Below, one piece after another: positions 1 through 64,000 of a stretch of 64,000 nt of DNA. A program made the position numbers and the translations under genes. The notes beneath the pieces are model-generated. The model was not told where the DNA came from, did not search any database, and saw nothing but the letters and a program-made list of their open reading frames with translations. The stretch is from positions 1-64,000 of the forward strand of contig JALSLV010000111.1 in NCBI GenBank assembly GCA_026988115.1, in the 5' to 3' direction. The stretch comes from Lysobacterales bacterium (GTDB lineage Bacteria; Pseudomonadota; Gammaproteobacteria; Xanthomonadales; Marinicellaceae). Each line of letters opens with the position of its first letter. Position 1 is the stretch's first letter.

Positions 1-600
1 GAAGAACGATCAAAACAACCAACACGTCTTGAACAACAATCATTAGGCATGACAATAACAGCGATGTTATCGGACTTGCCAAAAGCATGTGATATTGGAA
101 CAAAAAAAAATTCTAAGGGTTATAAAACCAGTTGGCAAGGCTATAAATTACACATTGATTCATCTGATACGGGTATACCAGTTAACTGCATTTTAACCTC
201 AGCATCGGTTCATGATTCACAAGTTGCCATACCTCTTGGGACAATAACAGCTCAGCGTATTACCAACCTATACGACTTAATGGACGCAGCATATGATTCG
301 CCCAAAATCAAAGAACACAGTCAATCATTAGGCCATGTACCCATAATCGATACAAGGCCCAAAAGAGGACAAAAAGCAGAACATGAAAATGAACTTAAAG
401 CTAAAAGAGAATCCAATTACAAGACATCACAAATGCTTCGTTACAATCAACGAAGTAGTGTCGAACGACTTAATGGTCGATTGAAAGACGAATTTAATGC
501 AAGGATGGTTCGAGTAAAAGGTCACGCTAAAGTTATGAGTCATCTCATGTTTGGCATTGTCGCTTTAACTGTTGATCAACTGATGAAGCTTTTAGAATGA
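1..600 (+). CDS. IS4-type DDE transposase, C-terminal part (cut by window edge)
   Basis: The reading frame is open from base 1, so this is the 3' part of a transposase gene whose start lies left of the window; the first ATG at 49 is internal. The protein contains the IS4-family C-terminal signature Y-x2-R-x3-E-x6-K (YNQRSSVERLNGRLK), which supplies the catalytic glutamate, and an upstream aspartate in LYDLMDAAYDS that fits the second catalytic residue. The block around KTSWQGYKLHID is the usual beta-strand insertion of DDE_Tnp_1 proteins. The first catalytic Asp is out of view, so it cannot be said whether the element is intact. It is probably an insertion beside the pilin locus. I did not recognise a terminal inverted repeat downstream. 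Confidence 0.85.
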   Translation, partial: EERSKQPTRLEQQSLGMTITAMLSDLPKACDIGTKKNSKGYKTSWQGYKLHIDSSDTGIPVNCILTSASVHDSQVAIPLGTITAQRITNLYDLMDAAYDSPKIKEHSQSLGHVPIIDTRPKRGQKAEHENELKAKRESNYKTSQMLRYNQRSSVERLNGRLKDEFNARMVRVKGHAKVMSHLMFGIVALTVDQLMKLLE

Positions 601-833
601 CGAAGAATTCATTAAAAATTACATTAATTTCTGTATCAAAATCATACAGAATGTATTTCTACGTTTGTATAAACGTATTTTTAACTAAAACAAGAGTTTT
701 TCCATGCGCTGACGATTTTTAAAGCTGGATTATTGAAAAAAATCGCAAATGGATGAAAATGTGAATATATTAACCAAGTTCATAATTAGTTATGAATATG
801 GCTCATAAGTGAAAAATTATAAGGTGGATGCAT
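601..833. other. Intergenic region between transposase and first pilin gene
   Basis: AT-rich non-coding stretch. It should hold the right end of the insertion element and the promoter of the first pilin gene. I see a short inverted repeat around 649-685 (TACGTTTGTATAAACGTA) and a ribosome binding site AAGGTGG at 821-827. No convincing sigma-54 promoter (GG-N10-GC), common before pilA genes, was found by eye. Confidence 0.4.
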
Positions 834-1256
834 ATGAAACAGAGAAATAAAGGTTTTACATTAATAGAATTAATGATTGTTATTGCAATCATTGGAATCT
901 TAATGGCGTATGCAATTCCTGCTTATAGAAATTATGCAGTTAGAGCTCGTGCTGGAGAAGCGATAGCAATTGCTTCAGCAGCAAAACAAGGAGTCAGTGA
1001 ATCATATAGTAGTAACGCAATTATGCCTACTTCAAATTCTCTTGCAGGTATTGGATTAAATACTGATATTAGTGGCGAGAATGTTGCGTCTGTAACCGTT
1101 GGAACAGGAGGTCTTATAACTGTGTTGTTTAATACTAATGACGCTGTTTTAAATGGTAACAGTGTTTTTTTGACACCCAGTACGGTGGGTGGCGCTATCA
1201 AATGGAGATGTTCATCTGATTTGGATGATATTTATATGCCGACTTCATGTAGATAG
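834..1256 (+). CDS. pilA: Type IV major pilin (first of two tandem copies)
   Basis: Type IV prepilin. A short positively charged leader (MKQRNKG) is followed by the processing site G^FTLIE, with the conserved Glu5 of the mature protein, and then a hydrophobic N-terminal helix ([19 protein letters not shown]). It should be cut and N-methylated by PilD and assembled into a pilus. The mature part is short, about 133 residues, and ends with a cysteine pair (RCSS...TSCR) that forms the usual C-terminal disulfide loop. I chose the ATG at 834 over the ATG at 828 because AAGGTGG at 821-827 abuts 828 but lies at normal spacing from 834. A second pilin gene follows. The helix and C-terminal loop are nearly identical in the two, while the middle has diverged. 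Confidence 0.88.
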
Positions 1257-1548
1257 GAAAATTTAAGGAAGTTTATTTTATCAATGCGTTGAAATTTTTT
1301 GCCTTAAAGAATTAATCCCATCTTATTACTTAATCAAGCTGATATTGACAAATTTTGTCAAAAAAAAGAAACATTATGTTACAATTTTAAAGAAATTAAT
1401 TAAAAACAGTTTCACCAATAAAATATTCCCTTAAACAAACAAAAATAATGGTAATGCCAATAGGAACACGCATAATGGAAACATGGGCAGGCAGAGAAAT
1501 TATTTAATTCTTTGAATGTTAATAATTTATTTTAAATGAGGTAATAAT

Positions 1549-1977
1549 ATGAAAAATCAAAAAAGACAAGCGGGTTTTACTCTAATCGAATTAATGATTG
1601 TAATCGCGATTATTGGTATTTTAATGGCTTATGCAATTCCTGCATACAGAGACTATACTGTTCGTGCAAAAGCAGGTGAAGGTATGGCAATTGCAGCTGC
1701 AGCTAAGCAAGCGGTAAGTGAAACCTATATTAGTGAAGGCACTATGCCAACAAATAATGCAGATGCTGGAATAGGTACAAATACAGACATTAATGGTGCA
1801 AATGTTACTTCTGTAACAGTTGGGGCTAATGGCTTAATTACAGTTTTATTTAATGGTAATGATGCTGTTTTATCAGGAAAGAATGTATTTTTAACTCCTA
1901 GTACAGTGGGTGGCGCTATTAAATGGAGATGTTCTTCTGATTTAGCTGATCAATATATGCCAAATACGTGTAGATAA
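1549..1977 (+). CDS. pilA: Type IV major pilin (second of two tandem copies)
   Basis: Second prepilin of the pair: leader MKNQKRQAG^F, Glu5, an N-terminal helix matching the first pilin, and a C-terminal Cys pair (RCSS...NTCR). It has 142 residues. Its start is supported by TGAGGT about 8 bases before the ATG. The paralogues share the tract [14 protein letters not shown], so the duplication is fairly recent or kept similar by gene conversion; differences cluster in the surface-exposed middle. A strong terminator follows directly, and the next gene is a membrane glycosyltransferase. This arrangement resembles pilin loci whose downstream gene glycosylates the pilin. Which copy is the main structural pilin cannot be told from sequence. 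Confidence 0.88.
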
Positions 1978-2001
1978 TATTTAGTTTAATATTAAATAAA
2001 T

Positions 2002-2041
2002 AAAACTCTAATCCTCTTAGTTATGGATTAGAGTTTTTTTT
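2002..2041 (+). terminator. Rho-independent terminator after the second pilin gene
   Basis: A perfect 13-bp stem (2002-2014 with 2025-2037, AAAACTCTAATCC paired with GGATTAGAGTTTT), a 10-base loop and a T run to 2041. The T run touches the start codon of the next gene at 2042, so that gene is expressed only by readthrough or from an internal promoter. Confidence 0.92.
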
Positions 2042-3934
2042 ATGATGAAAAGAAATAAAAATCTCAAATACCTGTTTGCTTTTATTCTAATATCACTTGG
2101 ATTTGCACTGTATTACCCTGCATTATCTGGTGGGTTTATGATGGATGATGAAAACAGTTTATCAAAACTAAGAGTATTTAATGATGAGATAACTTTTGAT
2201 AAATTGAAATGGTACCTAGGAAGTGCCAAAACAGGACCATTATACCGACCTATTTCAGTTCTTTCGTTTCTCTTTGATGGAACAAATTGGCCAACTGAGG
2301 CTTATTCTTTTAAATTGACAAACCTTGTTATTCATTTGATAAATGGATTTCTTCTGTTTTTTTTAATTCTTGGTATTTTTAGTCAATCTAACAAATATAA
2401 AAATGATGCATTATTTATAGCATTTATTGCAGCGTCTTTATGGTTATTTCACCCTTTTTTAGTTTCTACCGTAATGTATGTAGTGCAAAGAATGGTGCTA
2501 TTATCTGCACTGTTTATACTATTAGGCTTAATATTCTATATGAAGGGAAGGGTAATTTACCAAAAGAGCCAAAATAAAAAAAGTATTTTCTATTTAATGC
2601 TAGGTATGTTCGTAATGCCTGTTTTATCTGTTTTAAGTAAAGAAAATGGCATTTTACTTATTTATATTATTGCATTAGTTGAACTCTTTATATGTCAAAA
2701 ATTTCTTGGGTTTAAGCCCTTATCTAAAAACCTTAAAATACTAATAATATACCTTCCTGTATCCTTATTATCACTGGCTTTAATGTATAAAATTCCAAGT
2801 TTTATAGAGTCTTATCGACTTCGCTTGTTTACGTTAGATGAAAGGCTATTAACACAATTAAGGGCAATAACAAATTATTTATATAACACCTTTATACCAA
2901 AATATTTTACACGAGGGGTTTATACAGACAGCTTTACTGTGTCCAAGGGATTGTTTGAACCTATCTCCACATTTTATTCATTGTTGTTTATAGGTTCTTT
3001 GCTTGCATTTGCTTGGATTAAAAGAAACTCATTGCCTTTAATTAGCTTTGCACTGTTTTTCTTTTTTGTTGCTCACAGCATGGAATCAACGCTAATACCT
3101 CTAGAGTTATATTATGAGCATAGAAATTATATTCCTATGCTATTTATATTCATTCCTTTGGTTTTGGGACTTAATTGGTTAAAAAATCGCAATAACATGT
3201 ATTTAATAGTTAGTCTCTTTATAGTTTTGATAGTGAGTTTTAATACCTATTTGAGAGCAAATTTATGGGGTGATAATGTTAAATTACATATAGCTACTAT
3301 GAATAAATACCCTTATTCAGTTAGAGCCAGAATATTAACGATTATCGAGTACCAAAAACAAGGAAATGTGAAGAAGGTATTTAAATTATTAGAAGATGGT
3401 ATTAAATTAACTAACAGTTTAGATTTAAAATTTAATCAACTAAATTTATTATGTCAATACGGCATATTAAAAAGAGAATATATTGATTTGCTTTTAAATG
3501 AAAAGTCTCAATTGAAATTAGGTAGAAACCAGATAGTCTCTTATGGGCAATTAGTTTATAATTTACTTGATAATAAGTGCGGTTTAGAAAATAACTTAAG
3601 TGCAGCTTCGCAATTAGTGAACTACTTAGAAATCAATAGTTTTGAAACACCTCAAGAGAAAAAACCTTTAACTTATTTCTTTAAGGCTAAATTAGCTTAT
3701 GCAAATGAAGATTACAATGGAACTAAAGATTTATTTATTCAATCTTTTAAAATTAATCATGATTATAGTAATCTATTTCTTATAATTGATGACTTTATAA
3801 AACTAAAAAAGTATAGTTATGCTAAAGAGTTATACTCTATTGGTTTAAAACAATACGAGGTTGATTTTAAGTATTCCATTGATTGGTTTAACTATCGAGA
3901 GAATTTTAACGAATTAAGAGAGAAGTTGATTTAA
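2042..3934 (+). CDS. GT-C-type membrane glycosyltransferase, candidate pilin glycosyltransferase
   Basis: A 630-residue polytopic membrane protein. After a first membrane helix (about residues 9-29) comes GGFMMDDE, matching the acidic first-loop motif of GT-C enzymes (TMTC/PMT-like), and then PLYRPISVLSF, also typical of that family. About ten membrane helices fill residues 1-420. The last 200 residues are soluble and helical, TPR-like. GT-C enzymes transfer a sugar from a polyprenyl-phosphate donor to protein on the outer face of the membrane. The position right after the pilins and right before a polyprenyl-phosphate sugar synthase-like GT2 suggests pilin glycosylation, comparable in logic to TfpW; this is inference. 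The start codon lies against the pilin terminator and has no Shine-Dalgarno sequence. ATG at 2045 is an equal alternative. Confidence 0.75.
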   Translation: MMKRNKNLKYLFAFILISLGFALYYPALSGGFMMDDENSLSKLRVFNDEITFDKLKWYLGSAKTGPLYRPISVLSFLFDGTNWPTEAYSFKLTNLVIHLINGFLLFFLILGIFSQSNKYKNDALFIAFIAASLWLFHPFLVSTVMYVVQRMVLLSALFILLGLIFYMKGRVIYQKSQNKKSIFYLMLGMFVMPVLSVLSKENGILLIYIIALVELFICQKFLGFKPLSKNLKILIIYLPVSLLSLALMYKIPSFIESYRLRLFTLDERLLTQLRAITNYLYNTFIPKYFTRGVYTDSFTVSKGLFEPISTFYSLLFIGSLLAFAWIKRNSLPLISFALFFFFVAHSMESTLIPLELYYEHRNYIPMLFIFIPLVLGLNWLKNRNNMYLIVSLFIVLIVSFNTYLRANLWGDNVKLHIATMNKYPYSVRARILTIIEYQKQGNVKKVFKLLEDGIKLTNSLDLKFNQLNLLCQYGILKREYIDLLLNEKSQLKLGRNQIVSYGQLVYNLLDNKCGLENNLSAASQLVNYLEINSFETPQEKKPLTYFFKAKLAYANEDYNGTKDLFIQSFKINHDYSNLFLIIDDFIKLKKYSYAKELYSIGLKQYEVDFKYSIDWFNYRENFNELREKLI

Positions 3935-3938
3935 AAAC

Positions 3939-4802
3939 ATGAAAATTTCAATAATTATACCCGCAAAAAATGAAAAACTTGGTTTATCTAAATTATTACC
4001 TAAATTAAGAACAGTGAAGGGTGTTTTTGAAATAGTCGTTGTTAACGATGGCTCAACGGATTGCACAGAACAAATTTGCCTAGATAATGGTGTTACTGTA
4101 GTGTCTCACCCTTATTCAAAAGGCAATGGTGCTGCAATCAAATCAGGGGCAAGGGCAGCAAAAGGAGAGGTGTTTTTATTTATGGATGCTGATGGTCAGC
4201 ACCAAGTAGAGGATGTTCAAAGGCTTATAAAAGAATATAAAAAAGACCAATTTGATATGATTGTTGGTGCCAGAGGCGGCAAATCTCAAGCATCAGTTGC
4301 ACGTCTGTTTGGTAATGGATTATATAACCGCATTGCATCGTATATGACAGGCCACAAAATTGAAGATTTGACCTCAGGTTTGCGCATTGTAAATGCTCGA
4401 AAATTTAAACAGTTTCTCTATTTGCTGCCTAATGGGTTTTCTTATCCCACAACTTGTACTATGGCGTTTTTTAGAGCGGGCTATTCAGTTAAATATATGT
4501 CAATCTTCACACCTAAAAGAGAAGGCAAAAGTCATATAAATATTTTAAAAGACGGTTCACGCTTCTTTCTTATTATTTTTAAGATTGGGACATTGTATTC
4601 TCCTTTGAAATTGTTTTTTCCAACGAGTTTAGTATTCTTTTTAATGGGTTTTGTCTATTATTTATATACCTATTTTACAGATGGTCGTTTTACCAATATG
4701 GGTGCACTATTGTTTAGTGTTTCAGTTTTAATCTTTTTGTTAGGGTTGGTTTCAGAGCAAATAACTACCCTAATGTACCAAGAAACAGAGAATAATGAAT
4801 AA
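3939..4802 (+). CDS. Family 2 glycosyltransferase, polyprenyl-phosphate sugar synthase type
   Basis: GT-A fold enzyme of 287 residues. The nucleotide-sugar site shows VNDGSTD (about 35-41) and the metal-binding DxD motif DADG (83-86). The catalytic domain is followed by two C-terminal membrane helices (about 220-245 and 250-272), as in dolichol/undecaprenyl-phosphate mannosyl- or glucosyltransferases (DPM1/GtrB type). Such enzymes load a sugar on a lipid phosphate carrier, which is the donor that the GT-C protein encoded immediately upstream would use. The gap between them is only 4 bases, so they are co-translated. The sugar cannot be predicted. The 3' end overlaps the methyltransferase gene by 8 bases. 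Confidence 0.85.
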   Translation: MKISIIIPAKNEKLGLSKLLPKLRTVKGVFEIVVVNDGSTDCTEQICLDNGVTVVSHPYSKGNGAAIKSGARAAKGEVFLFMDADGQHQVEDVQRLIKEYKKDQFDMIVGARGGKSQASVARLFGNGLYNRIASYMTGHKIEDLTSGLRIVNARKFKQFLYLLPNGFSYPTTCTMAFFRAGYSVKYMSIFTPKREGKSHINILKDGSRFFLIIFKIGTLYSPLKLFFPTSLVFFLMGFVYYLYTYFTDGRFTNMGALLFSVSVLIFLLGLVSEQITTLMYQETENNE

Positions 4803-5514
4803 AAAAGATACAAATGAGTTAGATGAAATTCGAGAATTTTATGATTCTGTCTACTACAAATCTATAAAATCAAAAACAGTTAGTAAGAAACATTTGCGTA
4901 GATTAGCCAAAAAACTTAATATTCATTCAGAACAACAAGTTTTAGATGTTGCTTGTGGTGTTGGTGATTGGTTAAAGGTTTGCAAAGAGCGAGACGCCAA
5001 AATTAGTGGTGTAGATATTTCAAACAAAGCAATTAGTTTTTGTAAACAAATATTTTCTGAAGGTACTTTTGTAGCGACACCAGCAGAAAAATTACCTTTT
5101 GAGTCAAATCAGTTTGATGTTATTTCTTGTCTGGGTTCTTTAGAGCATTTTGTTGATCCTATTACTGCACTGAAGGAAATGTATAGAGTCGCTAAAAAGG
5201 ATGCAATATTTTTATTATTAGTTCCAAATGCTGATTTTCTTACACGTAGAATAGGGTTGTTTACTGGCACGTATCAAATTGATGCAAAGGAACATGTAAG
5301 AACTTTACAAGAATGGAAAACTTTATTTGAGAAAGCAGATATTAAGGTAATAAAAAGATGGAAAGATTTGCATGTGTTATCTTGGGATTGGATTTGTTCT
5401 CGAAAGTGGTATAACGTACCTGCGAGAACGCTTCAAGCATTACTATTGACAATATGGCCTCTGAAATGGCAATATCAAGTCAATCATCTTTGCATTAAGA
5501 ATAAGCAGCCTTAG
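4795..5514 (+). CDS. Class I SAM-dependent methyltransferase
   Basis: A 239-residue class I methyltransferase. Motif I is VLDVACGVGDW (about 49-59), followed by the acidic residue of GVDIS and the post-I strand FDVISCLGSLEHF. The fold matches Methyltransf_11/UbiE-like enzymes. It is the third gene of a tightly packed plus-strand unit with the GT-C and GT2 genes, so a role in methylating a glycan or carrier-linked sugar is likely, but the substrate is not visible. The gene converges on the LPG-synthase-like gene, overlapping it tail to tail by 20 bases. Confidence 0.8.
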   Translation: MNKKDTNELDEIREFYDSVYYKSIKSKTVSKKHLRRLAKKLNIHSEQQVLDVACGVGDWLKVCKERDAKISGVDISNKAISFCKQIFSEGTFVATPAEKLPFESNQFDVISCLGSLEHFVDPITALKEMYRVAKKDAIFLLLVPNADFLTRRIGLFTGTYQIDAKEHVRTLQEWKTLFEKADIKVIKRWKDLHVLSWDWICSRKWYNVPARTLQALLLTIWPLKWQYQVNHLCIKNKQP

Positions 5515-6391
5515 TTTTTAATGAAATTAGGTACATAAGGATATCGCCCAATATTGTAATTATTCTTAGTATAAATATTAGAGCTAGCGATACACTTGTA
5601 TCAATTTCATTTGATAGTATTGTTACAAATACAAATTCTCGAATTCCTATTCCTGCGGGTGATCCAGGTACTATATATCCTGCGATGAATGAAATTGTTA
5701 TCACTACAATATATTTTGTTAGGCTAATATATTCAGTTGTATTTAGTAAAAATTGTATAAAATATAATATTAAGCCAAGCATGGCAAAAGAAAAAATATA
5801 AAGCAGTAAAATTGTTAATACAGATTTTATATTTAAAAATCTTTGTTTTTTATTCGTTGGGTAAAACAAGTAAATTAAGATGCTGATTAAAGTTGCTAAA
5901 AATAACACTTTGAAGGCAGTAATATTAATGCCAAGTATGTTGTTTTTATAGTAATTAAAATAACCCAGACTGACTATCATTCCAGCAAAAACAACAAGGA
6001 TTGATTCATAAACTAAACTTTTAGAGCTGTCTAGTATTTTGATTTTAAATTTTTGAGCTAAGTAGACCCTTCCAATTACATGACCAATATTTCCAGGTAA
6101 GTATTTCCCTATCTGAGATATTCCAACTATATAATAAAATATTTTAAATTTAATTTTTGGGTATTGTTTCTTTAGTAAAATCTGCCAAGCTAAAACCAAA
6201 TTGAATTGTGACACTGTATATAACAATAAGCCCAATAGTATAGCAAAGAAAAGAATTTCTCCAGTTAAAAGCTGTTCTATTTTATTGTAATTTTGAATAA
6301 GTGATAAGATGATATAATAGAAAGAAACTAGAGTTAGTAAAAAGCCAATATATTTTGTTGATTCTTTAAGTTTAGATTTCATGGAAAACAT
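5495..6391 (-). CDS. LPG-synthase-like (UPF0104/AglD-type) integral membrane protein
   Basis: A 298-residue protein with about eight membrane helices and the motif VPGSPAGIGIREF (about 240-252), characteristic of the lysylphosphatidylglycerol synthase transmembrane family (PF03706). Members act as flippases or lipid-linked transferases. Those lacking the C-terminal aminoacyl-transfer domain, as here, often sit with glycosyltransferase genes and are thought to help in lipid-linked glycan handling. It overlaps the GT4 gene by 20 bases, so the two form a minus-strand operon converging on the pilin glycosyltransferase cluster. Flipping or transfer of a polyprenyl-linked sugar is inference. Confidence 0.78.
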   Translation of the reverse strand: MFSMKSKLKESTKYIGFLLTLVSFYYIILSLIQNYNKIEQLLTGEILFFAILLGLLLYTVSQFNLVLAWQILLKKQYPKIKFKIFYYIVGISQIGKYLPGNIGHVIGRVYLAQKFKIKILDSSKSLVYESILVVFAGMIVSLGYFNYYKNNILGINITAFKVLFLATLISILIYLFYPTNKKQRFLNIKSVLTILLLYIFSFAMLGLILYFIQFLLNTTEYISLTKYIVVITISFIAGYIVPGSPAGIGIREFVFVTILSNEIDTSVSLALIFILRIITILGDILMYLISLKTKAAYS

Positions 6392-7427
6392 TCATATATT
6401 CTTGATAGATTTTCTCCCATGAAAATCTATTGATAATTATATTATTAATTTTCTGTTTATCTAAATCATGAGATTTTTTTAGGGCTGCTATAAATTCATT
6501 GGTATTTTTCTCTGAAACAAGATAACCTGTAATTCCATTTAATACCGCATCCTTAATTCCTTCAATATTACTTGCAACGACAGGAAGTCCATATAACCCC
6601 GCCTCAAGATTAACAATTCCGAAACCTTCCATGTCGTTCTTGATAGTTATATTAGGAGAAATAAAGCAATCACTCGCAGAAAAGAGAAAACTCTTTTCAT
6701 TATCACTTACTCTTCCTAATAAATAAACCCTATTTGATAGGTTTTTTATTGATATTAGGTGAGCAATTTTATTATATTCTGGTCCGTTTCCTGCTATGAG
6801 GAAAATATCATTAGTGTCTAATTTAGGTATAACATTTTTAATAAACCAATACACTCCTTTCCTTTTAACTAATCTTCCTATTGTAAAAATAATGTTTTTG
6901 TTCTTTAAATTTATTTTAAATCGATCTTTTATAAAGTTTATAGCAGATGGTTTATCAATGATTTGATATTTGTCGGTTTCAACACCAACAGGTATTACTG
7001 AGATATTGCACTTCTTAACACCTCTATTAATTGCTTCACTTGCGGTAGCATCACTAATTGCAACAATAGATTTTAGTTTTGGTAGAAATATTTTTTGCAT
7101 TTTTTGATAGAATAACTTGTCATAAATGACGTCTAAACCATAGATTGTTAAAGTTACTTTTTTACGTAATACCTTTTGGAAAAAATATGCGCAGGCTGAT
7201 AATAGCCCATCTCCAACATAAATAAGGTCTATTTTTTTTGTTAAAACTAAATATGTTCCATAGAGGTACACCCAAGGATAAAACCAAATTAAGTGCTTTG
7301 CATTTTTTGCTAGAATAATGTTATGTAGTTTATGATTCTTTTCTAGTTGTTTATGTAAATTAAATGCATAAGTCTCCATACCTCCAATGTTTGGGGGGAA
7401 TGTTCTTGAGATAAATAATATATTCAC
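6372..7427 (-). CDS. Family 4 glycosyltransferase
   Basis: A 351-residue GT-B fold retaining glycosyltransferase. The N-terminal donor/acceptor loop has PPNIGGMETYA (about 11-21). The C-terminal half has FTIGRLVKRKG and the nucleotide-sugar motif E-x7-E in EGFGIVNLEAGLYGLPVVAS. These are the PF00534/PF13439 hallmarks shared by LPS, exopolysaccharide and phosphatidylinositol mannosyltransferases. It is the first gene of the minus-strand pair with the LPG-synthase-like gene. The substrate is unknown; context suggests surface glycan or pilin glycan assembly. Confidence 0.85.
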   Translation of the reverse strand: MNILFISRTFPPNIGGMETYAFNLHKQLEKNHKLHNIILAKNAKHLIWFYPWVYLYGTYLVLTKKIDLIYVGDGLLSACAYFFQKVLRKKVTLTIYGLDVIYDKLFYQKMQKIFLPKLKSIVAISDATASEAINRGVKKCNISVIPVGVETDKYQIIDKPSAINFIKDRFKINLKNKNIIFTIGRLVKRKGVYWFIKNVIPKLDTNDIFLIAGNGPEYNKIAHLISIKNLSNRVYLLGRVSDNEKSFLFSASDCFISPNITIKNDMEGFGIVNLEAGLYGLPVVASNIEGIKDAVLNGITGYLVSEKNTNEFIAALKKSHDLDKQKINNIIINRFSWEKIYQEYMNVFHEI

Positions 7428-7535
7428 TAAGGGTTGACAATAAATATTAATACAATGGATTATTATATTTGTTTAATTTAGATAACACTATTTATTGCTT
7501 AGTAAATATTCGATTTTGTTAGGTTAATTGGAAAA

Positions 7536-8486
7536 TTATATTTTTGAATTTTGAAAAGCAATTTCCAAATTCCTTCGCCAGCTTTTGTAGCCAATACGCC
7601 TTATGGGTGATCCTTCGGTTTTTTTAAGGAAGGTTTCTTCATCCCACTTCATCAGTTCTTTTATATCGGGTTCGTCAAATTGGTTGCGGGGCAAAAAATC
7701 GGTGACTTTTGAATCGGTTGCAAATTTATTCCAAGGGCAGACCATTTGGCAATCATCACAGCCATAGATGCGGTTGCCGATGGCTTTGTGAAATTCTTTG
7801 GGAATTGGGCCTTTGTGTTCGATTGTGAGGTAAGAAATACAACGGCGTGCATCGACTTGAAAAGGGGCAACTATTGCCTGAGTTGGACAGGCATCTATGC
7901 ACTTTGTGCAGGTTCCGCAGTGGAATGAGGCCTTTTTGCTGATTGGTAATGGGATATTGGTGTAAATTTCACCCAAAAAGAAATAACTGCCAGCCTTTGC
8001 GTTGAGCACATTGCTGTGTTTGCCAATCCATCCAATGCCAGCTTTCTCGGCGATGGCTTTTTCCATAACGGGTGCGGAATCGGTAAAGACACGATAATTA
8101 AAATTCTTGACTTCTGCTTTAATTTTTTCAGCTAAGTTTTTGAGCTTTTTGCGAATGAGTTTGTGGTAATCTCGTCCCATGGCATAACGTGAAATAGCGG
8201 CCTTTTGTGGTTTTTTTAAGACATCTTCATAAGCAATGATGGATTTGTCGAAATAATCAAAACGCAGGGAAATAATTCGGATTGTCTCTTCAACCAGTTC
8301 ATCAGGGTGAGTGCGCATAGAACCATGTTTGTGCATAAAGTCCATTTGCCCATGAAAACCTTTGGCAATCCATTTTTTCAAGTGTCCTTCTGCTTCAGAT
8401 AAATCCACATCCGAAACCCCAACTTGTGAAAAGCCAAGCTCAAGAGCCCAAGTGTTTATTTTTTTTAAAAGGTTTTCGTGATTCAT
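7536..8486 (-). CDS. queG: Epoxyqueuosine reductase
   Basis: QueG carries out the last step of queuosine synthesis, reducing epoxyqueuosine in tRNA to queuosine with cobalamin and two 4Fe-4S clusters. Visible residues are the catalytic-loop Asp in FTDSAPV (about D136), the first cluster CGTCTKCIDACP (C190, C193, C196, C200) and the second cluster CDDCQMVC (C243, C246, C250) plus C216. The length of 316 residues matches the short QueG form without the C-terminal HEAT repeats. It is far from queE/queC (19.7-21.0 kb) but belongs to the same pathway. Its start codon lies exactly at the edge of the 426-bp tandem repeat array that begins at 8481. Confidence 0.95.
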   Translation of the reverse strand: MNHENLLKKINTWALELGFSQVGVSDVDLSEAEGHLKKWIAKGFHGQMDFMHKHGSMRTHPDELVEETIRIISLRFDYFDKSIIAYEDVLKKPQKAAISRYAMGRDYHKLIRKKLKNLAEKIKAEVKNFNYRVFTDSAPVMEKAIAEKAGIGWIGKHSNVLNAKAGSYFFLGEIYTNIPLPISKKASFHCGTCTKCIDACPTQAIVAPFQVDARRCISYLTIEHKGPIPKEFHKAIGNRIYGCDDCQMVCPWNKFATDSKVTDFLPRNQFDEPDIKELMKWDEETFLKKTEGSPIRRIGYKSWRRNLEIAFQNSKI

Positions 8487-9332
8487 TTTTTAGTCCGCAG
8501 ATGAACGCAGAATTGCGCAGATGTTATTCTACTAGATTCTGAACCATTCTTTTATATTGAATTTTAATATTGCCAAAATTTATTAATAACGCTTTGTGTA
8601 AGCCAGTTGATTTTAAATAGTTAATAACTAGAGCCTCATGTTATGAGTTTAAATGATTTACTGCTTTTAGTTCAACAATAATTGAATTGTTACAAACGAA
8701 ATCTGCTTTAAAAGAAGATTGTAATTTAATATTGTGGTAATGAATTGGTATTATTTTTTCTCGAATGTAGTTAATATTTTGGCGTCCGAATTCAATTTCT
8801 AAAGCGTCTTGATATACAGATTCTAAAAATCCACAACCAAGATAATTAGAAACAGTCATGGCTGCACCAATTATTTTATATGTTTCAGAGTCGTTTGATT
8901 CTTTTTATTCATTTTTTAGTCCGCAGATGAACGCAGAATTGCGCAGATGTTATTCTACTAGATTCTGAACCATTCTTTTATATTGAATTTTAATATTGCC
9001 AAAATTTATTAATAACGCTTTGTGTAAGCCAGTTGATTTTAAATAGTTAATAACTAGAGCCTCATGTTATGAGTTTAAATGATTTACTGCTTTTAGTTCA
9101 ACAATAATTGAATTGTTACAAACGAAATCTGCTTTAAAAGAAGATTGTAATTTAATATTGTGGTAATGAATTGGTATTATTTTTTCTCGAATGTAGTTAA
9201 TATTTTGGCGTCCGAATTCAATTTCTAAAGCGTCTTGATATACAGATTCTAAAAATCCACAACCAAGATAATTAGAAACAGTCATGGCTGCACCAATTAT
9301 TTTATATGTTTCAGAGTCGTTTGATTCTTTTT
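8481..9332. repeat. Exact 426-bp tandem duplication, with the start of a third copy
   Basis: Two adjacent units, 8481-8906 and 8907-9332, appear identical by eye. At 9333 a third copy begins, stays identical for about 85 bases and then turns into a diverged, intact homologue. Each unit contains a broken GxxExxY gene on the minus strand and begins with the palindrome-rich block AGTCCGCAGATGAACGCAGA. Flanking CCGCAGAT-type motifs also occur on the far side of the intact gene at 9796-9808. Confidence 0.92.
8524..8912 (-). pseudogene. Broken GxxExxY family gene, copy 1
   Basis: Homologue of the intact GxxExxY gene at 9376-9765. Two lesions are visible. Near the 5' end the ATG at 8910-8912 is out of frame with the body by one base at an A run (AATAAAAAG), so the predicted in-frame N-terminus ESNDSETYKIIGAAM lacks a start. 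After HLNS, codon CAA (Gln in the intact copy) has become TAA, and the frame then continues as HEALVINYLKSTGLHKAL and onward to the normal end QNLVE. The remaining open frame of 72 codons (8641-8859) is therefore only the core of a protein of about 129 residues. Confidence 0.85.
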
Positions 9333-9338
9333 ATTCAT
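8950..9338 (-). pseudogene. Broken GxxExxY family gene, copy 2
   Basis: Identical to copy 1, including the out-of-frame start and the CAA-to-TAA nonsense codon, because it lies in the second 426-bp unit. The open core is 9067-9285 (72 codons). Both lesions must predate the duplication, or one unit has been converted to the other. A functional product is unlikely. Confidence 0.85.
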
Positions 9339-9375
9339 TTTTTAGTCCGCAGATGAACGCAGAATTGCGCAGATG

Positions 9376-9765
9376 TTATTCTACTAGATTCTGAACCATT
9401 CTTTTATATTGAATTTTAGTATTGCCAAAATTTATTAATAACGCTTTGTGTAAGCCTGTTGATTTTAAATAGTAAAGTATCTGAGCTTCGTGTTGAGAGT
9501 TTAAATGGTTTACTGCCTTTAATTCAACAATAATTGAGTTGAAACAAATAAAGTCAGCCTTAAATGAAGAGTTTAATTTAATGTTGCGGTAATAGACAGG
9601 AAGAATTTTTTCTCTTACATAAGTGATATTTTGATGTTTAAATTCTATTTCGAGAGCTTCTTGGTATACGGATTCTAAAAAACCACAACCAAGATGGTTT
9701 GATACCGTCATAGCCGCACCAATTATTTTATATGTATTTTCATCTTTTTGGTTGTTGTTTTCCAT
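9376..9765 (-). CDS. GxxExxY protein (PD-(D/E)XK nuclease-like), intact copy
   Basis: A 129-residue protein of the GxxExxY family (PF13366). The name-giving motif is GCGFLESVYQEALEIEF, followed by the PD-(D/E)XK-like core FKADFI...IIVELKAV (Asp, Glu and Lys of a nuclease-type active site) and the conserved end HEAQILYYLKSTGLHKALLINFG. The biochemical role of the family is not established. These genes are often present in several copies beside CCGCAGAT-type repeats. It begins with MENNNQKDE and is bordered by such motifs on both sides. It is the only complete copy of three. Confidence 0.88.
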   Translation of the reverse strand: MENNNQKDENTYKIIGAAMTVSNHLGCGFLESVYQEALEIEFKHQNITYVREKILPVYYRNIKLNSSFKADFICFNSIIVELKAVNHLNSQHEAQILYYLKSTGLHKALLINFGNTKIQYKRMVQNLVE

Positions 9766-9826
9766 AGTTTCTTTTTTATCTGTGTGTATTTGCGTGCATC
9801 TGCGGACAAATTAACTCTACTTAGGT

Positions 9827-10798
9827 CTAGATTTGATTCATCGCATCAACTTGGTTTCTTAGGTCATTGATGTGCTGTAGCCAATAACTGTTTTCATCGA
9901 ACCAGGGAAAAGCGATAGCAAATGCGGGATCGTCAAAGCGGCGAGCAAGCCAAGCACAGTGGTGTAACATGCGCAGAGTTCTTAGGGATTCTATCATCTT
10001 GATTTCAGTGTGTGGGAAGTCGCGAAATTCTTGGTAAGCGGCTTTGACTTTTGCCAATTGAGCCTTTTGTTCGTCTTCTTCACCCGATAATAACATGAAT
10101 ATATCTTGTATCGCTGGGGCGAGACGCGAGTCGTCAAAATCCACCAAAAAAGGGATGTCATCGCGCATAAGAATGTTACCAATATGCAAATCGCCATGAA
10201 CTCGGATATTGTGTGCACCAGCTAATTTGGGTTGCATTAAATCAATTAATTGTTTGCAGACATTATCGTATCCTGACTTATGTTCAAAAGGAATAAACTC
10301 ATTGCTAATAAAATCTATGGACTCTTGCCCAAATGAGGTGATATCTAATGCAGGGCGGTGGTTGAATAGTTTTTTTTCACCAATTAAATGTAAGCGCGCC
10401 AACATGCGTCCCATAATTTGTAAATTGTCCTGATAATCAAGTTCTGGTGTGTGGCCGCCGACTTGAGGAAATAAACAAAAAGAAAATTCTTTATGTTTAA
10501 ATAGACTGTTATCTTTTGAATTTCTAATCGGGGTAATGACAGGAATTTCATGTTCGGCTAACTCAAAACAAAAATCGTGCTCTTCTTGGATTTGTTCAAA
10601 ACTCCAACGATTGGGCCGATAAAACTTAGCAATTACCGATTTTTGTTGCCCTTCAATACCAATTTGATAGACGCGATTTTCATAAGAGTTTAAGGCAAAC
10701 ACGCGCCCGTCACACTCAAATCCATGCTCTTCTATCGCATCCATAATGAGGTCGGGAGTAAGTATTTTAAAAGGGTGTGGGTTATTTGTTCCAGTCAT
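9827..10798 (-). CDS. srkA: Stress response Ser/Thr kinase SrkA (YihE)
   Basis: A Rio/APH-fold kinase of about 323 residues. E. coli SrkA counters MazF-linked and envelope-stress death pathways. Recognisable blocks are TPDLIMDAIEEHG, LNSYENRVYQ, KFYRPNRW (ATP-binding lysine), the catalytic HGDLHIGNIL and the metal-binding VDFDDSR. I chose the ATG at 10798 (MTGTNNPHPF...), which aligns with the usual family start. An in-frame ATG at 10843 would add 15 hydrophobic residues not seen in the family. Neither start has a clear Shine-Dalgarno sequence. Confidence 0.9.
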   Translation of the reverse strand: MTGTNNPHPFKILTPDLIMDAIEEHGFECDGRVFALNSYENRVYQIGIEGQQKSVIAKFYRPNRWSFEQIQEEHDFCFELAEHEIPVITPIRNSKDNSLFKHKEFSFCLFPQVGGHTPELDYQDNLQIMGRMLARLHLIGEKKLFNHRPALDITSFGQESIDFISNEFIPFEHKSGYDNVCKQLIDLMQPKLAGAHNIRVHGDLHIGNILMRDDIPFLVDFDDSRLAPAIQDIFMLLSGEEDEQKAQLAKVKAAYQEFRDFPHTEIKMIESLRTLRMLHHCAWLARRFDDPAFAIAFPWFDENSYWLQHINDLRNQVDAMNQI

Positions 10799-10926
10799 TA
10801 TTTTTTTTAATAGTTGTATATTTATTACAGTTAATTGTAACATTTTAAGTTTATAATAAGGAATTACTAATTCAATCTTTTGTTAAATTATGTTAGACTT
10901 ATTTAAGCTAAAAATGAGGATTTATA

Positions 10927-11136
10927 ATGAAGTATATATTAATGATTTTTCTAGGAATGACTATTTATTCAGGTACAAGTCAGTCAAGTGAAGTAAAAGA
11001 TGATATTGTCACTTTTGTTTGTAAAAGCAAGCAATCTGAAATATTCTGTATCAAAGCACCATTATCTGACAAAGATTTTTATTACAATTTATGTATGAAT
11101 AATAAGGCTGAAATGGCAGAGTACATGATTTTATAG
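10927..11136 (+). CDS. Small secreted protein, function unknown
   Basis: A 69-codon frame with a good ribosome binding site (ATGAGGA at 10914-10920), a signal peptide (MKYILMIFLGMTIYSGTSQSS) and a mature part of about 48 residues with three cysteines (VCKSKQ, FCIK, LCMN). It lies between srkA and the kinase gene and is transcribed away from srkA. I do not recognise a family. The signal peptide and ribosome binding site favour a real gene, but the short length keeps confidence moderate. Confidence 0.55.
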   Translation: MKYILMIFLGMTIYSGTSQSSEVKDDIVTFVCKSKQSEIFCIKAPLSDKDFYYNLCMNNKAEMAEYMIL

Positions 11137-11155
11137 AATCTCACGTTAGTTTAAA

Positions 11156-14026
11156 CTATAAGCTTTCTGATGTATTTGTTGAGTTAAGGCTTGTTATTCT
11201 TTGATTGCATAGCCTGAAATCAGTGAATGATGCAAGGCTTTTTTTGATAAAATAATCCATGGATGTTTGTATTTGTTTTATATGGCTTTTGTTTATATAG
11301 TTAAGTTTACATGAGTTGTTGATGGTTTTTATGGCATGATTTAATTCATTGACATAGTTTAAATTGTTTTCCTTTAAAGCTTTTACCAGTTCAAATTGGA
11401 ACTCGAAATAATTGGCATAAATAACATAAGATTCCGTATTAAACTTGAATATTTTTTCACTATTTTCTACAGAGTTTCTAAATAATTCAATACTTTTATG
11501 AGATTGACCTTGTATTTTTTTAGATTTCGCGTAGTCATACTGAGTGATTGCTTTATTTGCTAAGGAGCCAAATTCATTTCCAAGCTCTTTAACTTTATCA
11601 TAAGTTTTTATAGAGTCTTCGTAGTTAATATCTGCATCACTAAAATTATTTATAGACCTGTAATAATTTGCAATTTCTTTTTGTAACATTCCTAACCTGA
11701 ACCAAGAGCTTCTTTTATTTGGGTTGATTTCTAAAGATTTCTTAATACGATTCTTTGCTTTTTGGTAAAAATTTGTGGGTTCTTTATCTTTTCTTAATGC
11801 TTCTTTAGCTAATTCTAATAATGGTTGAGTACTAATGGATAGCAAATGACTGTCATTAGGAAAAAGCATGAGTCCTTGGTTTGAAATGTCATTTGCTTTT
11901 TGAATATATTCAATATGGTTTGTGCCTTGAGATACATGGTAATCAGCGTACTGCATATATAATTTTACAAGGTTTATATAGATAGATAAGGTGTCTATAC
12001 TATTTGATAATTCAATTGCCTGTTGACATGTTTTTACACCATTATTAAATGTTTTATCAATATTAATTGTATCATACTGAAGCTCAACTTGTATATTAAA
12101 ACCGAAATTTGCACAGTGCTCTTTATAAACATGAGGATCTGACGAACCTATATTAATTGACTGTTGCATATATAGCTTTGATAAATCAATATAGGGCTTT
12201 GCCGCTTTATAGCCTGTTTTGTTTATTATCGGTATTGCTTTCTCAATATAAAGAAAAGACAAATAAGTTTGCGCCTCGTAAAACCAAGGATTAATCTTTG
12301 TTTCTTCAAGCGCATACTTTATTGCTTTGTCGTAGTTTTCATTCAGTTCAGCCAAATATGCAGAGACATAGTTGTGTGTAGCTAGGCCTTTACTTGCTCG
12401 TGTTAAATATTTTTTTGCAGGTTCTAAGTATTTAAGCTTGTTTTGATTCAAGAATTCATTACGCTTTATTTTATCACTAATGGAGTAAGACTCCATGATG
12501 CTGTTTTCCCAAAATGTTGCTAAAACAAATCCAAGATCACTAAATAATTCAGGCGATTCCCAGCCTTTTTTTATTGATTTTTGTAAATAAATATAGGCTT
12601 TGTCAAATGCTCTCATTGACAAATAAGCACTGCCTATTGCATATTCACTCAGCCCATTTGAATGAGTTTCATTTTTAGATATATTGGCTTGAAGTGTCTC
12701 AATTTTACGAATTGTTTTAGCATAAATTTCTTGAACGTTATGAATTGGCAGCATGTGAGTTCGTCTTAAGTTTGATTTAATATCATTGACTAAAATTAAA
12801 TGTTTTTCTGCTAGTCTTTGTTGTTTAATTGATTGATAACGATAATTAATAAATAGCAACGCTGTTACTAATAAAATCGATATTAATAAGGCTACATACT
12901 TATTGCGTTTAATCCATAATTTAAATTTATAAAGCTTACTAAACGGTGTTGCAGAAACTGGCTTTAAATTTTTCCAGTTGTTTAAATCTTCTATTAAGCC
13001 ACCCATACTTTGGTAGCGATTTTGAGACTCTAAATCCATACCCCTTAGAATGATGTTTTTTAAATCGGTATTAATGTCACATTGGTTAAGGAGCTTCTTA
13101 ATATGGATTGTATCTTCCTTGGGTTCATAATTGCTGGTATCAATCTTTGGTAGGGGTTTTTTATCGCTTAATAATTCTAAGAAAACAGCGCAAAGAGAAA
13201 ATATATCACTACAAGATGTGAGTTTTTGGTTTTTTATTTGTTCAGGGGAGGCATAATCGGGAGTAAAGATGTTGTCAAAATCCAAATTTGCGTCAGTGAA
13301 TTTAGTGGTAAATGAAGCGATGCCAAAATCCACAACTTTAGGTGTGCCAATCTGGTCAATCAGTATATTGCTCGGCTTGATGTCCTTGTGTATGATATGA
13401 TTTTGGTGGGCGTATTCAAGAGCTGATGCAACTTGTTGTATCAGAATAACAATTGCATTGGTGGAGAAATTGTTGGTTTTAACAAATTTTCGGATTGTTT
13501 GAGCCTCATCAATGTATTCCATAACTAAATAAGGGATACCATTTTGAGAAAGACCACCGTGGTAAAAAGAAATGATATTAGAATGATGCAACTTGGAGAG
13601 GGTCAGCTGTTCTTGAGTAAAGAGTTTCTTTAGTTGCTCGGTGAGTTCTTCTTCAACAGAATACAACAGTTTAAGCGCAACAAATTTTTGGATTTCAGTG
13701 TCCTTTCTTTTAGCTTTATAGACACAAGACATGCCTCCTTGACCAATTTTTTTAATGAGTTTGTATTCACCGATTGATTTTCCTGACAAGTCTTCTTCGG
13801 TGTGTTTTATGACTTCAAATAGAGACAAATCTGCATCGGAGATGATGGTGTTGTTTTGGGGTTGAGATTCTAATAATTTTATTAAAATGTTTTTAACGGC
13901 GTCTTTGATACTCGAATCCTTTTTTATTGCTATTAAGGCATCTTCGATAACTAAGTCAAAATATTTTTCTATCAATAATCTGGCTTCTTTCCAGTTTTTT
14001 AACGTTTGAGAATTATCCATCATCAA
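11156..14026 (-). CDS. Membrane Ser/Thr protein kinase with TPR domain, ECF43-associated
   Basis: A 956-residue Hanks-type kinase. The glycine loop is IGQGGMSCVYKAK (about 94-106), the catalytic lysine is in VALKLL (K119), the catalytic loop is HKDIKPSN (213-220; K replaces the usual R of HRD) and DFG is at about 233. A single membrane helix (about 375-397, YVALLISILLVTALLFI) links it to a 550-residue outer part with TPR-like helices. The gene overlaps the 3' end of the ECF sigma gene by 14 bases. In Vibrio (PpkA/EcfP) and Xanthomonas (PknS/EcfK), such a kinase phosphorylates and thereby activates its ECF43 sigma factor; the same role is inferred here. The TPR part may sense envelope or cell-contact signals. 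Confidence 0.88.
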   Translation of the reverse strand: MMMDNSQTLKNWKEARLLIEKYFDLVIEDALIAIKKDSSIKDAVKNILIKLLESQPQNNTIISDADLSLFEVIKHTEEDLSGKSIGEYKLIKKIGQGGMSCVYKAKRKDTEIQKFVALKLLYSVEEELTEQLKKLFTQEQLTLSKLHHSNIISFYHGGLSQNGIPYLVMEYIDEAQTIRKFVKTNNFSTNAIVILIQQVASALEYAHQNHIIHKDIKPSNILIDQIGTPKVVDFGIASFTTKFTDANLDFDNIFTPDYASPEQIKNQKLTSCSDIFSLCAVFLELLSDKKPLPKIDTSNYEPKEDTIHIKKLLNQCDINTDLKNIILRGMDLESQNRYQSMGGLIEDLNNWKNLKPVSATPFSKLYKFKLWIKRNKYVALLISILLVTALLFINYRYQSIKQQRLAEKHLILVNDIKSNLRRTHMLPIHNVQEIYAKTIRKIETLQANISKNETHSNGLSEYAIGSAYLSMRAFDKAYIYLQKSIKKGWESPELFSDLGFVLATFWENSIMESYSISDKIKRNEFLNQNKLKYLEPAKKYLTRASKGLATHNYVSAYLAELNENYDKAIKYALEETKINPWFYEAQTYLSFLYIEKAIPIINKTGYKAAKPYIDLSKLYMQQSINIGSSDPHVYKEHCANFGFNIQVELQYDTINIDKTFNNGVKTCQQAIELSNSIDTLSIYINLVKLYMQYADYHVSQGTNHIEYIQKANDISNQGLMLFPNDSHLLSISTQPLLELAKEALRKDKEPTNFYQKAKNRIKKSLEINPNKRSSWFRLGMLQKEIANYYRSINNFSDADINYEDSIKTYDKVKELGNEFGSLANKAITQYDYAKSKKIQGQSHKSIELFRNSVENSEKIFKFNTESYVIYANYFEFQFELVKALKENNLNYVNELNHAIKTINNSCKLNYINKSHIKQIQTSMDYFIKKSLASFTDFRLCNQRITSLNSTNTSESL

Positions 14027-14573
14027 CCAAGCTTATGATAAAAGTTTTGGTAACTTTCCACTTTCTGATGATGGTTCGTTTTGAAACTTTATTAATATCG
14101 GCTATTTCTTGTAGGCTGTGACCTGAAAAAAAACGCAATTCAGCCAGTTCGGCCATGTCTGGATCTATGTGTTCGAGCTTAGTGAGGATTTCATCAATTT
14201 CTAGCAATTTAAAATCAACATCACTGGCTCCCATGATTTGGGTTATGGGTTCTTGACTTATTTCACCTGCACGTTTTAATCGCATGTTTTTCCGAACCCG
14301 GTCAACTAAAAATTGACGCATACATTTGGCAATAGTGCAAATAAAATGTTTTCTGTTCTCAAAGGATAGTTTATCTGGCTTGCTCAATTTCATGTAACAC
14401 TCATTGACCAAAACTGTAGGTGTTATGGTTTGTCCTGTATTTAACCGTGCTAATTGAGCATTGGCTAAATTTTTTATTTCAGGATACATCAATTTAAAGA
14501 CCTGATTTAACGTGTCTCGACTATTGACTTCACCTCTAAGAATTTGAGTGATTTGATTATTCATTACTGCCAC
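14013..14573 (-). CDS. ECF sigma factor, ECF43-like (Sig-70_X6 type)
   Basis: A 186-residue sigma factor with region 2 (YPEIKNLANAQLARL, then TPTVLVNECYMKL, a signature of the TIGR02999 group) and a region 4 helix-turn-helix (GHSLQEIADINKVSKRTIIRKWK). No anti-sigma gene is adjacent. Instead the gene overlaps a Ser/Thr kinase gene, the arrangement known for ECF43 factors, which need kinase phosphorylation to bind RNA polymerase. The target genes are not visible. It is divergent from qmcA across about 195 bases. Confidence 0.9.
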   Translation of the reverse strand: MAVMNNQITQILRGEVNSRDTLNQVFKLMYPEIKNLANAQLARLNTGQTITPTVLVNECYMKLSKPDKLSFENRKHFICTIAKCMRQFLVDRVRKNMRLKRAGEISQEPITQIMGASDVDFKLLEIDEILTKLEHIDPDMAELAELRFFSGHSLQEIADINKVSKRTIIRKWKVTKTFIISLVDDG

Positions 14574-14768
14574 ATTCTATCACAGCTTTAGTGTCCTTAA
14601 CTGAATACAAAGACTATTTTTATGCCAACTATTGCACACTTGTTTGCCTTTGTTAAGTTCTGGTTTCATTGGAGAGGTTAAAATATAACTAATGGCACAT
14701 GACTATTGCATGATAATTGGATACAATGGCTCACAATATAGAGTTTTAAAAAATTAGGAGGAAGTAAA

Positions 14769-15701
14769 ATGTTAGATAATCCAGCAAATATATTTTTCTT
14801 GGTGTTAGGGGTTTTTGCCTTTTTAACTATCATGAAAATTATTACTATTGTACCGCAGGGATACCAATACACAATAGAAAGATTTGGTAAATACAGAAAA
14901 ACCTTTAGTCCAGGTTTGGGTTTAAAAGTGCCTTGGTTTGATGCGATTGGCCGTAAAATAAATATGATGGAACAGGTGCTTAATGTGCCGTCACAGGAAG
15001 TGATTACTAAAGATAACGCAGTGGTCACGGTTGATGGCGTGGTGTTTTACCAAGTGCTTAATGCGCCACAAGCAGCTTATGAAGTGAACAATTTAGAATA
15101 CGCGGTTTTAAATTTAACCATGACTAATATTCGTACGGTTTTGGGTGGATTGGATTTGGATGAATCTTTATCTAAACGCGATCAAATTAATCACCGTTTG
15201 TTGGCTGTGGTGGATGAAGCCACCTCACCTTGGGGCATTAAGGTCACAAGGATTGAAATTAAAGACATTAAACCACCGCATGATTTGGTGCAGTCAATGG
15301 CTAGACAAATGAAGGCAGAACGTGAAAAGCGTGCTGATATTTTGGAAGCAGAAGGCAAGCGCCAAGCGGCAATTTTGAAAGCAGAAGGGATGAAACAAGC
15401 CGTTGTCCTTGATGCGGAAGGCAATAAAGAAGCCGCCTTTAGAGATGCTGAAGCAAGAGAAAGGCAAGCGGAGGCAGAAGCAAAAGCAACACATATGGTA
15501 TCTAAAGCCATCGAAGGTGGTAATGTACAGGCCATAAATTATTTTGTCGCAACAAAATACCTTGATGCTTTTGGTAAATTTGCAAATTCTCCTAATACCA
15601 AAACAATGATATTGCCAATGGAGGCAACAGGCATTATTGGTTCTCTTGCTGGCATGACGGAAATTGCTAAAGAAGCATTAAAAGATAAGCAAGAGTCTTA
15701 G
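14769..15701 (+). CDS. qmcA: SPFH/band-7 membrane protein QmcA
   Basis: A 310-residue stomatin-type protein with an N-terminal membrane anchor (about 5-25) and a band 7 domain beginning [23 protein letters not shown], with [15 protein letters not shown] and [14 protein letters not shown] as typical blocks. An Ala/Glu-rich coiled coil (about 180-240, [18 protein letters not shown]) follows. These proteins form membrane microdomain scaffolds. A strong ribosome binding site (AGGAGG) precedes the ATG. The nfeD-like gene follows after 9 bases, the conserved qmcA-nfeD (ybbK-ybbJ) pair. Confidence 0.94.
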
Positions 15702-15710
15702 GAGAGATTT

Positions 15711-16154
15711 ATGGAATGGTTTGCAGTATTAACACCCTGGCATTGGCTGACAGCAGCCGTTATTTTGATTGTTATTGAAATGATGGTAGGCACGTTTTTC
15801 TTGTTATGGGTAGGATTTGCGGCAGCAGTAACAGCATTGATTCAGTGGGCATTTGGCATTGGTTGGCAAGTGCAAATAGTGGTGTTTTTCTTGTTATCTA
15901 TTGCAGCAATAATTGCGTGGCATTTTTACAAGAAAAATAACCCAGATATAGAGCCAATGCCTAATCTTAATAAAAGAGGGCATCAATTTATAGGCAGGAC
16001 ATTTAATTTGTCTCACGCTATTGTTAATGGAGTTGGTAAAATCAATGTCAATGACAGCACCTGGAAAGTTGAAGGCGAAGAAGACTTACCCGTTGGTGCG
16101 AAAGTTAAAGTTGTTGATATTAAAAGCACCATTTTAAAAGTAGAAAAAGTTTAA
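15711..16154 (+). CDS. NfeD-like membrane protein (YbbJ type)
   Basis: A 147-residue short-form NfeD protein. It has two or three N-terminal membrane helices (LTAAVILIVIEMMVGTFFLLWVGFAAAV and WQVQIVVFFLLSIAAIIAW) and a C-terminal OB-fold with RGHQFIGRTFNLSHAIVNGVGKI and a W-x-V strand. Short NfeD proteins partner with the stomatin-like protein encoded just upstream. The two genes form one transcription unit. Confidence 0.9.
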   Translation: MEWFAVLTPWHWLTAAVILIVIEMMVGTFFLLWVGFAAAVTALIQWAFGIGWQVQIVVFFLLSIAAIIAWHFYKKNNPDIEPMPNLNKRGHQFIGRTFNLSHAIVNGVGKINVNDSTWKVEGEEDLPVGAKVKVVDIKSTILKVEKV

Positions 16155-16173
16155 TTATTTTAAAGAGAAAAAC

Positions 16174-17946
16174 ATGAAAAATACAAAATTAATTACAGCA
16201 TTGGCACTCGGTTTGTCATTGACCTTAGTCTCGTGTTCAGATGATGCTGATAAAACAGTAAACAATGATGTTACATCAGCCCCACAGGTTATCAATAACA
16301 GGGTAACTCAACAGTCTGATATCATGAGTTATATACCTGCAGAAACGCCTGTTTTGGCAGTCTTTGTTAATGATTCTAAGCACCCAATACCGCAAAATTT
16401 TCAAGAAAAGATGGATAAGCTTTACAGCAGTATGGGTAAAATGTTGAAAACCACTTATTTAGATGCCTACAAAGATTACACTAAAAGAAGTAATCCAGAG
16501 GCTGACACCGCTAGTATTGATGAATTTGCTGAAAAATGGTTTAACGAAGAAGGCATCAAAAAGCTGGGATTGAAAGTGGGTGAAACAGAATTTGCCTTGT
16601 ACTTAGTTGATTTATTCCCCGTAATGCGAGTAAATTTGGCATCAAGTCACTCAATGGGTGAAATCCTCGATGAAATGATGGCAAAAATAAATGAAGACAA
16701 GCCTGGTCAAGTGATAAAAAAAGACGTTAAAGGCACAACGGTTTACCAACTAGGAGATAAAGAAACACAAGCACTGATTTCTCTAAAAGGCGATACGGTT
16801 GTTGCCAGTTTTGCTCCAACAAGACAAGTGGATGCTTTAATGCCTAAGCTATTAGGCTTTGAAAAACCGGCAAAAAACATAAAACAAGCCAGCCAATTTA
16901 ATGACACTATTGCCAAGTACAATTATTTGGGTAATAGTTTAATGTGGGTAAATTTTAGAGAATTGGCTGATTATGTGGTTAATCCAGCTCAACATCAAAC
17001 GCCCATGCTTGATGTGTTGAAAATACAAGATAACATGATGTCTGAGGATTGCAAGACGGAAGTGTTGGCTATGTTTGACAAGTTTCCACGTCTTGTTAGT
17101 GGCAGTACGCTTCTTGATGAACATCAGATGGATAGCCACATGATAATCGAAATGCCAAGTGATTTAGGCTCAAAACTGTCAACTATTAGCGGTCGTATTC
17201 CTAATGCAAAAGATGCTGCCTTTTCTTATGGTTTTAGTTTTGACATAGTTGCAGCTAAGGCATTGGCGCAAGAGTTTGTAACAAACATTGAAACAACGCC
17301 TTATAAATGTGAGTTCTTTGCTGGAATGAATGCAAAAGCAGGCATGTTAAAAGCGCAGTTGGAGCAACCACTGCCTCCTTTTGTAAGTAACTTTAAAGGA
17401 CTCAATGTGGTTGTTGATGAATTGGATTTGGATATGACAAAAACCGACCCAGCTCAAATGATTAAAACCTTAAAAGCAAAAGTCTTGTTGGCTGTAGATA
17501 ACCCTGAAACCTTGAAAGGCATGGCAGAAATGATGATGCCAGATATACAAAAATTAGGCTTAACTTCAGGTGGCAAAGCGGTTAACATATCTGAACTTAT
17601 TCCAGTAAAAGGCACAATGATGCCGATTAATTTAGATTATGTTTTCTTGGCAATGGGTGAGGAAACCATTGGCTTGTCATTGGGTGAAAACACTGATGTG
17701 GAATTGACGGATGTTGTTTCAGGTGAGTCGACTTCTGCCTTGTTTGATTTTAGTATTAGCTCAGAGCTATACAAAAAAATCTTTGAAAGCATAGCTTCTG
17801 CGGATTCAAAACTACCAGAGGATGTAAAAAAGCAATTCGGGGCACAACAAATGTTTATGTCCGATATGCTTTGGTGGAAAACAGAGAAAGGCACCATTGA
17901 CTTTACTAATCAAGGCTTTGAAATAAAAGTAGGCATTGACTATTGA
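16174..17946 (+). CDS. Large lipoprotein of unknown function (DUF3352-like)
   Basis: A 590-residue protein with a lipoprotein signal: basic start MKNTK, hydrophobic core, lipobox LVSC with Cys at about 21, then a D/N-rich linker that favours export to the outer membrane. The body begins IMSYIPAETPVLAVFVND, which resembles the opening of DUF3352 proteins. No catalytic motif was recognised. It starts 19 bases after the nfeD-like gene and may be co-transcribed. It is followed by two hairpins, the second a good terminator. Confidence 0.75.
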   Translation: MKNTKLITALALGLSLTLVSCSDDADKTVNNDVTSAPQVINNRVTQQSDIMSYIPAETPVLAVFVNDSKHPIPQNFQEKMDKLYSSMGKMLKTTYLDAYKDYTKRSNPEADTASIDEFAEKWFNEEGIKKLGLKVGETEFALYLVDLFPVMRVNLASSHSMGEILDEMMAKINEDKPGQVIKKDVKGTTVYQLGDKETQALISLKGDTVVASFAPTRQVDALMPKLLGFEKPAKNIKQASQFNDTIAKYNYLGNSLMWVNFRELADYVVNPAQHQTPMLDVLKIQDNMMSEDCKTEVLAMFDKFPRLVSGSTLLDEHQMDSHMIIEMPSDLGSKLSTISGRIPNAKDAAFSYGFSFDIVAAKALAQEFVTNIETTPYKCEFFAGMNAKAGMLKAQLEQPLPPFVSNFKGLNVVVDELDLDMTKTDPAQMIKTLKAKVLLAVDNPETLKGMAEMMMPDIQKLGLTSGGKAVNISELIPVKGTMMPINLDYVFLAMGEETIGLSLGENTDVELTDVVSGESTSALFDFSISSELYKKIFESIASADSKLPEDVKKQFGAQQMFMSDMLWWKTEKGTIDFTNQGFEIKVGIDY

Positions 17947-17997
17947 AGGCACTAATTATAACCCAAATCCTGATATCGGGATTTGGGTAATTTCTTA

Positions 17998-18026
17998 TAA
18001 AGCCTGATTGATTTCAGGCTTTTTCT
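17998..18026 (+). terminator. Rho-independent terminator after the lipoprotein gene
   Basis: Stem AAGCCTGA (18000-18007) paired with TCAGGCTT (18014-18021) and followed by T-rich sequence. A separate hairpin lies just before it (ACCCAAATCC at 17961-17970 with GGATTTGGGT at 17979-17988) but lacks a clean T tail. Confidence 0.8.
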
Positions 18027-18150
18027 TAACCGATGTCACAATTATTAACAATATAGCGACTTAAGCATTTTCATAGCCGTTGTTATGAGGTAAACTATGG
18101 AAAAAATTTGCCCCTGTAATAACTAATAAACTCTTAGGAGAAAAACAATA

Positions 18151-18714
18151 ATGAAAATAATTAATAAAATAGCCATTTTGGTATTAATTGCGTCTTTGAT
18201 GGTTGCATGTAAGCCAAAAGATAAAAAGCCACCAGTCACAACCACCACAAATGATAGACCTGAAGTGGTCGATAAAGGTGCACAAACCAATCCATTAAAA
18301 TCATTTACATTAGACGATGGTAAAACATACTATGACATCTGTTGTAATGCAGAGGATTTAAACAATTCCGATAGCCTTTTGTCACAACGGGTGATTCTGT
18401 TTGCTTATGATCAAGCGACTGTAACAGCGAAATACCGCGATATTATTGCCATTCATGCGCGTTATTTAAGCCAAAACCCATCATCAAAAATGGTACTTGA
18501 AGGGCATGCTGATGAACGAGGCACACCAGAATATAACTTAGCATTAGGCGAAAAACGTGCCAATTCAGTGGCAAATTTACTGCGTGCACAAGGCGCATCG
18601 GCTGGGCAAATCTCAGTGGTTAGTTTTGGTGAAGAAAAGCCAGTGGCTTTGTGTAATAACGAGTCTTGTTGGTCACAAAACAGAAGGGTTCGTATTGTCT
18701 ATACGGCAAAATAA
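18151..18714 (+). CDS. pal: Peptidoglycan-associated lipoprotein Pal
   Basis: A 187-residue lipoprotein with signal MKIINKIAILVLIASLMVAC (lipobox LMVAC) and a C-terminal OmpA-like peptidoglycan-binding domain. Diagnostic Pal blocks are LEGHADERGTPEYNLALGEKRA and SFGEEKPVALC, ending QNRRVRIVY. Pal links the outer membrane to the cell wall and works with Tol proteins in constriction. The ribosome binding site is TTAGGAGA. tolQRAB are not in this window upstream, so pal and cpoB here are separated from tol. There is a terminator between pal and cpoB. Confidence 0.93.
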   Translation: MKIINKIAILVLIASLMVACKPKDKKPPVTTTTNDRPEVVDKGAQTNPLKSFTLDDGKTYYDICCNAEDLNNSDSLLSQRVILFAYDQATVTAKYRDIIAIHARYLSQNPSSKMVLEGHADERGTPEYNLALGEKRANSVANLLRAQGASAGQISVVSFGEEKPVALCNNESCWSQNRRVRIVYTAK

Positions 18715-18751
18715 TCGAACTTTTTAAGTTGAAAAATGTCTAAATATGGAC

Positions 18752-18780
18752 AAAAAACCCGACACTATGTCGGGTTTTTT
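18752..18780 (+). terminator. Rho-independent terminator after pal
   Basis: Perfect stem AAAAAACCCGAC/GTCGGGTTTTTT around a 5-base loop (18764-18768), ending in six T. The A run on the left makes it usable in both directions. Confidence 0.92.
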
Positions 18781-18864
18781 CATAGCAATATTAGAGACTT
18801 TTGCAATTTTTTAATGCGTTTCACGAGTTACGCAAAGGTTTTTTAAATTAATTAATGAAATAAT

Positions 18865-19686
18865 ATGAACAAATTTATCACAGCAACGATTTTCTTAAGT
18901 CTTATTAATTTTTCTGTACAAGCTAAGAAAATCTCATTACAAGACAGATTGGCAAAACTTGAAAAAATAGTCGCAGAGCAAAGCAGTAATCGCTTTAACT
19001 CGGCTGATATTGTTGCGCAAAACCAAGAATTACAGCAACAAATGGCAGAATTGCGTGGCATCATTGAAGAACAAAATCATCAAATTCAGGCACTTAAGGA
19101 CAAGCAAAAACTCTTGTATGTTGACATAGATTCGCGTTTAGCAGAGTTGGAATTAGCCCCTAGCACTAACACCACTAACACCCAAGGACAGTCACAAGAG
19201 GATTTACAAACTTCAGACACAACACCCTTAACGGTAGAAGTGGATGAAAACTACAATAACAGCACAGCAACAACAGATACGGTTGCAACTGAACCAAAAC
19301 TTTCCACTTACCAAGAGGATTACGACATTGCTTTTGCTCATTTACGTGCAGGTCGTTTTCTTGAATCTGCCCGTGCTTTTGAAGGATTTATTCAAAGACA
19401 CCCAGAAAATGAACTCACAGCCAATGCCTATTATTGGTTGGGCGAATCCTATTACGTCAAACGCCAATATCCGCAGGCTTTGGCAGCTTTTCAAGCTTTG
19501 ATAGATAAATTTCCACAAAGTAAAAAATCTGCAGATGCAAGCCTAAAAATTGGCTACTGTTATTATGAAATGGATGATTTAATGCAAGCAGAAAAACACC
19601 TAAATAAAGTGGTAAATTCTTATCCCAATTCAAGCATAGCTCGATTGGCGCAGAATCGTTTACGTCAAATGCGACGTGATCATTAG
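18865..19686 (+). CDS. cpoB: Cell division coordinator CpoB (YbgF)
   Basis: A 273-residue periplasmic protein. The signal peptide is MNKFITATIFLSLINFSVQA. An N-terminal coiled coil (about 22-95, LQDRLAKLEKIVAEQ and LQQQMAELRGIIEEQ) is the trimerisation region. A polar linker follows, then three TPRs (about 150-270, YDIAFAHLRAGRFLESARAFEGF and onwards). CpoB ties peptidoglycan synthesis to Tol-driven outer-membrane constriction. It follows pal as usual, but with a terminator between them. queE starts 6 bases downstream. Confidence 0.93.
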   Translation: MNKFITATIFLSLINFSVQAKKISLQDRLAKLEKIVAEQSSNRFNSADIVAQNQELQQQMAELRGIIEEQNHQIQALKDKQKLLYVDIDSRLAELELAPSTNTTNTQGQSQEDLQTSDTTPLTVEVDENYNNSTATTDTVATEPKLSTYQEDYDIAFAHLRAGRFLESARAFEGFIQRHPENELTANAYYWLGESYYVKRQYPQALAAFQALIDKFPQSKKSADASLKIGYCYYEMDDLMQAEKHLNKVVNSYPNSSIARLAQNRLRQMRRDH

Positions 19687-19692
19687 AACAAA

Positions 19693-20340
19693 ATGGAAAA
19701 AAACCAACTCAAAATATCTGAAATATTTTATTCTTTACAAGGCGAGTCCACCTATGTTGGTTTACCAACGGTTTTTGTGCGTCTAACGGGTTGTCCATTG
19801 CGATGCACGTGGTGCGATACGGAATATGCATTTTCAGGGGGGCAATGGATTGAAATAGATGCCATTATAGAAAAAATAAAATCCTATGGAACACCTTATG
19901 TTTGCGTTACTGGTGGCGAGCCGCTATCACAAAAACGCTGCATAAATTTACTAGATAAGCTCGCAGATAATGGCTTTAATGTGTCACTGGAAACATCGGG
20001 TGCATTATCCCTGGTAAATGTTAATGATAAGGTGACAATAATTATGGATTTAAAAGCACCAGGCTCTGGAGAGGAGTCTAAAAATGTATACGAAAACATC
20101 AATTACATTGATTCCAAAGATCAAATAAAATTTGTTATCAAAGACCGCAAAGATTACCACTGGACTCAAACAATTATCAAGCGTTACAACCTGATAGATA
20201 AATGCGAAGTGCTTTTATCGCCTGTGGCAGGAGAAATTAACCCCGCAGATTTAGCCCAGTGGATATTAGATGATAAAATGATGGTTCGTTTTCAATTACA
20301 ATTACATAAAATACTTTGGCACGACGCCAAAGGCAAATAA
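19693..20340 (+). CDS. queE: 7-carboxy-7-deazaguanine synthase QueE
   Basis: A 215-residue radical SAM enzyme that converts 6-carboxytetrahydropterin to 7-carboxy-7-deazaguanine in queuosine synthesis. The opening SEIFYSLQGEST and the cluster motif C-x3-C-x2-C (CPLRCTWC, C34, C38, C41) are diagnostic, followed by VTGGEPL. The start has no clear Shine-Dalgarno sequence but is only 6 bases from cpoB, which suggests translational coupling. queC follows. Confidence 0.95.
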   Translation: MEKNQLKISEIFYSLQGESTYVGLPTVFVRLTGCPLRCTWCDTEYAFSGGQWIEIDAIIEKIKSYGTPYVCVTGGEPLSQKRCINLLDKLADNGFNVSLETSGALSLVNVNDKVTIIMDLKAPGSGEESKNVYENINYIDSKDQIKFVIKDRKDYHWTQTIIKRYNLIDKCEVLLSPVAGEINPADLAQWILDDKMMVRFQLQLHKILWHDAKGK

Positions 20341-20359
20341 AAACACACAAGAATAAGCA

Positions 20360-21037
20360 ATGAAAAAAAAATGCATAGTACTCCTTTCGGGAGGACTTGA
20401 TTCAACAACATGCTTGGCTGTAGCCAAGGCAGAAGGTTATGAATGTTACACCATGGCAGTGGACTACGGTCAGCGGCACAAGTCTGAGCTTATGGCAGCT
20501 CAGCGTGTCTCAACCCACTTTGATGCCAAAGCACATAAAGTCATCAAAATTGACTTGCGAGCCATAGGTGGTTCGGCACTCACGGCAGACATAGATGTGC
20601 CAGAACACAATGAAATTGAAGAGAATGACATACCAATCACCTATGTTCCAGCCCGCAACACCATTTTTTTAAGTATAGCTTTGGGTTATGCGGAATCCAT
20701 TGGTGCTAATGATATGTTTATCGGTGTTAATGCAGTGGATTATTCGGGTTATCCTGATTGCCGCCCAGAATTTATCGAAAGTTTTGAGCAGATGGCAAAC
20801 TTGGCGACAAAAGCACAGGTCGAAGGGCAAAAATTCACCATTCACACGCCCTTATTGAATATTACAAAAGCAGAAATAATAAAGTTGGGCAAGCGTTTAA
20901 ATGTGGATTATGGCATTACAGTTTCTTGCTACAACGCAGATGACTTAGGCAGAGCTTGTGGAGAATGCGACTCCTGTTATTACCGCAAACAAGGCTTTGA
21001 ACAAGCGCAAGTCAAAGACCCAACGAAATACCTGTGA
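20360..21037 (+). CDS. queC: 7-cyano-7-deazaguanine synthase QueC
   Basis: A 225-residue PP-loop ATPase making preQ0 from carboxydeazaguanine and ammonia. The P-loop is [10 protein letters not shown] (about 8-17). Other family blocks are DYGQRHKSE and [10 protein letters not shown], and the C-terminal zinc site is [20 protein letters not shown], with four cysteines. It forms an operon with queE; queG, the last enzyme, is at 7.5 kb. It overlaps the MOSC gene by 4 bases. Confidence 0.95.
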
Positions 21038-21840
21038 TTAAAATTACAGAACTGTATATTTATCCCGTTAAATCTTTAGCAGGAATAAGCATGAAAAAAT
21101 CAGAGTTATCGCAATTTGGTTTACAGAACGACAGGCGTTGGGTAATTGTTGATAAAGATGGCATGTTTATGAGTCAAAGAACCACGCCAAAGATGGCAAC
21201 CATCAAAACAGTCATTGAAAACAATCAATTAAGCCTGTCTCACGATGGCGAAGAAATTAAAGTCCCAATAACCACAAGACAAAGCAAAACCATGCAGGTC
21301 ACTGTTTGGAATGATAGCTTAAAGGCACAAAAAATCAGCCCCAAAATAGATAAGTGGCTATCAGAAATTTTAGGGCAATCTTGTCACTTGGTCTACATGC
21401 CAAAGAGCGCAGAACGACAAATAGATAAAGACTTTGCTCAAGACATGCAATACGTCAGTTTTGCCGATGCCTTTCCCATACTACTGGTATCACAAGCCAG
21501 TATAGATGATTTAAATAAGCGTTTAGAAAAACCTGTCAATATCAATCGATTTCGCCCGAATATTGTCGTGGATGGTGTTGCCGCATTTGCAGAAGATTCA
21601 TGGAATGATTTTTCAATAAATAAAATACACTACAGCATGGCAAAACCCTGCTCACGCTGTATCATGCCAAGTATTAATCAAGAAAAAGGCGTGCAAGATA
21701 ACGTGAAATTATTAGCCGTATTAAATAAATACCGGAAGTTTGATAAAAAGATAAAATTTGGCGTCAATATACTATACAAAGACGCCTTGAAAGTTGATAA
21801 TCAATGTATAAGCCTAGGAGATGTAATTAATTTAAAATAA
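21034..21840 (+). CDS. MOSC domain protein (YcbX-like), GTG start
   Basis: A 268-residue protein with an N-terminal MOSC beta-barrel ([18 protein letters not shown]) and a MOSC domain with [11 protein letters not shown] and [12 protein letters not shown], where the cysteine is the presumed molybdenum or sulfur ligand. Relatives such as YcbX reduce N-hydroxylated compounds, but YcbX also has a C-terminal ferredoxin domain that is missing here. Translation starts at GTG within the GTGA overlap with queC. It is the last gene of the cpoB-queE-queC unit. Confidence 0.88.
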
Positions 21841-21863
21841 ATGATAAAATTATAGAAAAACAC

Positions 21864-21892
21864 TTGTCATAAACAAAAACATACCCTAAAAT
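21864..21892 (+). promoter_or_regulatory. Sigma-70 promoter of the tRNA-Lys gene
   Basis: TTGTCA (21864-21869), a 17-bp spacer and TAAAAT (21887-21892), about 75 bases before the tRNA. The start region is followed by the GC-rich run CGCACCC, as is common for stable RNA promoters. A hairpin CTTGAG/CTCAAG lies in the leader (21902-21929). Confidence 0.7.
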
Positions 21893-21967
21893 TCGCACCC
21901 TCTTGAGATAGTCACATAAACTACTCAAGAAAGTTCTTAATCAAAGAACACTCTAGTACCCATCTAG

Positions 21968-22043
21968 GGGCCGTTAGCTCAGTTGGTAGAGCAGTGGACT
22001 TTTAATCCATTGGTCGAAGGTTCGAATCCTTCACGGCCCACCA
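21968..22043 (+). tRNA. tRNA-Lys (anticodon TTT)
   Basis: 76 nt with an encoded CCA end. Acceptor arms GGGCCGT/ACGGCCC pair, the D-loop AGTTGGTA and T-loop GGTTCGAATCC are canonical, and the anticodon loop CTTTTAA gives TTT. It differs from the E. coli tRNA-Lys at only a few stem positions. A tRNA-Lys after the pal-cpoB region is also found in enterobacteria. Confidence 0.97.
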
Positions 22044-22070
22044 TTTTTTTGTTGTCCATATCACGCTATA

Positions 22071-22452
22071 AGTTTCCAATCTCGACGCAAAAAAACATTC
22101 ACTTATAATAATAAACTCGTGTTTTTTTCACATCGACCTTGAAAACTTCTAACGCAATCTGAACAACAAAAAACAAGTTTTTTTAATTCCAGGCTCAATC
22201 CTAAAAAAGAATCATTTATAAAGCACAAACTCATCTTTTAAAGCACTGACCTTGAAAACTTCTAACACAATCTAGCGCACAAAAAACGAGTTTTTTAGTT
22301 TCCAATCTCAATCCTAAAAAGCACACACTTATAATACATAAACTCATGTTTCAAAAAAATTGATTTTGAGCATTTCTAACACAATCTAGCGCACAAAAAA
22401 CGAGTTTTTTAGTTTCCAATCTCAATCCTAAAAAAGCACTCACTTATAACCC
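22071..22452. repeat. Imperfect tandem repeat of about 113 bp, 3-4 copies
   Basis: The block AGTTTCCAATCTC...AATCCTAAAAA recurs at about 22071, 22184, 22297 and 22411 (steps of 112-114). Each unit also has ACTTATAATA...AAACTCATGTTT, TTGA-AACTTCTAACACAATCT and GCACAAAAAACGAGTTTTTT. The last part, AAAAAACGAGTTTTTT, is a near-palindrome able to form a hairpin. A partial fifth copy is at about 22633-22660. No reading frame spans it. Confidence 0.82.
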
Positions 22453-22742
22453 TGTAAGGTGGGTTTACCCACCAAAAAAAACGTTGGTTGAAACCGACAC
22501 TCCGATACGGTGGTTCAAAAGCAATTATCGCACAGCGACACAGTGTACACAGCGAAAATCAAGAGAAAAAGTGCTAACAGTGTAGGATGTGCCCCTTGTG
22601 GGTACCCATTTGAGTCTGAATCTAAACCAAGAAAACGAGTTTATTAGTTTCCAATCTCAAACTTTTTGAAACAACCCTGTAAGGTGGGTTTACCCACCAG
22701 AAAGTCGTAGGGTGAGCCGTGCCCGCCGAATTTAGAACATAA
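22449..22742. repeat. Dispersed palindromic intergenic repeats (GGTGGGTTTACCCACC family)
   Basis: Two elements open with CTGTAAGGTGGGTTTACCCACC (about 22450 and 22677). The second continues GTCGTAGGGTGAGCC...CCGAATTTAGAACA. A related GTTGGTTGAAACCGAC palindrome lies near 22484. A third copy of the first family is at 24070-24134 and a second GTCGGTTGAAACCGAC copy is at 27091-27106. They look like REP-type elements. Confidence 0.78.
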
Positions 22743-22818
22743 CCGTTAATCGTACACTCATGTCGTATTCCTCTAATAAAATCTAGAGGCGACAACCAGC
22801 CATAAGGAGAACCACTGT

Positions 22819-23910
22819 TTATGCCCTGTTGAGAATAACTCTATATCGAGTACTACGTCCTGCACCCAGAGGTTCTAGTCGTTTTAACCCAACAAGTTTT
22901 TTGATGCTTGCTTCAATGGTACGAGGGGGAAATCCAAGAGCTTCAATCGCATCTTTTCTGGAAAACTCTATTTGGGTTATTGATTGAGCCCATTGCCAAA
23001 GTGCAAGTTGCTTGACAGAAAGTAGGTGCTCTATTCTATCTCCCTCGATAATGGCTAATGCTTTTGTCGCTTGTCCTCTCACAATCTCAAGGAAAAAACG
23101 AACCCACTCGGAAATATCTTCTTTATCACTTTTCCAACTTGATTGGGCTTTGTTTAGGGCAAGGTAATAATCAGCTTTGCGTTGCTCCACCAATCTTTCA
23201 TGTGAAACCAGACGTGTAAAATTATATCCGTTTTTTAATAATATTAAATTTGTTAGTAAACGGCTGGTTCTACCATTGCCATCTTGAAAAGGATGTATGG
23301 CAAGGTATTCAAATATAAAACTGGCAAGGCGAATAAGTGGATGCTTGAAATTTTCCTCATCTGCCCATTTGTTCCATGCCATCAAATCCTGCATTTCCTT
23401 GGGTGTCAAATGCGGTGGTGTCGGGTCAAATATCACACCGACAAGTTGACCACTTTGGTCTCTGGCTTCCACTCGATTAGATCCAAACTTATAAATGCCT
23501 CTTTGGCGTTGATCCTTATCAGAATATTTCAACATGTCATGGTGTAACTGTAAAATCAAAGATTCACTAAGAACCATACCACTATAAGAATCTAGAATCA
23601 CTTCGAGTACCTCTATATAACCAGCAACCTCTTGTTCGTCTCTACTTTTGAATTTTTTAATTCTTAAATTTCGATACAACAATTCAACTTCATCATCTGA
23701 TAGGCGATTGCCTTCAATGCGGTTTGATGCACCACTTGATGTAATAATAACCGATTGTGTTAATCGGTTTATAGTTTGAGGCAGAAGCTTATCGGTTAAA
23801 CGAATAGTGTTTTTAATTGAATCAATTTCAGATATAATAGCAAAGAACTCTTCGGTTTGTTCAGAGCCAAAGGTCAATCTTTTACTTAATCTGTCATCTT
23901 TCCAAGTCAT
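22819..23910 (-). CDS. Fic family protein with N-terminal inhibitory motif
   Basis: A 363-residue Fic enzyme, probably an AMP-transferase. The active loop is HPFQDGNGRTSR (206-217), matching HPFx(D/E)GNGRxxR with the catalytic His. The N-terminal inhibitory helix carries S-x3-E-G (SNRIEGN, about 62-68), a class II arrangement that keeps the enzyme off until relieved. A Fic_N-like domain precedes it, and the last 70 residues look like a winged helix (FSRKDAIEALGFPPRTIEASIKKL), so the protein may bind DNA and control its own gene. TGTGAGATA repeats lie directly upstream. No partner antitoxin gene is needed or seen. Confidence 0.92.
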   Translation of the reverse strand: MTWKDDRLSKRLTFGSEQTEEFFAIISEIDSIKNTIRLTDKLLPQTINRLTQSVIITSSGASNRIEGNRLSDDEVELLYRNLRIKKFKSRDEQEVAGYIEVLEVILDSYSGMVLSESLILQLHHDMLKYSDKDQRQRGIYKFGSNRVEARDQSGQLVGVIFDPTPPHLTPKEMQDLMAWNKWADEENFKHPLIRLASFIFEYLAIHPFQDGNGRTSRLLTNLILLKNGYNFTRLVSHERLVEQRKADYYLALNKAQSSWKSDKEDISEWVRFFLEIVRGQATKALAIIEGDRIEHLLSVKQLALWQWAQSITQIEFSRKDAIEALGFPPRTIEASIKKLVGLKRLEPLGAGRSTRYRVILNRA

Positions 23911-23915
23911 TATTT

Positions 23916-23962
23916 TATCTCACAAGTTGCCTATGTGAGATAATGTGAGATAATGTGAGAAA
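23916..23962. promoter_or_regulatory. Repeated operator-like sites upstream of the Fic gene
   Basis: TGTGAGATA occurs at 23934-23942 and 23944-23952 and as TGTGAGAAA at 23954-23962, with a 10-bp period. An inverted copy, TATCTCACA, lies at 23916-23924. All are within 52 bases of the Fic start codon, as expected for an autoregulatory binding site. Confidence 0.6.
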
Positions 23963-24428
23963 AGTCAAGCGAAGTTTTTAACTGTGCTCAAAAAATACGC
24001 CATAAAATTCTAGAATAAAGCATAATAAAACACAGCTTGCCCTTCATTACTTCGAATACGGTAACTCAGTAAGGTGGGTTTACCCACCACAAAGTCGTAG
24101 GGTGGGCCTGCCCACCGAATTTAGAACACAATCGCGAATCACAACCTATAAAACTAAAAAATATAAAATTCTCTACACATAAACAAATATCTCCTGAAAT
24201 AAATACTCTAAAAGTAAGATTATTTCTGACAATTACTCAAATAAATTCCCCTCCACTGGAGGGGTGGCCGTAGGTCGGGTTGGTGTAATTACAGATAATA
24301 AAAGTATTGTGGTAGGATTTTCCAGATATCTCCTTGAACGTGGGAACAAAAAAATAAAAGGGTAAATAAAATGGGTGTCCCTGCTTATTTATCATTAGGT
24401 TAATGCTACCATTTTTATACGAGCTTAA
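23963..24428. other. Non-coding repeat-bearing region between Fic and HEPN-like genes
   Basis: No credible reading frame. It holds the third GTAAGGTGGGTTTACCCACC element (24070-24134, with the second palindrome GGTGGGCCTGCCCACC) and a different palindromic repeat, CCCCTCCACTGGAGGGG, at about 24249-24265. Confidence 0.6.
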
Positions 24429-25124
24429 TTATTGTTTCTGTCTACCTGTCTGTATATCCAAAGAGGTTTGAACGGCTTTCATGATTCCATAAGGCTTAAC
24501 TTGCTGAATATCAGGGTACATTGAAAATTCTTTCCCAACCAATGCCTTATAATCTTGCATTATATATTCCTCAACATGTTGAACAGATGTTAGAACACTT
24601 TCAACTTCATCGAACAAGCATTGCAAAAATTTTATTTCATAATATTGATATGTAGGCAAAGGGATATTTAATTTAAGTGTATTTATAAATTCTGAATCAA
24701 TTTTAAATAATTTCCTTTTACCAATTAGCAAAGACTCTGGGATGTGAAGCCCCCAATTGCGATATTGGTTGAAACTTTTTAAAATTGACAAAGTATCTTC
24801 GGGCAAACGTGAGATGACTATACCCAAGTTACCTTGATTCTTGTAAAGGATTTTCCTAAAGCGGCGATAGGAAACCGTGTTTTTAGTTTCATCACCAATA
24901 ATATTAAAAAGGTAAAATAAAACACTTCGTATTTTGTCGCTGATTGACTCATAAAAAGTTGATTCTATAATTTTAGAGTCAGGATTCGAATCAAGTATTG
25001 ATCCAATTTCACTATGATAGAAAGTTAACCTTTTTTTATATTGAGTTACATCAATTAAGATTTCCATCAGGTAGAAAATATAATCGTCATGACAGTCCAG
25101 TTTATATCTCTTCATATTTTGCAT
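24429..25124 (-). CDS. Hypothetical protein with a HEPN-like R-x4-H motif
   Basis: A 231-residue all-helical protein. I recognise no named family. It contains RNWGLH (about 122-127), which fits the R-x4-6-H motif of HEPN ribonucleases found in toxins and phage defence. The flanking helices, with FYESISDKIRSVLFYLFNIIG before and LQCLFDEVESVLTSVQHVEEYI after, fit a four-helix HEPN fold. It lies between a Fic gene and a ParDE pair. No minimal nucleotidyltransferase partner is seen. The start could be 25124 or 25115; neither has a ribosome binding site. Confidence 0.5.
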   Translation of the reverse strand: MQNMKRYKLDCHDDYIFYLMEILIDVTQYKKRLTFYHSEIGSILDSNPDSKIIESTFYESISDKIRSVLFYLFNIIGDETKNTVSYRRFRKILYKNQGNLGIVISRLPEDTLSILKSFNQYRNWGLHIPESLLIGKRKLFKIDSEFINTLKLNIPLPTYQYYEIKFLQCLFDEVESVLTSVQHVEEYIMQDYKALVGKEFSMYPDIQQVKPYGIMKAVQTSLDIQTGRQKQ

Positions 25125-26332
25125 AGTGGGTTACATTTGTTTTTAGGAATTAATTGTATCACTAATACTCTATATAGCTACAGCTTTTGTAAATGTATGT
25201 ATTTATTAATTTTAAAATTATAAAAACAATCGAGGGAAAAGCCTTCCCCTTATTCCAAATAACGTCCTGTCATCTTCCAACAACCCTTATCTGCAGGAAC
25301 ATCCCGCAACACCCCATTTAAAAACTTCGTTAAAAACAAGTCAAAAAAAACTTGTGGCTCTGCCCCGAACGAACCTCAACCACGCTGGTTTTATTTTATT
25401 ATTTTATTATGCGAATCTTTCGCATTGCATTTGTGCAGAATGGGTGGTTCCCCCAAAGTTGATGTTTGAGCTCTTTCTCCGAACTTCGCCAGTCAGGCAG
25501 ATTTTCTAAACCGTAGGCAATATGCTTTGCTTAAAATCTTATACTGATTTAATAGACTCTAAAAAAACCATTGAAGAAAATTATAACGGTTGTTATTCAG
25601 TATGGTTTTGATACATGGCAGATTACGCCGAAGAACTCGCTGAAAGCACAACAGAAATTCCACAGCATTTAGTGTTTTAAATCGACTATGAAAAAAGGCT
25701 CTATGTGAAATGTAGTGGGTAAAGTATAATTATCCCATGAATAGTGAAACATTAATAGGTATGGTACTTGGGTTAAAACCCACCATCTAATTCAGTTCCA
25801 ACCATGTGAATCAAGTTGTTTGACTAACACAGTTGAGAGTATAGTATAAAGTGTTTAACTTCAACTAGTAGTTCACCCTAAGTGGAAAATATACTCGGAC
25901 AAGCTAGAACACCTGCCACATTTACAATTCTCATCAGGTAGTCATTAGGGGCAGGGACTTTAGTCCCGTTGTTTAAAAGACGGACTAAAGTCCGAACCCC
26001 GCCAGCTTGAAAATCAAAGGGACTTGCTTTTTATTATTCAATACAAGTTTTTTGGTTTTGTGCTTTGGAGTTTTCAATAAGATGGCTCATTCTATTTTGA
26101 TGGATGTAGCCTATTGGAATAATGAACAATTCAAGAATAAGATTTACTTTTTATGCGTACAATTGAAATTTGATTATCCACTGTATTTCACTTAGAGCCT
26201 AAATTATTTGGGCTAAATGTTTGCATTCACCATTCAGGAAGAATATTCTCCCTAAAGACCCTCTTTGAGTATGAATATTTATTAGAAGTTTATTAGAAGT
26301 TTATCGGAATCGTGAATTAAGGTTCAGTGTGT
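25125..26332. other. 1.2-kb region without a credible gene
   Basis: The sequence is interrupted by stops in all frames. It includes a short palindrome ATGCGAATCTTTCGCAT (about 25409-25425), a short open stretch 25615-25680 that looks like a gene remnant without recognisable identity, and the GGACTTTAGTCC repeat pair. A 62-codon frame at 26007 is not supported by a ribosome binding site or homology. It is probably decayed accessory DNA. Confidence 0.5.
25954..25994. repeat. Inverted pair of GGACTTTAGTCC palindromes
   Basis: GGGACTTTAGTCCC (25954-25967) and CGGACTAAAGTCCG (25981-25994) are each palindromes and are also reverse complements of one another across a 13-base spacer. This is a REP/BIME-like intergenic element. 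Confidence 0.75.
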
Positions 26333-26632
26333 TTATTGCTGTAACTGTAAGTCAATATCCATGCTTTCATGTAAAATTCGGATGATTTTAATGTGGTCAT
26401 TATTTGTCACTAAATAAACAATAAGGTGTGATGCATGATGGTGAATCCTAGTAGGGGGATCAAACTCGAAACGCTCACGGCACATGAGAGGATTATTTGC
26501 CAAGACGGAGAAGGCTTGTTCTAGTTTGTGGGTGTAATCAATAGCCTGAGTCGTTCCCCAGTTTTTTGCGGTGTAGTGCCAGATTTCTTCAAGGTCATTT
26601 TCAGCGGATTTTTTAAGTGTATATTCAGCCAT
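26333..26632 (-). CDS. ParE/RelE-superfamily toxin
   Basis: A 99-residue toxin of the ParE branch. The opening YTLKKSAENDLEEIWHYTAKNWG, the central QAFSVLANNPLMCRERFEF and the C-terminal strand IKIIRILHESMD are typical. ParE toxins poison DNA gyrase; the family also contains mRNA-cleaving relatives. The ATG at 26632 is preferred over TTG at 26635. It overlaps the antitoxin gene by 8 bases, the standard antitoxin-first order. Confidence 0.9.
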   Translation of the reverse strand: MAEYTLKKSAENDLEEIWHYTAKNWGTTQAIDYTHKLEQAFSVLANNPLMCRERFEFDPPTRIHHHASHLIVYLVTNNDHIKIIRILHESMDIDLQLQQ

Positions 26633-26873
26633 CAACTTGGCTTTCTTTTAACATCCGCTTAGTAAAAGCATTGATATCAAAGTTTTTAACATCTTCGCTT
26701 TCCAATCCTAGAGTGATTGCCTTTTGCATAGATTCAATTTTCTGCTTGCGATCTTGGTCACGGCGAATAAGGTCTCGAACATAATCGCTACTTGTTGAAT
26801 ACTTTCCCTCGTCAATACGTTCTTGTATCCAGGTACGCATTGGTTCAGGGAGTGAAATGTTTAATGTTGCCAT
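26625..26873 (-). CDS. ParD-type ribbon-helix-helix antitoxin
   Basis: An 82-residue antitoxin with the N-terminal ribbon-helix-helix strand TLNISLPEPMRTWIQERI, then the ParD signature YSTSSDYVRDLIRRDQ. The acidic C-terminal tail would wrap the toxin. The start at 26873 follows a near-perfect AGGAGG (26883-26888); an upstream in-frame ATG at 26906 lies in the operator and is not used. It is the first gene of the pair and probably represses it together with ParE. Confidence 0.9.
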   Translation of the reverse strand: MATLNISLPEPMRTWIQERIDEGKYSTSSDYVRDLIRRDQDRKQKIESMQKAITLGLESEDVKNFDINAFTKRMLKESQVDG

Positions 26874-26898
26874 GATGATATACCTCCTAAATGTTAAG

Positions 26899-26927
26899 TA
26901 TGGCATATATTGGCAAAAATTGCCATA
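26899..26927. promoter_or_regulatory. Palindromic operator of the ParDE operon
   Basis: TATGGCA (26899-26905) and TGCCATA (26921-26927) form an inverted repeat, with an inner TTGGCA/TGCCA pair, 26 bases before the ParD start. This is suitable for ribbon-helix-helix dimers. Confidence 0.6.
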
Positions 26928-27090
26928 GGAAAATTATAATAGTTACTCATCATTATTAGTAGTTTACGCCGAATAAACTGACCGAAGGTACAACATAAAT
27001 TTCACGTGGTTGCGGGCTTGCCGATTACCCTTTCGGTATTAACATCTTTACGTGAATCGGCTCGGTTGATTTCAAATCAAACCTAAAAAA

Positions 27091-27106
27091 GTCGGTTGAA
27101 ACCGAC
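27091..27106. repeat. GTCGGTTGAAACCGAC palindromic repeat
   Basis: A perfect 16-bp palindrome. The downstream flank (CAATCCAACTCGATGGCTCAAAGGCGATAA) resembles that of the copy near 22484, so both are members of one dispersed family. A second palindrome, TTGATTTCAAATCAA, lies just before it at about 27066-27080. Confidence 0.65.
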
Positions 27107-27158
27107 AATCCAACTCGATGGCTCAAAGGCGATAACTCCGAAAGGTGTTGTGATGGGG

Positions 27159-29453
27159 TTAATTTTGTTGTTGACTAACACCTTGTTGTAATTGGTGTAA
27201 AAATCGCTCGTCTTCTAGTGACCACCATTGGTTGGCAGTATTTTTGCATTCGTTGCCCAGTTCTAGGGCGAGTAAGTGGTTGTCAAGTGCGTGGTAGGCT
27301 TTGGCTTTTAAGAGTAAAAAAGGATAGGGAAGTGGGTCGTATTGATTTGACTCTTCAAGTATAGCTAGGGCTTTTTGGGCTTGCTTGTTTTGGATATAAT
27401 GTTTCGCTAAGGCGTTGTTAATTTCTATGATGGTTTCGCCATCTTCGGATTTTTTTGCCAGTTCTTTGCTGGATAAGAGTAAGGCGATGGCTTGTTCGTA
27501 TTTATTGGTGAGAAAATAGTATTGAGCGAGTTGTTTGTTTAAGCGTGGCTGCAATCTGACTTCACCAGTTTTATCAATGTGTTGTTGGACTTGCTCAAGA
27601 AGCGGTTCAATTTTTTCAATTTTATTTTGGTCTAAATACAAATCCAAAGCCAATAACTTGTTTTTTAGTAAGGCTCTTTTATTGCCAGAGGCTTGGGCAA
27701 GCTCTGCATGTTCTTGCAGGTAAAGTTCGGCACGTTTCCATTTTTTTAGGGCTCGGCTTATATCAACAGCGTATTGTTTGGCGATTTGCAACATGGCGTT
27801 GTAATTGATTTCGAGTGCAATGTCTTGCATTTTCTGATTCAGCTCCCACGCTTTATCAAAGTTGCCTTGAACCATAAGGACATAAATTAGTTCATTAATG
27901 GTTGCGCCTACACCGAGTTTATAGTTCAATGATTGATTAATTACAAGGGCTTGTTCGAGAAATTGTACCGATTTTTTGTACTCTGATTTATGTGTGCTAA
28001 TGCGCGCCAAAGTGATGTAAATTTTTGCTTCTCCCAATAAATCATCAAGTTTTGAAAACAGTGTTAATGATTTATTCGCCGCTTCTTGAGCTTCTTGAAG
28101 CTGCCCTAATTTTTGCAATAAACTGGCTTTTTTCTGATAAACATGGGCTAAAAGCTCAGGGTTTTCACTGTTTCTAAGGTTTTGCTCAAGTGTGTCTAAT
28201 TCGCTTAATGCTTGCTGGTATTGAGTTAAAATAGCGTAGGTAAAACTTAAATTATAGCGTACTTCATTTAAAGCCAGAAGGTTTTGGTTTTGGTATTTTT
28301 TGAGAATATTGAGGTATAACTCTTGTGCTTGTTGGTACTTTCCTTGTGTGTCATAGATGTCACCGCGAAGGGTGGCGATGGCAATTTCGAGTGCTGGTGT
28401 TAGCTGTGATTCTGATAAAGTATCAAGAATTGCCAAGGCTTTATCTTGCTTTCCTTGCGCATTTTTAGCGTGTGCTAATTGCAGGTGCGCTATTTTAAAA
28501 TTAGGGTCTTGTGTTAGGCATAATTGTAGGTATTGTTCGGCTTTATCAATCTCCCCTTTGTTCAGACTGGTTATGCCGCGAAGGTACAGTTCTATGACAT
28601 GAGAACTTTGTGGAAACAACGACTCCAATTGTTTTATATCGGTTGGATTGCCTGTTGTTTTTGCTAACCATTTACTTGCAGAGAGTAAGGCCCGCGCCAG
28701 ATTGTATTCGGTAAATGTTTGTTTTAAACGCAGGGTGTTTTTATCAAATACCTGCAATTCCACCGTGCTTAAATTATCCTTCTGAAAGACATGAATATTA
28801 ACCACTTTAAGATTTGGAGATAAGCGCCATTGGCTATTGATATATTGTTGTCTATCCAAATGTTCGGGTTTGATTTTGTAGTCTTTTAATTGCGCAATAT
28901 TGGCGTAATTAAAGAGTTGATTGACAAAAGAGCTGGGTGCTTGATTTAACCATTCTTTGTTTTCCAAGTGTGATGATTCGCCATCATTTGATGACATAAT
29001 AAGCAACAGCGATGGCTCTTGTGGCTCAGGTGATGAAGGCATATAAGTGAAGATAACCCCGAAAATAACAGTCATTAGCACAAGCAATAAAAGCACCTTG
29101 GGATGCAGTCGTCTTGTTTGTTTATGAACTTTAGTTTGTTGTTTTTGGCGTAGACTAACTTCTGGAACAAACATTAAGCCTTTGCCATAGACAGTCTTGA
29201 TGTAACTGTCTTTTTCAACAGAGCTTAAAATTTTGCGTAACTTAGAAATAATTTGGTCGATGGAATTTTCGGTGACGTGTTTACCAGCCCAAAGCGTGTC
29301 TAAAATGTCTTTTTTAGTAAACATTTTGTTTGGGTTTTGTAGCAAAAATAACAACAAATCATACTGCAATTTAGTGATGAGCAGTGGTTGATTGTTGGCA
29401 TAAAGCTCCTTAGTTTCGGTATCTAAGGTAAATTTTAAAAATGAATATTTCAT
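27159..29453 (-). CDS. ToxR/CadC-like membrane regulator with TPR domain (left copy)
   Basis: A 764-residue one-component regulator. Residues 1-97 form an OmpR/PhoB winged helix (LLITKLQYDLLLFLLQNPNKMFTKKDIL, VTENSIDQIISKLRKIL, IKTVYGKGLMF). One membrane helix follows (about 124-142, VLLLLVLMTVIFGVIFTYM), so the rest is periplasmic. Residues 280-760 hold many TPRs (LYLRGITSLNKGEIDKAEQYLQLCL and onwards). ToxR-type proteins bind DNA from the membrane; the TPR part would sense a ligand or partner. It is a paralogue of the 34177-36456 protein and divergent from the BspA-like gene. Its DNA fold fits the 11-bp repeats found upstream of that gene. Confidence 0.86.
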   Translation of the reverse strand: MKYSFLKFTLDTETKELYANNQPLLITKLQYDLLLFLLQNPNKMFTKKDILDTLWAGKHVTENSIDQIISKLRKILSSVEKDSYIKTVYGKGLMFVPEVSLRQKQQTKVHKQTRRLHPKVLLLLVLMTVIFGVIFTYMPSSPEPQEPSLLLIMSSNDGESSHLENKEWLNQAPSSFVNQLFNYANIAQLKDYKIKPEHLDRQQYINSQWRLSPNLKVVNIHVFQKDNLSTVELQVFDKNTLRLKQTFTEYNLARALLSASKWLAKTTGNPTDIKQLESLFPQSSHVIELYLRGITSLNKGEIDKAEQYLQLCLTQDPNFKIAHLQLAHAKNAQGKQDKALAILDTLSESQLTPALEIAIATLRGDIYDTQGKYQQAQELYLNILKKYQNQNLLALNEVRYNLSFTYAILTQYQQALSELDTLEQNLRNSENPELLAHVYQKKASLLQKLGQLQEAQEAANKSLTLFSKLDDLLGEAKIYITLARISTHKSEYKKSVQFLEQALVINQSLNYKLGVGATINELIYVLMVQGNFDKAWELNQKMQDIALEINYNAMLQIAKQYAVDISRALKKWKRAELYLQEHAELAQASGNKRALLKNKLLALDLYLDQNKIEKIEPLLEQVQQHIDKTGEVRLQPRLNKQLAQYYFLTNKYEQAIALLLSSKELAKKSEDGETIIEINNALAKHYIQNKQAQKALAILEESNQYDPLPYPFLLLKAKAYHALDNHLLALELGNECKNTANQWWSLEDERFLHQLQQGVSQQQN

Positions 29454-29680
29454 AGGTTTTCAATTATACCCTAATCCCAATAGAGAATCGCGAATTATAG
29501 TGCAATCAATTGGTGCGTATAGCAAATTTAAAAAATTCGTCGCCACCTGATTGGTGATAAGTTATTTTTTAGGTTTGCTAGACGTGCTAAGGGGTAGTGC
29601 TAGAATCGTGTTTCTCTATCGGGATTTAGGGTTATACAAGAAAGTTATTAGATGTCTTGAAATACCCCTCATTTTTGCTA

Positions 29681-29735
29681 ATCAGAATTAAATCAGGATT
29701 ATATCAGAATCTAAATGTCCTATTTTGACTATACT
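29681..29735 (+). promoter_or_regulatory. Three 11-bp direct repeats and -10 box upstream of the BspA-like gene
   Basis: ATCAGAATTAA (29681), ATCAGGATTAT (29692) and ATCAGAATCTA (29703) follow each other without gaps. TATACT (29730-29735) begins 26 bases after the last TCAGAA. There is no good -35 box at the matching place, as in PhoB-type activated promoters where the repeats replace it. The transcript would start near 29742. The same architecture precedes the operon starting at 44872. Confidence 0.68.
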
Positions 29736-29767
29736 GCGTTGGTATTTTATCAATGATGGGAAAACCA

Positions 29768-32700
29768 ATGAATAATTATTTACACAAGTTTAGTTTACTG
29801 TTTTTACTTAGTTTTTTATGCCAAAACTCTATGGCAGCAGGAGCCGATGACTTTGTTATTCAAGTCAAAACTGACTTTCCAGGCACTTCGGCTAATAATG
29901 AATTTACCATTCAAACACTAGGTGCAGGTTACAACTACAACGTGGACTGTGACTTCGATGGTACTTTTGAGGCCACCGCCCAAACTGGAGATTATGTTTG
30001 TGTCTATGGCAGCCCAGGTATAAAAATTATTCGCATTGAGGAAAACAATGGCGATGGCACAGGATTTCCTCGGATTTATTACAACAACACAGGTGATCAT
30101 CGAAAGCTTACAGACATCATCCAATGGGGAACTGGTAAATGGACCAGCATGGGATCCGCCTTTAGAGGGGCGATAAACATGACGGTTTCTGCTGGAGATG
30201 TTCCAAATTTATCTAATGTTACTAATCTAGCCAGTATGTTTCGTTTTGCATTTCTTGCCAACCCTGATACGACAAACTGGGATGTTTCCAATGTCACCAC
30301 CATGCACAGCATGTTTCGCAGTGCCAGTGCAGCCAATCCCAATACCAGCAATTGGGACACTTCCAACGTTACGGTTATGACCGATATGTTTAGAAATGCC
30401 ACCGCTGCCAATCCCGATGTCTCTGGTTGGGATATTACTCAAGTCACCGATATGAGTTTGATGTTTGCCAATGTGACTTTGCCAACGGTAGATTACGATG
30501 CCATGTTAATCCACTTTGACAGTCAAAATGTCAAACCTTCTGTTGTTTTTGATGGTGGCAATAGCCAATACTGCAATATTCCAGCCCAAAATGCCAGAGC
30601 GAGTTTAATTGCCAATAAAAGTTGGAGCATCGTTGATGGCAATCAATGTGCCAATAGCGATCCATTAAATGATTTTGTATTTACTGTCACCACCAATTTC
30701 AGTGGTTCACCCACCGATGCCACTTTTACTATCCCTACCTTTGGTACAGGCTATAAATACAGTGTCGATTGCAATAATGATGGAACCCTAGAAGCTGTTG
30801 GTGTGACAACGAGTTATGTTTGTGATTATTCTGCACTGGGCGGAGTCGGAACTTACACCATAAGAATTAAGGATGCTTTGGGAGATAAAACAGGCTATCC
30901 TCGCTTCGATTTGTTTTATGCGAGCACTGAAAAGGACGAAGTCATTGATATTGCGCAATGGGGAACAGGTGTTTGGACAAGCATGGAGAGTGCCTTTAGA
31001 CAAGCCACCAACCTGCAAATCTCAGCAACAGATGCACCTGACTTATCGCAAGTAACCAGCTTGCAAAACACGTTTAGACTGGCACAGGCATTAACAACTG
31101 TTGGTAGCAATTGGGACACTTCTAATATTACCGACATGAGTGGAATGTTCTCTTATGCTTTTCAAGCACAACCACAAACCAGTAGTTGGGACACAAGCAA
31201 TGTCACGAATATGGCAGCCATGTTTGCAGAAGCTAATTCAGCACAACCCGACACAAGTAATTGGAACACCGCCAAGGTACAATTGATGACAGATATGTTT
31301 ACAAAAGCCTATTTAGCCAATCCAGATACCAGTGGCTGGGATATAAGTTTAGTCACCGACATGACTCAAATGTTTGCTGAGGTCACGCTGCCAACAGCCG
31401 ATTACGATGCTCTATTGAGTGGATTTAATGGTCAAGTCACACAATTTGGAGTAGTTTTTAGTGGCGGCAACTCAAAATATTGTGATGTTGCGGCTCATGA
31501 TGGGTTAATTAATACCCATGGCTGGGCCATTACTGATGGTGGTTTGGATCCTAATTGCCCTGGACCTGCTGATAACTTTGTTTTTGTGGTTAAAACCGAT
31601 AACTTAGGTAGCTCAAGTGATACCCAGTTCACCATTCCGACCAATGGAGCAGGCTACAATTATAATGTTGATTGCGATGATGACAATCCTGGGATTAATA
31701 CTGCCAGTGCCCAAACAGGCAATTACACCTGTAATTATGCCGTTGCAGGTACTTACACCATTAGAATTTCGGATAATGTCGGTGATAAGACAGGATTTCC
31801 ACGTATTTATTTTAATAACCAACTTGACAGACAAAAAATAATTGAACTCAAACAATGGGGCAAAGGAATTTGGACATCTATGGCTGCCGCCTTTTATGGT
31901 GCAGAGAATATGATTGTCTCAGCAACAGATGTCCCCAACTTATCTCAAGTAAGCAATGCTGTTAGCATGTTTCTATTTGCAAGTATTGCCAACCCCAATA
32001 CCACAAACTGGGATGTCTCAAACATTCAATACATGACATCTATGTTTAGAGATGCAACGGCTGCCAGCCCCGATACAAGCCAGTGGACAACCAACAGCCT
32101 TGCCCAAACAACCTTTATGTTTTTGGGTGCCACCTCAGCCAACCCAGATGTCAGCAACTGGAACACAAGCAATATTGTGGATATGCGTGGCATGTTTTCT
32201 GGAGCGACCTCAGCCAACCCAGATGTCAGCAACTGGAACACAAGCAATATTGTGGATATGCGTGGCATGTTTTCTGGAGCGACCTCAGCCACGCCTGATA
32301 TGAGTAATTGGGATATTACGGGCATTAGCGTTCCCAATTCAATGGAATCGATGTTTCAAGGCGTGACTCTGCCAACCGCACTATACGACGCTGCACTGGC
32401 TAATTTTGACTCACAAGTCACCGCTAATGGCATAGTATTTGATGGCGGAAATTCCCAATACTGCAATGTTGCCGCGCATGATGGTTTAATTAATACCCAT
32501 GGTTGGACCATTACTGATGGTGGTTTGGATCCTAATTGCCCTGGTCCTGCTGATAACTTTGTTTTTGTGGTTAAAACCGATAACTTAGGTAGCTCAAGTG
32601 ATGCCCAGTTCACCATTCCGACCAATGGAGTAGGCTACAATTACAATGTTGATTGCGATGATGACAATCCTGGGATTAACACTGCCAGTGCTCAAACAGG

Positions 32701-33661
32701 CAATTACACCTGCAATTATGCGTCTGCAGGCACTTATACCATTAGAATTTCGGATAATGTCGGTGATAAGACAGGATTTCCACGTATTTATTTTAATGCA
32801 GAATTTGATTACCGTAAAATAATAGAACTCAAACAATGGGGCAACGGAATTTGGACAAATATGGCATCAGCCTTTTATAATGCCAGCAACATGATTATCA
32901 CAGCAACGGATTTTCCTGATTTATCTCAAGTGAGCAATGCCATTAACATGTTTTCTGGAGCAAGCCTTGCCAATCCCAATACCACAAACTGGGATGTTTC
33001 AAACATTCAATTCATGCAATCCATGTTTAGAGATGCAGTCGTTGCCAATCCCGATACAAGCCAATGGAACACCAGCAGTTTGACCAATACCTTTTCCATG
33101 TTTAATGGTGCAATTATCGCCAACCCAAATGTGCAAAGCTGGGATGTTAGTAATGTAACAAACATGAGTTTAATGTTTCAGGGCGTAACCTTGCCTATAT
33201 CAAGTTACGATGCATTGCTCAATCACTTTAATTCTCAAGCCGTTATTTCGGGCATTGCCTTCTCAGGTGGTAACTCAACCTATTGCAATGTTACCGCTCA
33301 TGATGGTTTAGAAAGCACCCATGGCTGGACTATTACTGATGGTGGACTTGACCCAAGTTGTCCTGGAGCAAGTGAAGATATATTTGCCGATGGCTTTGAG
33401 GCGGTGATTATTTTTAAAGCAGCGGTTAGTCAGTTTAATTACGATTTCTCTGAAGTATCGATAGATGACATGGATGAAACACCTTTATTGATTGCCAAAG
33501 GTTTAGACGATAATAAACAAAGCGTTATCCAAATTTACCTGCGCAATGACCTCGGGCAATTGCAAATTCGCATGGATAACTACGATAATAAAACACAATT
33601 GTGGAAAATAGGACAATGGCAGTCAATTGATAATAAGCAATTAACAACCATCAGTTGGTAA
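29768..33661 (+). CDS. BspA-like (DUF285) repeat surface protein with internal DGFE motif
   Basis: About 1297 residues. A signal peptide (MNNYLHKFSLLFLLSFLCQNSMAA) is followed by four modules of about 300 residues. Each opens with a strand block (DDFVIQVKT..., GYNYNVDCD) and continues with several 25-residue DUF285/BspA repeats of the type MFR-A--ANPDTSNWDVSNVT-M. Each ends with a block containing FDGGNSQYCN. BspA-like repeats are known from surface adhesins and leucine-rich-like folds. After module four comes IFADGFE, the motif that terminates four proteins of the neighbouring operon; here about 85 more residues follow (FNYDFSEVSIDDMDETP...). The start at 29768 is preferred because it gives a clean signal peptide and lies 26 bases after the predicted transcript start. 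ATG at 29753 is an alternative. Confidence 0.85.
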   Translation: MNNYLHKFSLLFLLSFLCQNSMAAGADDFVIQVKTDFPGTSANNEFTIQTLGAGYNYNVDCDFDGTFEATAQTGDYVCVYGSPGIKIIRIEENNGDGTGFPRIYYNNTGDHRKLTDIIQWGTGKWTSMGSAFRGAINMTVSAGDVPNLSNVTNLASMFRFAFLANPDTTNWDVSNVTTMHSMFRSASAANPNTSNWDTSNVTVMTDMFRNATAANPDVSGWDITQVTDMSLMFANVTLPTVDYDAMLIHFDSQNVKPSVVFDGGNSQYCNIPAQNARASLIANKSWSIVDGNQCANSDPLNDFVFTVTTNFSGSPTDATFTIPTFGTGYKYSVDCNNDGTLEAVGVTTSYVCDYSALGGVGTYTIRIKDALGDKTGYPRFDLFYASTEKDEVIDIAQWGTGVWTSMESAFRQATNLQISATDAPDLSQVTSLQNTFRLAQALTTVGSNWDTSNITDMSGMFSYAFQAQPQTSSWDTSNVTNMAAMFAEANSAQPDTSNWNTAKVQLMTDMFTKAYLANPDTSGWDISLVTDMTQMFAEVTLPTADYDALLSGFNGQVTQFGVVFSGGNSKYCDVAAHDGLINTHGWAITDGGLDPNCPGPADNFVFVVKTDNLGSSSDTQFTIPTNGAGYNYNVDCDDDNPGINTASAQTGNYTCNYAVAGTYTIRISDNVGDKTGFPRIYFNNQLDRQKIIELKQWGKGIWTSMAAAFYGAENMIVSATDVPNLSQVSNAVSMFLFASIANPNTTNWDVSNIQYMTSMFRDATAASPDTSQWTTNSLAQTTFMFLGATSANPDVSNWNTSNIVDMRGMFSGATSANPDVSNWNTSNIVDMRGMFSGATSATPDMSNWDITGISVPNSMESMFQGVTLPTALYDAALANFDSQVTANGIVFDGGNSQYCNVAAHDGLINTHGWTITDGGLDPNCPGPADNFVFVVKTDNLGSSSDAQFTIPTNGVGYNYNVDCDDDNPGINTASAQTGNYTCNYASAGTYTIRISDNVGDKTGFPRIYFNAEFDYRKIIELKQWGNGIWTNMASAFYNASNMIITATDFPDLSQVSNAINMFSGASLANPNTTNWDVSNIQFMQSMFRDAVVANPDTSQWNTSSLTNTFSMFNGAIIANPNVQSWDVSNVTNMSLMFQGVTLPISSYDALLNHFNSQAVISGIAFSGGNSTYCNVTAHDGLESTHGWTITDGGLDPSCPGASEDIFADGFEAVIIFKAAVSQFNYDFSEVSIDDMDETPLLIAKGLDDNKQSVIQIYLRNDLGQLQIRMDNYDNKTQLWKIGQWQSIDNKQLTTISW
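31496..32797 (+). repeat. Long near-identical direct repeats between modules three and four of the BspA-like gene
   Basis: About 320 bases at 31496-31816 recur with few changes at 32477-32797, an exact offset of 981 bases (327 codons). This marks a recent in-frame module duplication. Between them lies an exact 75-bp tandem repeat (two units within about 32138-32287, encoding SANPDVSNWNTSNIVDMRGM), i.e. one 25-residue DUF285 unit gained by slippage. Confidence 0.85.
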
Positions 33662-33681
33662 TAATCAATGAAAAAATAATC

Positions 33682-33707
33682 GGGCACTTTTAAAAGTGCC
33701 CTTTTTG
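33682..33707 (+). terminator. Rho-independent terminator after the BspA-like gene
   Basis: Inverted repeat GGGCACTTT (33682-33690) with AAAGTGCCC (33693-33701), then five T. It lies 20 bases after the stop codon. Confidence 0.88.
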
Positions 33708-34176
33708 GTTCAGGCATTAATGTTGCACCTCGTTCCCACGTTCAGCGAGGCAACGAGCCTCAACGAGGTTTTAACTCGGCTGACCACAAGAGGCGCACTT
33801 CACGCCTTAAATTTTTGGGGAAAAGGATAAGCCACCTTTTTTATTACTTCTCTTGTTAAAACTAGGGTGGTTCTATTCTTCTAAAAATTATTAGAGACTT
33901 TTACACAACTTGTGGAACGCGTTAAAAAGTTGTAAAAAGCTCCACTCATCGTTAAAAAATAGTCAAAAACATTGAAGCCTTAAGTGTGCTGAATAAAGCA
34001 AAGCTAATTTATCATGAAGGGAGAAGGGCTCAAAATTAAAAATTATATGAGCAAATAACGGCAGATTTAAAACAAAAACAGTAATTTTCTCTGCATCAAT
34101 GGTTCTTTTGATGTACTATTATTCCGAAGGGTTAATATTTAACAAAAATTTTAAGTAATGGGGATAACTTACTTGT
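33708..34176. other. Non-coding region with dispersed repeats before the right regulator gene
   Basis: It contains a CCTCGTTCCCACGTTCAGCG-type repeat (about 33728-33770) that resembles a widespread bacterial intergenic repeat. It also holds a long hairpin-forming element that opens ATTAGAGACTTTT at about 33890 and closes AAGTTGTAAAAAGCTC at about 33944. The start ATTAGAGACTTTT is shared with 18790. No gene was recognised. Confidence 0.5.
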
Positions 34177-36456
34177 ATGATGTACCAAATTGATAAAATT
34201 TCTTACGATTATTCACAAGGGTTGATTCTTAAAAATGGTGAGGAAATAAAGCTAACCAATAAGCAAAAAGATTTGCTTAACTATTTTATTGATAACCCTA
34301 AAAAGATACTTTCCAAACAAAAAATTATGGAAGAAGTTTGGGGGCGGATTATTACGGAAAATTCAGTCGATCAATTTATCTCCACTTTGCGTGGATACCT
34401 AGAAGAAAACCCATCAAAACCCGAAATACTGGTGACTCATTTTGGAAAGGGCATGAGTTTTGAGGGTGCGATTAAAAAGGTTAAACCTCTCCAGACACCT
34501 AAGGCTGCAGTTAATCAACTAATCTTACTGTTTTTGAGTGTTAGTATTATTGTTGTGAGCTATTTTTTCTTCAGTTCTGTATTCGTTGAGGATAAAAAAT
34601 CACCAATCGATTCGGCTCAAGCTTCTCCTAACCGCATGTTATTTATTACCGATATTAATAACTCGACTAATGATTACAATCAAAACTCAGCAACTCAACA
34701 GCTTATTTCTGAACTTTTAAGGCTTTCAAATGGTGCGGATGTTGTCGATACCAGCCGATTTATGGGAACAGAAAAGAAGCAAGAGCTGACCAAACAAATG
34801 TGGCAATTAAACCCCAATTTAAAATTAGTCAAAACGCAATTGCAACTAAGTGATAAAGAATACGTCTTAAGCATTGAAGTGAGTAATGGGCTCAATCCTG
34901 CAAAAAAGCAACATTTCCGCTCGCCCGATATCCACAAAATAGTTTTGGATGCAGCCAATTACTTAGCCAAAGAAAATTCACAAAACGGTGCTTTTGATAC
35001 GGATTTATTAACTCTGTTACCAGAAGATAAGTATCTAGTAGAAACGTATATGCGAGGATTTTCCTTTACCAATAAAGGAGAAACAGCAAAAGCAATCGAG
35101 TACTTTAATTTATGTTTACAAGAAAAGCCAGACTTTCATCTGGCTCGTCTAAGTTTAGCAAAGGCCTTAAGAAGACACAGTCAATACGATGAGAGTATTG
35201 CTCAGTTGGAAGCATTGCGATCCGTTAACTTGAATGAAAGTTTAACTTTGGTTGTGGACAGTGAGTTTGCAGCTGTTGAGCTGCTGCGAGGTCATTTGAG
35301 CGAAGCCAAGTCCTTGTTTGAGAAAATCATCAGTAATTATCCTTTGACCTATCGGCTTTATCCCGCTTACATGAATTTGGCAGCAACGGATTATAGGATG
35401 GGAAATTATGATCAGGCACTCGAAAGATTAAAGGTGTTGGAAAAAACCATTAATGAGAAAACACATCCCGAAGATGCGGCATTGATTTTTAATACCATGA
35501 GTGCGGTTTATTTGTATCAAAAACAGTTAGATGAGTCTTTCAAATACATTAACAAAAGTTATGAACTTTTTAAAAAAATAGGTGATTTGCAAAGAGAAGG
35601 CCTGTCTTTAGCTCGGTTATCTATTTATTATTTCATGATTGGTGATTTGCAAAAGGCGGAAATTCACATAAGGCAGTCCTATGATATTGCTAACCAATTG
35701 GGTAATAAACGCAGCCAACAAGCCGCTTTAAATCACATGGTAGAATTTAAACTTATTGAGGGTAAGTTTGATGAAGCATCCAAACTTAATGTGGACTTAA
35801 CGCATGTTGCCAACGAAATACATTCTCTGCCAGGTCAGACTCGAGCGGCACAATGGGATAGCTTAATCGCGATAGAAAAAAAGCAATTCGATAAGGCACA
35901 ACGTTCTATTTCACAACACTGGCAATTAGCACAAACAAGTCAGTCCAAACCATCAATCAACACTAACCTGATTTTACAATTGCAATTAGCTCTTGCACAA
36001 AAAAACTGGAAAATGTCCGATGATTTAATTCAAAAGTTGTTGAAGTTAGAAGATAAAGATTTTTTGACCTCCAGTTTTATTCCCTTATACATTGAATATT
36101 TATCAAGGCAGGGATTTAAGACTCGGTTATTTAATGTAATAGAAGAACAGAAAAAAAAGACTGATGTATATAAAGATAAAATTCTACTACAAAAGCTCGC
36201 CATCAGTCTTGCTGAAGAACACCTAAAAGATAACCCGAAAAAATCCATTGAGCTATTAAAAAACCTTATGGTTAATGACCTCATTAAATACCCTTATTAT
36301 TCGGTGCTGGCAGAAGGGTATTACCAAACGGGTGATTTTATGAGTGCCTTAGTACAAATGGAAAAAGCCAAAAAAAGTTATAACCAAAGATGGAATCAAG
36401 AATTACAAGAGTTGTACAATAAAATAAGGATAGCGGTAAAAGCGCAACATAATTAA
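34177..36456 (+). CDS. ToxR/CadC-like membrane regulator with TPR domain (right copy)
   Basis: A 759-residue paralogue of the 27159-29453 protein with the same plan. An N-terminal OmpR/PhoB winged helix (about 1-97: LTNKQKDLLNYFIDNPKKILSKQKIM, ENSVDQFISTLRGYL, THFGKGMSF) is followed by one membrane helix (about 113-134) and a long periplasmic TPR domain (from about 280, YMRGFSFTNKGETAKAIEYFNLCL). The shared TPR entry motif shows true paralogy. It lies between the BspA-like gene and the convergent secreted-protein operon, so the two regulators bracket the adhesin. No phosphorylation receiver domain is present. No 11-bp repeats were seen before its own start. Confidence 0.86.
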   Translation: MMYQIDKISYDYSQGLILKNGEEIKLTNKQKDLLNYFIDNPKKILSKQKIMEEVWGRIITENSVDQFISTLRGYLEENPSKPEILVTHFGKGMSFEGAIKKVKPLQTPKAAVNQLILLFLSVSIIVVSYFFFSSVFVEDKKSPIDSAQASPNRMLFITDINNSTNDYNQNSATQQLISELLRLSNGADVVDTSRFMGTEKKQELTKQMWQLNPNLKLVKTQLQLSDKEYVLSIEVSNGLNPAKKQHFRSPDIHKIVLDAANYLAKENSQNGAFDTDLLTLLPEDKYLVETYMRGFSFTNKGETAKAIEYFNLCLQEKPDFHLARLSLAKALRRHSQYDESIAQLEALRSVNLNESLTLVVDSEFAAVELLRGHLSEAKSLFEKIISNYPLTYRLYPAYMNLAATDYRMGNYDQALERLKVLEKTINEKTHPEDAALIFNTMSAVYLYQKQLDESFKYINKSYELFKKIGDLQREGLSLARLSIYYFMIGDLQKAEIHIRQSYDIANQLGNKRSQQAALNHMVEFKLIEGKFDEASKLNVDLTHVANEIHSLPGQTRAAQWDSLIAIEKKQFDKAQRSISQHWQLAQTSQSKPSINTNLILQLQLALAQKNWKMSDDLIQKLLKLEDKDFLTSSFIPLYIEYLSRQGFKTRLFNVIEEQKKKTDVYKDKILLQKLAISLAEEHLKDNPKKSIELLKNLMVNDLIKYPYYSVLAEGYYQTGDFMSALVQMEKAKKSYNQRWNQELQELYNKIRIAVKAQHN

Positions 36457-36473
36457 CCCTGCTTAGTATCGTT

Positions 36474-36504
36474 TCAACCCTGCGGAATAATTCAGCAGGG
36501 TTGA
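36474..36504. terminator. Hairpin between convergent genes, possible terminator
   Basis: TCAACCCTGC (36474-36483) pairs with GCAGGGTTGA (36495-36504). It sits between convergent stop codons but lacks a strong T run on either side, so its termination role is uncertain. Confidence 0.45.
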
Positions 36505-36522
36505 TATAATGCAGATTTGGTG

Positions 36523-38835
36523 CTATTCAAACCCACTAATAAAGAAAAAATCAGATTTTGGAATAAGCACAAAATCTTTATTTATCGCATCTTGTTGTGC
36601 CGCCAAAACAATTGGTTGTGCATCTTGGTAGTTGCAACTGCCCGAATAACAGGGTTTGTCGCCATAAACTGCGTCAATTAACACTTCAAAACTTGTGGTT
36701 GTTAAATAATAAGTATCAGCAGGAAGCCCTGCGGTTTTGTAATATCCCAATTCATCGGTTGTGTAGCTGCCATAATATATCCCTGCTTGGTTGTAAACAT
36801 TAACTTGCACCTGCCCAATGGGTGCTGCCAAAACGTCATCGATTATTTTTCCGCTGATACTAGCTCCTTTTGCCAGTTGGATATTTAATGGTGCACTCAC
36901 GGTTTTATTAGCAGCAAGTACGATGGGCGTACCAGAGATAATGTCACAGCCATTGGCTGGGCAAATCATGCTATCGTACAAAATATCAAGCCAACCATTG
37001 CCTGCAGTCGTCCTGTAACCTAAAAATGGTAATCGGTGACCGTTGTTGGTCACTGCATAATACGTTCCTGCGGGCAAACCATTGACTGTGAAGCTTCCTA
37101 TGGGAGCAGTGCTGCCGTCACTGGTGGTTGCCCAATTGGCAAATTTAACCGTTCCATCTCCCATATCTTTGTAAACCAAAACATGCACATCAGGAATAGG
37201 ATTGCCCGTACCCACTTCGGTAAGTGTTCCTGAAAAGGATAGCCCCGTATCCAAAACGAAATCAATATTGGGCGTCACATTGTCAGCCGTTACATTGACA
37301 TCGGCTGTGGTTAAATCGCACGCCAAACCCGAACAAATAACGTCATTGTATTTTTCATTTACATAGGGTTGGGTCAAAACTCCCACAAAAAGATTGCCGG
37401 TGCGCACGGCATAATCGCCAGGTGGTAAAGCTCTTGCCGACAGATATGTCCCATCTTGTTTCACGTATGCCCCACCTACCACTACATTATTGGCATCGAT
37501 AAATTGCACCTGCACATTAGCATCAGTAATAGGCAAACCCGTTGCTGCACTGGTAATTGTTCCTGAAATTTTACCGCCTTTTTCTAGCAAGAAATCAATA
37601 TTGGGCGTGTCTTGTTTAGCTCTAACGATAACAGGGCTTCCAAGAGAACGTGTGCAACCAGACCAATAACAAGGCGTGTTGTTATACACTTCTCGTCTAT
37701 AGAAATCTCTTCCAAGATCTCCGCCTTGTACATAATAATTGCCAGGCAATAAACCACCAAAAATATAATCTCCCGTTGCAGACGGGTCGTAGTTGCTTCC
37801 CAAAACATAGCGTGTGAAGAGTAAATTATTCAATTCATCAAAAACCAAGAAGTAGCCAAACTCAGCCATGGGGTTGCCAGTAACAGCATCCACTATTTTG
37901 CCAGATATTGAGCCACCATAGTTGAGATTAAAGTTGATATTGCTGATGCTATTGTAGGTATCAATAATCAAATCATCCCCTTGTCCTTGTATTGCCAAAT
38001 CGGAACAATCATTGCACTGAATATTGGGATACAGTTGCGGGATATGGAAGTTTGTAGCACTTTGTGTACTGGCTTCTAGGTAAATTTTGTAAGTGCCATT
38101 GGGGATCGCATCAATGGTATAAGCTCCTGTAACGGAATCAAAAATAGCGGTATAAGATTGATAATCTGAACCATCCACATTATATAAGATTGCTATTAAT
38201 GTTGTTACCCCAACACTACTATCAGCATCCTTGATATAACCCGATACTTTCCCTCCCAGACGTGTTGAAATATCAATTCCTGTTACTGCTTCATCAACCC
38301 CAACTGTGATATAGTGGTCAGAAGCTACAGAGCCAAGATAACATCCTGAACACAATTGCGGACCTCCACTGGTTGCATTTGCCCAAATATATCTTAGATA
38401 ACCCCCGCCTCTTGAATAAAGAACATAATCACCTGCTGTTAAATTCGTGAAGGTGTAATTTCCAGAGGCATCGGTTTCAACATTGGCAATAGGTGCACCC
38501 AAAGACAATGCATTGACCAATCGAATCTTTTGAAACTCTATTGGGTCGCCATTTTCATCGGTAACTTGACCACTGATACTGCCCATTCCTGCGTTGATGC
38601 TTTTAACATTTTTAACAGCACTTGAATTAAATGCCTCTTGTTGTAATTGTTGATTTTTTAAATCAAATTGTTGTTGAGTGATTAGGCCTTCATCTAATAA
38701 CTCATCTAACATTTTAATGTCAACAATTGCTGCATTGGCTTGATAAAAAGAAAACAACATCAATAATCCTGATAGTATCAGTAGAGTGTGTGTTTTTATT
38801 TTAATCTTCTTTTTTTGGTTGCTATTTATTGTCAT
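36523..38835 (-). CDS. Secreted protein with carboxypeptidase-regulatory-like repeats and FE C-terminal tail
   Basis: A 770-residue exported protein. A long basic signal (MTINSNQKKKIKIKTHTLLI...) ends near NAA. A short helical segment follows (MLDELLDEGLITQQQFDLKNQQL, SHOCT-like), then six or so carboxypeptidase-regulatory/Cna-B-like beta-sandwich repeats, recognised by SISGQVTDENGDPI, KVSGYIKDAD, SISGKIVDAVTGNPM, KISGTITSAATGLPI, FSGTLTEVGTGNPIP and SISGKIIDDVLAAPI. It ends FFFISGFE. The start is supported by AGGAGA. It is the last gene of the five-gene minus-strand operon, 26 bases after the 41555-38862 gene. The role is probably structural or adhesive on the surface. Confidence 0.85.
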   Translation of the reverse strand: MTINSNQKKKIKIKTHTLLILSGLLMLFSFYQANAAIVDIKMLDELLDEGLITQQQFDLKNQQLQQEAFNSSAVKNVKSINAGMGSISGQVTDENGDPIEFQKIRLVNALSLGAPIANVETDASGNYTFTNLTAGDYVLYSRGGGYLRYIWANATSGGPQLCSGCYLGSVASDHYITVGVDEAVTGIDISTRLGGKVSGYIKDADSSVGVTTLIAILYNVDGSDYQSYTAIFDSVTGAYTIDAIPNGTYKIYLEASTQSATNFHIPQLYPNIQCNDCSDLAIQGQGDDLIIDTYNSISNINFNLNYGGSISGKIVDAVTGNPMAEFGYFLVFDELNNLLFTRYVLGSNYDPSATGDYIFGGLLPGNYYVQGGDLGRDFYRREVYNNTPCYWSGCTRSLGSPVIVRAKQDTPNIDFLLEKGGKISGTITSAATGLPITDANVQVQFIDANNVVVGGAYVKQDGTYLSARALPPGDYAVRTGNLFVGVLTQPYVNEKYNDVICSGLACDLTTADVNVTADNVTPNIDFVLDTGLSFSGTLTEVGTGNPIPDVHVLVYKDMGDGTVKFANWATTSDGSTAPIGSFTVNGLPAGTYYAVTNNGHRLPFLGYRTTAGNGWLDILYDSMICPANGCDIISGTPIVLAANKTVSAPLNIQLAKGASISGKIIDDVLAAPIGQVQVNVYNQAGIYYGSYTTDELGYYKTAGLPADTYYLTTTSFEVLIDAVYGDKPCYSGSCNYQDAQPIVLAAQQDAINKDFVLIPKSDFFFISGFE

Positions 38836-38861
38836 GTTATTTTCTCCTATTGTTTTTTAAC

Positions 38862-41555
38862 TTATTCAAATCCATCTACAAACATTATTTCAGGTTGAAT
38901 TAAAATAGCTACCCCATCTCCTGCCGCTCCTGCACTATTGTTGCTGGTTTGCGGATCAAATTCATCAGAATAAGTGGTGGCTACTAATCCAAAAGGTCCT
39001 TCTGAGTCAATTCTATAAACGAGTGTAATATTTTCAACTGAAAATGGCTCAAATTCACTGATAATACAAGTGACAGTAGAACATAAGTTACCAACTGCAA
39101 AACTAAGAGTTAAGTTTTGCGTAAATGCCCTAATATCAAAATTGTGTGCTAAATTGGGTCCACTATTTCTTGAATGCAATTGATACTCCACATCTTGTCC
39201 AACATAATATGGACCTGGTGTAATTAGGTTCAAAGAAACAGCCACATCAGCAGATGCTACAATAGCGCTAGAGAATGTTGCCAAATTGTCTGTAATATTT
39301 GTATCCGATTGTCCTGAAGTGACTAATATTGAATGAGTGAAAGTTTCACTTGATGAGGCAATAATTGGAGCAAAGTACTTTGCTGTAATGTGTCTTGTTG
39401 TGTTTGCTGCCATATCGGGTAACAGGCAGGGATAACCAATACTACAAAAATCTATTTCAATAAATTCTGCTCCACTAAATTCTGGCCATAACTTAATGTT
39501 GGAAGCTGGCTCATTACCAGTACTTATGGTTATATCAAACTCTAGATATTGATAAGAATGATAAGGTGGGGCTTGTAATAAAGTCATACTCACAGATATA
39601 TCAGTATCGGTAACTGCTCCATTATTTAATTGATTATCAAGATTGTTGTCTAAATTAATATCTGTTTGGGCTGAACTTACCGTTCCTTGTGCATCAAATT
39701 GAGATGCAGTGATTTGTGTTGAAACTGTTATTACTTTTGATGTGCTATTTCCTAGTGCATTAAAGAAACAATTTTGACCTGCAAAAGAGTCACAACCTGT
39801 AAAGTTGATATTCGTTAAGTTGGTTGGATTAAAATGAAAACCAACACTTGTTGCTGTAGCAGAACCATAGTTAGTAACTGTTGCAAGGTATTTAACTGTT
39901 TGCCCTATAAAATAAGGTGGGAATGTGATGGGGTGCATTTCAATGCCCAAGTCAGCTCCTGCAGTTAGTGGAGAGAATTCATAAAAGTCAGTGTTGTTGC
40001 TTGTTATATTGTCGGTAAAAGTAGAATCGCTTGTTGAGTTAATGTCTAATGTTATCGAGAAATTTGATTGTGAGCCAGATAAATTTAAGACAATAGGTAT
40101 TTCTATTTCTTGTAATGGCTGTAAAACAGGGATTATACAAGGAAATGAGCTACAAAATAATGAATTGGTTGAATTAAAAAAAGCATTGTTAAGGGCTAAG
40201 TCAACTTTGACATCATCTGCCACTCGCAAGCTATTATTCGTAATAATCGCCCTGTAAATAATTTGTTGGCCTTTAACATAAGGTGGAGATTGTTCAATAC
40301 TGTGGGTTATTTCTAAGTCAACAAACCCAGTTGCTTCATAGGCTCCAACATCACAAGATCCATCTCGGTCCTCACCTCTTTGGTCCGTTGGCAAACAAAA
40401 ACTTGAGTCTCCAGCATTAATTGCAAGAGAGTCATGTCGTAGAGCCACTGTTTCAGTAAACCCGCCATTGTCTGCTAGAAATAATGGTTCATCTGGACCA
40501 TTTAAATTGATGAAGCCACCTCCTACACATGGGTGACTACTAACACTCATATTTTGAGATGCAAATATTATATTATCGGTAACTTGACAATAGTGATTAA
40601 ATATAGAATTTGTAACTGACGTAATGATAGAACTATAATCGATTAATATTGGAGCTGTAGTGGTTAAATGATTAATTTCAACTGTTGAAAAGTTATAGAT
40701 ATTTAGCATCTTTTCAAATTGATTTACAGGTGACTTTACAATAGTTGAGTTTATTAATACCAAGTTAGATTGTTTTGCATATATGCCACTGTAAGTCTCT
40801 GTTATTAAACTTCTATCAAATATTAAACTTCCTGCATCAATATACATACTTGCACCTATATTATTGACAATCCATTCTTCATTACCTTCACCGCGATGCT
40901 TGCTTTTAGATTGATTTGATGCAAATTTGCTTTGGGTAATTTCAAGTGTTGAATTTTTAGCCCATATAGACCCTCCCTCAGAGTCAACCAATTCTATACG
41001 TGAATTACTATAATATGCAGTATTATTCAAAAATCTAGTATTGGTAGCGAATAGTCTAGCATTGGTCATATAAATTCCACCACCGCGTGATGTGTTACTT
41101 TGATTATTATCTATATATGAATCAAGCAGGGTAACTGTGGCATCAGTTATTTTCATCGCAGCACCACCACTAACAGCAATTACAGAGTTAAGCCAACCTT
41201 CTGTTAACTGTACCCGCTGTAATGTTAAATTCGTTTCATTTCCAGTAACTTTCATAATGCGGTGATTATCATTTCCCCTAATGGTGAGTAATCCTGTAGA
41301 AGTTTGAGTACTAATTGTCATATCTGAACTAATCGTAGGTAAAGTTGAGCTAAGGGTAATATCCCAAAAATCCGGAGATATCAAAAAATCATATCCAGAA
41401 CCCGCGGAGCAATTACCCCTGGGAGCATCTGCATTGGCGCTTCTTATTGCATCTTGCAAAGTACATCCATTGGGCCCAAAGTTAATGGTTGCAGCTTGGG
41501 TTGCTTGCAAAAAAAGCAATGCCAAAAAAGTTAATAAATATATTCTATTTTTCAT
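38862..41555 (-). CDS. Secreted beta-helix protein with DUF11-like repeats and FE C-terminal tail
   Basis: An 897-residue exported protein with signal MKNRIYLLTFLALLFLQATQA. Residues 25-400 look like a right-handed beta-helix of the polymorphic outer-membrane protein kind (short repeats, N-rich turns) and close with DQRGEDRDGSCDVGAYE, typical of choice-of-anchor Q proteins. Four DUF11/CARDB-like repeats follow, each opening D-x-x-[IV]-x-x---PPY-x-G-Q (for example DLEITHSIEQSPPYVKGQ). It ends IMFVDGFE. GGAGAAACATA precedes the ATG. It belongs to the secreted-protein operon; a surface or extracellular role is inferred. Confidence 0.85.
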   Translation of the reverse strand: MKNRIYLLTFLALLFLQATQAATINFGPNGCTLQDAIRSANADAPRGNCSAGSGYDFLISPDFWDITLSSTLPTISSDMTISTQTSTGLLTIRGNDNHRIMKVTGNETNLTLQRVQLTEGWLNSVIAVSGGAAMKITDATVTLLDSYIDNNQSNTSRGGGIYMTNARLFATNTRFLNNTAYYSNSRIELVDSEGGSIWAKNSTLEITQSKFASNQSKSKHRGEGNEEWIVNNIGASMYIDAGSLIFDRSLITETYSGIYAKQSNLVLINSTIVKSPVNQFEKMLNIYNFSTVEINHLTTTAPILIDYSSIITSVTNSIFNHYCQVTDNIIFASQNMSVSSHPCVGGGFINLNGPDEPLFLADNGGFTETVALRHDSLAINAGDSSFCLPTDQRGEDRDGSCDVGAYEATGFVDLEITHSIEQSPPYVKGQQIIYRAIITNNSLRVADDVKVDLALNNAFFNSTNSLFCSSFPCIIPVLQPLQEIEIPIVLNLSGSQSNFSITLDINSTSDSTFTDNITSNNTDFYEFSPLTAGADLGIEMHPITFPPYFIGQTVKYLATVTNYGSATATSVGFHFNPTNLTNINFTGCDSFAGQNCFFNALGNSTSKVITVSTQITASQFDAQGTVSSAQTDINLDNNLDNQLNNGAVTDTDISVSMTLLQAPPYHSYQYLEFDITISTGNEPASNIKLWPEFSGAEFIEIDFCSIGYPCLLPDMAANTTRHITAKYFAPIIASSSETFTHSILVTSGQSDTNITDNLATFSSAIVASADVAVSLNLITPGPYYVGQDVEYQLHSRNSGPNLAHNFDIRAFTQNLTLSFAVGNLCSTVTCIISEFEPFSVENITLVYRIDSEGPFGLVATTYSDEFDPQTSNNSAGAAGDGVAILIQPEIMFVDGFE

Positions 41556-41576
41556 TATGTTTCTCCGTTAATTCAA

Positions 41577-43124
41577 CTATTCAAAGCTATTTTCAAAGAC
41601 AAAATCTGAGATATTATCAAACACATAGGCAGCTCCAGATTGTTCAGATAAATTATTATCAACACCATTGACTCCAGTACTACTGCCATCTTCATCTCTT
41701 GTTCCGACAACAACTGAATTATTTGACAACGAGACTGACAAGCCAAAGTAGTCAAAAGCTCCCGTGTTAAATGGTTTTATATAGGTTTGCTGTTGCCAAT
41801 TATTGTCTATAAAAGCAAAGACATAGGCAGCACCTGACTTGTTAGAAGAATTATTGTTTTCATCTCCATTAATGCCTGTAGCACTACTCCTCTCTCCACG
41901 TGCTGCGACTACGATCACCTTATTTCCAACACTAACTGCTGAGCCAAAAAAATCATTGTCGCCAGAATTAGAAGCTTTCAAATACGCTTGTTGACTCCAA
42001 GTATTGTTGATTGCTTTTGTAAATACATATACAGCTCCAGAAGCATTCAAAGAGTTGTCGCTTTCATCGCCATTAACACCCGTGGCATTACTATCCTCAT
42101 TAATCGAACCAACTACGATGGTATTATTAATTACTGCAACATCTTTCCCAAAAGAGTCATCACTCTGCGAATTTGATGATTTTAAATATTCCTTAAAAAC
42201 CCATGACCCTCCATCTAACTGATAAACATATACAGCTCCTGAGTTTACAGCCGAGTTATTATTTTGGTTGCCTCCTATGCCCTGGGCGATACTATCTTCC
42301 TTAAATGCACCAACAACAAGCAAACCATCAGATAGTGCCAACGAAGAACCAAATTCATCATCAATATCAGTATTTGATGCTTTAATATAGTGAATGAATT
42401 CCCAGTTTCCAGAAATTAACTGATATAGATATACAGCCCCAGAATTACTGGCATCATTGTTAATTTGATTGCCATCGACACCAGTGGAGTCACTGTCTTC
42501 GCCTGTTGCACTAATAGCAATATAGTTACCATAAATAGCTACGGAATCGCCAAAATTATCACTGTTATCAGTATTTGATGCTTTGATATAGGCCGTTTGC
42601 ATCCAATCCCCAGCTATTCTATTGAAAACATAAACTGCACCAGAGGCCGACGCCAGGTCGTTGTTTTGATCACCGTCCACCAAGGTTGCATTACTGTCTT
42701 CAAGTCTTGCACCTATTACCATAGTATCTTGATATATAGCAACCGAATAGCCAAACCAATCATTGGTAGATGAATTTGAAGATTTTATATAAGAGTCAAA
42801 AACCCAGTTCCCATCAATCCGATTATAGATATAAACCGCACCAGAATTAACGGCAGCATTGTTCAACTGATCACCATTTACACCTGAAGAATTGCTGTCT
42901 TCAAGGTGCCCTCCAACAACCAAAGTATCCCCGAAAATAGCTACATCATTACCAAAATAATCAATACTATCAGTATTCGATGCTTTGATATACGCTTGTT
43001 GAGAACTTATGGCTATTTGATTTTCTATGTTTTGCCATTGTGTTTCATCAATACTTATTGAATTAGGTGCTGCGTTGAGAGTTTGTCCTATTAATATGAT
43101 AACTATAAATAATAATTGTTTCAT
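41577..43124 (-). CDS. Secreted FG-GAP seven-bladed propeller protein with FE C-terminal tail
   Basis: About 515 residues. The signal is MKQLLFIVIILIGQTLNA, and AGGAA lies properly before the ATG at 43124; the longer frame to 43211 is not used. Seven repeats of about 65 residues have the pattern D-x-FG-x-x-V-(A/S)-V...SGA-VYV(F/Y) (for example SIDYFGNDVAI, TNDWFGYSVAI, AFDYFGLSVSL). This is the FG-GAP unit of integrin-alpha propellers, and each carries a D/N-rich loop (GVNGDQ-NN) that probably binds calcium. Seven units make one closed propeller. It ends FVFENSFE. It is the third gene of the operon. Confidence 0.88.
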   Translation of the reverse strand: MKQLLFIVIILIGQTLNAAPNSISIDETQWQNIENQIAISSQQAYIKASNTDSIDYFGNDVAIFGDTLVVGGHLEDSNSSGVNGDQLNNAAVNSGAVYIYNRIDGNWVFDSYIKSSNSSTNDWFGYSVAIYQDTMVIGARLEDSNATLVDGDQNNDLASASGAVYVFNRIAGDWMQTAYIKASNTDNSDNFGDSVAIYGNYIAISATGEDSDSTGVDGNQINNDASNSGAVYLYQLISGNWEFIHYIKASNTDIDDEFGSSLALSDGLLVVGAFKEDSIAQGIGGNQNNNSAVNSGAVYVYQLDGGSWVFKEYLKSSNSQSDDSFGKDVAVINNTIVVGSINEDSNATGVNGDESDNSLNASGAVYVFTKAINNTWSQQAYLKASNSGDNDFFGSAVSVGNKVIVVAARGERSSATGINGDENNNSSNKSGAAYVFAFIDNNWQQQTYIKPFNTGAFDYFGLSVSLSNNSVVVGTRDEDGSSTGVNGVDNNLSEQSGAAYVFDNISDFVFENSFE

Positions 43125-43321
43125 TTTTATTCCTGTTTTACGTGTGTTGTAAAATATAATTTTGGCATTATTCAAAACTACCAATAATGAGACTGGCAAT
43201 GATGAATACACTGCTCCTGTTGTGTGAAATTTTATAAATCATCTTCATCAATCATCTGTATCAATGAGGGTTTAGCCACAGGACTTAAGTATCTAGAGTT
43301 CTGTGGCAAAAAAATATCTCT

Positions 43322-44557
43322 TTAATATATTAAGACCATAATTGGACCACTTGAAACTGCACCAGTAGAGGAAGTAAAGCGGTTACATAATAATTTCTTA
43401 GAATTAGTTGCATGGAAGCCACAAGATACAGCTCTATTTCCAGTGGCAGATCTTGCTGAGGCTTGAAAATAGCGTGTATTAATATCTGTAGGAAATGTTA
43501 TGGTGCATGTTCCTGCTCCTGATGAAGATATAGTAATTCCACCTGGAGGGCTTGCTATTCCAGTATAAGAAGATAAAATACTAGGTGAAGAACCGCAACC
43601 CGCAGATACCATATATTTCATCATTCCATTGGCATTGGCAAAAGAGGTGACATTTGTACCAATGTAAGTTGTACTCGAGTTAACTCTGAATTTTGTATTA
43701 CCATCAATGCGAAATTGTACTGCATCCTGAGCTCCTTGTGCTTCAACTTGTAATTTCGCACCTGGAGTTACATTATCACCAATACCAACGTTACCATCAG
43801 CATTTATTGAAAATTTCTTTTGAAAGCCAACATCGACTCTAAAAGGATCATTCCCAATAACTGAATTCAGATGTAATCTTGCTTGAGGGTTAACAATTCT
43901 TATGCCAACATCGCCATTACTTTTGATACGAAACATCCCAACCCCTGTGCTGTCAGTGACTTCTACAGGGTCTATAGCGGCATTGCTTTGTTTTACTTGG
44001 AAACTAAAACCAGAATTGACTACACCAATCCCAACTTTTCCTATATAACTTATGCTCGATCCATTGTTTGTCCACGGTGTGTTAATACTTAAAGCACTAG
44101 CGACCCAATTGCTGCCATCAAACTGCAAGACATCATTGGCGTTAGCGCCATTAGGAGCAAGAAATTCTGCTTGCACAGCATAAGGGACAGCATTTATTCG
44201 TTGACGTGGTGGATTTAGGGATGTATAGGATGAAATGCCAATGATGCTAGCAGCTTGCCTAAATGAGACTGATAGCCACAAATCATCTCCATCAAAATTC
44301 ATATTGCCAAAATCCAACTCTTGAATCGTAAATAAACCATTAGTTACCTGAACATCAAACACTTCCAGTGCATTATTAACTTGACCTGTATTTTCTGGAT
44401 GAAGCCCGAAAAAGATATCATATAATCCATTAGCAGGAACACCGCCATCCGTTAAAAATCCTTGATAAGTAAATGCTGAACCTACTGGTGCTGCCTGACT
44501 TTTGATTGAGTAAAGTCCTAGACTTAGAATGAGTATTGCTATTATTAAGTTTTTCAT
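43322..44557 (-). CDS. Secreted tail-fibre-like protein
   Basis: A 411-residue exported protein with signal MKNLIIAILILSLGLYSIKSQA. The N-terminal domain AFTYQGFLTDGGVPANGLYDIFF, leading to PRQRINAVPYAVQAEF, is shared by many bacterial proteins with phage-tail-fibre-like shafts. Repeats such as GKVGIGVVNSG, GDVGIRIVNPQARLHLNS and GNVGIGDNVTPGAKLQVE follow; these trimeric beta-helix units are typical of tail fibres. The C-terminal domain has four Cys. It does not end with the FE tail of its neighbours. It starts 15 bases after the first gene of the operon. A trimeric surface fibre is likely. Confidence 0.8.
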   Translation of the reverse strand: MKNLIIAILILSLGLYSIKSQAAPVGSAFTYQGFLTDGGVPANGLYDIFFGLHPENTGQVNNALEVFDVQVTNGLFTIQELDFGNMNFDGDDLWLSVSFRQAASIIGISSYTSLNPPRQRINAVPYAVQAEFLAPNGANANDVLQFDGSNWVASALSINTPWTNNGSSISYIGKVGIGVVNSGFSFQVKQSNAAIDPVEVTDSTGVGMFRIKSNGDVGIRIVNPQARLHLNSVIGNDPFRVDVGFQKKFSINADGNVGIGDNVTPGAKLQVEAQGAQDAVQFRIDGNTKFRVNSSTTYIGTNVTSFANANGMMKYMVSAGCGSSPSILSSYTGIASPPGGITISSSGAGTCTITFPTDINTRYFQASARSATGNRAVSCGFHATNSKKLLCNRFTSSTGAVSSGPIMVLIY

Positions 44558-44572
44558 GTGATTCTCCCCTGG

Positions 44573-44872
44573 TTATTCAAAACCGTTTGTAAAAATTAGT
44601 TCATTAGGTGTGTTTGTTGATTGTGACCAAAACCCACCTGTTAAAGTGTAACTTCCTCCATTCATGGCATTACTGGCATCAACTTGCCCAATGCTGGAAG
44701 AAAGCTGATAGCTTCCTCCAGTCATTGTTGAGCCACCACTATTTATGGTGTACTTCTCTAGTGCAAATTGAGCAATAACTTGGCTGGATACCATGAATAG
44801 CACTAATAAGAGTATTTCTTTTTTAACCCTCATGCCTTTTTTTAAACTATCTGTGTAGTTTTGTTTTTTCAT
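44573..44872 (-). CDS. Small secreted protein with FE C-terminal tail, first gene of operon
   Basis: A 99-residue protein with a signal ending near VIAQ. The body is a short beta-rich block with an internal GGSYQLSSSIGQVDAS / GGSYTLTGGFWSQ repeat, a pattern seen at the ends of choice-of-anchor proteins. It ends LIFTNGFE. It looks like the common C-terminal module of larger proteins standing alone. GGGGAA lies 7 bases before the ATG at 44872; the inner ATG at 44833 is an alternative. The 11-bp repeat promoter lies upstream, so this gene leads the operon. Confidence 0.75.
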   Translation of the reverse strand: MKKQNYTDSLKKGMRVKKEILLLVLFMVSSQVIAQFALEKYTINSGGSTMTGGSYQLSSSIGQVDASNAMNGGSYTLTGGFWSQSTNTPNELIFTNGFE

Positions 44873-44906
44873 TATGTTTTCCCCATAATTCTGTATGTGT
44901 GCCTTA

Positions 44907-45001
44907 AGTGTAGGGAATTAGGAAATTGGAGTTCTGAAAAAGTTATGAAAAATTTCTGAATTTTTTAAAAAAGTCATGAATTAATTCTGACTGAAATATG
45001 A
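44907..45001 (-). promoter_or_regulatory. Promoter of the secreted-protein operon with 11-bp direct repeats
   Basis: Read on the minus strand: TTCAGAAATTT, TTCATAACTTT, TTCAGAACTCC in direct succession (11-bp period; plus-strand TTCTGA/TTATGA/TTCTGA at 44932, 44943, 44954). TACACT (44907-44912) starts 25 bases after the last TCAGAA. A second, weaker set with the same period lies at 44974, 44985 and 44996 (TCATGA, TTCTGA, ATATGA). The spacing mirrors the site upstream of the BspA-like gene. Confidence 0.65.
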
Positions 45002-45086
45002 CTAAGGACGATAAAAACCTTTGATTACAAGGCTTTTGTAATAAATGTTTAGTAAAATAAATTTAAATATTTTTTTTGAAAAAAAA

Positions 45087-46184
45087 CTAAACGGATGCGA
45101 TATTGGCTAAATATTTCTTTACTAAAGCAGAATAATTGCCTTTATCCACCAAAAAAGCATCGTGTCCTTGGATGGAATTGGTTATTTTAAGCTCTGTTAG
45201 GCACACTTTTTGATTGAAAAGTGTGGCAATTTCTTTTTGTTGCTCGGGTGGGAATAAAAAATCTGTTTTTGCACCAATTACTAAAGCGGAGTCCATTTGT
45301 ACTTTTTCAAATGGATTGTGGAGGTCGGTGTGATGAAAATCAAAAGCATCAAACCAATCCATTGCACGAGATAAGTAAATATAACTGACGGGATCAAATT
45401 GATGAACAAATTTTTCGGCATGGTACTCTAAATAACTTTCGACAGGAAACTCAATACCAAAGGGTTTGTTTGGGCGTTGTCGCAATGAGCGTGGGAAACG
45501 TTCTTTCCATTCTTGAGCAGAGCGGTAAGATAACATGCCTATTTTTCGGGCTTGTTTCATTCCTTGAGTGGGCCATTGTTCGCTGGAATAATTGCCATTC
45601 TGGAAATTGACATCATTGAGTATTGCCTCGCGTTGTAAAGAACGAATAGCAGTACTAAAGGGTTCTGAATAACACCCTGCTGCAATATTAATCATGTGTT
45701 TAGTGGCTTTTGGGTGTTGCAGGATTAATGCCAGTGCACTCATGCCACCCATGGATGGACCCACAACACATGCCAATTGTTTAATGCCAAGTGCTTGCAC
45801 CACTTCAAAAGAGGAGTTGGCAATGTCTTCTAAGGTTAATTCTGGAAATGTGAATTTATAGGGTTGTTTTGTTATTGGTTCGGGCGAACAAGGTCCAGTA
45901 GAACCTTTGCACGAACCCAAAGAACTTACGCATATAACAAACCATTTACTGGTATCAATGGCTTTTCCTACACCTAGCATGTATTCCCACCAACCATCTA
46001 AGTCACTTTCATCGTGACTGGCAGCATGAGAATCAGCCGACAAACCCGTTAAAATCAAAATCGCGTTGTCTTTTTTCTCATTTAACTCACCCCATGTTTC
46101 ATAAGCAAGGGTTGCTCCATCAAGGATTGCTCCATGTCGCATGGTAAAGTTATTTAGCTTGTATAGGTTTAAATGACGTGCCAT
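45087..46184 (-). CDS. metX: MetX-family O-acyltransferase (homoserine, possibly serine)
   Basis: A 365-residue alpha/beta-hydrolase acyltransferase. The nucleophile elbow is VGPSMGGMSA (Ser at about 144), and the Asp (KTDFLFPPEQQ) and His (IQGHDAFLVD) complete the triad. Family blocks include LAYETWGELN, TGLSADSHAA, SSLGSCKGSTGPCSPEP and FPELTLED. MetX acylates homoserine with acetyl- or succinyl-CoA for methionine synthesis. Some gammaproteobacterial relatives act on serine, so the substrate is not certain from sequence. It stands alone, with a bidirectional terminator separating it from the ABC genes. Confidence 0.88.
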   Translation of the reverse strand: MARHLNLYKLNNFTMRHGAILDGATLAYETWGELNEKKDNAILILTGLSADSHAASHDESDLDGWWEYMLGVGKAIDTSKWFVICVSSLGSCKGSTGPCSPEPITKQPYKFTFPELTLEDIANSSFEVVQALGIKQLACVVGPSMGGMSALALILQHPKATKHMINIAAGCYSEPFSTAIRSLQREAILNDVNFQNGNYSSEQWPTQGMKQARKIGMLSYRSAQEWKERFPRSLRQRPNKPFGIEFPVESYLEYHAEKFVHQFDPVSYIYLSRAMDWFDAFDFHHTDLHNPFEKVQMDSALVIGAKTDFLFPPEQQKEIATLFNQKVCLTELKITNSIQGHDAFLVDKGNYSALVKKYLANIASV

Positions 46185-46201
46185 AAATTTATTCTCAAAT
46201 A

Positions 46202-46226
46202 AAAAAGCGACTATGAGTCGCTTTTT
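46202..46226 (-). terminator. Terminator of the GntR-ABC operon
   Basis: Perfect 11-bp stem AAAAAGCGACT/AGTCGCTTTTT with a 3-base loop, symmetrical in both directions. It lies between the permease stop and the metX start. Confidence 0.88.
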
Positions 46227-46250
46227 AATAGGTCACCATTCTAAATCAAA

Positions 46251-47204
46251 TTAGGTTGTATTTCTATACCTTCTTACCCAAATTGATAGCGCAATGAAAA
46301 CAGCAGCAAAAATAATGCCGTAAATTATTTCCACATGCATGATAGAAGCTTTTAAGTTGGAAGCTATGTCATTAAGGCTCATGCCATTATCGCCTAGACT
46401 GATGTGGTGGACTCCGTTGCTAACACTTGAACCATAAGGAAGAGCTGCAAACATAAAGTATTTGGCAGGCCACTTAAACATATCCACTTGAACAAAGTTC
46501 ATGCGAGTCACCACATTTAAGAAGTACCAGGCAACGGCGACCAGTAATGGAATAAAGATAGCAAACAAGAATGGTCTGCGTTTGGACCATGATGAACTAA
46601 ACATCAGCCAGCCATAGATTGGCAATGCCCATAACATTTGCGTTAAAGCCCCCATCAACATGATTAGGGTGATTTTACCAATGTTGGCTGGAACCCACAC
46701 TAGAGACCAGGGATTTTGACCGTGAAACAGTAACAGAATACTGGTTAAGACCAAATTGGCTATGCTGTATAAAACAAAAATAGCGGTAAAGACCAATGGC
46801 ACAAATATCATAGCAGTTATTAATTTAGATAAGACTGTCTCAGAATCAGAAATGGGTAAGGATTTCCAAAACTGGATGCTGCCATCTTTTCTGTCATCAA
46901 AAAGAGAGCCTAAGATAAAGAAAAACAAGACAATATATAAGACAAACAAGAATAAGGTTGAAGTTGAAATAAGTTGCACATCCCAAAAAGTGCTCAGTTG
47001 TGTTTCAGATAATTTGTGCAATTCATTAATGCCTTTATCGACAAACTCTGTAGAGCCAGTCTTGCTCGCAAACACTAAACCAATTATGTAACCAATAATG
47101 GCTATCACCAGTAAAACAATGCTTATTATTATTGGTGTTTTGATAAAAGCACCGCGGTGTTCCCAAAACTCACGTCTGATTAACGCTTTGAAATTCTTAA
47201 TCAT
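46251..47204 (-). CDS. ABC-2 type transporter permease
   Basis: A 317-residue permease with about six membrane helices and a large periplasmic loop after helix 1. The motif LFDDRKDGSIQFWKSLPISDSETVLSKL is characteristic of ABC-2 permeases paired with GntR/YtrA regulators. It overlaps the ATPase gene by 4 bases (ATGA). The substrate is not known; relatives respond to cell-wall antibiotics or act in export. Confidence 0.9.
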   Translation of the reverse strand: MIKNFKALIRREFWEHRGAFIKTPIIISIVLLVIAIIGYIIGLVFASKTGSTEFVDKGINELHKLSETQLSTFWDVQLISTSTLFLFVLYIVLFFFILGSLFDDRKDGSIQFWKSLPISDSETVLSKLITAMIFVPLVFTAIFVLYSIANLVLTSILLLFHGQNPWSLVWVPANIGKITLIMLMGALTQMLWALPIYGWLMFSSSWSKRRPFLFAIFIPLLVAVAWYFLNVVTRMNFVQVDMFKWPAKYFMFAALPYGSSVSNGVHHISLGDNGMSLNDIASNLKASIMHVEIIYGIIFAAVFIALSIWVRRYRNTT

Positions 47205-48061
47205 GCTGCATCCTCCTCTTTTAACATGGCAACAAATAAATCGGCAACCCCTGGTCGTTGCACCTCACCTAGCGCTTCTAGTTCTCCTCGATTGGGGTGT
47301 TTAAATAACATCACGTGTTTGCCAAAGACTTTACGTGATTGCAAAGGCTTAAATGACATGGCGTCGTCGTAATTTTCTGATGAAACCATCACCTCAAAAT
47401 ACTCTTCGGTTAATTCTTCCATGTTGGCATCAAGGACGATTTCACCGTCTTTGATAAACAATAAATCTGTTAAGATGTGTTCGATTTCTTCTACTTGATG
47501 GGTGGTAATAATAATGGTGCGTTCGTTATCAAAATAATCGTTAAGTAAATTATCGTAAAAATCTTTGCGGTAAATAATATCCAAGCCTAAAGTTGGCTCA
47601 TCTAAGACGAGTAATTTAGCTTCAATTGACATCACAATAGCAAGATGCAGTTGAACCACCATGCCTTTAGACATGGATTTTACTTTTTGTTTGGCCCCTA
47701 ATTTGGTTTTTTTCAAAAAGGATTCGGCTTTAGTGCGCGAAAACTTTGGGTGCGTTTGTTCGACAAAATCAAGCACTTCATTAACCTTAATCCAATCGGG
47801 CAAAACAGCGACATCGGCAATAAAACAAATGTCTTCCATTAATTTGGCTCGATCTTTGAATGGACTAATACCCATCACTTCTAAATCACCATCATAGGCT
47901 GTTAAACCAAGCAATGATTTGAGCAGTGTCGTTTTGCCTGCACCATTTGGGCCAATGAGCCCCACTATTTTACCTTTACCAATGGTCAGGTTGATGTTTT
48001 TTAAGGCTTGAAACTTGCCATAACTTTTGGATAAGTTTGTGGCTTTAATAATTTGAGTCAT
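47201..48061 (-). CDS. ABC transporter ATP-binding protein
   Basis: A 286-residue ATPase with Walker A GPNGAGKTT (about 36-44), signature SMSKGMVVQLHLAI, Walker B LLVLDEPTLGLD and the switch TTHQVEEIEH. The C-terminal extension after the nucleotide domain is typical of drug or bacitracin-type exporters. It is coupled by ATGA overlaps with both the regulator upstream and the permease downstream. Confidence 0.93.
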   Translation of the reverse strand: MTQIIKATNLSKSYGKFQALKNINLTIGKGKIVGLIGPNGAGKTTLLKSLLGLTAYDGDLEVMGISPFKDRAKLMEDICFIADVAVLPDWIKVNEVLDFVEQTHPKFSRTKAESFLKKTKLGAKQKVKSMSKGMVVQLHLAIVMSIEAKLLVLDEPTLGLDIIYRKDFYDNLLNDYFDNERTIIITTHQVEEIEHILTDLLFIKDGEIVLDANMEELTEEYFEVMVSSENYDDAMSFKPLQSRKVFGKHVMLFKHPNRGELEALGEVQRPGVADLFVAMLKEEDAA

Positions 48062-48432
48062 TTGTACTCCCCTGTTAATTCTTTTAACGAGTTGATTAAA
48101 ACTTCGACATCCAGTTTTAAATCAATAATTCTGTGCTTAATTTGCGGCCATTCTTTGACTAAGAAACGTTCTTGGTCTGAGGCTAATAATTGTTCTCTGG
48201 CGTGTTCTTTGACAAACATGCCAAGCCCACGTTTTTTCTCAACCAAATTTTCATCAACCAAATACTGCCACGCTTTGGAAACAGTAATGGGGTTGAGTTT
48301 ATAATCTGCTGCCACTTTGCGTACTGAAGGCAGTGCTTCATTTTCTTTTAAGTCACCCACCAAAATCATGTTGCGAATCTGATCTTTGAGTTGCAAATAG
48401 ATGGGTTCTTTGTCGTTCCACTGATAATTCAT
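48058..48432 (-). CDS. GntR-family regulator, YtrA subfamily
   Basis: A 124-residue short GntR repressor. The winged helix is PIYLQLKDQIRNMILVGDLKENEALPSVRKVAADYKLNPITVSKAWQYLVDENLVEKKRGLGMFV, and the short C-terminal tail instead of a ligand domain is typical of YtrA. It should repress its own operon through the dyad at 48685-48708. It is followed by the ATPase gene with a 4-base overlap. Confidence 0.92.
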   Translation of the reverse strand: MNYQWNDKEPIYLQLKDQIRNMILVGDLKENEALPSVRKVAADYKLNPITVSKAWQYLVDENLVEKKRGLGMFVKEHAREQLLASDQERFLVKEWPQIKHRIIDLKLDVEVLINSLKELTGEYK

Positions 48433-48441
48433 TATTATACT

Positions 48442-48660
48442 CTATTTCAATCTTGGAATAAGGTATTTGAATGCACGAGTAAAATCTTGTTTAACTTCTC
48501 TTTCAACGTGCAATATTATTTTATTGTTGAAGGTTTCCTTGTTCATTTCTTGTGAAGGATAAACAACAGAAGTTATTGCCCATGCGATAGCCAGTGTAGC
48601 GCCAAAAGCAAGGGTAAACAGGGATAAAACTGTTACAGATTGATTGATAGCTGTTTTCAT
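48442..48660 (-). CDS. Small membrane protein, first gene of the GntR-ABC operon
   Basis: 72 residues (75 if the upstream GTG at 48669 is used). One membrane helix (SVTVLSLFTLAFGATLAIAWAITSVVYP) is followed by a basic cytoplasmic or periplasmic tail ending FTRAFKYLIPRLK. I do not recognise a family. It lies 9 bases before the GntR gene and downstream of the palindromic operator, so it is co-regulated. Confidence 0.6.
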   Translation of the reverse strand: MKTAINQSVTVLSLFTLAFGATLAIAWAITSVVYPSQEMNKETFNNKIILHVEREVKQDFTRAFKYLIPRLK

Positions 48661-48684
48661 AAGATTCACTTTTATTTTTGTCTT

Positions 48685-48708
48685 GGTGTGCTACTATAGT
48701 ATAACACC
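48685..48708. promoter_or_regulatory. Palindromic operator for the GntR regulator
   Basis: GGTGT-gc-TACTATAGTA-ta-ACACC, a 24-bp dyad with a perfect 10-bp core. On the minus strand it includes a -10-like TATACT. It is 25 bases before the small membrane protein gene. Confidence 0.68.
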
Positions 48709-48814
48709 AACGCAATTGCAAGAGATTTAACACTTATTTATTTGATTTATTGGATTTGCTCCTATACTATTAACACCGTTGAATAAATTACATCACATTA
48801 AAGAGGCAACAGTT

Positions 48815-49108
48815 ATGAAAAATATATTCTTAATCGCGTTATTAACCATTAGTGTTAATTCTTTTGCCTATGATGCAGAAGAAGCAAAATCCATGTACGA
48901 GGAAGATTGCACCAAATGCCATGACAGCAGTGTTTTTACTCGTCCAGCAAAAGAACGCAAGGTCAATGACTTAGCGGCATTAAAAAAACAAGTCAGTCGA
49001 TGCGTGGGCGTAACAGGATCTTCGTGGTTTGAAGAAGACGAAGAAAACGTTGTTCAGTATTTAAATGAAAACTTCTATAAATTTGCTAAAGACAAAGAAA
49101 CTAAGTAA
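48815..49108 (+). CDS. Small periplasmic c-type cytochrome
   Basis: 97 residues with a signal (MKNIFLIALLTISVNSFA), then one haem site CTKCH and a distal part with cysteine (RCVGVTGSSWF) ending in a charged tail. No late Met-ligand motif is clear, so it may be a low-potential or atypical cytochrome. AAGAGG (48801-48806) is at normal spacing from the ATG at 48815; the upstream TTG at 48779 is not used. It is divergent from the GntR operon. Confidence 0.8.
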   Translation: MKNIFLIALLTISVNSFAYDAEEAKSMYEEDCTKCHDSSVFTRPAKERKVNDLAALKKQVSRCVGVTGSSWFEEDEENVVQYLNENFYKFAKDKETK

Positions 49109-49118
49109 GCAGGTGGAT

Positions 49119-51065
49119 TCACCTGCTTTTTTTTAAAGTTTTAAATAAAAAACGATTGGGATTTGTCGCTTTTTGTAATTCATTGCTTAACACTTGTGGC
49201 ATCCCTAAAATTTGATTACTCAAAGATTCAGCTAATAAAGGTGCACTGGTAAACCCTCGCGAACCCAGTCCAGTAAAAACATACAGATTATTGGCGTGCA
49301 GTGGTTGTGGGTAGTGTTTCCATGACTTGCCATGCCTAATATCGTGGTAATCTTGTTTAAATTGTTGTTGGTCAATGACTGCTCCACAAATGGGCAAATG
49401 ATCGGGAGTGGTGACACGGATTCCCGCGCGTGATTGATGAGATGTCATTTTTGCTAATAAAGCCTCATAAGGCGTGTCATTCCATAATTCTTTATTTCTT
49501 TGCCAGTGCTTATCATTGATTTGTGGCGGTTTAAACCAATCGTTTTTATCCATGTGGTCAAAGGTTGCTCCCATGATTTGTTCGCCATGCCAACTCGGTG
49601 TAATATAACCTCTGCCTAATAGAATGTGCGGGCTGTTTGCAATTGTTTTATTGGCATTTTCTGATTTAAAACAACTAATTTGCCCGTATTTGGGCTGGAT
49701 TGGTAACTGGTATTCTGCTAATAGATTTTTAATGCCAATTCCATTAGCAAGCACCAAACAATCAGTTGTGTGTACAACTTGTGGATTTTGTTTTAACAGC
49801 CATAAATTGTCTTGATGCTCAATTAAGTTAATTTCTTCCTGCAGGTAAGAAAAATTGGGCTTTTGTTGTAATTGTTTAAATACACTTTTGGCGTGTCCTT
49901 GGGTATCAAGCCATCCGGCTGTTGAGTAAAGCAGTCCTTGTTGAAACTTTTTTACTAAACCTTTAGGTAAATCAAAATTTTGTAACAATTTATCTTGCCA
50001 TTGTTTCTGTTTGTCATTAAAAGCCAATTCATAAACACCAACACCATGATAGTTCTTAGGTGAATAATGCCTAATAGCGTAGTAAAAAGCGGATAAGTAA
50101 AAGCGTGCTTCAACCGAATCATTTAAGGTAAAGGAGGGCATGACCATGGCTTGTGGATTTCCTGATGTTTCTAAGCATGGTTGTTTTTGTCTATCAATAA
50201 GCGTGACATGTTTACCTGCATCACATAATTTCTGTGCCAAAGTTAAACCTGCAATACCAGCTCCGATTATGGTATATGTCTTTGCATTTTTGGCTTTGAA
50301 CGTTTGTGCCCATGGTTGTTTTTCAGGTATTTTGTATTCTGATGTCATGGTGGCGGTGAGCATTTCACGTTTTTGCCCAAAGCCTTTGACTTTTTTTATG
50401 GTAAAACCAACAGATTCTAAGTTGTCCCTAATTTTTCGGGCAACAGTATAAGTCGCAACGGTTGTGCCAAGGCGTGATAAATTGGCAATGGATTTAAATA
50501 AATCTTCATCCCACAAGTCTGGATTTTTACTGGGTGCAAAGCCATCTAAGTACCAAGCATCAACGTGGGTATTAAGTTGTTGCAAGGCTTTAGTGGCATC
50601 ACCGATGATTAGAGTTAAAGTGGTGTTTTGTGACTTAAAATGCAATCGATGGAAACCATAGAGAAAATTTTGAGGATAATTGTCGATTAAAAGTACGGTA
50701 TATTGGCTTAATTGTGGGAATTGCGACAAAGCTGTTTTGAGTTGTTGTAAATTTAATGGATGCAACTCGCAGCTTATGTAGTGTAAGTGTTGGTCTATTG
50801 TTGTTGTTTTATCCCAGAGTTTTAAGGTGTTCAAAAAATTTAAGCCAGTACCAAAACCTGTTTCGGCAATGGTGTAACTTTCTTTACCGTGCCAGTTGGC
50901 GGGTAAATCATTTCCTTGCAAAAAAACGTGTTTCTTCTCGTCTAAGCCAATACTTGGTTGAAAATAGATGTCTGAATAATTGCTCGAAAAAGCATTGTTT
51001 TGCTCGTCAAATTTCAGGTTAAGTGTGTTGGCTTGCTTGATTGGGAAGGTTGGTGTATTCAACAA
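49119..51065 (-). CDS. mnmC: Bifunctional tRNA-modifying enzyme MnmC
   Basis: 648 residues. The N-terminal half is a SAM methyltransferase (ETGFGTGLNFL, DAWYLDGFAPSKNPDLW). The C-terminal half is an FAD oxidase (IIGAGIAGLTLAQKL, FTGLGSRGFTSAPLLAE). Together they convert cmnm5s2U to mnm5s2U at tRNA wobble position 34. The start is TTG directly after the TAA of the V4R gene (51066); no ATG is available near the family start, so coupled translation is likely. Confidence 0.95.
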   Translation of the reverse strand: MLNTPTFPIKQANTLNLKFDEQNNAFSSNYSDIYFQPSIGLDEKKHVFLQGNDLPANWHGKESYTIAETGFGTGLNFLNTLKLWDKTTTIDQHLHYISCELHPLNLQQLKTALSQFPQLSQYTVLLIDNYPQNFLYGFHRLHFKSQNTTLTLIIGDATKALQQLNTHVDAWYLDGFAPSKNPDLWDEDLFKSIANLSRLGTTVATYTVARKIRDNLESVGFTIKKVKGFGQKREMLTATMTSEYKIPEKQPWAQTFKAKNAKTYTIIGAGIAGLTLAQKLCDAGKHVTLIDRQKQPCLETSGNPQAMVMPSFTLNDSVEARFYLSAFYYAIRHYSPKNYHGVGVYELAFNDKQKQWQDKLLQNFDLPKGLVKKFQQGLLYSTAGWLDTQGHAKSVFKQLQQKPNFSYLQEEINLIEHQDNLWLLKQNPQVVHTTDCLVLANGIGIKNLLAEYQLPIQPKYGQISCFKSENANKTIANSPHILLGRGYITPSWHGEQIMGATFDHMDKNDWFKPPQINDKHWQRNKELWNDTPYEALLAKMTSHQSRAGIRVTTPDHLPICGAVIDQQQFKQDYHDIRHGKSWKHYPQPLHANNLYVFTGLGSRGFTSAPLLAESLSNQILGMPQVLSNELQKATNPNRFLFKTLKKSR

Positions 51066-52412
51066 TTACCCTCGTTTCATTCGTGTGACACAAATTTCAG
51101 AATAGTCATCACCCATGGCGACACAGGCACTTTGTTCACTCCAAAAAGAAGTTTTTGAACGGTTGACTTTGTGGTAATAATCCAAATCAAGCGTTGGCTT
51201 TTTGGTAATATCGCCTTCGTAAAGTAAATTCATCAGTGAAGCACCAACACCTGCAACTAGATAATCAACCGGGTGATCGGCTAAACCAAATTTGCGTAAA
51301 TAACCCAAAGACTCATAAGGCCGATAGACTCTTAATACCAGTTTTTCACCAGCAACAAGTTCAATAACACGCCAAATGCCCCAGCCCAAAGCGTTAATGG
51401 CAGCGATAATCCCATGCAACCAATCTTCGTGGGTTTTTATCATGGGCATAATTAAATTATCCCAGACATCGGAATTCATAATCCCTCCCATGGTGTTGAA
51501 GCCACAAATATGACCTGATTCAATGAGTAAAGTGCGAGAAAGCGCCATACCTTCCATATCAATGTATTGTTGGTAATAAAACAGAGCAGGGTAATCATAA
51601 ACAATTAAATCGGTTAGAGCAGGGCGTTGCTCGAGTTTTTTTGTTAATTGTTGTTCAAAATGGAATGAAATTAAATTGTAATAATCGGCATAGTGGCGAG
51701 TCAACTCTACGCCAAAGGCTGGAATAAGTCCTTGCTCATTGCCGAACAAAGGCGCTTGGCTCACTGCTGAGATTATGGTGTCTTCATCTATATTATCACC
51801 AGTTATACGAGCTGGAATTTCTGCAGTAATGCCTTTGGATTCCGCTTTGTATTCATTGTATAAATCCAATTCAAATAAATAACGAAAGTCTTCACTTTTT
51901 TTGATGTGAATAGTCGTGGTCGAATTGCCTTTTGAGATAGAGTTTTTTGATAGAGAGCCGTTAAAAGGCTGCATAAAACTAGCACTTAAGGCACCTATGG
52001 CAAAGCCTAAATCAAAATATTCCCCTGCTTGATGGCGTTTTTCAAAATTTAACGCTAAGGCTCTACCGTAATGACTATGACTGATGGTTAAATCAAAATT
52101 CTCCATTTCAACTTGGGACAAAGGCAGTAATCCAAATCCACAATATTTATAGACTGACTCAGCATACTCTAGCCTTTGAGAAGTGGTCATATCCATGTTT
52201 TCAACAAAATGTTGCATTAGCCCCAAAAAGGTCACTTCAGCAGCCGAATTAATCAATATTTTTTTATTATCGATGTGACGACAATTTTCTATAGTTGCTT
52301 GCAAGTTGCGATTAAAATGATTGCAATGAAAAACCATTGCTTGATTATCAATAGTGACAATGCCTTCTTTTGCATTGATGTTACATTTTACTTCGCTCAC
52401 AATCTCTCCCAC
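51066..52412 (-). CDS. Protein with two V4R-like domains
   Basis: 448 residues. Two regions match the V4R (4-vinyl reductase-like) sensory fold: about 65-150 (FLGLMQHFVENMDMTT...YCGFGLL...YFDLGFAIGALSASF) and about 310-405 (WLHGIIAAINALGWGIW...VDYLVAGVGASLMNLLYEGDI). V4R domains bind small hydrophobic ligands in several unrelated regulators. No DNA-binding or enzymatic domain is visible. The mnmC start codon lies directly after the stop codon. The function is unknown. Confidence 0.6.
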   Translation of the reverse strand: MGEIVSEVKCNINAKEGIVTIDNQAMVFHCNHFNRNLQATIENCRHIDNKKILINSAAEVTFLGLMQHFVENMDMTTSQRLEYAESVYKYCGFGLLPLSQVEMENFDLTISHSHYGRALALNFEKRHQAGEYFDLGFAIGALSASFMQPFNGSLSKNSISKGNSTTTIHIKKSEDFRYLFELDLYNEYKAESKGITAEIPARITGDNIDEDTIISAVSQAPLFGNEQGLIPAFGVELTRHYADYYNLISFHFEQQLTKKLEQRPALTDLIVYDYPALFYYQQYIDMEGMALSRTLLIESGHICGFNTMGGIMNSDVWDNLIMPMIKTHEDWLHGIIAAINALGWGIWRVIELVAGEKLVLRVYRPYESLGYLRKFGLADHPVDYLVAGVGASLMNLLYEGDITKKPTLDLDYYHKVNRSKTSFWSEQSACVAMGDDYSEICVTRMKRG

Positions 52413-52469
52413 AGATTAAAACAAAATGGTAGCATGAATAAATGCTAGGCTCAATTAAAAATGCAAAAG

Positions 52470-53183
52470 TCAGAAGTGAAATCGTGTACTCAATACAAAA
52501 TGCGTATCCTCACGGTGGTTAAGTTCTTTAACAAATCCCCCTTCAATTACGTATTTGGCTTTTGCCCAAGTTAATCCAGCGGTGAGTTGTTGTGAAGTGC
52601 TATTGCCTTGTTGCCAGCGACCGTTAAGTTCTAGCACGGTGAAAAGTTGATTGGAGATACCCCATTCAGGCAATATTTTAGGGTTAATGCGGTATTGCCA
52701 TGACACATCATAACGACCGCTATCACCACGGTTATCAAAACCTTTTTGGTAAAGTGCATCAACGTCTATTTCATAACGGTTGTGGTAACGGGTAAAAACA
52801 AACCCAGCTTGAGCCGCACTGTCTCGTTTGCTTGATGTTGGCAAGACAAAACCCCCTAAAAACCCTAATCGATTCGTGCCATTGGCATTATCCTTTTGGA
52901 ACAAGGTGTGTCGATAAAGAGCAGAAAAGTCACCTAAACGCTGAGCCCCTGTTGGGTTTAATCGTGTTGGTAAAGCAAAAAATAGGCTTTGTTTGGGTGA
53001 AATGCCATAAGCTAAGGCGCTGATGAAAACATCAGTGTTTGCATCAAAGTTATAATCGTTTAAAAAACGAACCACACCACCACCTGTGTTTATTGGTAAT
53101 GCCACAAATGAACGCAGACCCATTGCATAGGTTTGCGAAAGTGAAAAAACGAGAGGTAACGCTAAATACTTGTTTATCTTCAC
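52470..53183 (-). CDS. Outer-membrane beta-barrel protein of the mer-like module
   Basis: 237 residues. A signal (MKINKYLALPLVFSLSQTYA) is followed by alternating amphipathic strands and a C-terminal aromatic strand ending TRFHF, the usual outer-membrane insertion signal. No specific family was identified. It starts within 4 bases of the merP-like stop and is the last gene of the minus-strand metal module, so it may help metal cross the outer membrane. That role is inference. Confidence 0.7.
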   Translation of the reverse strand: MKINKYLALPLVFSLSQTYAMGLRSFVALPINTGGGVVRFLNDYNFDANTDVFISALAYGISPKQSLFFALPTRLNPTGAQRLGDFSALYRHTLFQKDNANGTNRLGFLGGFVLPTSSKRDSAAQAGFVFTRYHNRYEIDVDALYQKGFDNRGDSGRYDVSWQYRINPKILPEWGISNQLFTVLELNGRWQQGNSTSQQLTAGLTWAKAKYVIEGGFVKELNHREDTHFVLSTRFHF

Positions 53184-53455
53184 TTTGTTTCAGTGACTTT
53201 AACGGGCGTAAAACCTGCATCTAAAATGGATTGTTTTATCATTTCTACCGTTGGCTTGTCGCCTTTTGTGACTAACATCAATTTATTGTTTTTTAAACTG
53301 ACATCAACCGAGATAACGCTGTCCATCTTGCCAAAACGCTTTTGTAGATTATCGACACAAAAAGCACAAGTCATGCCATGCACATCCACTTCAACAGTTC
53401 GTGCAAAGCCAATAGTTGATAAGAATAGTGTGGTTATTAATAAAATTGTTTTCAT
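53180..53455 (-). CDS. Periplasmic MerP-like metal-binding protein
   Basis: 91 residues with signal MKTILLITTLFLSTIGFA and one HMA domain with the metal site GMTCAFC. In mercury operons MerP passes Hg(II) to MerT. It lies 2 bases from the MerT-like gene. The metal is not proven, since HMA domains also carry copper. Confidence 0.85.
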   Translation of the reverse strand: MKTILLITTLFLSTIGFARTVEVDVHGMTCAFCVDNLQKRFGKMDSVISVDVSLKNNKLMLVTKGDKPTVEMIKQSILDAGFTPVKVTETK

Positions 53456-53457
53456 AA

Positions 53458-53835
53458 TTATATTCCTAATAAGTTTCGTAAAGGGAGTAAAAGTGTACTA
53501 AAAAAGAATCCAGTTGACCAAATAATAACACTGTGCCAAAAAATGCGTTTATTCCACTTTTTACTGGACTCGCAGTAAGCGGCAAGCTCTGGGTCACTCG
53601 GACAGGATTGATTGGGTCGCCATATCATCCACGCTAAAAACCCAAGCATAAGGGAAGATAATCCAAGTGTCCAATATTTGTGTTGGGCTAACCAAAACAT
53701 GCCAGGAATATTATAATTCATGCTAGCGACCACCGAACCTAAGCCCAAAGACACCAAGAGTATTGGTAAAGCACAACAAAGTAGCGTGCCACTTGTGGTA
53801 AAAAGTGTGAGCCAGCGATACCATGATTTATCCAC
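53458..53835 (-). CDS. MerT-like inner-membrane metal transporter, GTG start
   Basis: 125 residues with about three membrane helices and a cysteine pair in the first (TTSGTLLCCALPILLVSLGLGSVVASM), the MerT hallmark. A second Cys set (SCPSDPELAAYC) lies in the cytoplasmic loop. The start is GTG at 53835, 7 bases after a strong AGGAG (53843-53847), overlapping the end of the upstream gene; an open frame continues up to 53982 but is not needed. It would import metal delivered by the MerP-like protein. Confidence 0.85.
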   Translation of the reverse strand: MDKSWYRWLTLFTTSGTLLCCALPILLVSLGLGSVVASMNYNIPGMFWLAQHKYWTLGLSSLMLGFLAWMIWRPNQSCPSDPELAAYCESSKKWNKRIFWHSVIIWSTGFFFSTLLLPLRNLLGI

Positions 53836-54058
53836 AACAACTCTCCTTTTTACAACAATCATCGCCTTCTTGAATCGGCGGACAAGGCACGGTTGCATAA
53901 GAGCAAAAGACACAGCAATCGCCTTTTTTTGGCTCCAGTATTTTATGGCAACTAGGACACTCATAAAACCATTGGCAGGCATCGGTTGGCATGGTCAGTT
54001 CCTCACTGTGTTGGCAGTGTGGGCAAGTTAATTTAGATTGTAAAATTATTTCTGTCAT
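53828..54058 (-). CDS. Small cysteine-rich zinc-ribbon-like protein (GDCCxFCSY type)
   Basis: 76 residues, first gene of the module. There is a CPHC...CPSC zinc-ribbon-like N-terminus, then GDCCVFCSYATVPCPPIQ and a Cys-rich end (DDCCKKESCCG). It has 12 or more cysteines. The GDCCxFCSY block is familiar from small proteins beside mercury or metal resistance genes, but its function is not established. It may bind or buffer metal. It is transcribed from the 19-bp-spacer promoter at 54084-54114. Confidence 0.7.
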   Translation of the reverse strand: MTEIILQSKLTCPHCQHSEELTMPTDACQWFYECPSCHKILEPKKGDCCVFCSYATVPCPPIQEGDDCCKKESCCG

Positions 54059-54083
54059 GTTTCTTTCTTTTTAAATTTAAGCT

Positions 54084-54114
54084 ATTATAAAACCTCTAGT
54101 AACTTTAGGTTCAA
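54084..54114 (-). promoter_or_regulatory. MerR-type promoter with 19-bp spacer
   Basis: On the minus strand: -35 TTGAAC (54109-54114), a 19-bp spacer and -10 TATAAT (54084-54089). The spacer holds the dyad AACCT...AGGTT (54091-54095 and 54107-54111). The overlong spacer and dyad are the hallmark of promoters twisted into shape by MerR-family activators. Confidence 0.88.
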
Positions 54115-54121
54115 GAGTTTT

Positions 54122-54532
54122 ATGGAAAAATTACGTTATTCTATTGGCGAAATTGCCAAACAAAGTGAGTGTAAGGTTGAAACCATTCATTATTATGAAA
54201 AAATTAAACTGATGCCAGAAGCAGCCCGAACCGAAGGTGGGCATCGGATTTATGGTAGAGTTCAGTTAAAACGGTTAAAATTTATTCGCAAATGCCGCTC
54301 ATTAGGTTTTTCTATTGCACAGATTAAAGAGTTGTTGACCTTTATTGATGAACCCAATCATTTTTGTGGTGAGGTCAAGGCCTTGGCAATGGTGCAATAC
54401 CGTAAAGTGCAATCCAAGATTGATGAACTAAAAAACCTGCAATCGGCACTCAATGATATGATTGTTAAATGCAAAGGCGAACAATACACCATTGATAATT
54501 GCCCGATTATTGATTCGTTATTGGATGATTGA
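54122..54532 (+). CDS. merR: MerR-family metal-responsive regulator
   Basis: 136 residues. The N-terminal winged helix is RYSIGEIAKQSECKVETIHYYEKIKL, with GGHRIYGR; a dimer helix follows. Three cysteines fit the Hg(II) ligands of MerR in spacing: FCGE (about C80), KCKGEQ (about C120) and NCPII (about C129). This favours mercury or a similar thiophilic metal. It is divergent from the metal-handling operon, whose promoter it should control. The 3' end overlaps glnE tail to tail by 15 bases. Confidence 0.85.
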   Translation: MEKLRYSIGEIAKQSECKVETIHYYEKIKLMPEAARTEGGHRIYGRVQLKRLKFIRKCRSLGFSIAQIKELLTFIDEPNHFCGEVKALAMVQYRKVQSKIDELKNLQSALNDMIVKCKGEQYTIDNCPIIDSLLDD

Positions 54533-56875
54533 TTGGTTTAATTTAGTGGTAATCTTTTTTAAATCTATTGCAATCGAATTAATAATTTCAGGGTTTTTAT
54601 TGGCTTGAATTAAAACTTTACTCAATTGCTTAAATTCATTGTGGTGTTTTTTATCCAGTAATTGCATCTTTTTTGTCATTTCTTCTAAGTCATTATTAAC
54701 TTTTGAAGCATCTCTTTTTTGGGTTAATATTTCTTCGCGTAGGGTATTAAACCACTTTTGTTGTTCAGGCGTTGCGTAAACCGCTCGTGTTTTGATTAAT
54801 GCTGCGTGTTCCCATGTCCAAGCCTCATTTTTTTGGTAGTTTTCAAAATTGCTTTGGCTGACAATTGCCGCACCAGATTTTCCATTAGGACGCAATTGGG
54901 TATCAAGTTGGTAGAGGTTTCCTGAGTAACTTTGGATAGATAAAAAGTGAATGATACGCTTTATCCAACGCATAATAAATTTGTAGTTTTCATCTTTGAT
55001 ATCACCTGCCAGTACAAATACCAAATCAAAATCTGAATTAAGGTGCATGCTTTTCATTGCCATCGAACCATAGGCAATGATAATTAAATCATCAGCTTGA
55101 ATGGTGTTTGGTATTTTTGACTGTGTTTCTTGCCATGAAATTTTAATGACTTGCGATAAGATAAACTCTGCTAAGAAAGTTAAAATTTCACAGGTCTGTA
55201 GTGTATTGTGTAATTCATCAATATATGCCATGATGGCTTTAAATTGGATGCGTTGTTTAAATTGAGCTAACAACTCCAACTGTTCTTCAGTGTCAGCAGT
55301 ATCATGCATTTTAGAAAATATTTGCCATTGTTGTTTTACATCAAAATCATGTTCATCAAATTCATCAAATAAAACTTCCAATAACGAGGGTGTCTTAGCG
55401 ATACAAGTTGAAAAATAACTACTGTGAGATATTTGGGCAATTAATTTTTGTAAAATTAAAGGAGATTCCACCAGCATTGATAGGTAGCTTTGTCTTTTAC
55501 TGACGGACTGGATGACTTGCGCGTAACGCTTAATAATTTCATCTTGGTTTTCAAATCCAGACAATAAACTAGTAATGGCATCAAGGGCAGAATAAATTTT
55601 ATGTTTGATAGTTTTGGGGTAATTTCGGACTGATATTTCATCTTTTATCAGTTGGATTTGCGGGTGTGGTCGTTCATTTTTATTTTCAACTTTATTACTT
55701 AAAAACAGTTGTTGAAAGATAGCGTGAATATTGTCTCTATGTGTTTTTAAACTTTGATTTAATTCCTCTGTGTTTTTCAAACCCATACACAAGGCGAGGT
55801 GTTTTGTTTCTTTCGGCAAGTGATGCGAGTCTCTGTCGTGAATTATTTGGCAGAGGTTTTCAAGTCGCCGTAAAAATAACCAAGCACCTGTAAGCTGTTG
55901 CAAATCCTTTACACTGATGTGTTTAAACTCGCACAATTTATGCATTTGTTGCCATAAATCGTTGTCACGCAGGAGTTTATTACGCCCACCAAAAGTCATT
56001 TGCAGGGTTTGAATGATAAACTCAATTTCTCGAATGCCACCAACCCCAAGTTTAAGATTATCTTGGTCATCGAGTTGTTGGCGTTGGATTTGTGCCTTAA
56101 TTTGTCGCAAGGATTCAAAGATGGAATAATCCAAATACTTGCGGTAAATAAAGGGCTGGATTTGTTTGAGTGTATCGTTTGCCAAGTCTTCATCACCTGC
56201 AACAAAGCTGGCACGCAACCACGCATACCGTTCCCAATCTCGTCCTTCACTTTCGAGGTACGCCAATAAATTGTGCACCGAACAAGTTAAAGGCGCAGCC
56301 GACCCAAAAGGACGAAGGCGCATATCGACACGGTAGACGATACCATCTGATGTGACACTATCCAAAATTTGAATAATGCGTCGCCCTAAGCGGTTAAAAT
56401 AACTTTGGGCATCAAGGCATTTGTTGCCATTGGATTGACCCGCACCAGAATAACAAAAAACTAAATCTACATCCGATGAATAGTTCAGTTCATTGCCGCC
56501 AAGTTTACCTAATGCGAAGATGATAAAGCTTTGTTTATCATGGGTCGCATTTAATACCTCACCGTATTTTATTTGCATTTCTGCCAGTGCTTGTTGATAA
56601 GCATAAGTGATTAATAAATTGGCTAAGGCACTTGTTTGCTTGAGTGTGTGAATGTGGTCTTGTGGATTAAGAGTTAACGAATCTTGAGCCGCAATTAACG
56701 CCAATCGTGATTGGCGATATTTTCGCGCTAAGGCGAATATATCCAGATGTGAATTTTTATTTTGAAAATCAATCCAATCACTTGGTAAATTTAACGGTTT
56801 ATTACACAAATCATACAGATGCGGGTTTTGTTCAAATTGGTTTTTGACGAATGGACTGAGATTGAAAATTTTCAT
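54518..56875 (-). CDS. glnE: Glutamine synthetase adenylyl-removing/adenylyltransferase GlnE (short form)
   Basis: 785 residues against about 945 in E. coli. The de-adenylylation domain is clear (LGKLGGNELNYSSDVDLVF, VYRVDMRLRPFG, YLESEGRDWERYAWLRA, GVGGIREIEFIIQ). The second nucleotidyltransferase core, AYGSMAMKSMHLNSDFDLVF, keeps the D-x-D pair but has lost the usual GKLGG-type loop. LRPNGKSGAAIVSQ follows. The missing length is in linkers and the N-terminus. It regulates glutamine synthetase in response to GlnB. The degenerate second core might alter activity. Confidence 0.88.
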   Translation of the reverse strand: MKIFNLSPFVKNQFEQNPHLYDLCNKPLNLPSDWIDFQNKNSHLDIFALARKYRQSRLALIAAQDSLTLNPQDHIHTLKQTSALANLLITYAYQQALAEMQIKYGEVLNATHDKQSFIIFALGKLGGNELNYSSDVDLVFCYSGAGQSNGNKCLDAQSYFNRLGRRIIQILDSVTSDGIVYRVDMRLRPFGSAAPLTCSVHNLLAYLESEGRDWERYAWLRASFVAGDEDLANDTLKQIQPFIYRKYLDYSIFESLRQIKAQIQRQQLDDQDNLKLGVGGIREIEFIIQTLQMTFGGRNKLLRDNDLWQQMHKLCEFKHISVKDLQQLTGAWLFLRRLENLCQIIHDRDSHHLPKETKHLALCMGLKNTEELNQSLKTHRDNIHAIFQQLFLSNKVENKNERPHPQIQLIKDEISVRNYPKTIKHKIYSALDAITSLLSGFENQDEIIKRYAQVIQSVSKRQSYLSMLVESPLILQKLIAQISHSSYFSTCIAKTPSLLEVLFDEFDEHDFDVKQQWQIFSKMHDTADTEEQLELLAQFKQRIQFKAIMAYIDELHNTLQTCEILTFLAEFILSQVIKISWQETQSKIPNTIQADDLIIIAYGSMAMKSMHLNSDFDLVFVLAGDIKDENYKFIMRWIKRIIHFLSIQSYSGNLYQLDTQLRPNGKSGAAIVSQSNFENYQKNEAWTWEHAALIKTRAVYATPEQQKWFNTLREEILTQKRDASKVNNDLEEMTKKMQLLDKKHHNEFKQLSKVLIQANKNPEIINSIAIDLKKITTKLNQSIIQ

Positions 56876-56988
56876 TGATGTAAATACTGTATTTTCTCTA
56901 TGTGGCAGCAGATCTATGTGTCTGAATTGTTATTATTTACTTTGTTTGCAAGGAGCACACACAAGTGCAGCTCCACTACAATAAAAAA

Positions 56989-58083
56989 TTATCGCGCTTC
57001 AAAATAAGCTTTTTCAGATATATCTAGCCAACTCTTGGTTTGCGTGGCAAAAGTTTTGTAGGAGTTGTAGATACGTTTGCCCATTTTTGAGGTATTACCC
57101 ACTTCATCAAAGACTATTTGTGCGTGTTTTTTAAATTCTTCTAGGACTTCTTTTGGGTATTGACGCAGTTGTACGTTATGTTTATTAATGAGTGTGTCCA
57201 GTGCGGTTTTATTTTTTGCGGTAAAGTCTGATAGCATGTTTTGATTGGCAGACATGCAAGCGGTTTTGATGATTTCTTTTAAGTCATCTTCTAACGCATC
57301 ATAGGCTTCTTTATTGACTATGCCTTCCAAACAAGCCGTTGGTTCGTGCCAACCCGGGTAATAATAGTATTTTGCTGCTTGATAAAAGCCAAAGGCTAAA
57401 TCATTGTAGGGTCCGACCCATTCGGTGGCATCAATATTGCCTGTTTGCAAAGAGGTGAACAATTCCGAACCAGGCAATAACTTTGGAGAGCCTCCTGCAC
57501 GTTTAAAAACCTCGCCACCAAGCCCTGGTATGCGCATGACCAGTCCTTGAATATCCGCCATGCTATAAATTTCTTTATTAAACCAGCCACCCATTTGTAC
57601 GCCAGTTTGCCCAACAGGGAAGGGAACGAGATTGTGTTTTGAATACAGCTGGGTCCACAGCTCTAAACCACCTCCATGATATAACCACGCATTCATTTCT
57701 TGGGCATTCATACCAAAGGGAACCGCACCAAAAAATTGAGCCTCTGGTACTTTACCCTTCCAATAATAACTGCCCGCGTGTCCCATCTGCGCAGTGCCTG
57801 CCGAAACGGCATCAAAGACTTCAAGAGGTGGAACAAGTTCACCACCACCGTAAACCGAAACAGTAATGCGTCCACCTGACATTGTGGTGATTTTTTCAGC
57901 CAAAAAGTTAGCGCCAGTGCCGAGTGCTGGAAAGTTTTTCGGCCAAGCTGTGACCATTTTCCACTTGTGGATTTTGTTTGAGCTTTGTGTTGTCCCACAG
58001 TTTTGTTCTTTTGGTTTACAGGCAGATAATGTGGTAGCTACGGTTGCAGCACCCAGTGCTTTGATTAAATTTCTTCTTTTCAT
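56989..58083 (-). CDS. TRAP transporter solute-binding lipoprotein (DctP type), orphan
   Basis: 364 residues. A Tat-like RR signal (MKRRNLIKALG) ends in a lipobox-like LSAC. The body is a TRAP binding protein of the TakP/keto-acid-like branch (WKMVTAWPKNFPALGTGANFLAEK, GAVPFGMNAQEMNAWLYHGG, LPGSELFTSLQTGNIDATEWVGPYND). The last block has the carboxylate-binding and selectivity residues. No DctQ/DctM membrane genes lie nearby, so it may use components encoded elsewhere. Confidence 0.88.
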   Translation of the reverse strand: MKRRNLIKALGAATVATTLSACKPKEQNCGTTQSSNKIHKWKMVTAWPKNFPALGTGANFLAEKITTMSGGRITVSVYGGGELVPPLEVFDAVSAGTAQMGHAGSYYWKGKVPEAQFFGAVPFGMNAQEMNAWLYHGGGLELWTQLYSKHNLVPFPVGQTGVQMGGWFNKEIYSMADIQGLVMRIPGLGGEVFKRAGGSPKLLPGSELFTSLQTGNIDATEWVGPYNDLAFGFYQAAKYYYYPGWHEPTACLEGIVNKEAYDALEDDLKEIIKTACMSANQNMLSDFTAKNKTALDTLINKHNVQLRQYPKEVLEEFKKHAQIVFDEVGNTSKMGKRIYNSYKTFATQTKSWLDISEKAYFEAR

Positions 58084-58084
58084 A

Positions 58085-58531
58085 TTATTTACAGTATTTT
58101 TTTATGGCTTGATTGGATGCTTTTAATATTTCTTCTCTTTGTGAATCTTCTAAATAGTGCTTTTTACCATCAGCGGTAGTTCGAGAGAAGCGAACCTGTT
58201 CTTTAAAGCGGGCCAGTGTGGCTTTGGCTTTATTGCATTTCTTTTTATTAGCGGCATTTCTCTTTTTTTTGTTTTCTCTTTGTTTGCGGTATTCATCAAA
58301 ACGTTCACTTGCGGTTACCTTTTCTTCTTCTTCGTTATTTTGAGGTGCGGTAGACGGTCGTGGTTTTGCTACTCGAATATTCATTTCTTGTGAGTTTTTA
58401 TCTTCAGGCTTTTTCGTGGTGTAATGCGTTTGCCCATTGGCATCGACCCATTTGTAAATTTTTTCTGAGGCAAAAGTAGTTGAGGTTGTAATATAAACCA
58501 GTAACATTAATAATTTTGTAAGATTTTTCAT
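58085..58531 (-). CDS. DUF4124 protein, copy 1 of 3
   Basis: 148 residues. A signal (MKNLTKLLMLLVYITTSTTFA) precedes the DUF4124 domain (KIYKWVDANGQTHYTTKKPED), then a basic, charged coiled region and a C-terminal pair of cysteines (NKKKCNKA...IKKYC). I prefer the ATG at 58531 to that at 58552 because it gives a clean signal. It is third in a run of three paralogues. DUF4124 proteins are periplasmic with unknown role. Confidence 0.8.
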   Translation of the reverse strand: MKNLTKLLMLLVYITTSTTFASEKIYKWVDANGQTHYTTKKPEDKNSQEMNIRVAKPRPSTAPQNNEEEEKVTASERFDEYRKQRENKKKRNAANKKKCNKAKATLARFKEQVRFSRTTADGKKHYLEDSQREEILKASNQAIKKYCK

Positions 58532-58536
58532 TGATT

Positions 58537-59007
58537 TCACTTTCTTTTGCATGCTGTAGATACCAGAATTTGTTTTTTTCGAATGCGTTCTTGTTGCCGT
58601 GCTTTTATTTTTGATGCTGTTCGTGAAGATGGGTAGATTCTACCACCTGACCTGGTATCAATACTATATGGGACAAACGATGCTTTTAGTTTGTTCATGG
58701 ATTTTTTAGCATCACGACACCTTCGCTTACGTGCCTTTTCTTTTTCTCTTCTGTACTGATCTTGTTCAGCAAATTTTTCTAATTTATAGGAGGTTTCTTT
58801 TTTTCGATCAGATTTTCCTTTTGGCTCACTAGTTGACATTTCAGAAGTTGGTTTTGAAGTGATGATGTTTATTTCTGAAGATGGGTTGTTTTCAGGTTTG
58901 TTTTCAGAATAATGAATGTTGCCTTGTTTATCTATCCATTTGTAATATTTTCCTTCTGCTAGGCAACTGGTGGTTGCGAGTGTTATTAGCAGAAGGAATG
59001 TTTTCAT
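58537..59007 (-). CDS. DUF4124 protein, copy 2 of 3
   Basis: 156 residues. A signal (MKTFLLLITLATTSCLA) precedes DUF4124 (KYYKWIDKQGNIHYSENKPEN), then a lysine-rich helical part with two cysteines (RRRCRDA...VSTACKRK). It ends 5 bases before copy 1 begins. Divergence from the other copies is greatest in the basic part. Confidence 0.8.
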   Translation of the reverse strand: MKTFLLLITLATTSCLAEGKYYKWIDKQGNIHYSENKPENNPSSEINIITSKPTSEMSTSEPKGKSDRKKETSYKLEKFAEQDQYRREKEKARKRRCRDAKKSMNKLKASFVPYSIDTRSGGRIYPSSRTASKIKARQQERIRKKQILVSTACKRK

Positions 59008-59011
59008 GGGG

Positions 59012-59479
59012 TTAATGGCACAGTTTTTTTATGGCTTGTTTTGCTTTTTTCATCATCTCTAATCGCTGTGTATCATCCAGACGAATGTATTCTCCCGTGG
59101 TTGGGTCTTTCTGACGCACTCGCACGGTTGCTTGCAGCGTTGCAAGGTTTTTCTTAGCAATCTTGCAATTGGCTTTGTCTTGTGCTTTTTGAACACGTTC
59201 TTTTTCCTTTTTATTGTATTCTTCGACGTCTTTTTGTTCTTGAGTTAGCTCAGAGTTGGTTTCTTCTTGCGCTGCTTTTTCTTTATCTTTTCTGGATTGG
59301 TAAGTTGTTTGGGCACCTGTTGGTGTATTGGCATAAACCTTGACTTCTGATGTTTGTTTATTGGCTGGTTTTTTTTCAGAATAGTGGGTGTTGCCGTCAG
59401 CATCAACCCATTTGTAAAACTTTTTGGCATTCGCTTGCGTCATGATAAATAAAGCTAAAATAAGGGTGAATATTTTCAT
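59012..59479 (-). CDS. DUF4124 protein, copy 3 of 3
   Basis: 155 residues. A signal (MKIFTLILALFIMTQANA) precedes DUF4124 (KFYKWVDADGNTHYSEKKPAN), then a charged helical linker (QEETNSELTQEQKDVEEY) and a C-terminal part (ANCKIAKKNLATLQATVRVRQKD...IKKLC) clearly similar to copy 1. It leads the tandem trio, with 4-5 base gaps between genes. Confidence 0.82.
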   Translation of the reverse strand: MKIFTLILALFIMTQANAKKFYKWVDADGNTHYSEKKPANKQTSEVKVYANTPTGAQTTYQSRKDKEKAAQEETNSELTQEQKDVEEYNKKEKERVQKAQDKANCKIAKKNLATLQATVRVRQKDPTTGEYIRLDDTQRLEMMKKAKQAIKKLCH

Positions 59480-59548
59480 AATTTTATTGTCTTAATGTTT
59501 GGTGTGTGTATTTATAGCATAAATCCGTTGATTTTTCTCTAATTATGT

Positions 59549-59740
59549 TTAATGTATTTGCTTAACTCGTCCAACAATGCCAGATTCAAGCCGTACTTTT
59601 ATGCCGTGAGGGTGGTTTGCTGAATTGGTTAGTAAATCTTTGACAATTCCTTGGGTGAGTTCGCCACTGCGTTGGTGGTTCTTTTGTACGACACTTACGT
59701 TTGTGCCTTTGCGGATGTTTTTTCTTTGTGTTCCTGACAT
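59549..59740 (-). CDS. YwbE family protein
   Basis: 63 residues matching the YwbE/DUF2196 family over its whole length: IRKGTNVSVVQKNHQRSGELTQGIVKDLLTNSANHPHGIKVRLESGIVGRVK. It is a small KOW-like beta protein of unknown function. It starts 3 bases after alaA ends, in the same direction. Confidence 0.88.
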   Translation of the reverse strand: MSGTQRKNIRKGTNVSVVQKNHQRSGELTQGIVKDLLTNSANHPHGIKVRLESGIVGRVKQIH

Positions 59741-59743
59741 GTT

Positions 59744-60952
59744 TTACCTTTGTTTGTAGTGGCTAAAAAAATCTTTCATGCGGTTTAATGCTTGGCTTAA
59801 TATCTGTTTGTTGGGTAAGAATACCAATCTAAAATGGTCTGGTTTATTCCAATTAAAACCTGTTCCATGGACAAGTAATATCTGTTTTTGTTTTAATAAA
59901 TCCAACACCATTTGTTCATCATTGGTGATGTTGAATCTTTTTGTATCGACTTTAACAAAACAATAAAGAGCCCCTTTGGGTTTGGTGGTGGATAAGCCGG
60001 GAATTTGATTAATCATTTCGTAGGCAGTTAAACGCTGCTGATTTAATCTGCCCTCTCCAGCGATTAATTGATTTATGCTTTGGTAACCTCCTAATGCTGT
60101 TTGGATGGCAAATTGAGTCGGTACATTGGCGCATAAACGCATGGATGAAATAATTTCAAGTCCTTGAATATAATCTTTGGCAGTGTTTGTTATGCCACTT
60201 AATACCATCCATCCTGTGCGGTATCCAGCGGCTCGGTAGTTCTTAGATAAGCCATTAAAGGTAACAAAAAGAACATCATCGGCTAAGGATGCGATTGAGG
60301 TAAATTCAGTGCCATCATAGATAATTTTATCGTATATTTCGTCGCTGTAGATAATTAACTTATGTTGGCGTGCGATTTCAATAATTTCAAGCAATGTTTC
60401 TTTGGAATAAACAGCACCAGTTGGGTTATTGGGGTTGATAACAACAATACCACGGGTTTTGGGTGTGATTTTTGCTTTAATATCATCAATATTGGGTTCC
60501 CAATCTCGATCTTCATCGCATAAATAGTGAAGCGCTTTGCCGCCTGATAAATTAACCGCGGCAGTCCATAAAGGGTAATCAGGTGAGGGAATTAAAATTT
60601 CATCTCCATCATTAAGCAAGCCTTGCATCGACATGAGTATAAGTTCACTGACGCCATTGCCAATAAAGATGTTTTCAAACTGTAAATCTGCAAGTTTTTG
60701 TTGGTAATGTTGAAAAATTGCCACTCGAGCAGAGTATAAGCCCTTAGAATCGCAATACCCTTCGGCTTGGGGAAGGTTATTGATTAAGTCTTTAACTATA
60801 TCATCGGGTGCATCAAATTCAAAGGCCGCAGGATTGCCTATATTGAGTTTTAATATTTTATGCCCTTGTTTTTCGAGTTCAATTGCCGCATCTAACACGG
60901 GACCGCGAATGTCGTAGCATACGCCTTTAAGTTTGGTTGATTTTTGTACCAT
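59744..60952 (-). CDS. alaA: Alanine/pyruvate aminotransferase AlaA
   Basis: 402-residue fold-type I PLP enzyme. Key blocks are LNIGNPAAFEFDAPDDI, VINPNNPTGAVYSKETL, SDEIYDKIIYDG, the PLP lysine in FNGLSKNYRAAGYRTGW and the substrate Arg in FRLVFLPN. The opening DIRGPVLDAAIELEKQGHKIL is specific to the AlaA group, which forms alanine from pyruvate and glutamate. It is the first gene of a pair with the ywbE-like gene. Confidence 0.92.
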   Translation of the reverse strand: MVQKSTKLKGVCYDIRGPVLDAAIELEKQGHKILKLNIGNPAAFEFDAPDDIVKDLINNLPQAEGYCDSKGLYSARVAIFQHYQQKLADLQFENIFIGNGVSELILMSMQGLLNDGDEILIPSPDYPLWTAAVNLSGGKALHYLCDEDRDWEPNIDDIKAKITPKTRGIVVINPNNPTGAVYSKETLLEIIEIARQHKLIIYSDEIYDKIIYDGTEFTSIASLADDVLFVTFNGLSKNYRAAGYRTGWMVLSGITNTAKDYIQGLEIISSMRLCANVPTQFAIQTALGGYQSINQLIAGEGRLNQQRLTAYEMINQIPGLSTTKPKGALYCFVKVDTKRFNITNDEQMVLDLLKQKQILLVHGTGFNWNKPDHFRLVFLPNKQILSQALNRMKDFFSHYKQR

Positions 60953-61029
60953 AATTGATTGTGTGTTAAATTCAAAGTTTATAATACCAAGATTCTAAAA
61001 AAAAATACAACAAAGACATGGTAAATTAA

Positions 61030-61058
61030 TTGTTATAACTGCGGTGCAGTGATATAAT
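61030..61058 (+). promoter_or_regulatory. Sigma-70 promoter of the IPTL-CTERM-like gene
   Basis: TTGTTA (61030-61035), a 17-bp spacer and TATAAT (61053-61058), 34 bases before the start codon. AAGAGAGTGAATGTAAA supplies a weak ribosome binding site. Confidence 0.75.
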
Positions 61059-61091
61059 TTGATTTTTAATTTATAAGAGAGTGAATGTAAA

Positions 61092-61820
61092 ATGAAAATA
61101 TGTACTGTATTGATGTTGATGATGACGGCTTCTTTTGTCATGGCAGATAGTAATCAAGATAAAGTGGCAGGCGTTTCTAATGGACAGGTTTTTATTGCAG
61201 GGGTTCATCAACCGCAAGCAACTGTGACCTTTGCAGCAAATGACTTTGAAGCAGGTTTTCCTGGAGCTGGTTGGACAGTTGTTCAATTAAATGTTGACGA
61301 AACATGGTCTGAAGAAACAACCAACCCTTTAACAGGAGCTTCAAGTGCCTCTGTTCTATTTGATGCTAATTTAAATAATCAAGATGAATGGTTGGTTTCA
61401 CCTGTTTTCCAAGCAGCATCAGGTCTTGTTGATGTTAATCATTTAGGTAGTATTTTTTGGTGTCGTGATAATAATGATAATTGCGACTTAGATGTAATGT
61501 TGGTTGTTGATGGAATAGGGGGTGGAGACGATGTTTTATTAAAGCGTTTAGATGATGATTGGCCTGCAAGCTTTACATTGACAGCTACTCAGATAGACTT
61601 TACTGCCAATATTCCAGGACCAGCTAGTAATTTGCAAATTGCATTTAGATTAACAGGAAATGATGGCGCACAAGTGTCTGTTGATGATATTGTTATTACA
61701 GGAGAAGAGCCTGCTGCAATATTAGCTCCACCAACACCAGTGCCAAGCTTAAGTTTATATGCTTTAATTTCTTTGTTCCTTGTGTTACTTGTGTTTGGGT
61801 ATAAAAGAAGCCGTGCTTAA
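61092..61820 (+). CDS. Secreted protein with a choice-of-anchor J-like domain and IPTL-CTERM-like sorting tail
   Basis: 242 residues. A signal (MKICTVLMLMMTASFVMA) precedes a beta-sandwich with DFEAGFPGAGWTVVQLN and DEWLVSPVFQ, as in cleaved-adhesin/choice-of-anchor J domains. A tripartite tail follows: P-rich motif PPTPVPSLSLYAL, hydrophobic helix ISLFLVLLVFGY and basic end KRSRA. This resembles IPTL-CTERM signals handled by an exosortase-like enzyme. No sorting enzyme is in the window. The protein is monocistronic, between a good promoter and a terminator. Confidence 0.8.
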   Translation: MKICTVLMLMMTASFVMADSNQDKVAGVSNGQVFIAGVHQPQATVTFAANDFEAGFPGAGWTVVQLNVDETWSEETTNPLTGASSASVLFDANLNNQDEWLVSPVFQAASGLVDVNHLGSIFWCRDNNDNCDLDVMLVVDGIGGGDDVLLKRLDDDWPASFTLTATQIDFTANIPGPASNLQIAFRLTGNDGAQVSVDDIVITGEEPAAILAPPTPVPSLSLYALISLFLVLLVFGYKRSRA

Positions 61821-61874
61821 ATTTTTAAGTGTAAATTAAATTGACTTAAATTTAGTTTATAATTTCAAATAAGT

Positions 61875-61909
61875 AAAAACCTGTGTAGTTAACTTACGCA
61901 GGTTTTTTT
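61875..61909 (+). terminator. Rho-independent terminator
   Basis: AACCTGTGTA (61878-61887) pairs with TACGCAGGTT (61895-61904, one G-T pair), then seven T in all. Confidence 0.88.
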
Positions 61910-61953
61910 GTGGTAAAATGCTTTATATTAATATTAATTATAAAGAATAGAGA

Positions 61954-62730
61954 ATGACAGACCCTACAAAACTTCGAAGCAAAGGCATTTACCTTTTACC
62001 TAATTTATTTACTACAGGCGCACTTTTTGCGGGTTATTATTCCATAATTGCAGGAATTAATGGCAAATTTGAAATTGCAGCCATCTCAATATTTATTGCG
62101 GCACTTCTTGATGGACTTGATGGAAGAGTCGCGCGTTTGACCAATACTCAAAGTGAGTTTGGAGAACAATATGACTCTTTATCCGATTTAATCTCATTCG
62201 GCTTGGCACCCTCTTTACTTATGTATAACTGGTCGTTGCATTCCTTTGTCAATGTTCACCCTCTTATGGCAAAAATCGCATGGTTGGTCGCTTTTATTTA
62301 TGCCGTCAGTGGGGCACTGCGATTAGCACGATTTAATGTTCAAATTGGTACCATTGATAAGGCTTATTTCCAAGGACTGCCATCTCCTGCGGCGGCGGCT
62401 TTACTCAGCTCTTTTGTGTGGGTGGCTGTTGATCATGGTTTTACCGGAGAATCATTGCGTTATGTTGCTCTCGTGGTGACTTTGATTTCTGGGCTGTTAA
62501 TGGTTTCCAAATTTCGGTATTATTCTTTTAAGACACTTCCCTTTAAAGAGTCGGTTCCCTTTGTATGGGTGTTGCTTTTGGTTTTTGTTTTTGTTTTATT
62601 AACTATAGCGCCTGCAAAAGTATTGTTTGTCGTTTTTTCAGGTTATGCATTGTTCGGCATATTGTTTACTTTTGCTGGATTAAAGAAAAAAAGAAAACAA
62701 AAAATCAAAGAGAAGAACAATGAAACTTAG
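61954..62730 (+). CDS. pssA: CDP-diacylglycerol-serine O-phosphatidyltransferase
   Basis: 258 residues with about seven membrane helices. The CDP-alcohol phosphotransferase motif is DGLDGRVARLTNTQSEFGEQYDSLSD, with all expected Asp/Gly/Arg residues. The opening GIYLLPNLFTTGALFAGYYSI is typical of type II (Bacillus-like) PssA rather than the enterobacterial type. It makes phosphatidylserine, the precursor of phosphatidylethanolamine. It overlaps the next gene by 11 bases. Confidence 0.92.
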   Translation: MTDPTKLRSKGIYLLPNLFTTGALFAGYYSIIAGINGKFEIAAISIFIAALLDGLDGRVARLTNTQSEFGEQYDSLSDLISFGLAPSLLMYNWSLHSFVNVHPLMAKIAWLVAFIYAVSGALRLARFNVQIGTIDKAYFQGLPSPAAAALLSSFVWVAVDHGFTGESLRYVALVVTLISGLLMVSKFRYYSFKTLPFKESVPFVWVLLLVFVFVLLTIAPAKVLFVVFSGYALFGILFTFAGLKKKRKQKIKEKNNET

Positions 62731-64000
62731 CCAAGAGGCGTCTTTGCCCGCAATTGATGAGGCAGAAGTCTCAGCAGGGACACTTGATCAACTTAAACTT
62801 CTTGCAGATTTATCACAAGCCTTTGTCCAATCTTTAGATATTGATGAAACCTTAAGTTATGCTGTTGAAAAAATTGCTGATTATATGGATGCACAAGCAG
62901 CCTCGGTATTTTTATACAACAGTAAAAATAAAAAATTAATCTGTCGAGCCAGCTTTGGTCCAGTTGATATAAAAGGCATTGATGTGGATGTTAATAACAG
63001 TATAGTCGGAGCGGCATTAAACTCAGGCAAGTGCCAATTGATACGAGATGCCAAGCAAGATGACAGCTATAACTGTCAAGTTGATAAACTAACAGGGTTT
63101 GAAACAAAATCAGTCTTGTGTACACCGTTAATTGCTGCTGGAGAAAATATTGGTGTTCTGCAAGTGTTAAATAAAGAAGAAGGCATATTTTTTGATAACC
63201 GTGATAGGGATATATTACGACTACTGGCATCTCCGATTGCCTTGTCGATTAATAATGCTCGTTTAACGCTTAAATTGGTTGAACAAAATCGCTTAAAAAA
63301 AGAAATAACGTTAGCCCGTCGCTTGCAGCGTTCTTTATTACCAGCACGAAAAAAACCCCCTTTCCCTGTGGTGGGATCCAATGTTCCTGCTTATGAGGTT
63401 TCGGGAGATTTTTACGATTATTTTTCGCTTGGAGAAGACTGTGTCGGGTTTGTTGTTGGTGATGTTTCAGGAAAGGGCTTGGATGCATCCATGTTAATGG
63501 TGCGAGCCAGCAGTTTGTTAAGGTGGATTGGTAAAGACCGCTTGCCGCCTTCACAATGGCTTAAAAAAGCCAATAAAGAGTTGTGTGAAAATTCTTCTCG
63601 CGGCATGTTTGTTTGTGTGGCAGCGGGTTATTTTTACCCCAAACAAGATAAAGTGGTGTGGTCCAATGCGGGCTTGCCACCAGTGATTCATAAATGTTCC
63701 GACAGTGGCAGTATTCATTCGTGGATTGCCAATGCTCCACCACTGGGAATTGATGCGGATTTAGACTTTCCAGAACAAGAAACCTCCATTGGTGATGGCG
63801 GTTTATACTTTTTGACTGACGGCTTAACTGATGCACGCCTTGAAAATGGTGAACATTTAGGAACAGAAGGTTTAATTGAGTATATCAAAACAGTTGAAGC
63901 AGAATCTGCAGAAGTCAGGGTGGGTAAAATCATAACCTACGTTCGCAGACAACAACTGGCGGATGATGCAACTTTATTGTTGGTTGAAAAAAGAGACAAC
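62720..64000 (+). CDS. GAF domain plus SpoIIE/PP2C phosphatase (RsbU-like), right end cut
   Basis: The frame is open for 427 codons to the window edge (ATG 62720, no stop). A GAF domain occupies about 35-185 (DETLSYAVEKIADYMDAQAASVFLYN...SVLCTPLIAAGENIGVLQVLNK), followed by a linker helix and a SpoIIE-type PP2C phosphatase (EVSGDFYDYFSLGEDCVGFVVGDVSGKGLDASMLM...LYFLTDGLTDARLENGEHLG...ADDATLLLVEKR). The metal-binding Asp residues are in SGDFYD, GDVSGKG and TDGLTDA. RsbU-like proteins dephosphorylate an anti-sigma-factor antagonist in partner switching. No partner genes are visible, but they could lie right of the window. Confidence 0.9.
   Translation, partial: MKLSQEASLPAIDEAEVSAGTLDQLKLLADLSQAFVQSLDIDETLSYAVEKIADYMDAQAASVFLYNSKNKKLICRASFGPVDIKGIDVDVNNSIVGAALNSGKCQLIRDAKQDDSYNCQVDKLTGFETKSVLCTPLIAAGENIGVLQVLNKEEGIFFDNRDRDILRLLASPIALSINNARLTLKLVEQNRLKKEITLARRLQRSLLPARKKPPFPVVGSNVPAYEVSGDFYDYFSLGEDCVGFVVGDVSGKGLDASMLMVRASSLLRWIGKDRLPPSQWLKKANKELCENSSRGMFVCVAAGYFYPKQDKVVWSNAGLPPVIHKCSDSGSIHSWIANAPPLGIDADLDFPEQETSIGDGGLYFLTDGLTDARLENGEHLGTEGLIEYIKTVEAESAEVRVGKIITYVRRQQLADDATLLLVEKRDN

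Follow-up and report, generated by a model that had tools for sequence, protein, structure and literature searches.

Why do secreted proteins with unrelated bodies, encoded side by side in a Lysobacterales bacterium, end in almost the same few residues? The question arises from a window of 64,000 nucleotides, contig 111 of a 3.51-Mb draft genome, in which positions 36523-44872 hold five genes in a single minus-strand run with small gaps between them. The tail lies at the end of four of the five encoded proteins and inside a BspA-like protein encoded nearby. The features are as follows.

36523-38835, minus strand: secreted protein with carboxypeptidase-regulatory-like (CarboxypepD_reg) repeats, 770 aa, C-terminus SDFFFISGFE
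36526-36552, minus strand: tag DFFFISGFE, final nine codons (from translation and the logo for this genome)
38862-41555, minus strand: secreted choice-of-anchor Q and DUF11 protein, 897 aa, C-terminus EIMFVDGFE
38865-38891, minus strand: tag EIMFVDGFE, final nine codons (from translation)
41577-43211, minus strand: FG-GAP repeat protein, 544 aa, C-terminus DFVFENSFE
41580-41606, minus strand: tag DFVFENSFE, final nine codons (from translation)
43322-44557, minus strand: secreted protein without the tag, 411 aa, C-terminus GPIMVLIY, member of the same run
44573-44872, minus strand: small secreted beta protein, 99 aa, C-terminus ELIFTNGFE
44576-44602, minus strand: tag ELIFTNGFE, final nine codons (from translation)
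29753-33661, plus strand: BspA-like (DUF285) secreted protein, 1302 aa, with an 86-residue extension after the tag
33380-33400, plus strand: internal tag IFADGFE of the BspA-like protein, 86 residues ahead of the stop

The original prediction gave the last seven residues of the four operon proteins as FFISGFE, MFVDGFE, VFENSFE and IFTNGFE, and translation reproduces these exactly. It described the remainder of the proteins as unrelated, which agrees with the CarboxypepD_reg, choice-of-anchor Q/DUF11, FG-GAP and small beta bodies found here. The internal IFADGFE of the BspA-like neighbor is also present, at a distance of 86 residues from the stop rather than the 85 first given.

The FG-GAP protein may have its real start at an internal ATG, yielding MKQLLFIVIILIGQTLNA. 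The untagged member of the run gave no match in a Pfam scan. Pfam-less untagged secreted proteins of this kind repeatedly adjoin tagged genes (43322-44557, minus strand, and loci L034, L045, L050 and L056), in many cases next to the tagged 99-residue beta protein or its paralogue. Paralogues of the beta protein in L045, L050 and L056 are likewise tagged, and an AlphaFold model of the 99-residue protein was uninformative (mean pLDDT 55.6). In two BspA-like proteins the tag is followed by a conserved extension of approximately 86-90 residues (33401-33661, plus strand; L049 2300-4555, plus strand); in their L049 paralogues, the protein stops with the tag or a single residue later.

The tail across the genome

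Pattern searches were carried out over the whole 3.51-Mb genome. A loose tail-plus-stop pattern (TTYNNNNNNRRYTTYGARTRR) returned 63 matches versus 7 with the reversed pattern, and a strict DNA pattern, FxNGFE or FxDGFE followed by a stop, returned 34 matches versus 0 reversed. This whole-genome check, suggested with the original prediction, revealed far more carriers than had been claimed. By translation, at least 39 distinct proteins end in F..[GSDN]FE immediately before the stop, where the protein-level statistics refer to 0.89 Mb of stretches picked partly around matches. The consensus is close to [DE]-x-[ILVMF]-F-x-[ND]-[GS]-F-E, or roughly D-L-I-F-x-N-G-F-E. In a logo of the 39 tails, for which the search itself fixed F at -6 and -2 and E at -1, position -7 is always one of [ILVMF] (39/39), position -4 is [ND] in 33, position -3 is [GS] in 36 and position -9 is D or E in 28. 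Because of this acidic residue at -9, we take the motif to be about nine residues long, not seven. The seven-residue terminal motif first described was too short in its extent. It is also not always strictly terminal: 39 proteins of this genome end exactly on it, but tails in relatives often run on for one to four residues, and many such tails are found in two genomes (G091 and G145), for instance GFED-stop.

The tagged proteins range from approximately 80 to 1200 residues in length and include M14 carboxypeptidases, a relative of the ExeM/NucH nucleases, DUF285, DUF5666 and HZS-alpha-like proteins, together with proteins containing choice-of-anchor Q and J domains. The tag is mostly located at the exact C-terminal end in this genome. 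Internal copies are rare, being found in the two BspA-like proteins, just past the signal peptide in one protein (L037) and in the middle of another (L193).

All 39 tails are distinct as DNA sequences. Comparison of the 60 residues upstream of the tag gave a median local score of 22, relative to 21 for shuffled sequences, and so mostly chance-level likeness, with clear paralogues accounting for 16 of the 741 pairs. Since every tail DNA differs and the upstream sequences are mostly dissimilar, duplication of a DNA segment was ruled out as the origin of the tails. The same observations bear on whether the tail sorts anything at all, as it might be a common structural ending or a habit of the lineage, spread through descent and recombination. 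Paralogous carriers (the choice-of-anchor Q, DUF285 and 99-residue families) do inherit the tail by descent. We nevertheless consider this explanation highly improbable in view of the 39 DNA versions on mostly dissimilar upstream sequences, the enrichment of the tail on exported proteins and the absence of the entire set from whole clades, described below.

Export signals on the tagged proteins

Among proteins from the 0.89 Mb of partly match-centered stretches, a permissive home-made rule detected an export signal in 36 of 42 tagged and 249 of 628 untagged proteins (p = 4e-9), and a strict home-made rule in 26 of 42 tagged and 147 of 637 untagged proteins (p = 2.6e-7). Approximately ten of the 16 tagged proteins that fail the strict rule show plain signal peptides by eye. 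Frequency on secreted proteins had been named at the outset as a point on which the prediction could fail, and the enrichment was seen under both rules. Most tagged proteins have a Sec signal peptide at the N-terminus, and one has a Tat signal (RRKFLKG, L055). The carriers are exported and, judging by their enzymes, are probably also folded and extracellular.

Folded extracellular proteins are the cargo of type II secretion systems (T2SSs; PMC12369372). The Sec or Tat signal that is required of T2SS substrates is present on most of the tagged proteins, by the home-made rules and by eye, and the carriers resemble T2SS cargo in these signals, in the carboxypeptidases and in the ExeM/NucH nuclease relative.

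Distribution of the tag

The strict tag count ranged from 0 to 56 per genome over 150 genomes of the order (Lysobacterales/Xanthomonadales), with near-zero control matches. Matches in the low-count genomes of the order were mostly real tails on long proteins, and the matches inspected from other orders fell in tiny ORFs. In class and phylum samples outside the order, the tag was at control level. Within the samples covered, the tag occurs solely in the Lysobacterales/Xanthomonadales, and its occurrence inside the order is patchy.

Neighboring genes and named tag families

Scans of the tagged proteins with NCBIfam and Pfam found no model covering the tail, in keeping with the original remark that no named family was known for it. 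An open-access literature search, with subscription journals mostly outside its scope, found no description of the tail in print. The further statement that the tail is not a sortase or exosortase signal also stands, as the tail has neither a helix nor a basic end, and this genome lacks the exosortase (PF09721), as do G025 and G030, which are among the heaviest tag users. The tag-bearing genomes without it include G000, G009, G010, G025 and G030, and it is found in untagged genomes. Treated as a patchy control gene, the exosortase was present in 14 of 27 tag-positive panel genomes and in 6 of 19 that are tag-poor or tag-negative. Its occurrence does not follow the tag, and it was rejected as a partner.

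The genes adjoining tagged genes include no recurrent enzyme or transporter, the recurrent ones being regulators only. Winged-helix (Trans_reg_C)-TPR proteins are repeatedly encoded next to tagged genes (27159-29453, minus strand; 34177-36456, plus strand; L034, L047, L048, L051 and L126) and may regulate the tagged cargo. In several members of the order, the vicinity of tagged genes repeatedly contains a sigma-factor-like (ECF sigma) gene adjacent to one for a Ser/Thr kinase-TPR protein, the sites being 11156-14573 (minus strand), L033, L065, L113, L125 and L126. Elsewhere in the window, a choice-of-anchor J protein (61092-61820, plus strand) has a C-terminal membrane helix and basic tail (VPSLSLYALISLFLVLLVFGYKRSRA) resembling the PEP/IPTL type, in a genome without PF09721.

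A T2SS with a PDZ-bearing GspC

Phylogenetic profiling had been recommended as a means of finding a partner for the tail, and the best co-occurring candidate is a secretion system, a T2SS whose GspC has a PDZ domain. A secretin search of 46 genomes revealed that nearly all tag-positive genomes have two T2SSs and that tag-negative genomes mostly have one or none, with the exception of genus g11. The system of interest, T2SS-A, consists of gspC-gspD-gspE-gspF, which in several families lies between rhlB and ftsE-ftsX, and of gspL-M-N at another location. The genome under study has two secretins and the gspC, D, E, F, L, M and N genes of T2SS-A; pseudopilin genes of T2SS-A were not located in it. 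A complete T2SS was recognized in the genome, where the Xps-type cluster is present with pseudopilins. At one locus (L131), an alpha/beta hydrolase gene (10622-11542, plus strand) lies between T2SS-A gspC and gspD; it is absent from the other T2SS-A loci listed.

GspC-A contains T2SSC and PDZ domains. The structural model has one membrane helix, an HR domain and a PDZ domain, and resembles the solved structures of GspC HR and EpsC PDZ. The second T2SS is Xps-like, and the protein at its GspC position gave no PDZ match; XpsC of Xanthomonas is likewise without a PDZ domain (PMC11981180). The scores from a GspC search of the 150 genomes were clearly two-peaked. A single-protein scan with GspC returned four near relatives, three labeled Lysobacterales and one Alcanivoracaceae.

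When the 150 genomes of the order were divided by GspC-A, two or more tags were found in 53 of the 76 genomes with it versus 3 of the 74 without (Fisher p = 1.7e-18). Because the genomes are related, we also permuted genera within families, and 4 of 1,000,000 permutations reached the observed value (4e-6). In family f11, GspC-A occurs in 4 of 27 genomes and real tags in precisely those 4, and in family f2 the single GspC-A genome of 28 is the single tagged one; G011 of family f1 has neither a T2SS nor the tag. The presence of any T2SS was rejected as too broad a partner, as genomes with only an Xps-type system are without tags.

There are exceptions in both directions. T2SS-A is present in genus g11 of family f9, where the genomes examined have 0-2 tails, each with one to three extra residues, and in G082, which has zero strict tags. 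Tags occur without T2SS-A in G097, which is 98% complete and looks like a real exception, and in four genomes of family f8, each with one real tag. G111 is fragmented and lacks any full-length secretin, and completeness is 90% for G056; these two exceptions may be assembly gaps. So the tag largely requires T2SS-A, and T2SS-A does not require many tags. T2SSs of other orders that have a PDZ-bearing GspC lack such a tag.

A possible substrate tag for T2SS-A

Taking sequence and co-occurrence together, we lean cautiously towards the tail being a short C-terminal substrate tag for T2SS-A that lacks a transmembrane segment, possibly bound by the PDZ domain of GspC. Tagged proteins would be delivered into the periplasm by Sec or Tat, where folding would leave the tail exposed. 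T2SS-A would then read the tail and move the protein out through GspD, with the Xps-type T2SS handling untagged substrates. The reader would be the PDZ domain of GspC, which is the most speculative step; alternatively, the periplasmic domains of GspD or another component could perform this role. The canonical ligands of PDZ domains are extreme C termini (PMC12369372), and we propose the GspC PDZ domain for this reason and because it separates GspC-A from XpsC. The one to four extra residues and the internal copies fit classical carboxylate binding poorly, and this weakens the PDZ step. The fuller proposal, in which a linear signal of about nine residues directs dozens of folded proteins with unrelated bodies to a single dedicated T2SS via the GspC PDZ domain, is tentative and in our judgment doubtful.

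The link between tag and T2SS-A is correlative, and a like pattern would arise from any unlinked gene with losses in matching clades. An unlinked factor that reads the tag (a protease, a transpeptidase or another transporter) and shares the T2SS-A clades by chance would accommodate G097 and the several f8 genomes that are tagged without T2SS-A, as well as the few tags of genus g11. It is, however, unlikely, since T2SS-A already accounts for most of the pattern in several families and the obvious candidate, the exosortase, misfits the profile.

Choice-of-anchor bodies in other bacteria carry anchoring tails, and choice-of-anchor Q and J domains are found among the present carriers. The tail might serve, once export is complete, to retain or anchor proteins at the surface via an outer-membrane or matrix partner, the carriers being merely substrates of T2SS-A, from which the same co-occurrence is expected. 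This is rather improbable given that the tail has no membrane helix, cysteine or processing motif, that no partner gene adjoins the tagged genes and that the carriers include enzymes that are usually released. Of the two functions first envisaged, export or anchoring, the former agrees with the export-signal enrichment and the T2SS co-occurrence, and the latter has no evidence of its own. The suggestion that a secretion system might read the tail is supported by the profiling, from which we infer the function.

A study from 2025 described T2SSs as having no linear universal signal (PMC12369372), and substrate choice by these systems is an open question. A short tail that is shared by dozens of unrelated exported proteins and kept or lost with one T2SS makes a test direct. 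If the tail proves to be a linear T2SS signal, it would be of a sort that such machines were said to lack, and under the fuller proposal it would be their first portable address label. The cargo of T2SS-A could then be listed from sequence and, if transferable, the tail could provide a small secretion tag for laboratory use.

Comparison with known sorting systems

PEP-CTERM/exosortase is likewise a C-terminal sorting tag that was recognized through phylogenetic profiling (PMC1569441). PEP-CTERM has a membrane helix, a basic tail and a dedicated exosortase, whereas the present tails end in GFE with neither a helix nor a basic cluster. GlyGly-CTERM/rhombosortase is similar in that the tag is found on many unrelated secreted bodies, including ExeM-type nucleases, in genomes with a T2SS (PMC3237569, PMC13393428). 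A rhomboid protease cleaves the GlyGly-CTERM, which is made up of a Gly-rich motif, a membrane helix and a basic end; the present tails have none of those three features. The authors of the rhombosortase study (2011) found T2SS genes high in their profiling, with no particular T2SS subclass tied to the tag (PMC3237569), whereas here one subclass is singled out. MYXO-CTERM/myxosortase is also lineage-restricted and C-terminal, and is carried by dozens of proteins that exit via a T2SS (PMC11980579). It is a surface anchor in which an invariant cysteine is combined with a membrane helix and an arginine-rich end, in contrast to the present tail, which has no cysteine, helix or basic end. T2SS secretion of TraA persists after removal of its MYXO-CTERM (PMC11980579).

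The LPXTG-like motif, membrane helix and basic end of the LPXTG/sortase system were all missing from the present tails. The T9SS C-terminal domain (TIGR04183) of Bacteroidota is a folded domain of approximately 70-80 residues that serves as an outer-membrane passage signal on diverse secreted proteins. It shares with the present tail a C-terminal position on diverse secreted proteins and differs in being a folded domain; the tagged proteins scanned gave no above-cut-off match to TIGR04183 or a related T9SS domain. As a predicted C-terminal sorting tag, the tail is unlike the described GlyGly-, MYXO- and PEP-CTERM tags, all of which undergo cleavage by a membrane protease, in having neither a helix nor a basic end. 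In VesB-EpsC and PelI-OutC, folded Ig/Fn3 domains and loops carry the information, and the substrates have no linear motif in common. These pairs resemble the system proposed here in that a substrate element is recognized by GspC, partly via its PDZ domain (PMC12369372, PMC7949064), and the PDZ domain of EpsC is required for the secretion of VesB (PMC12369372).
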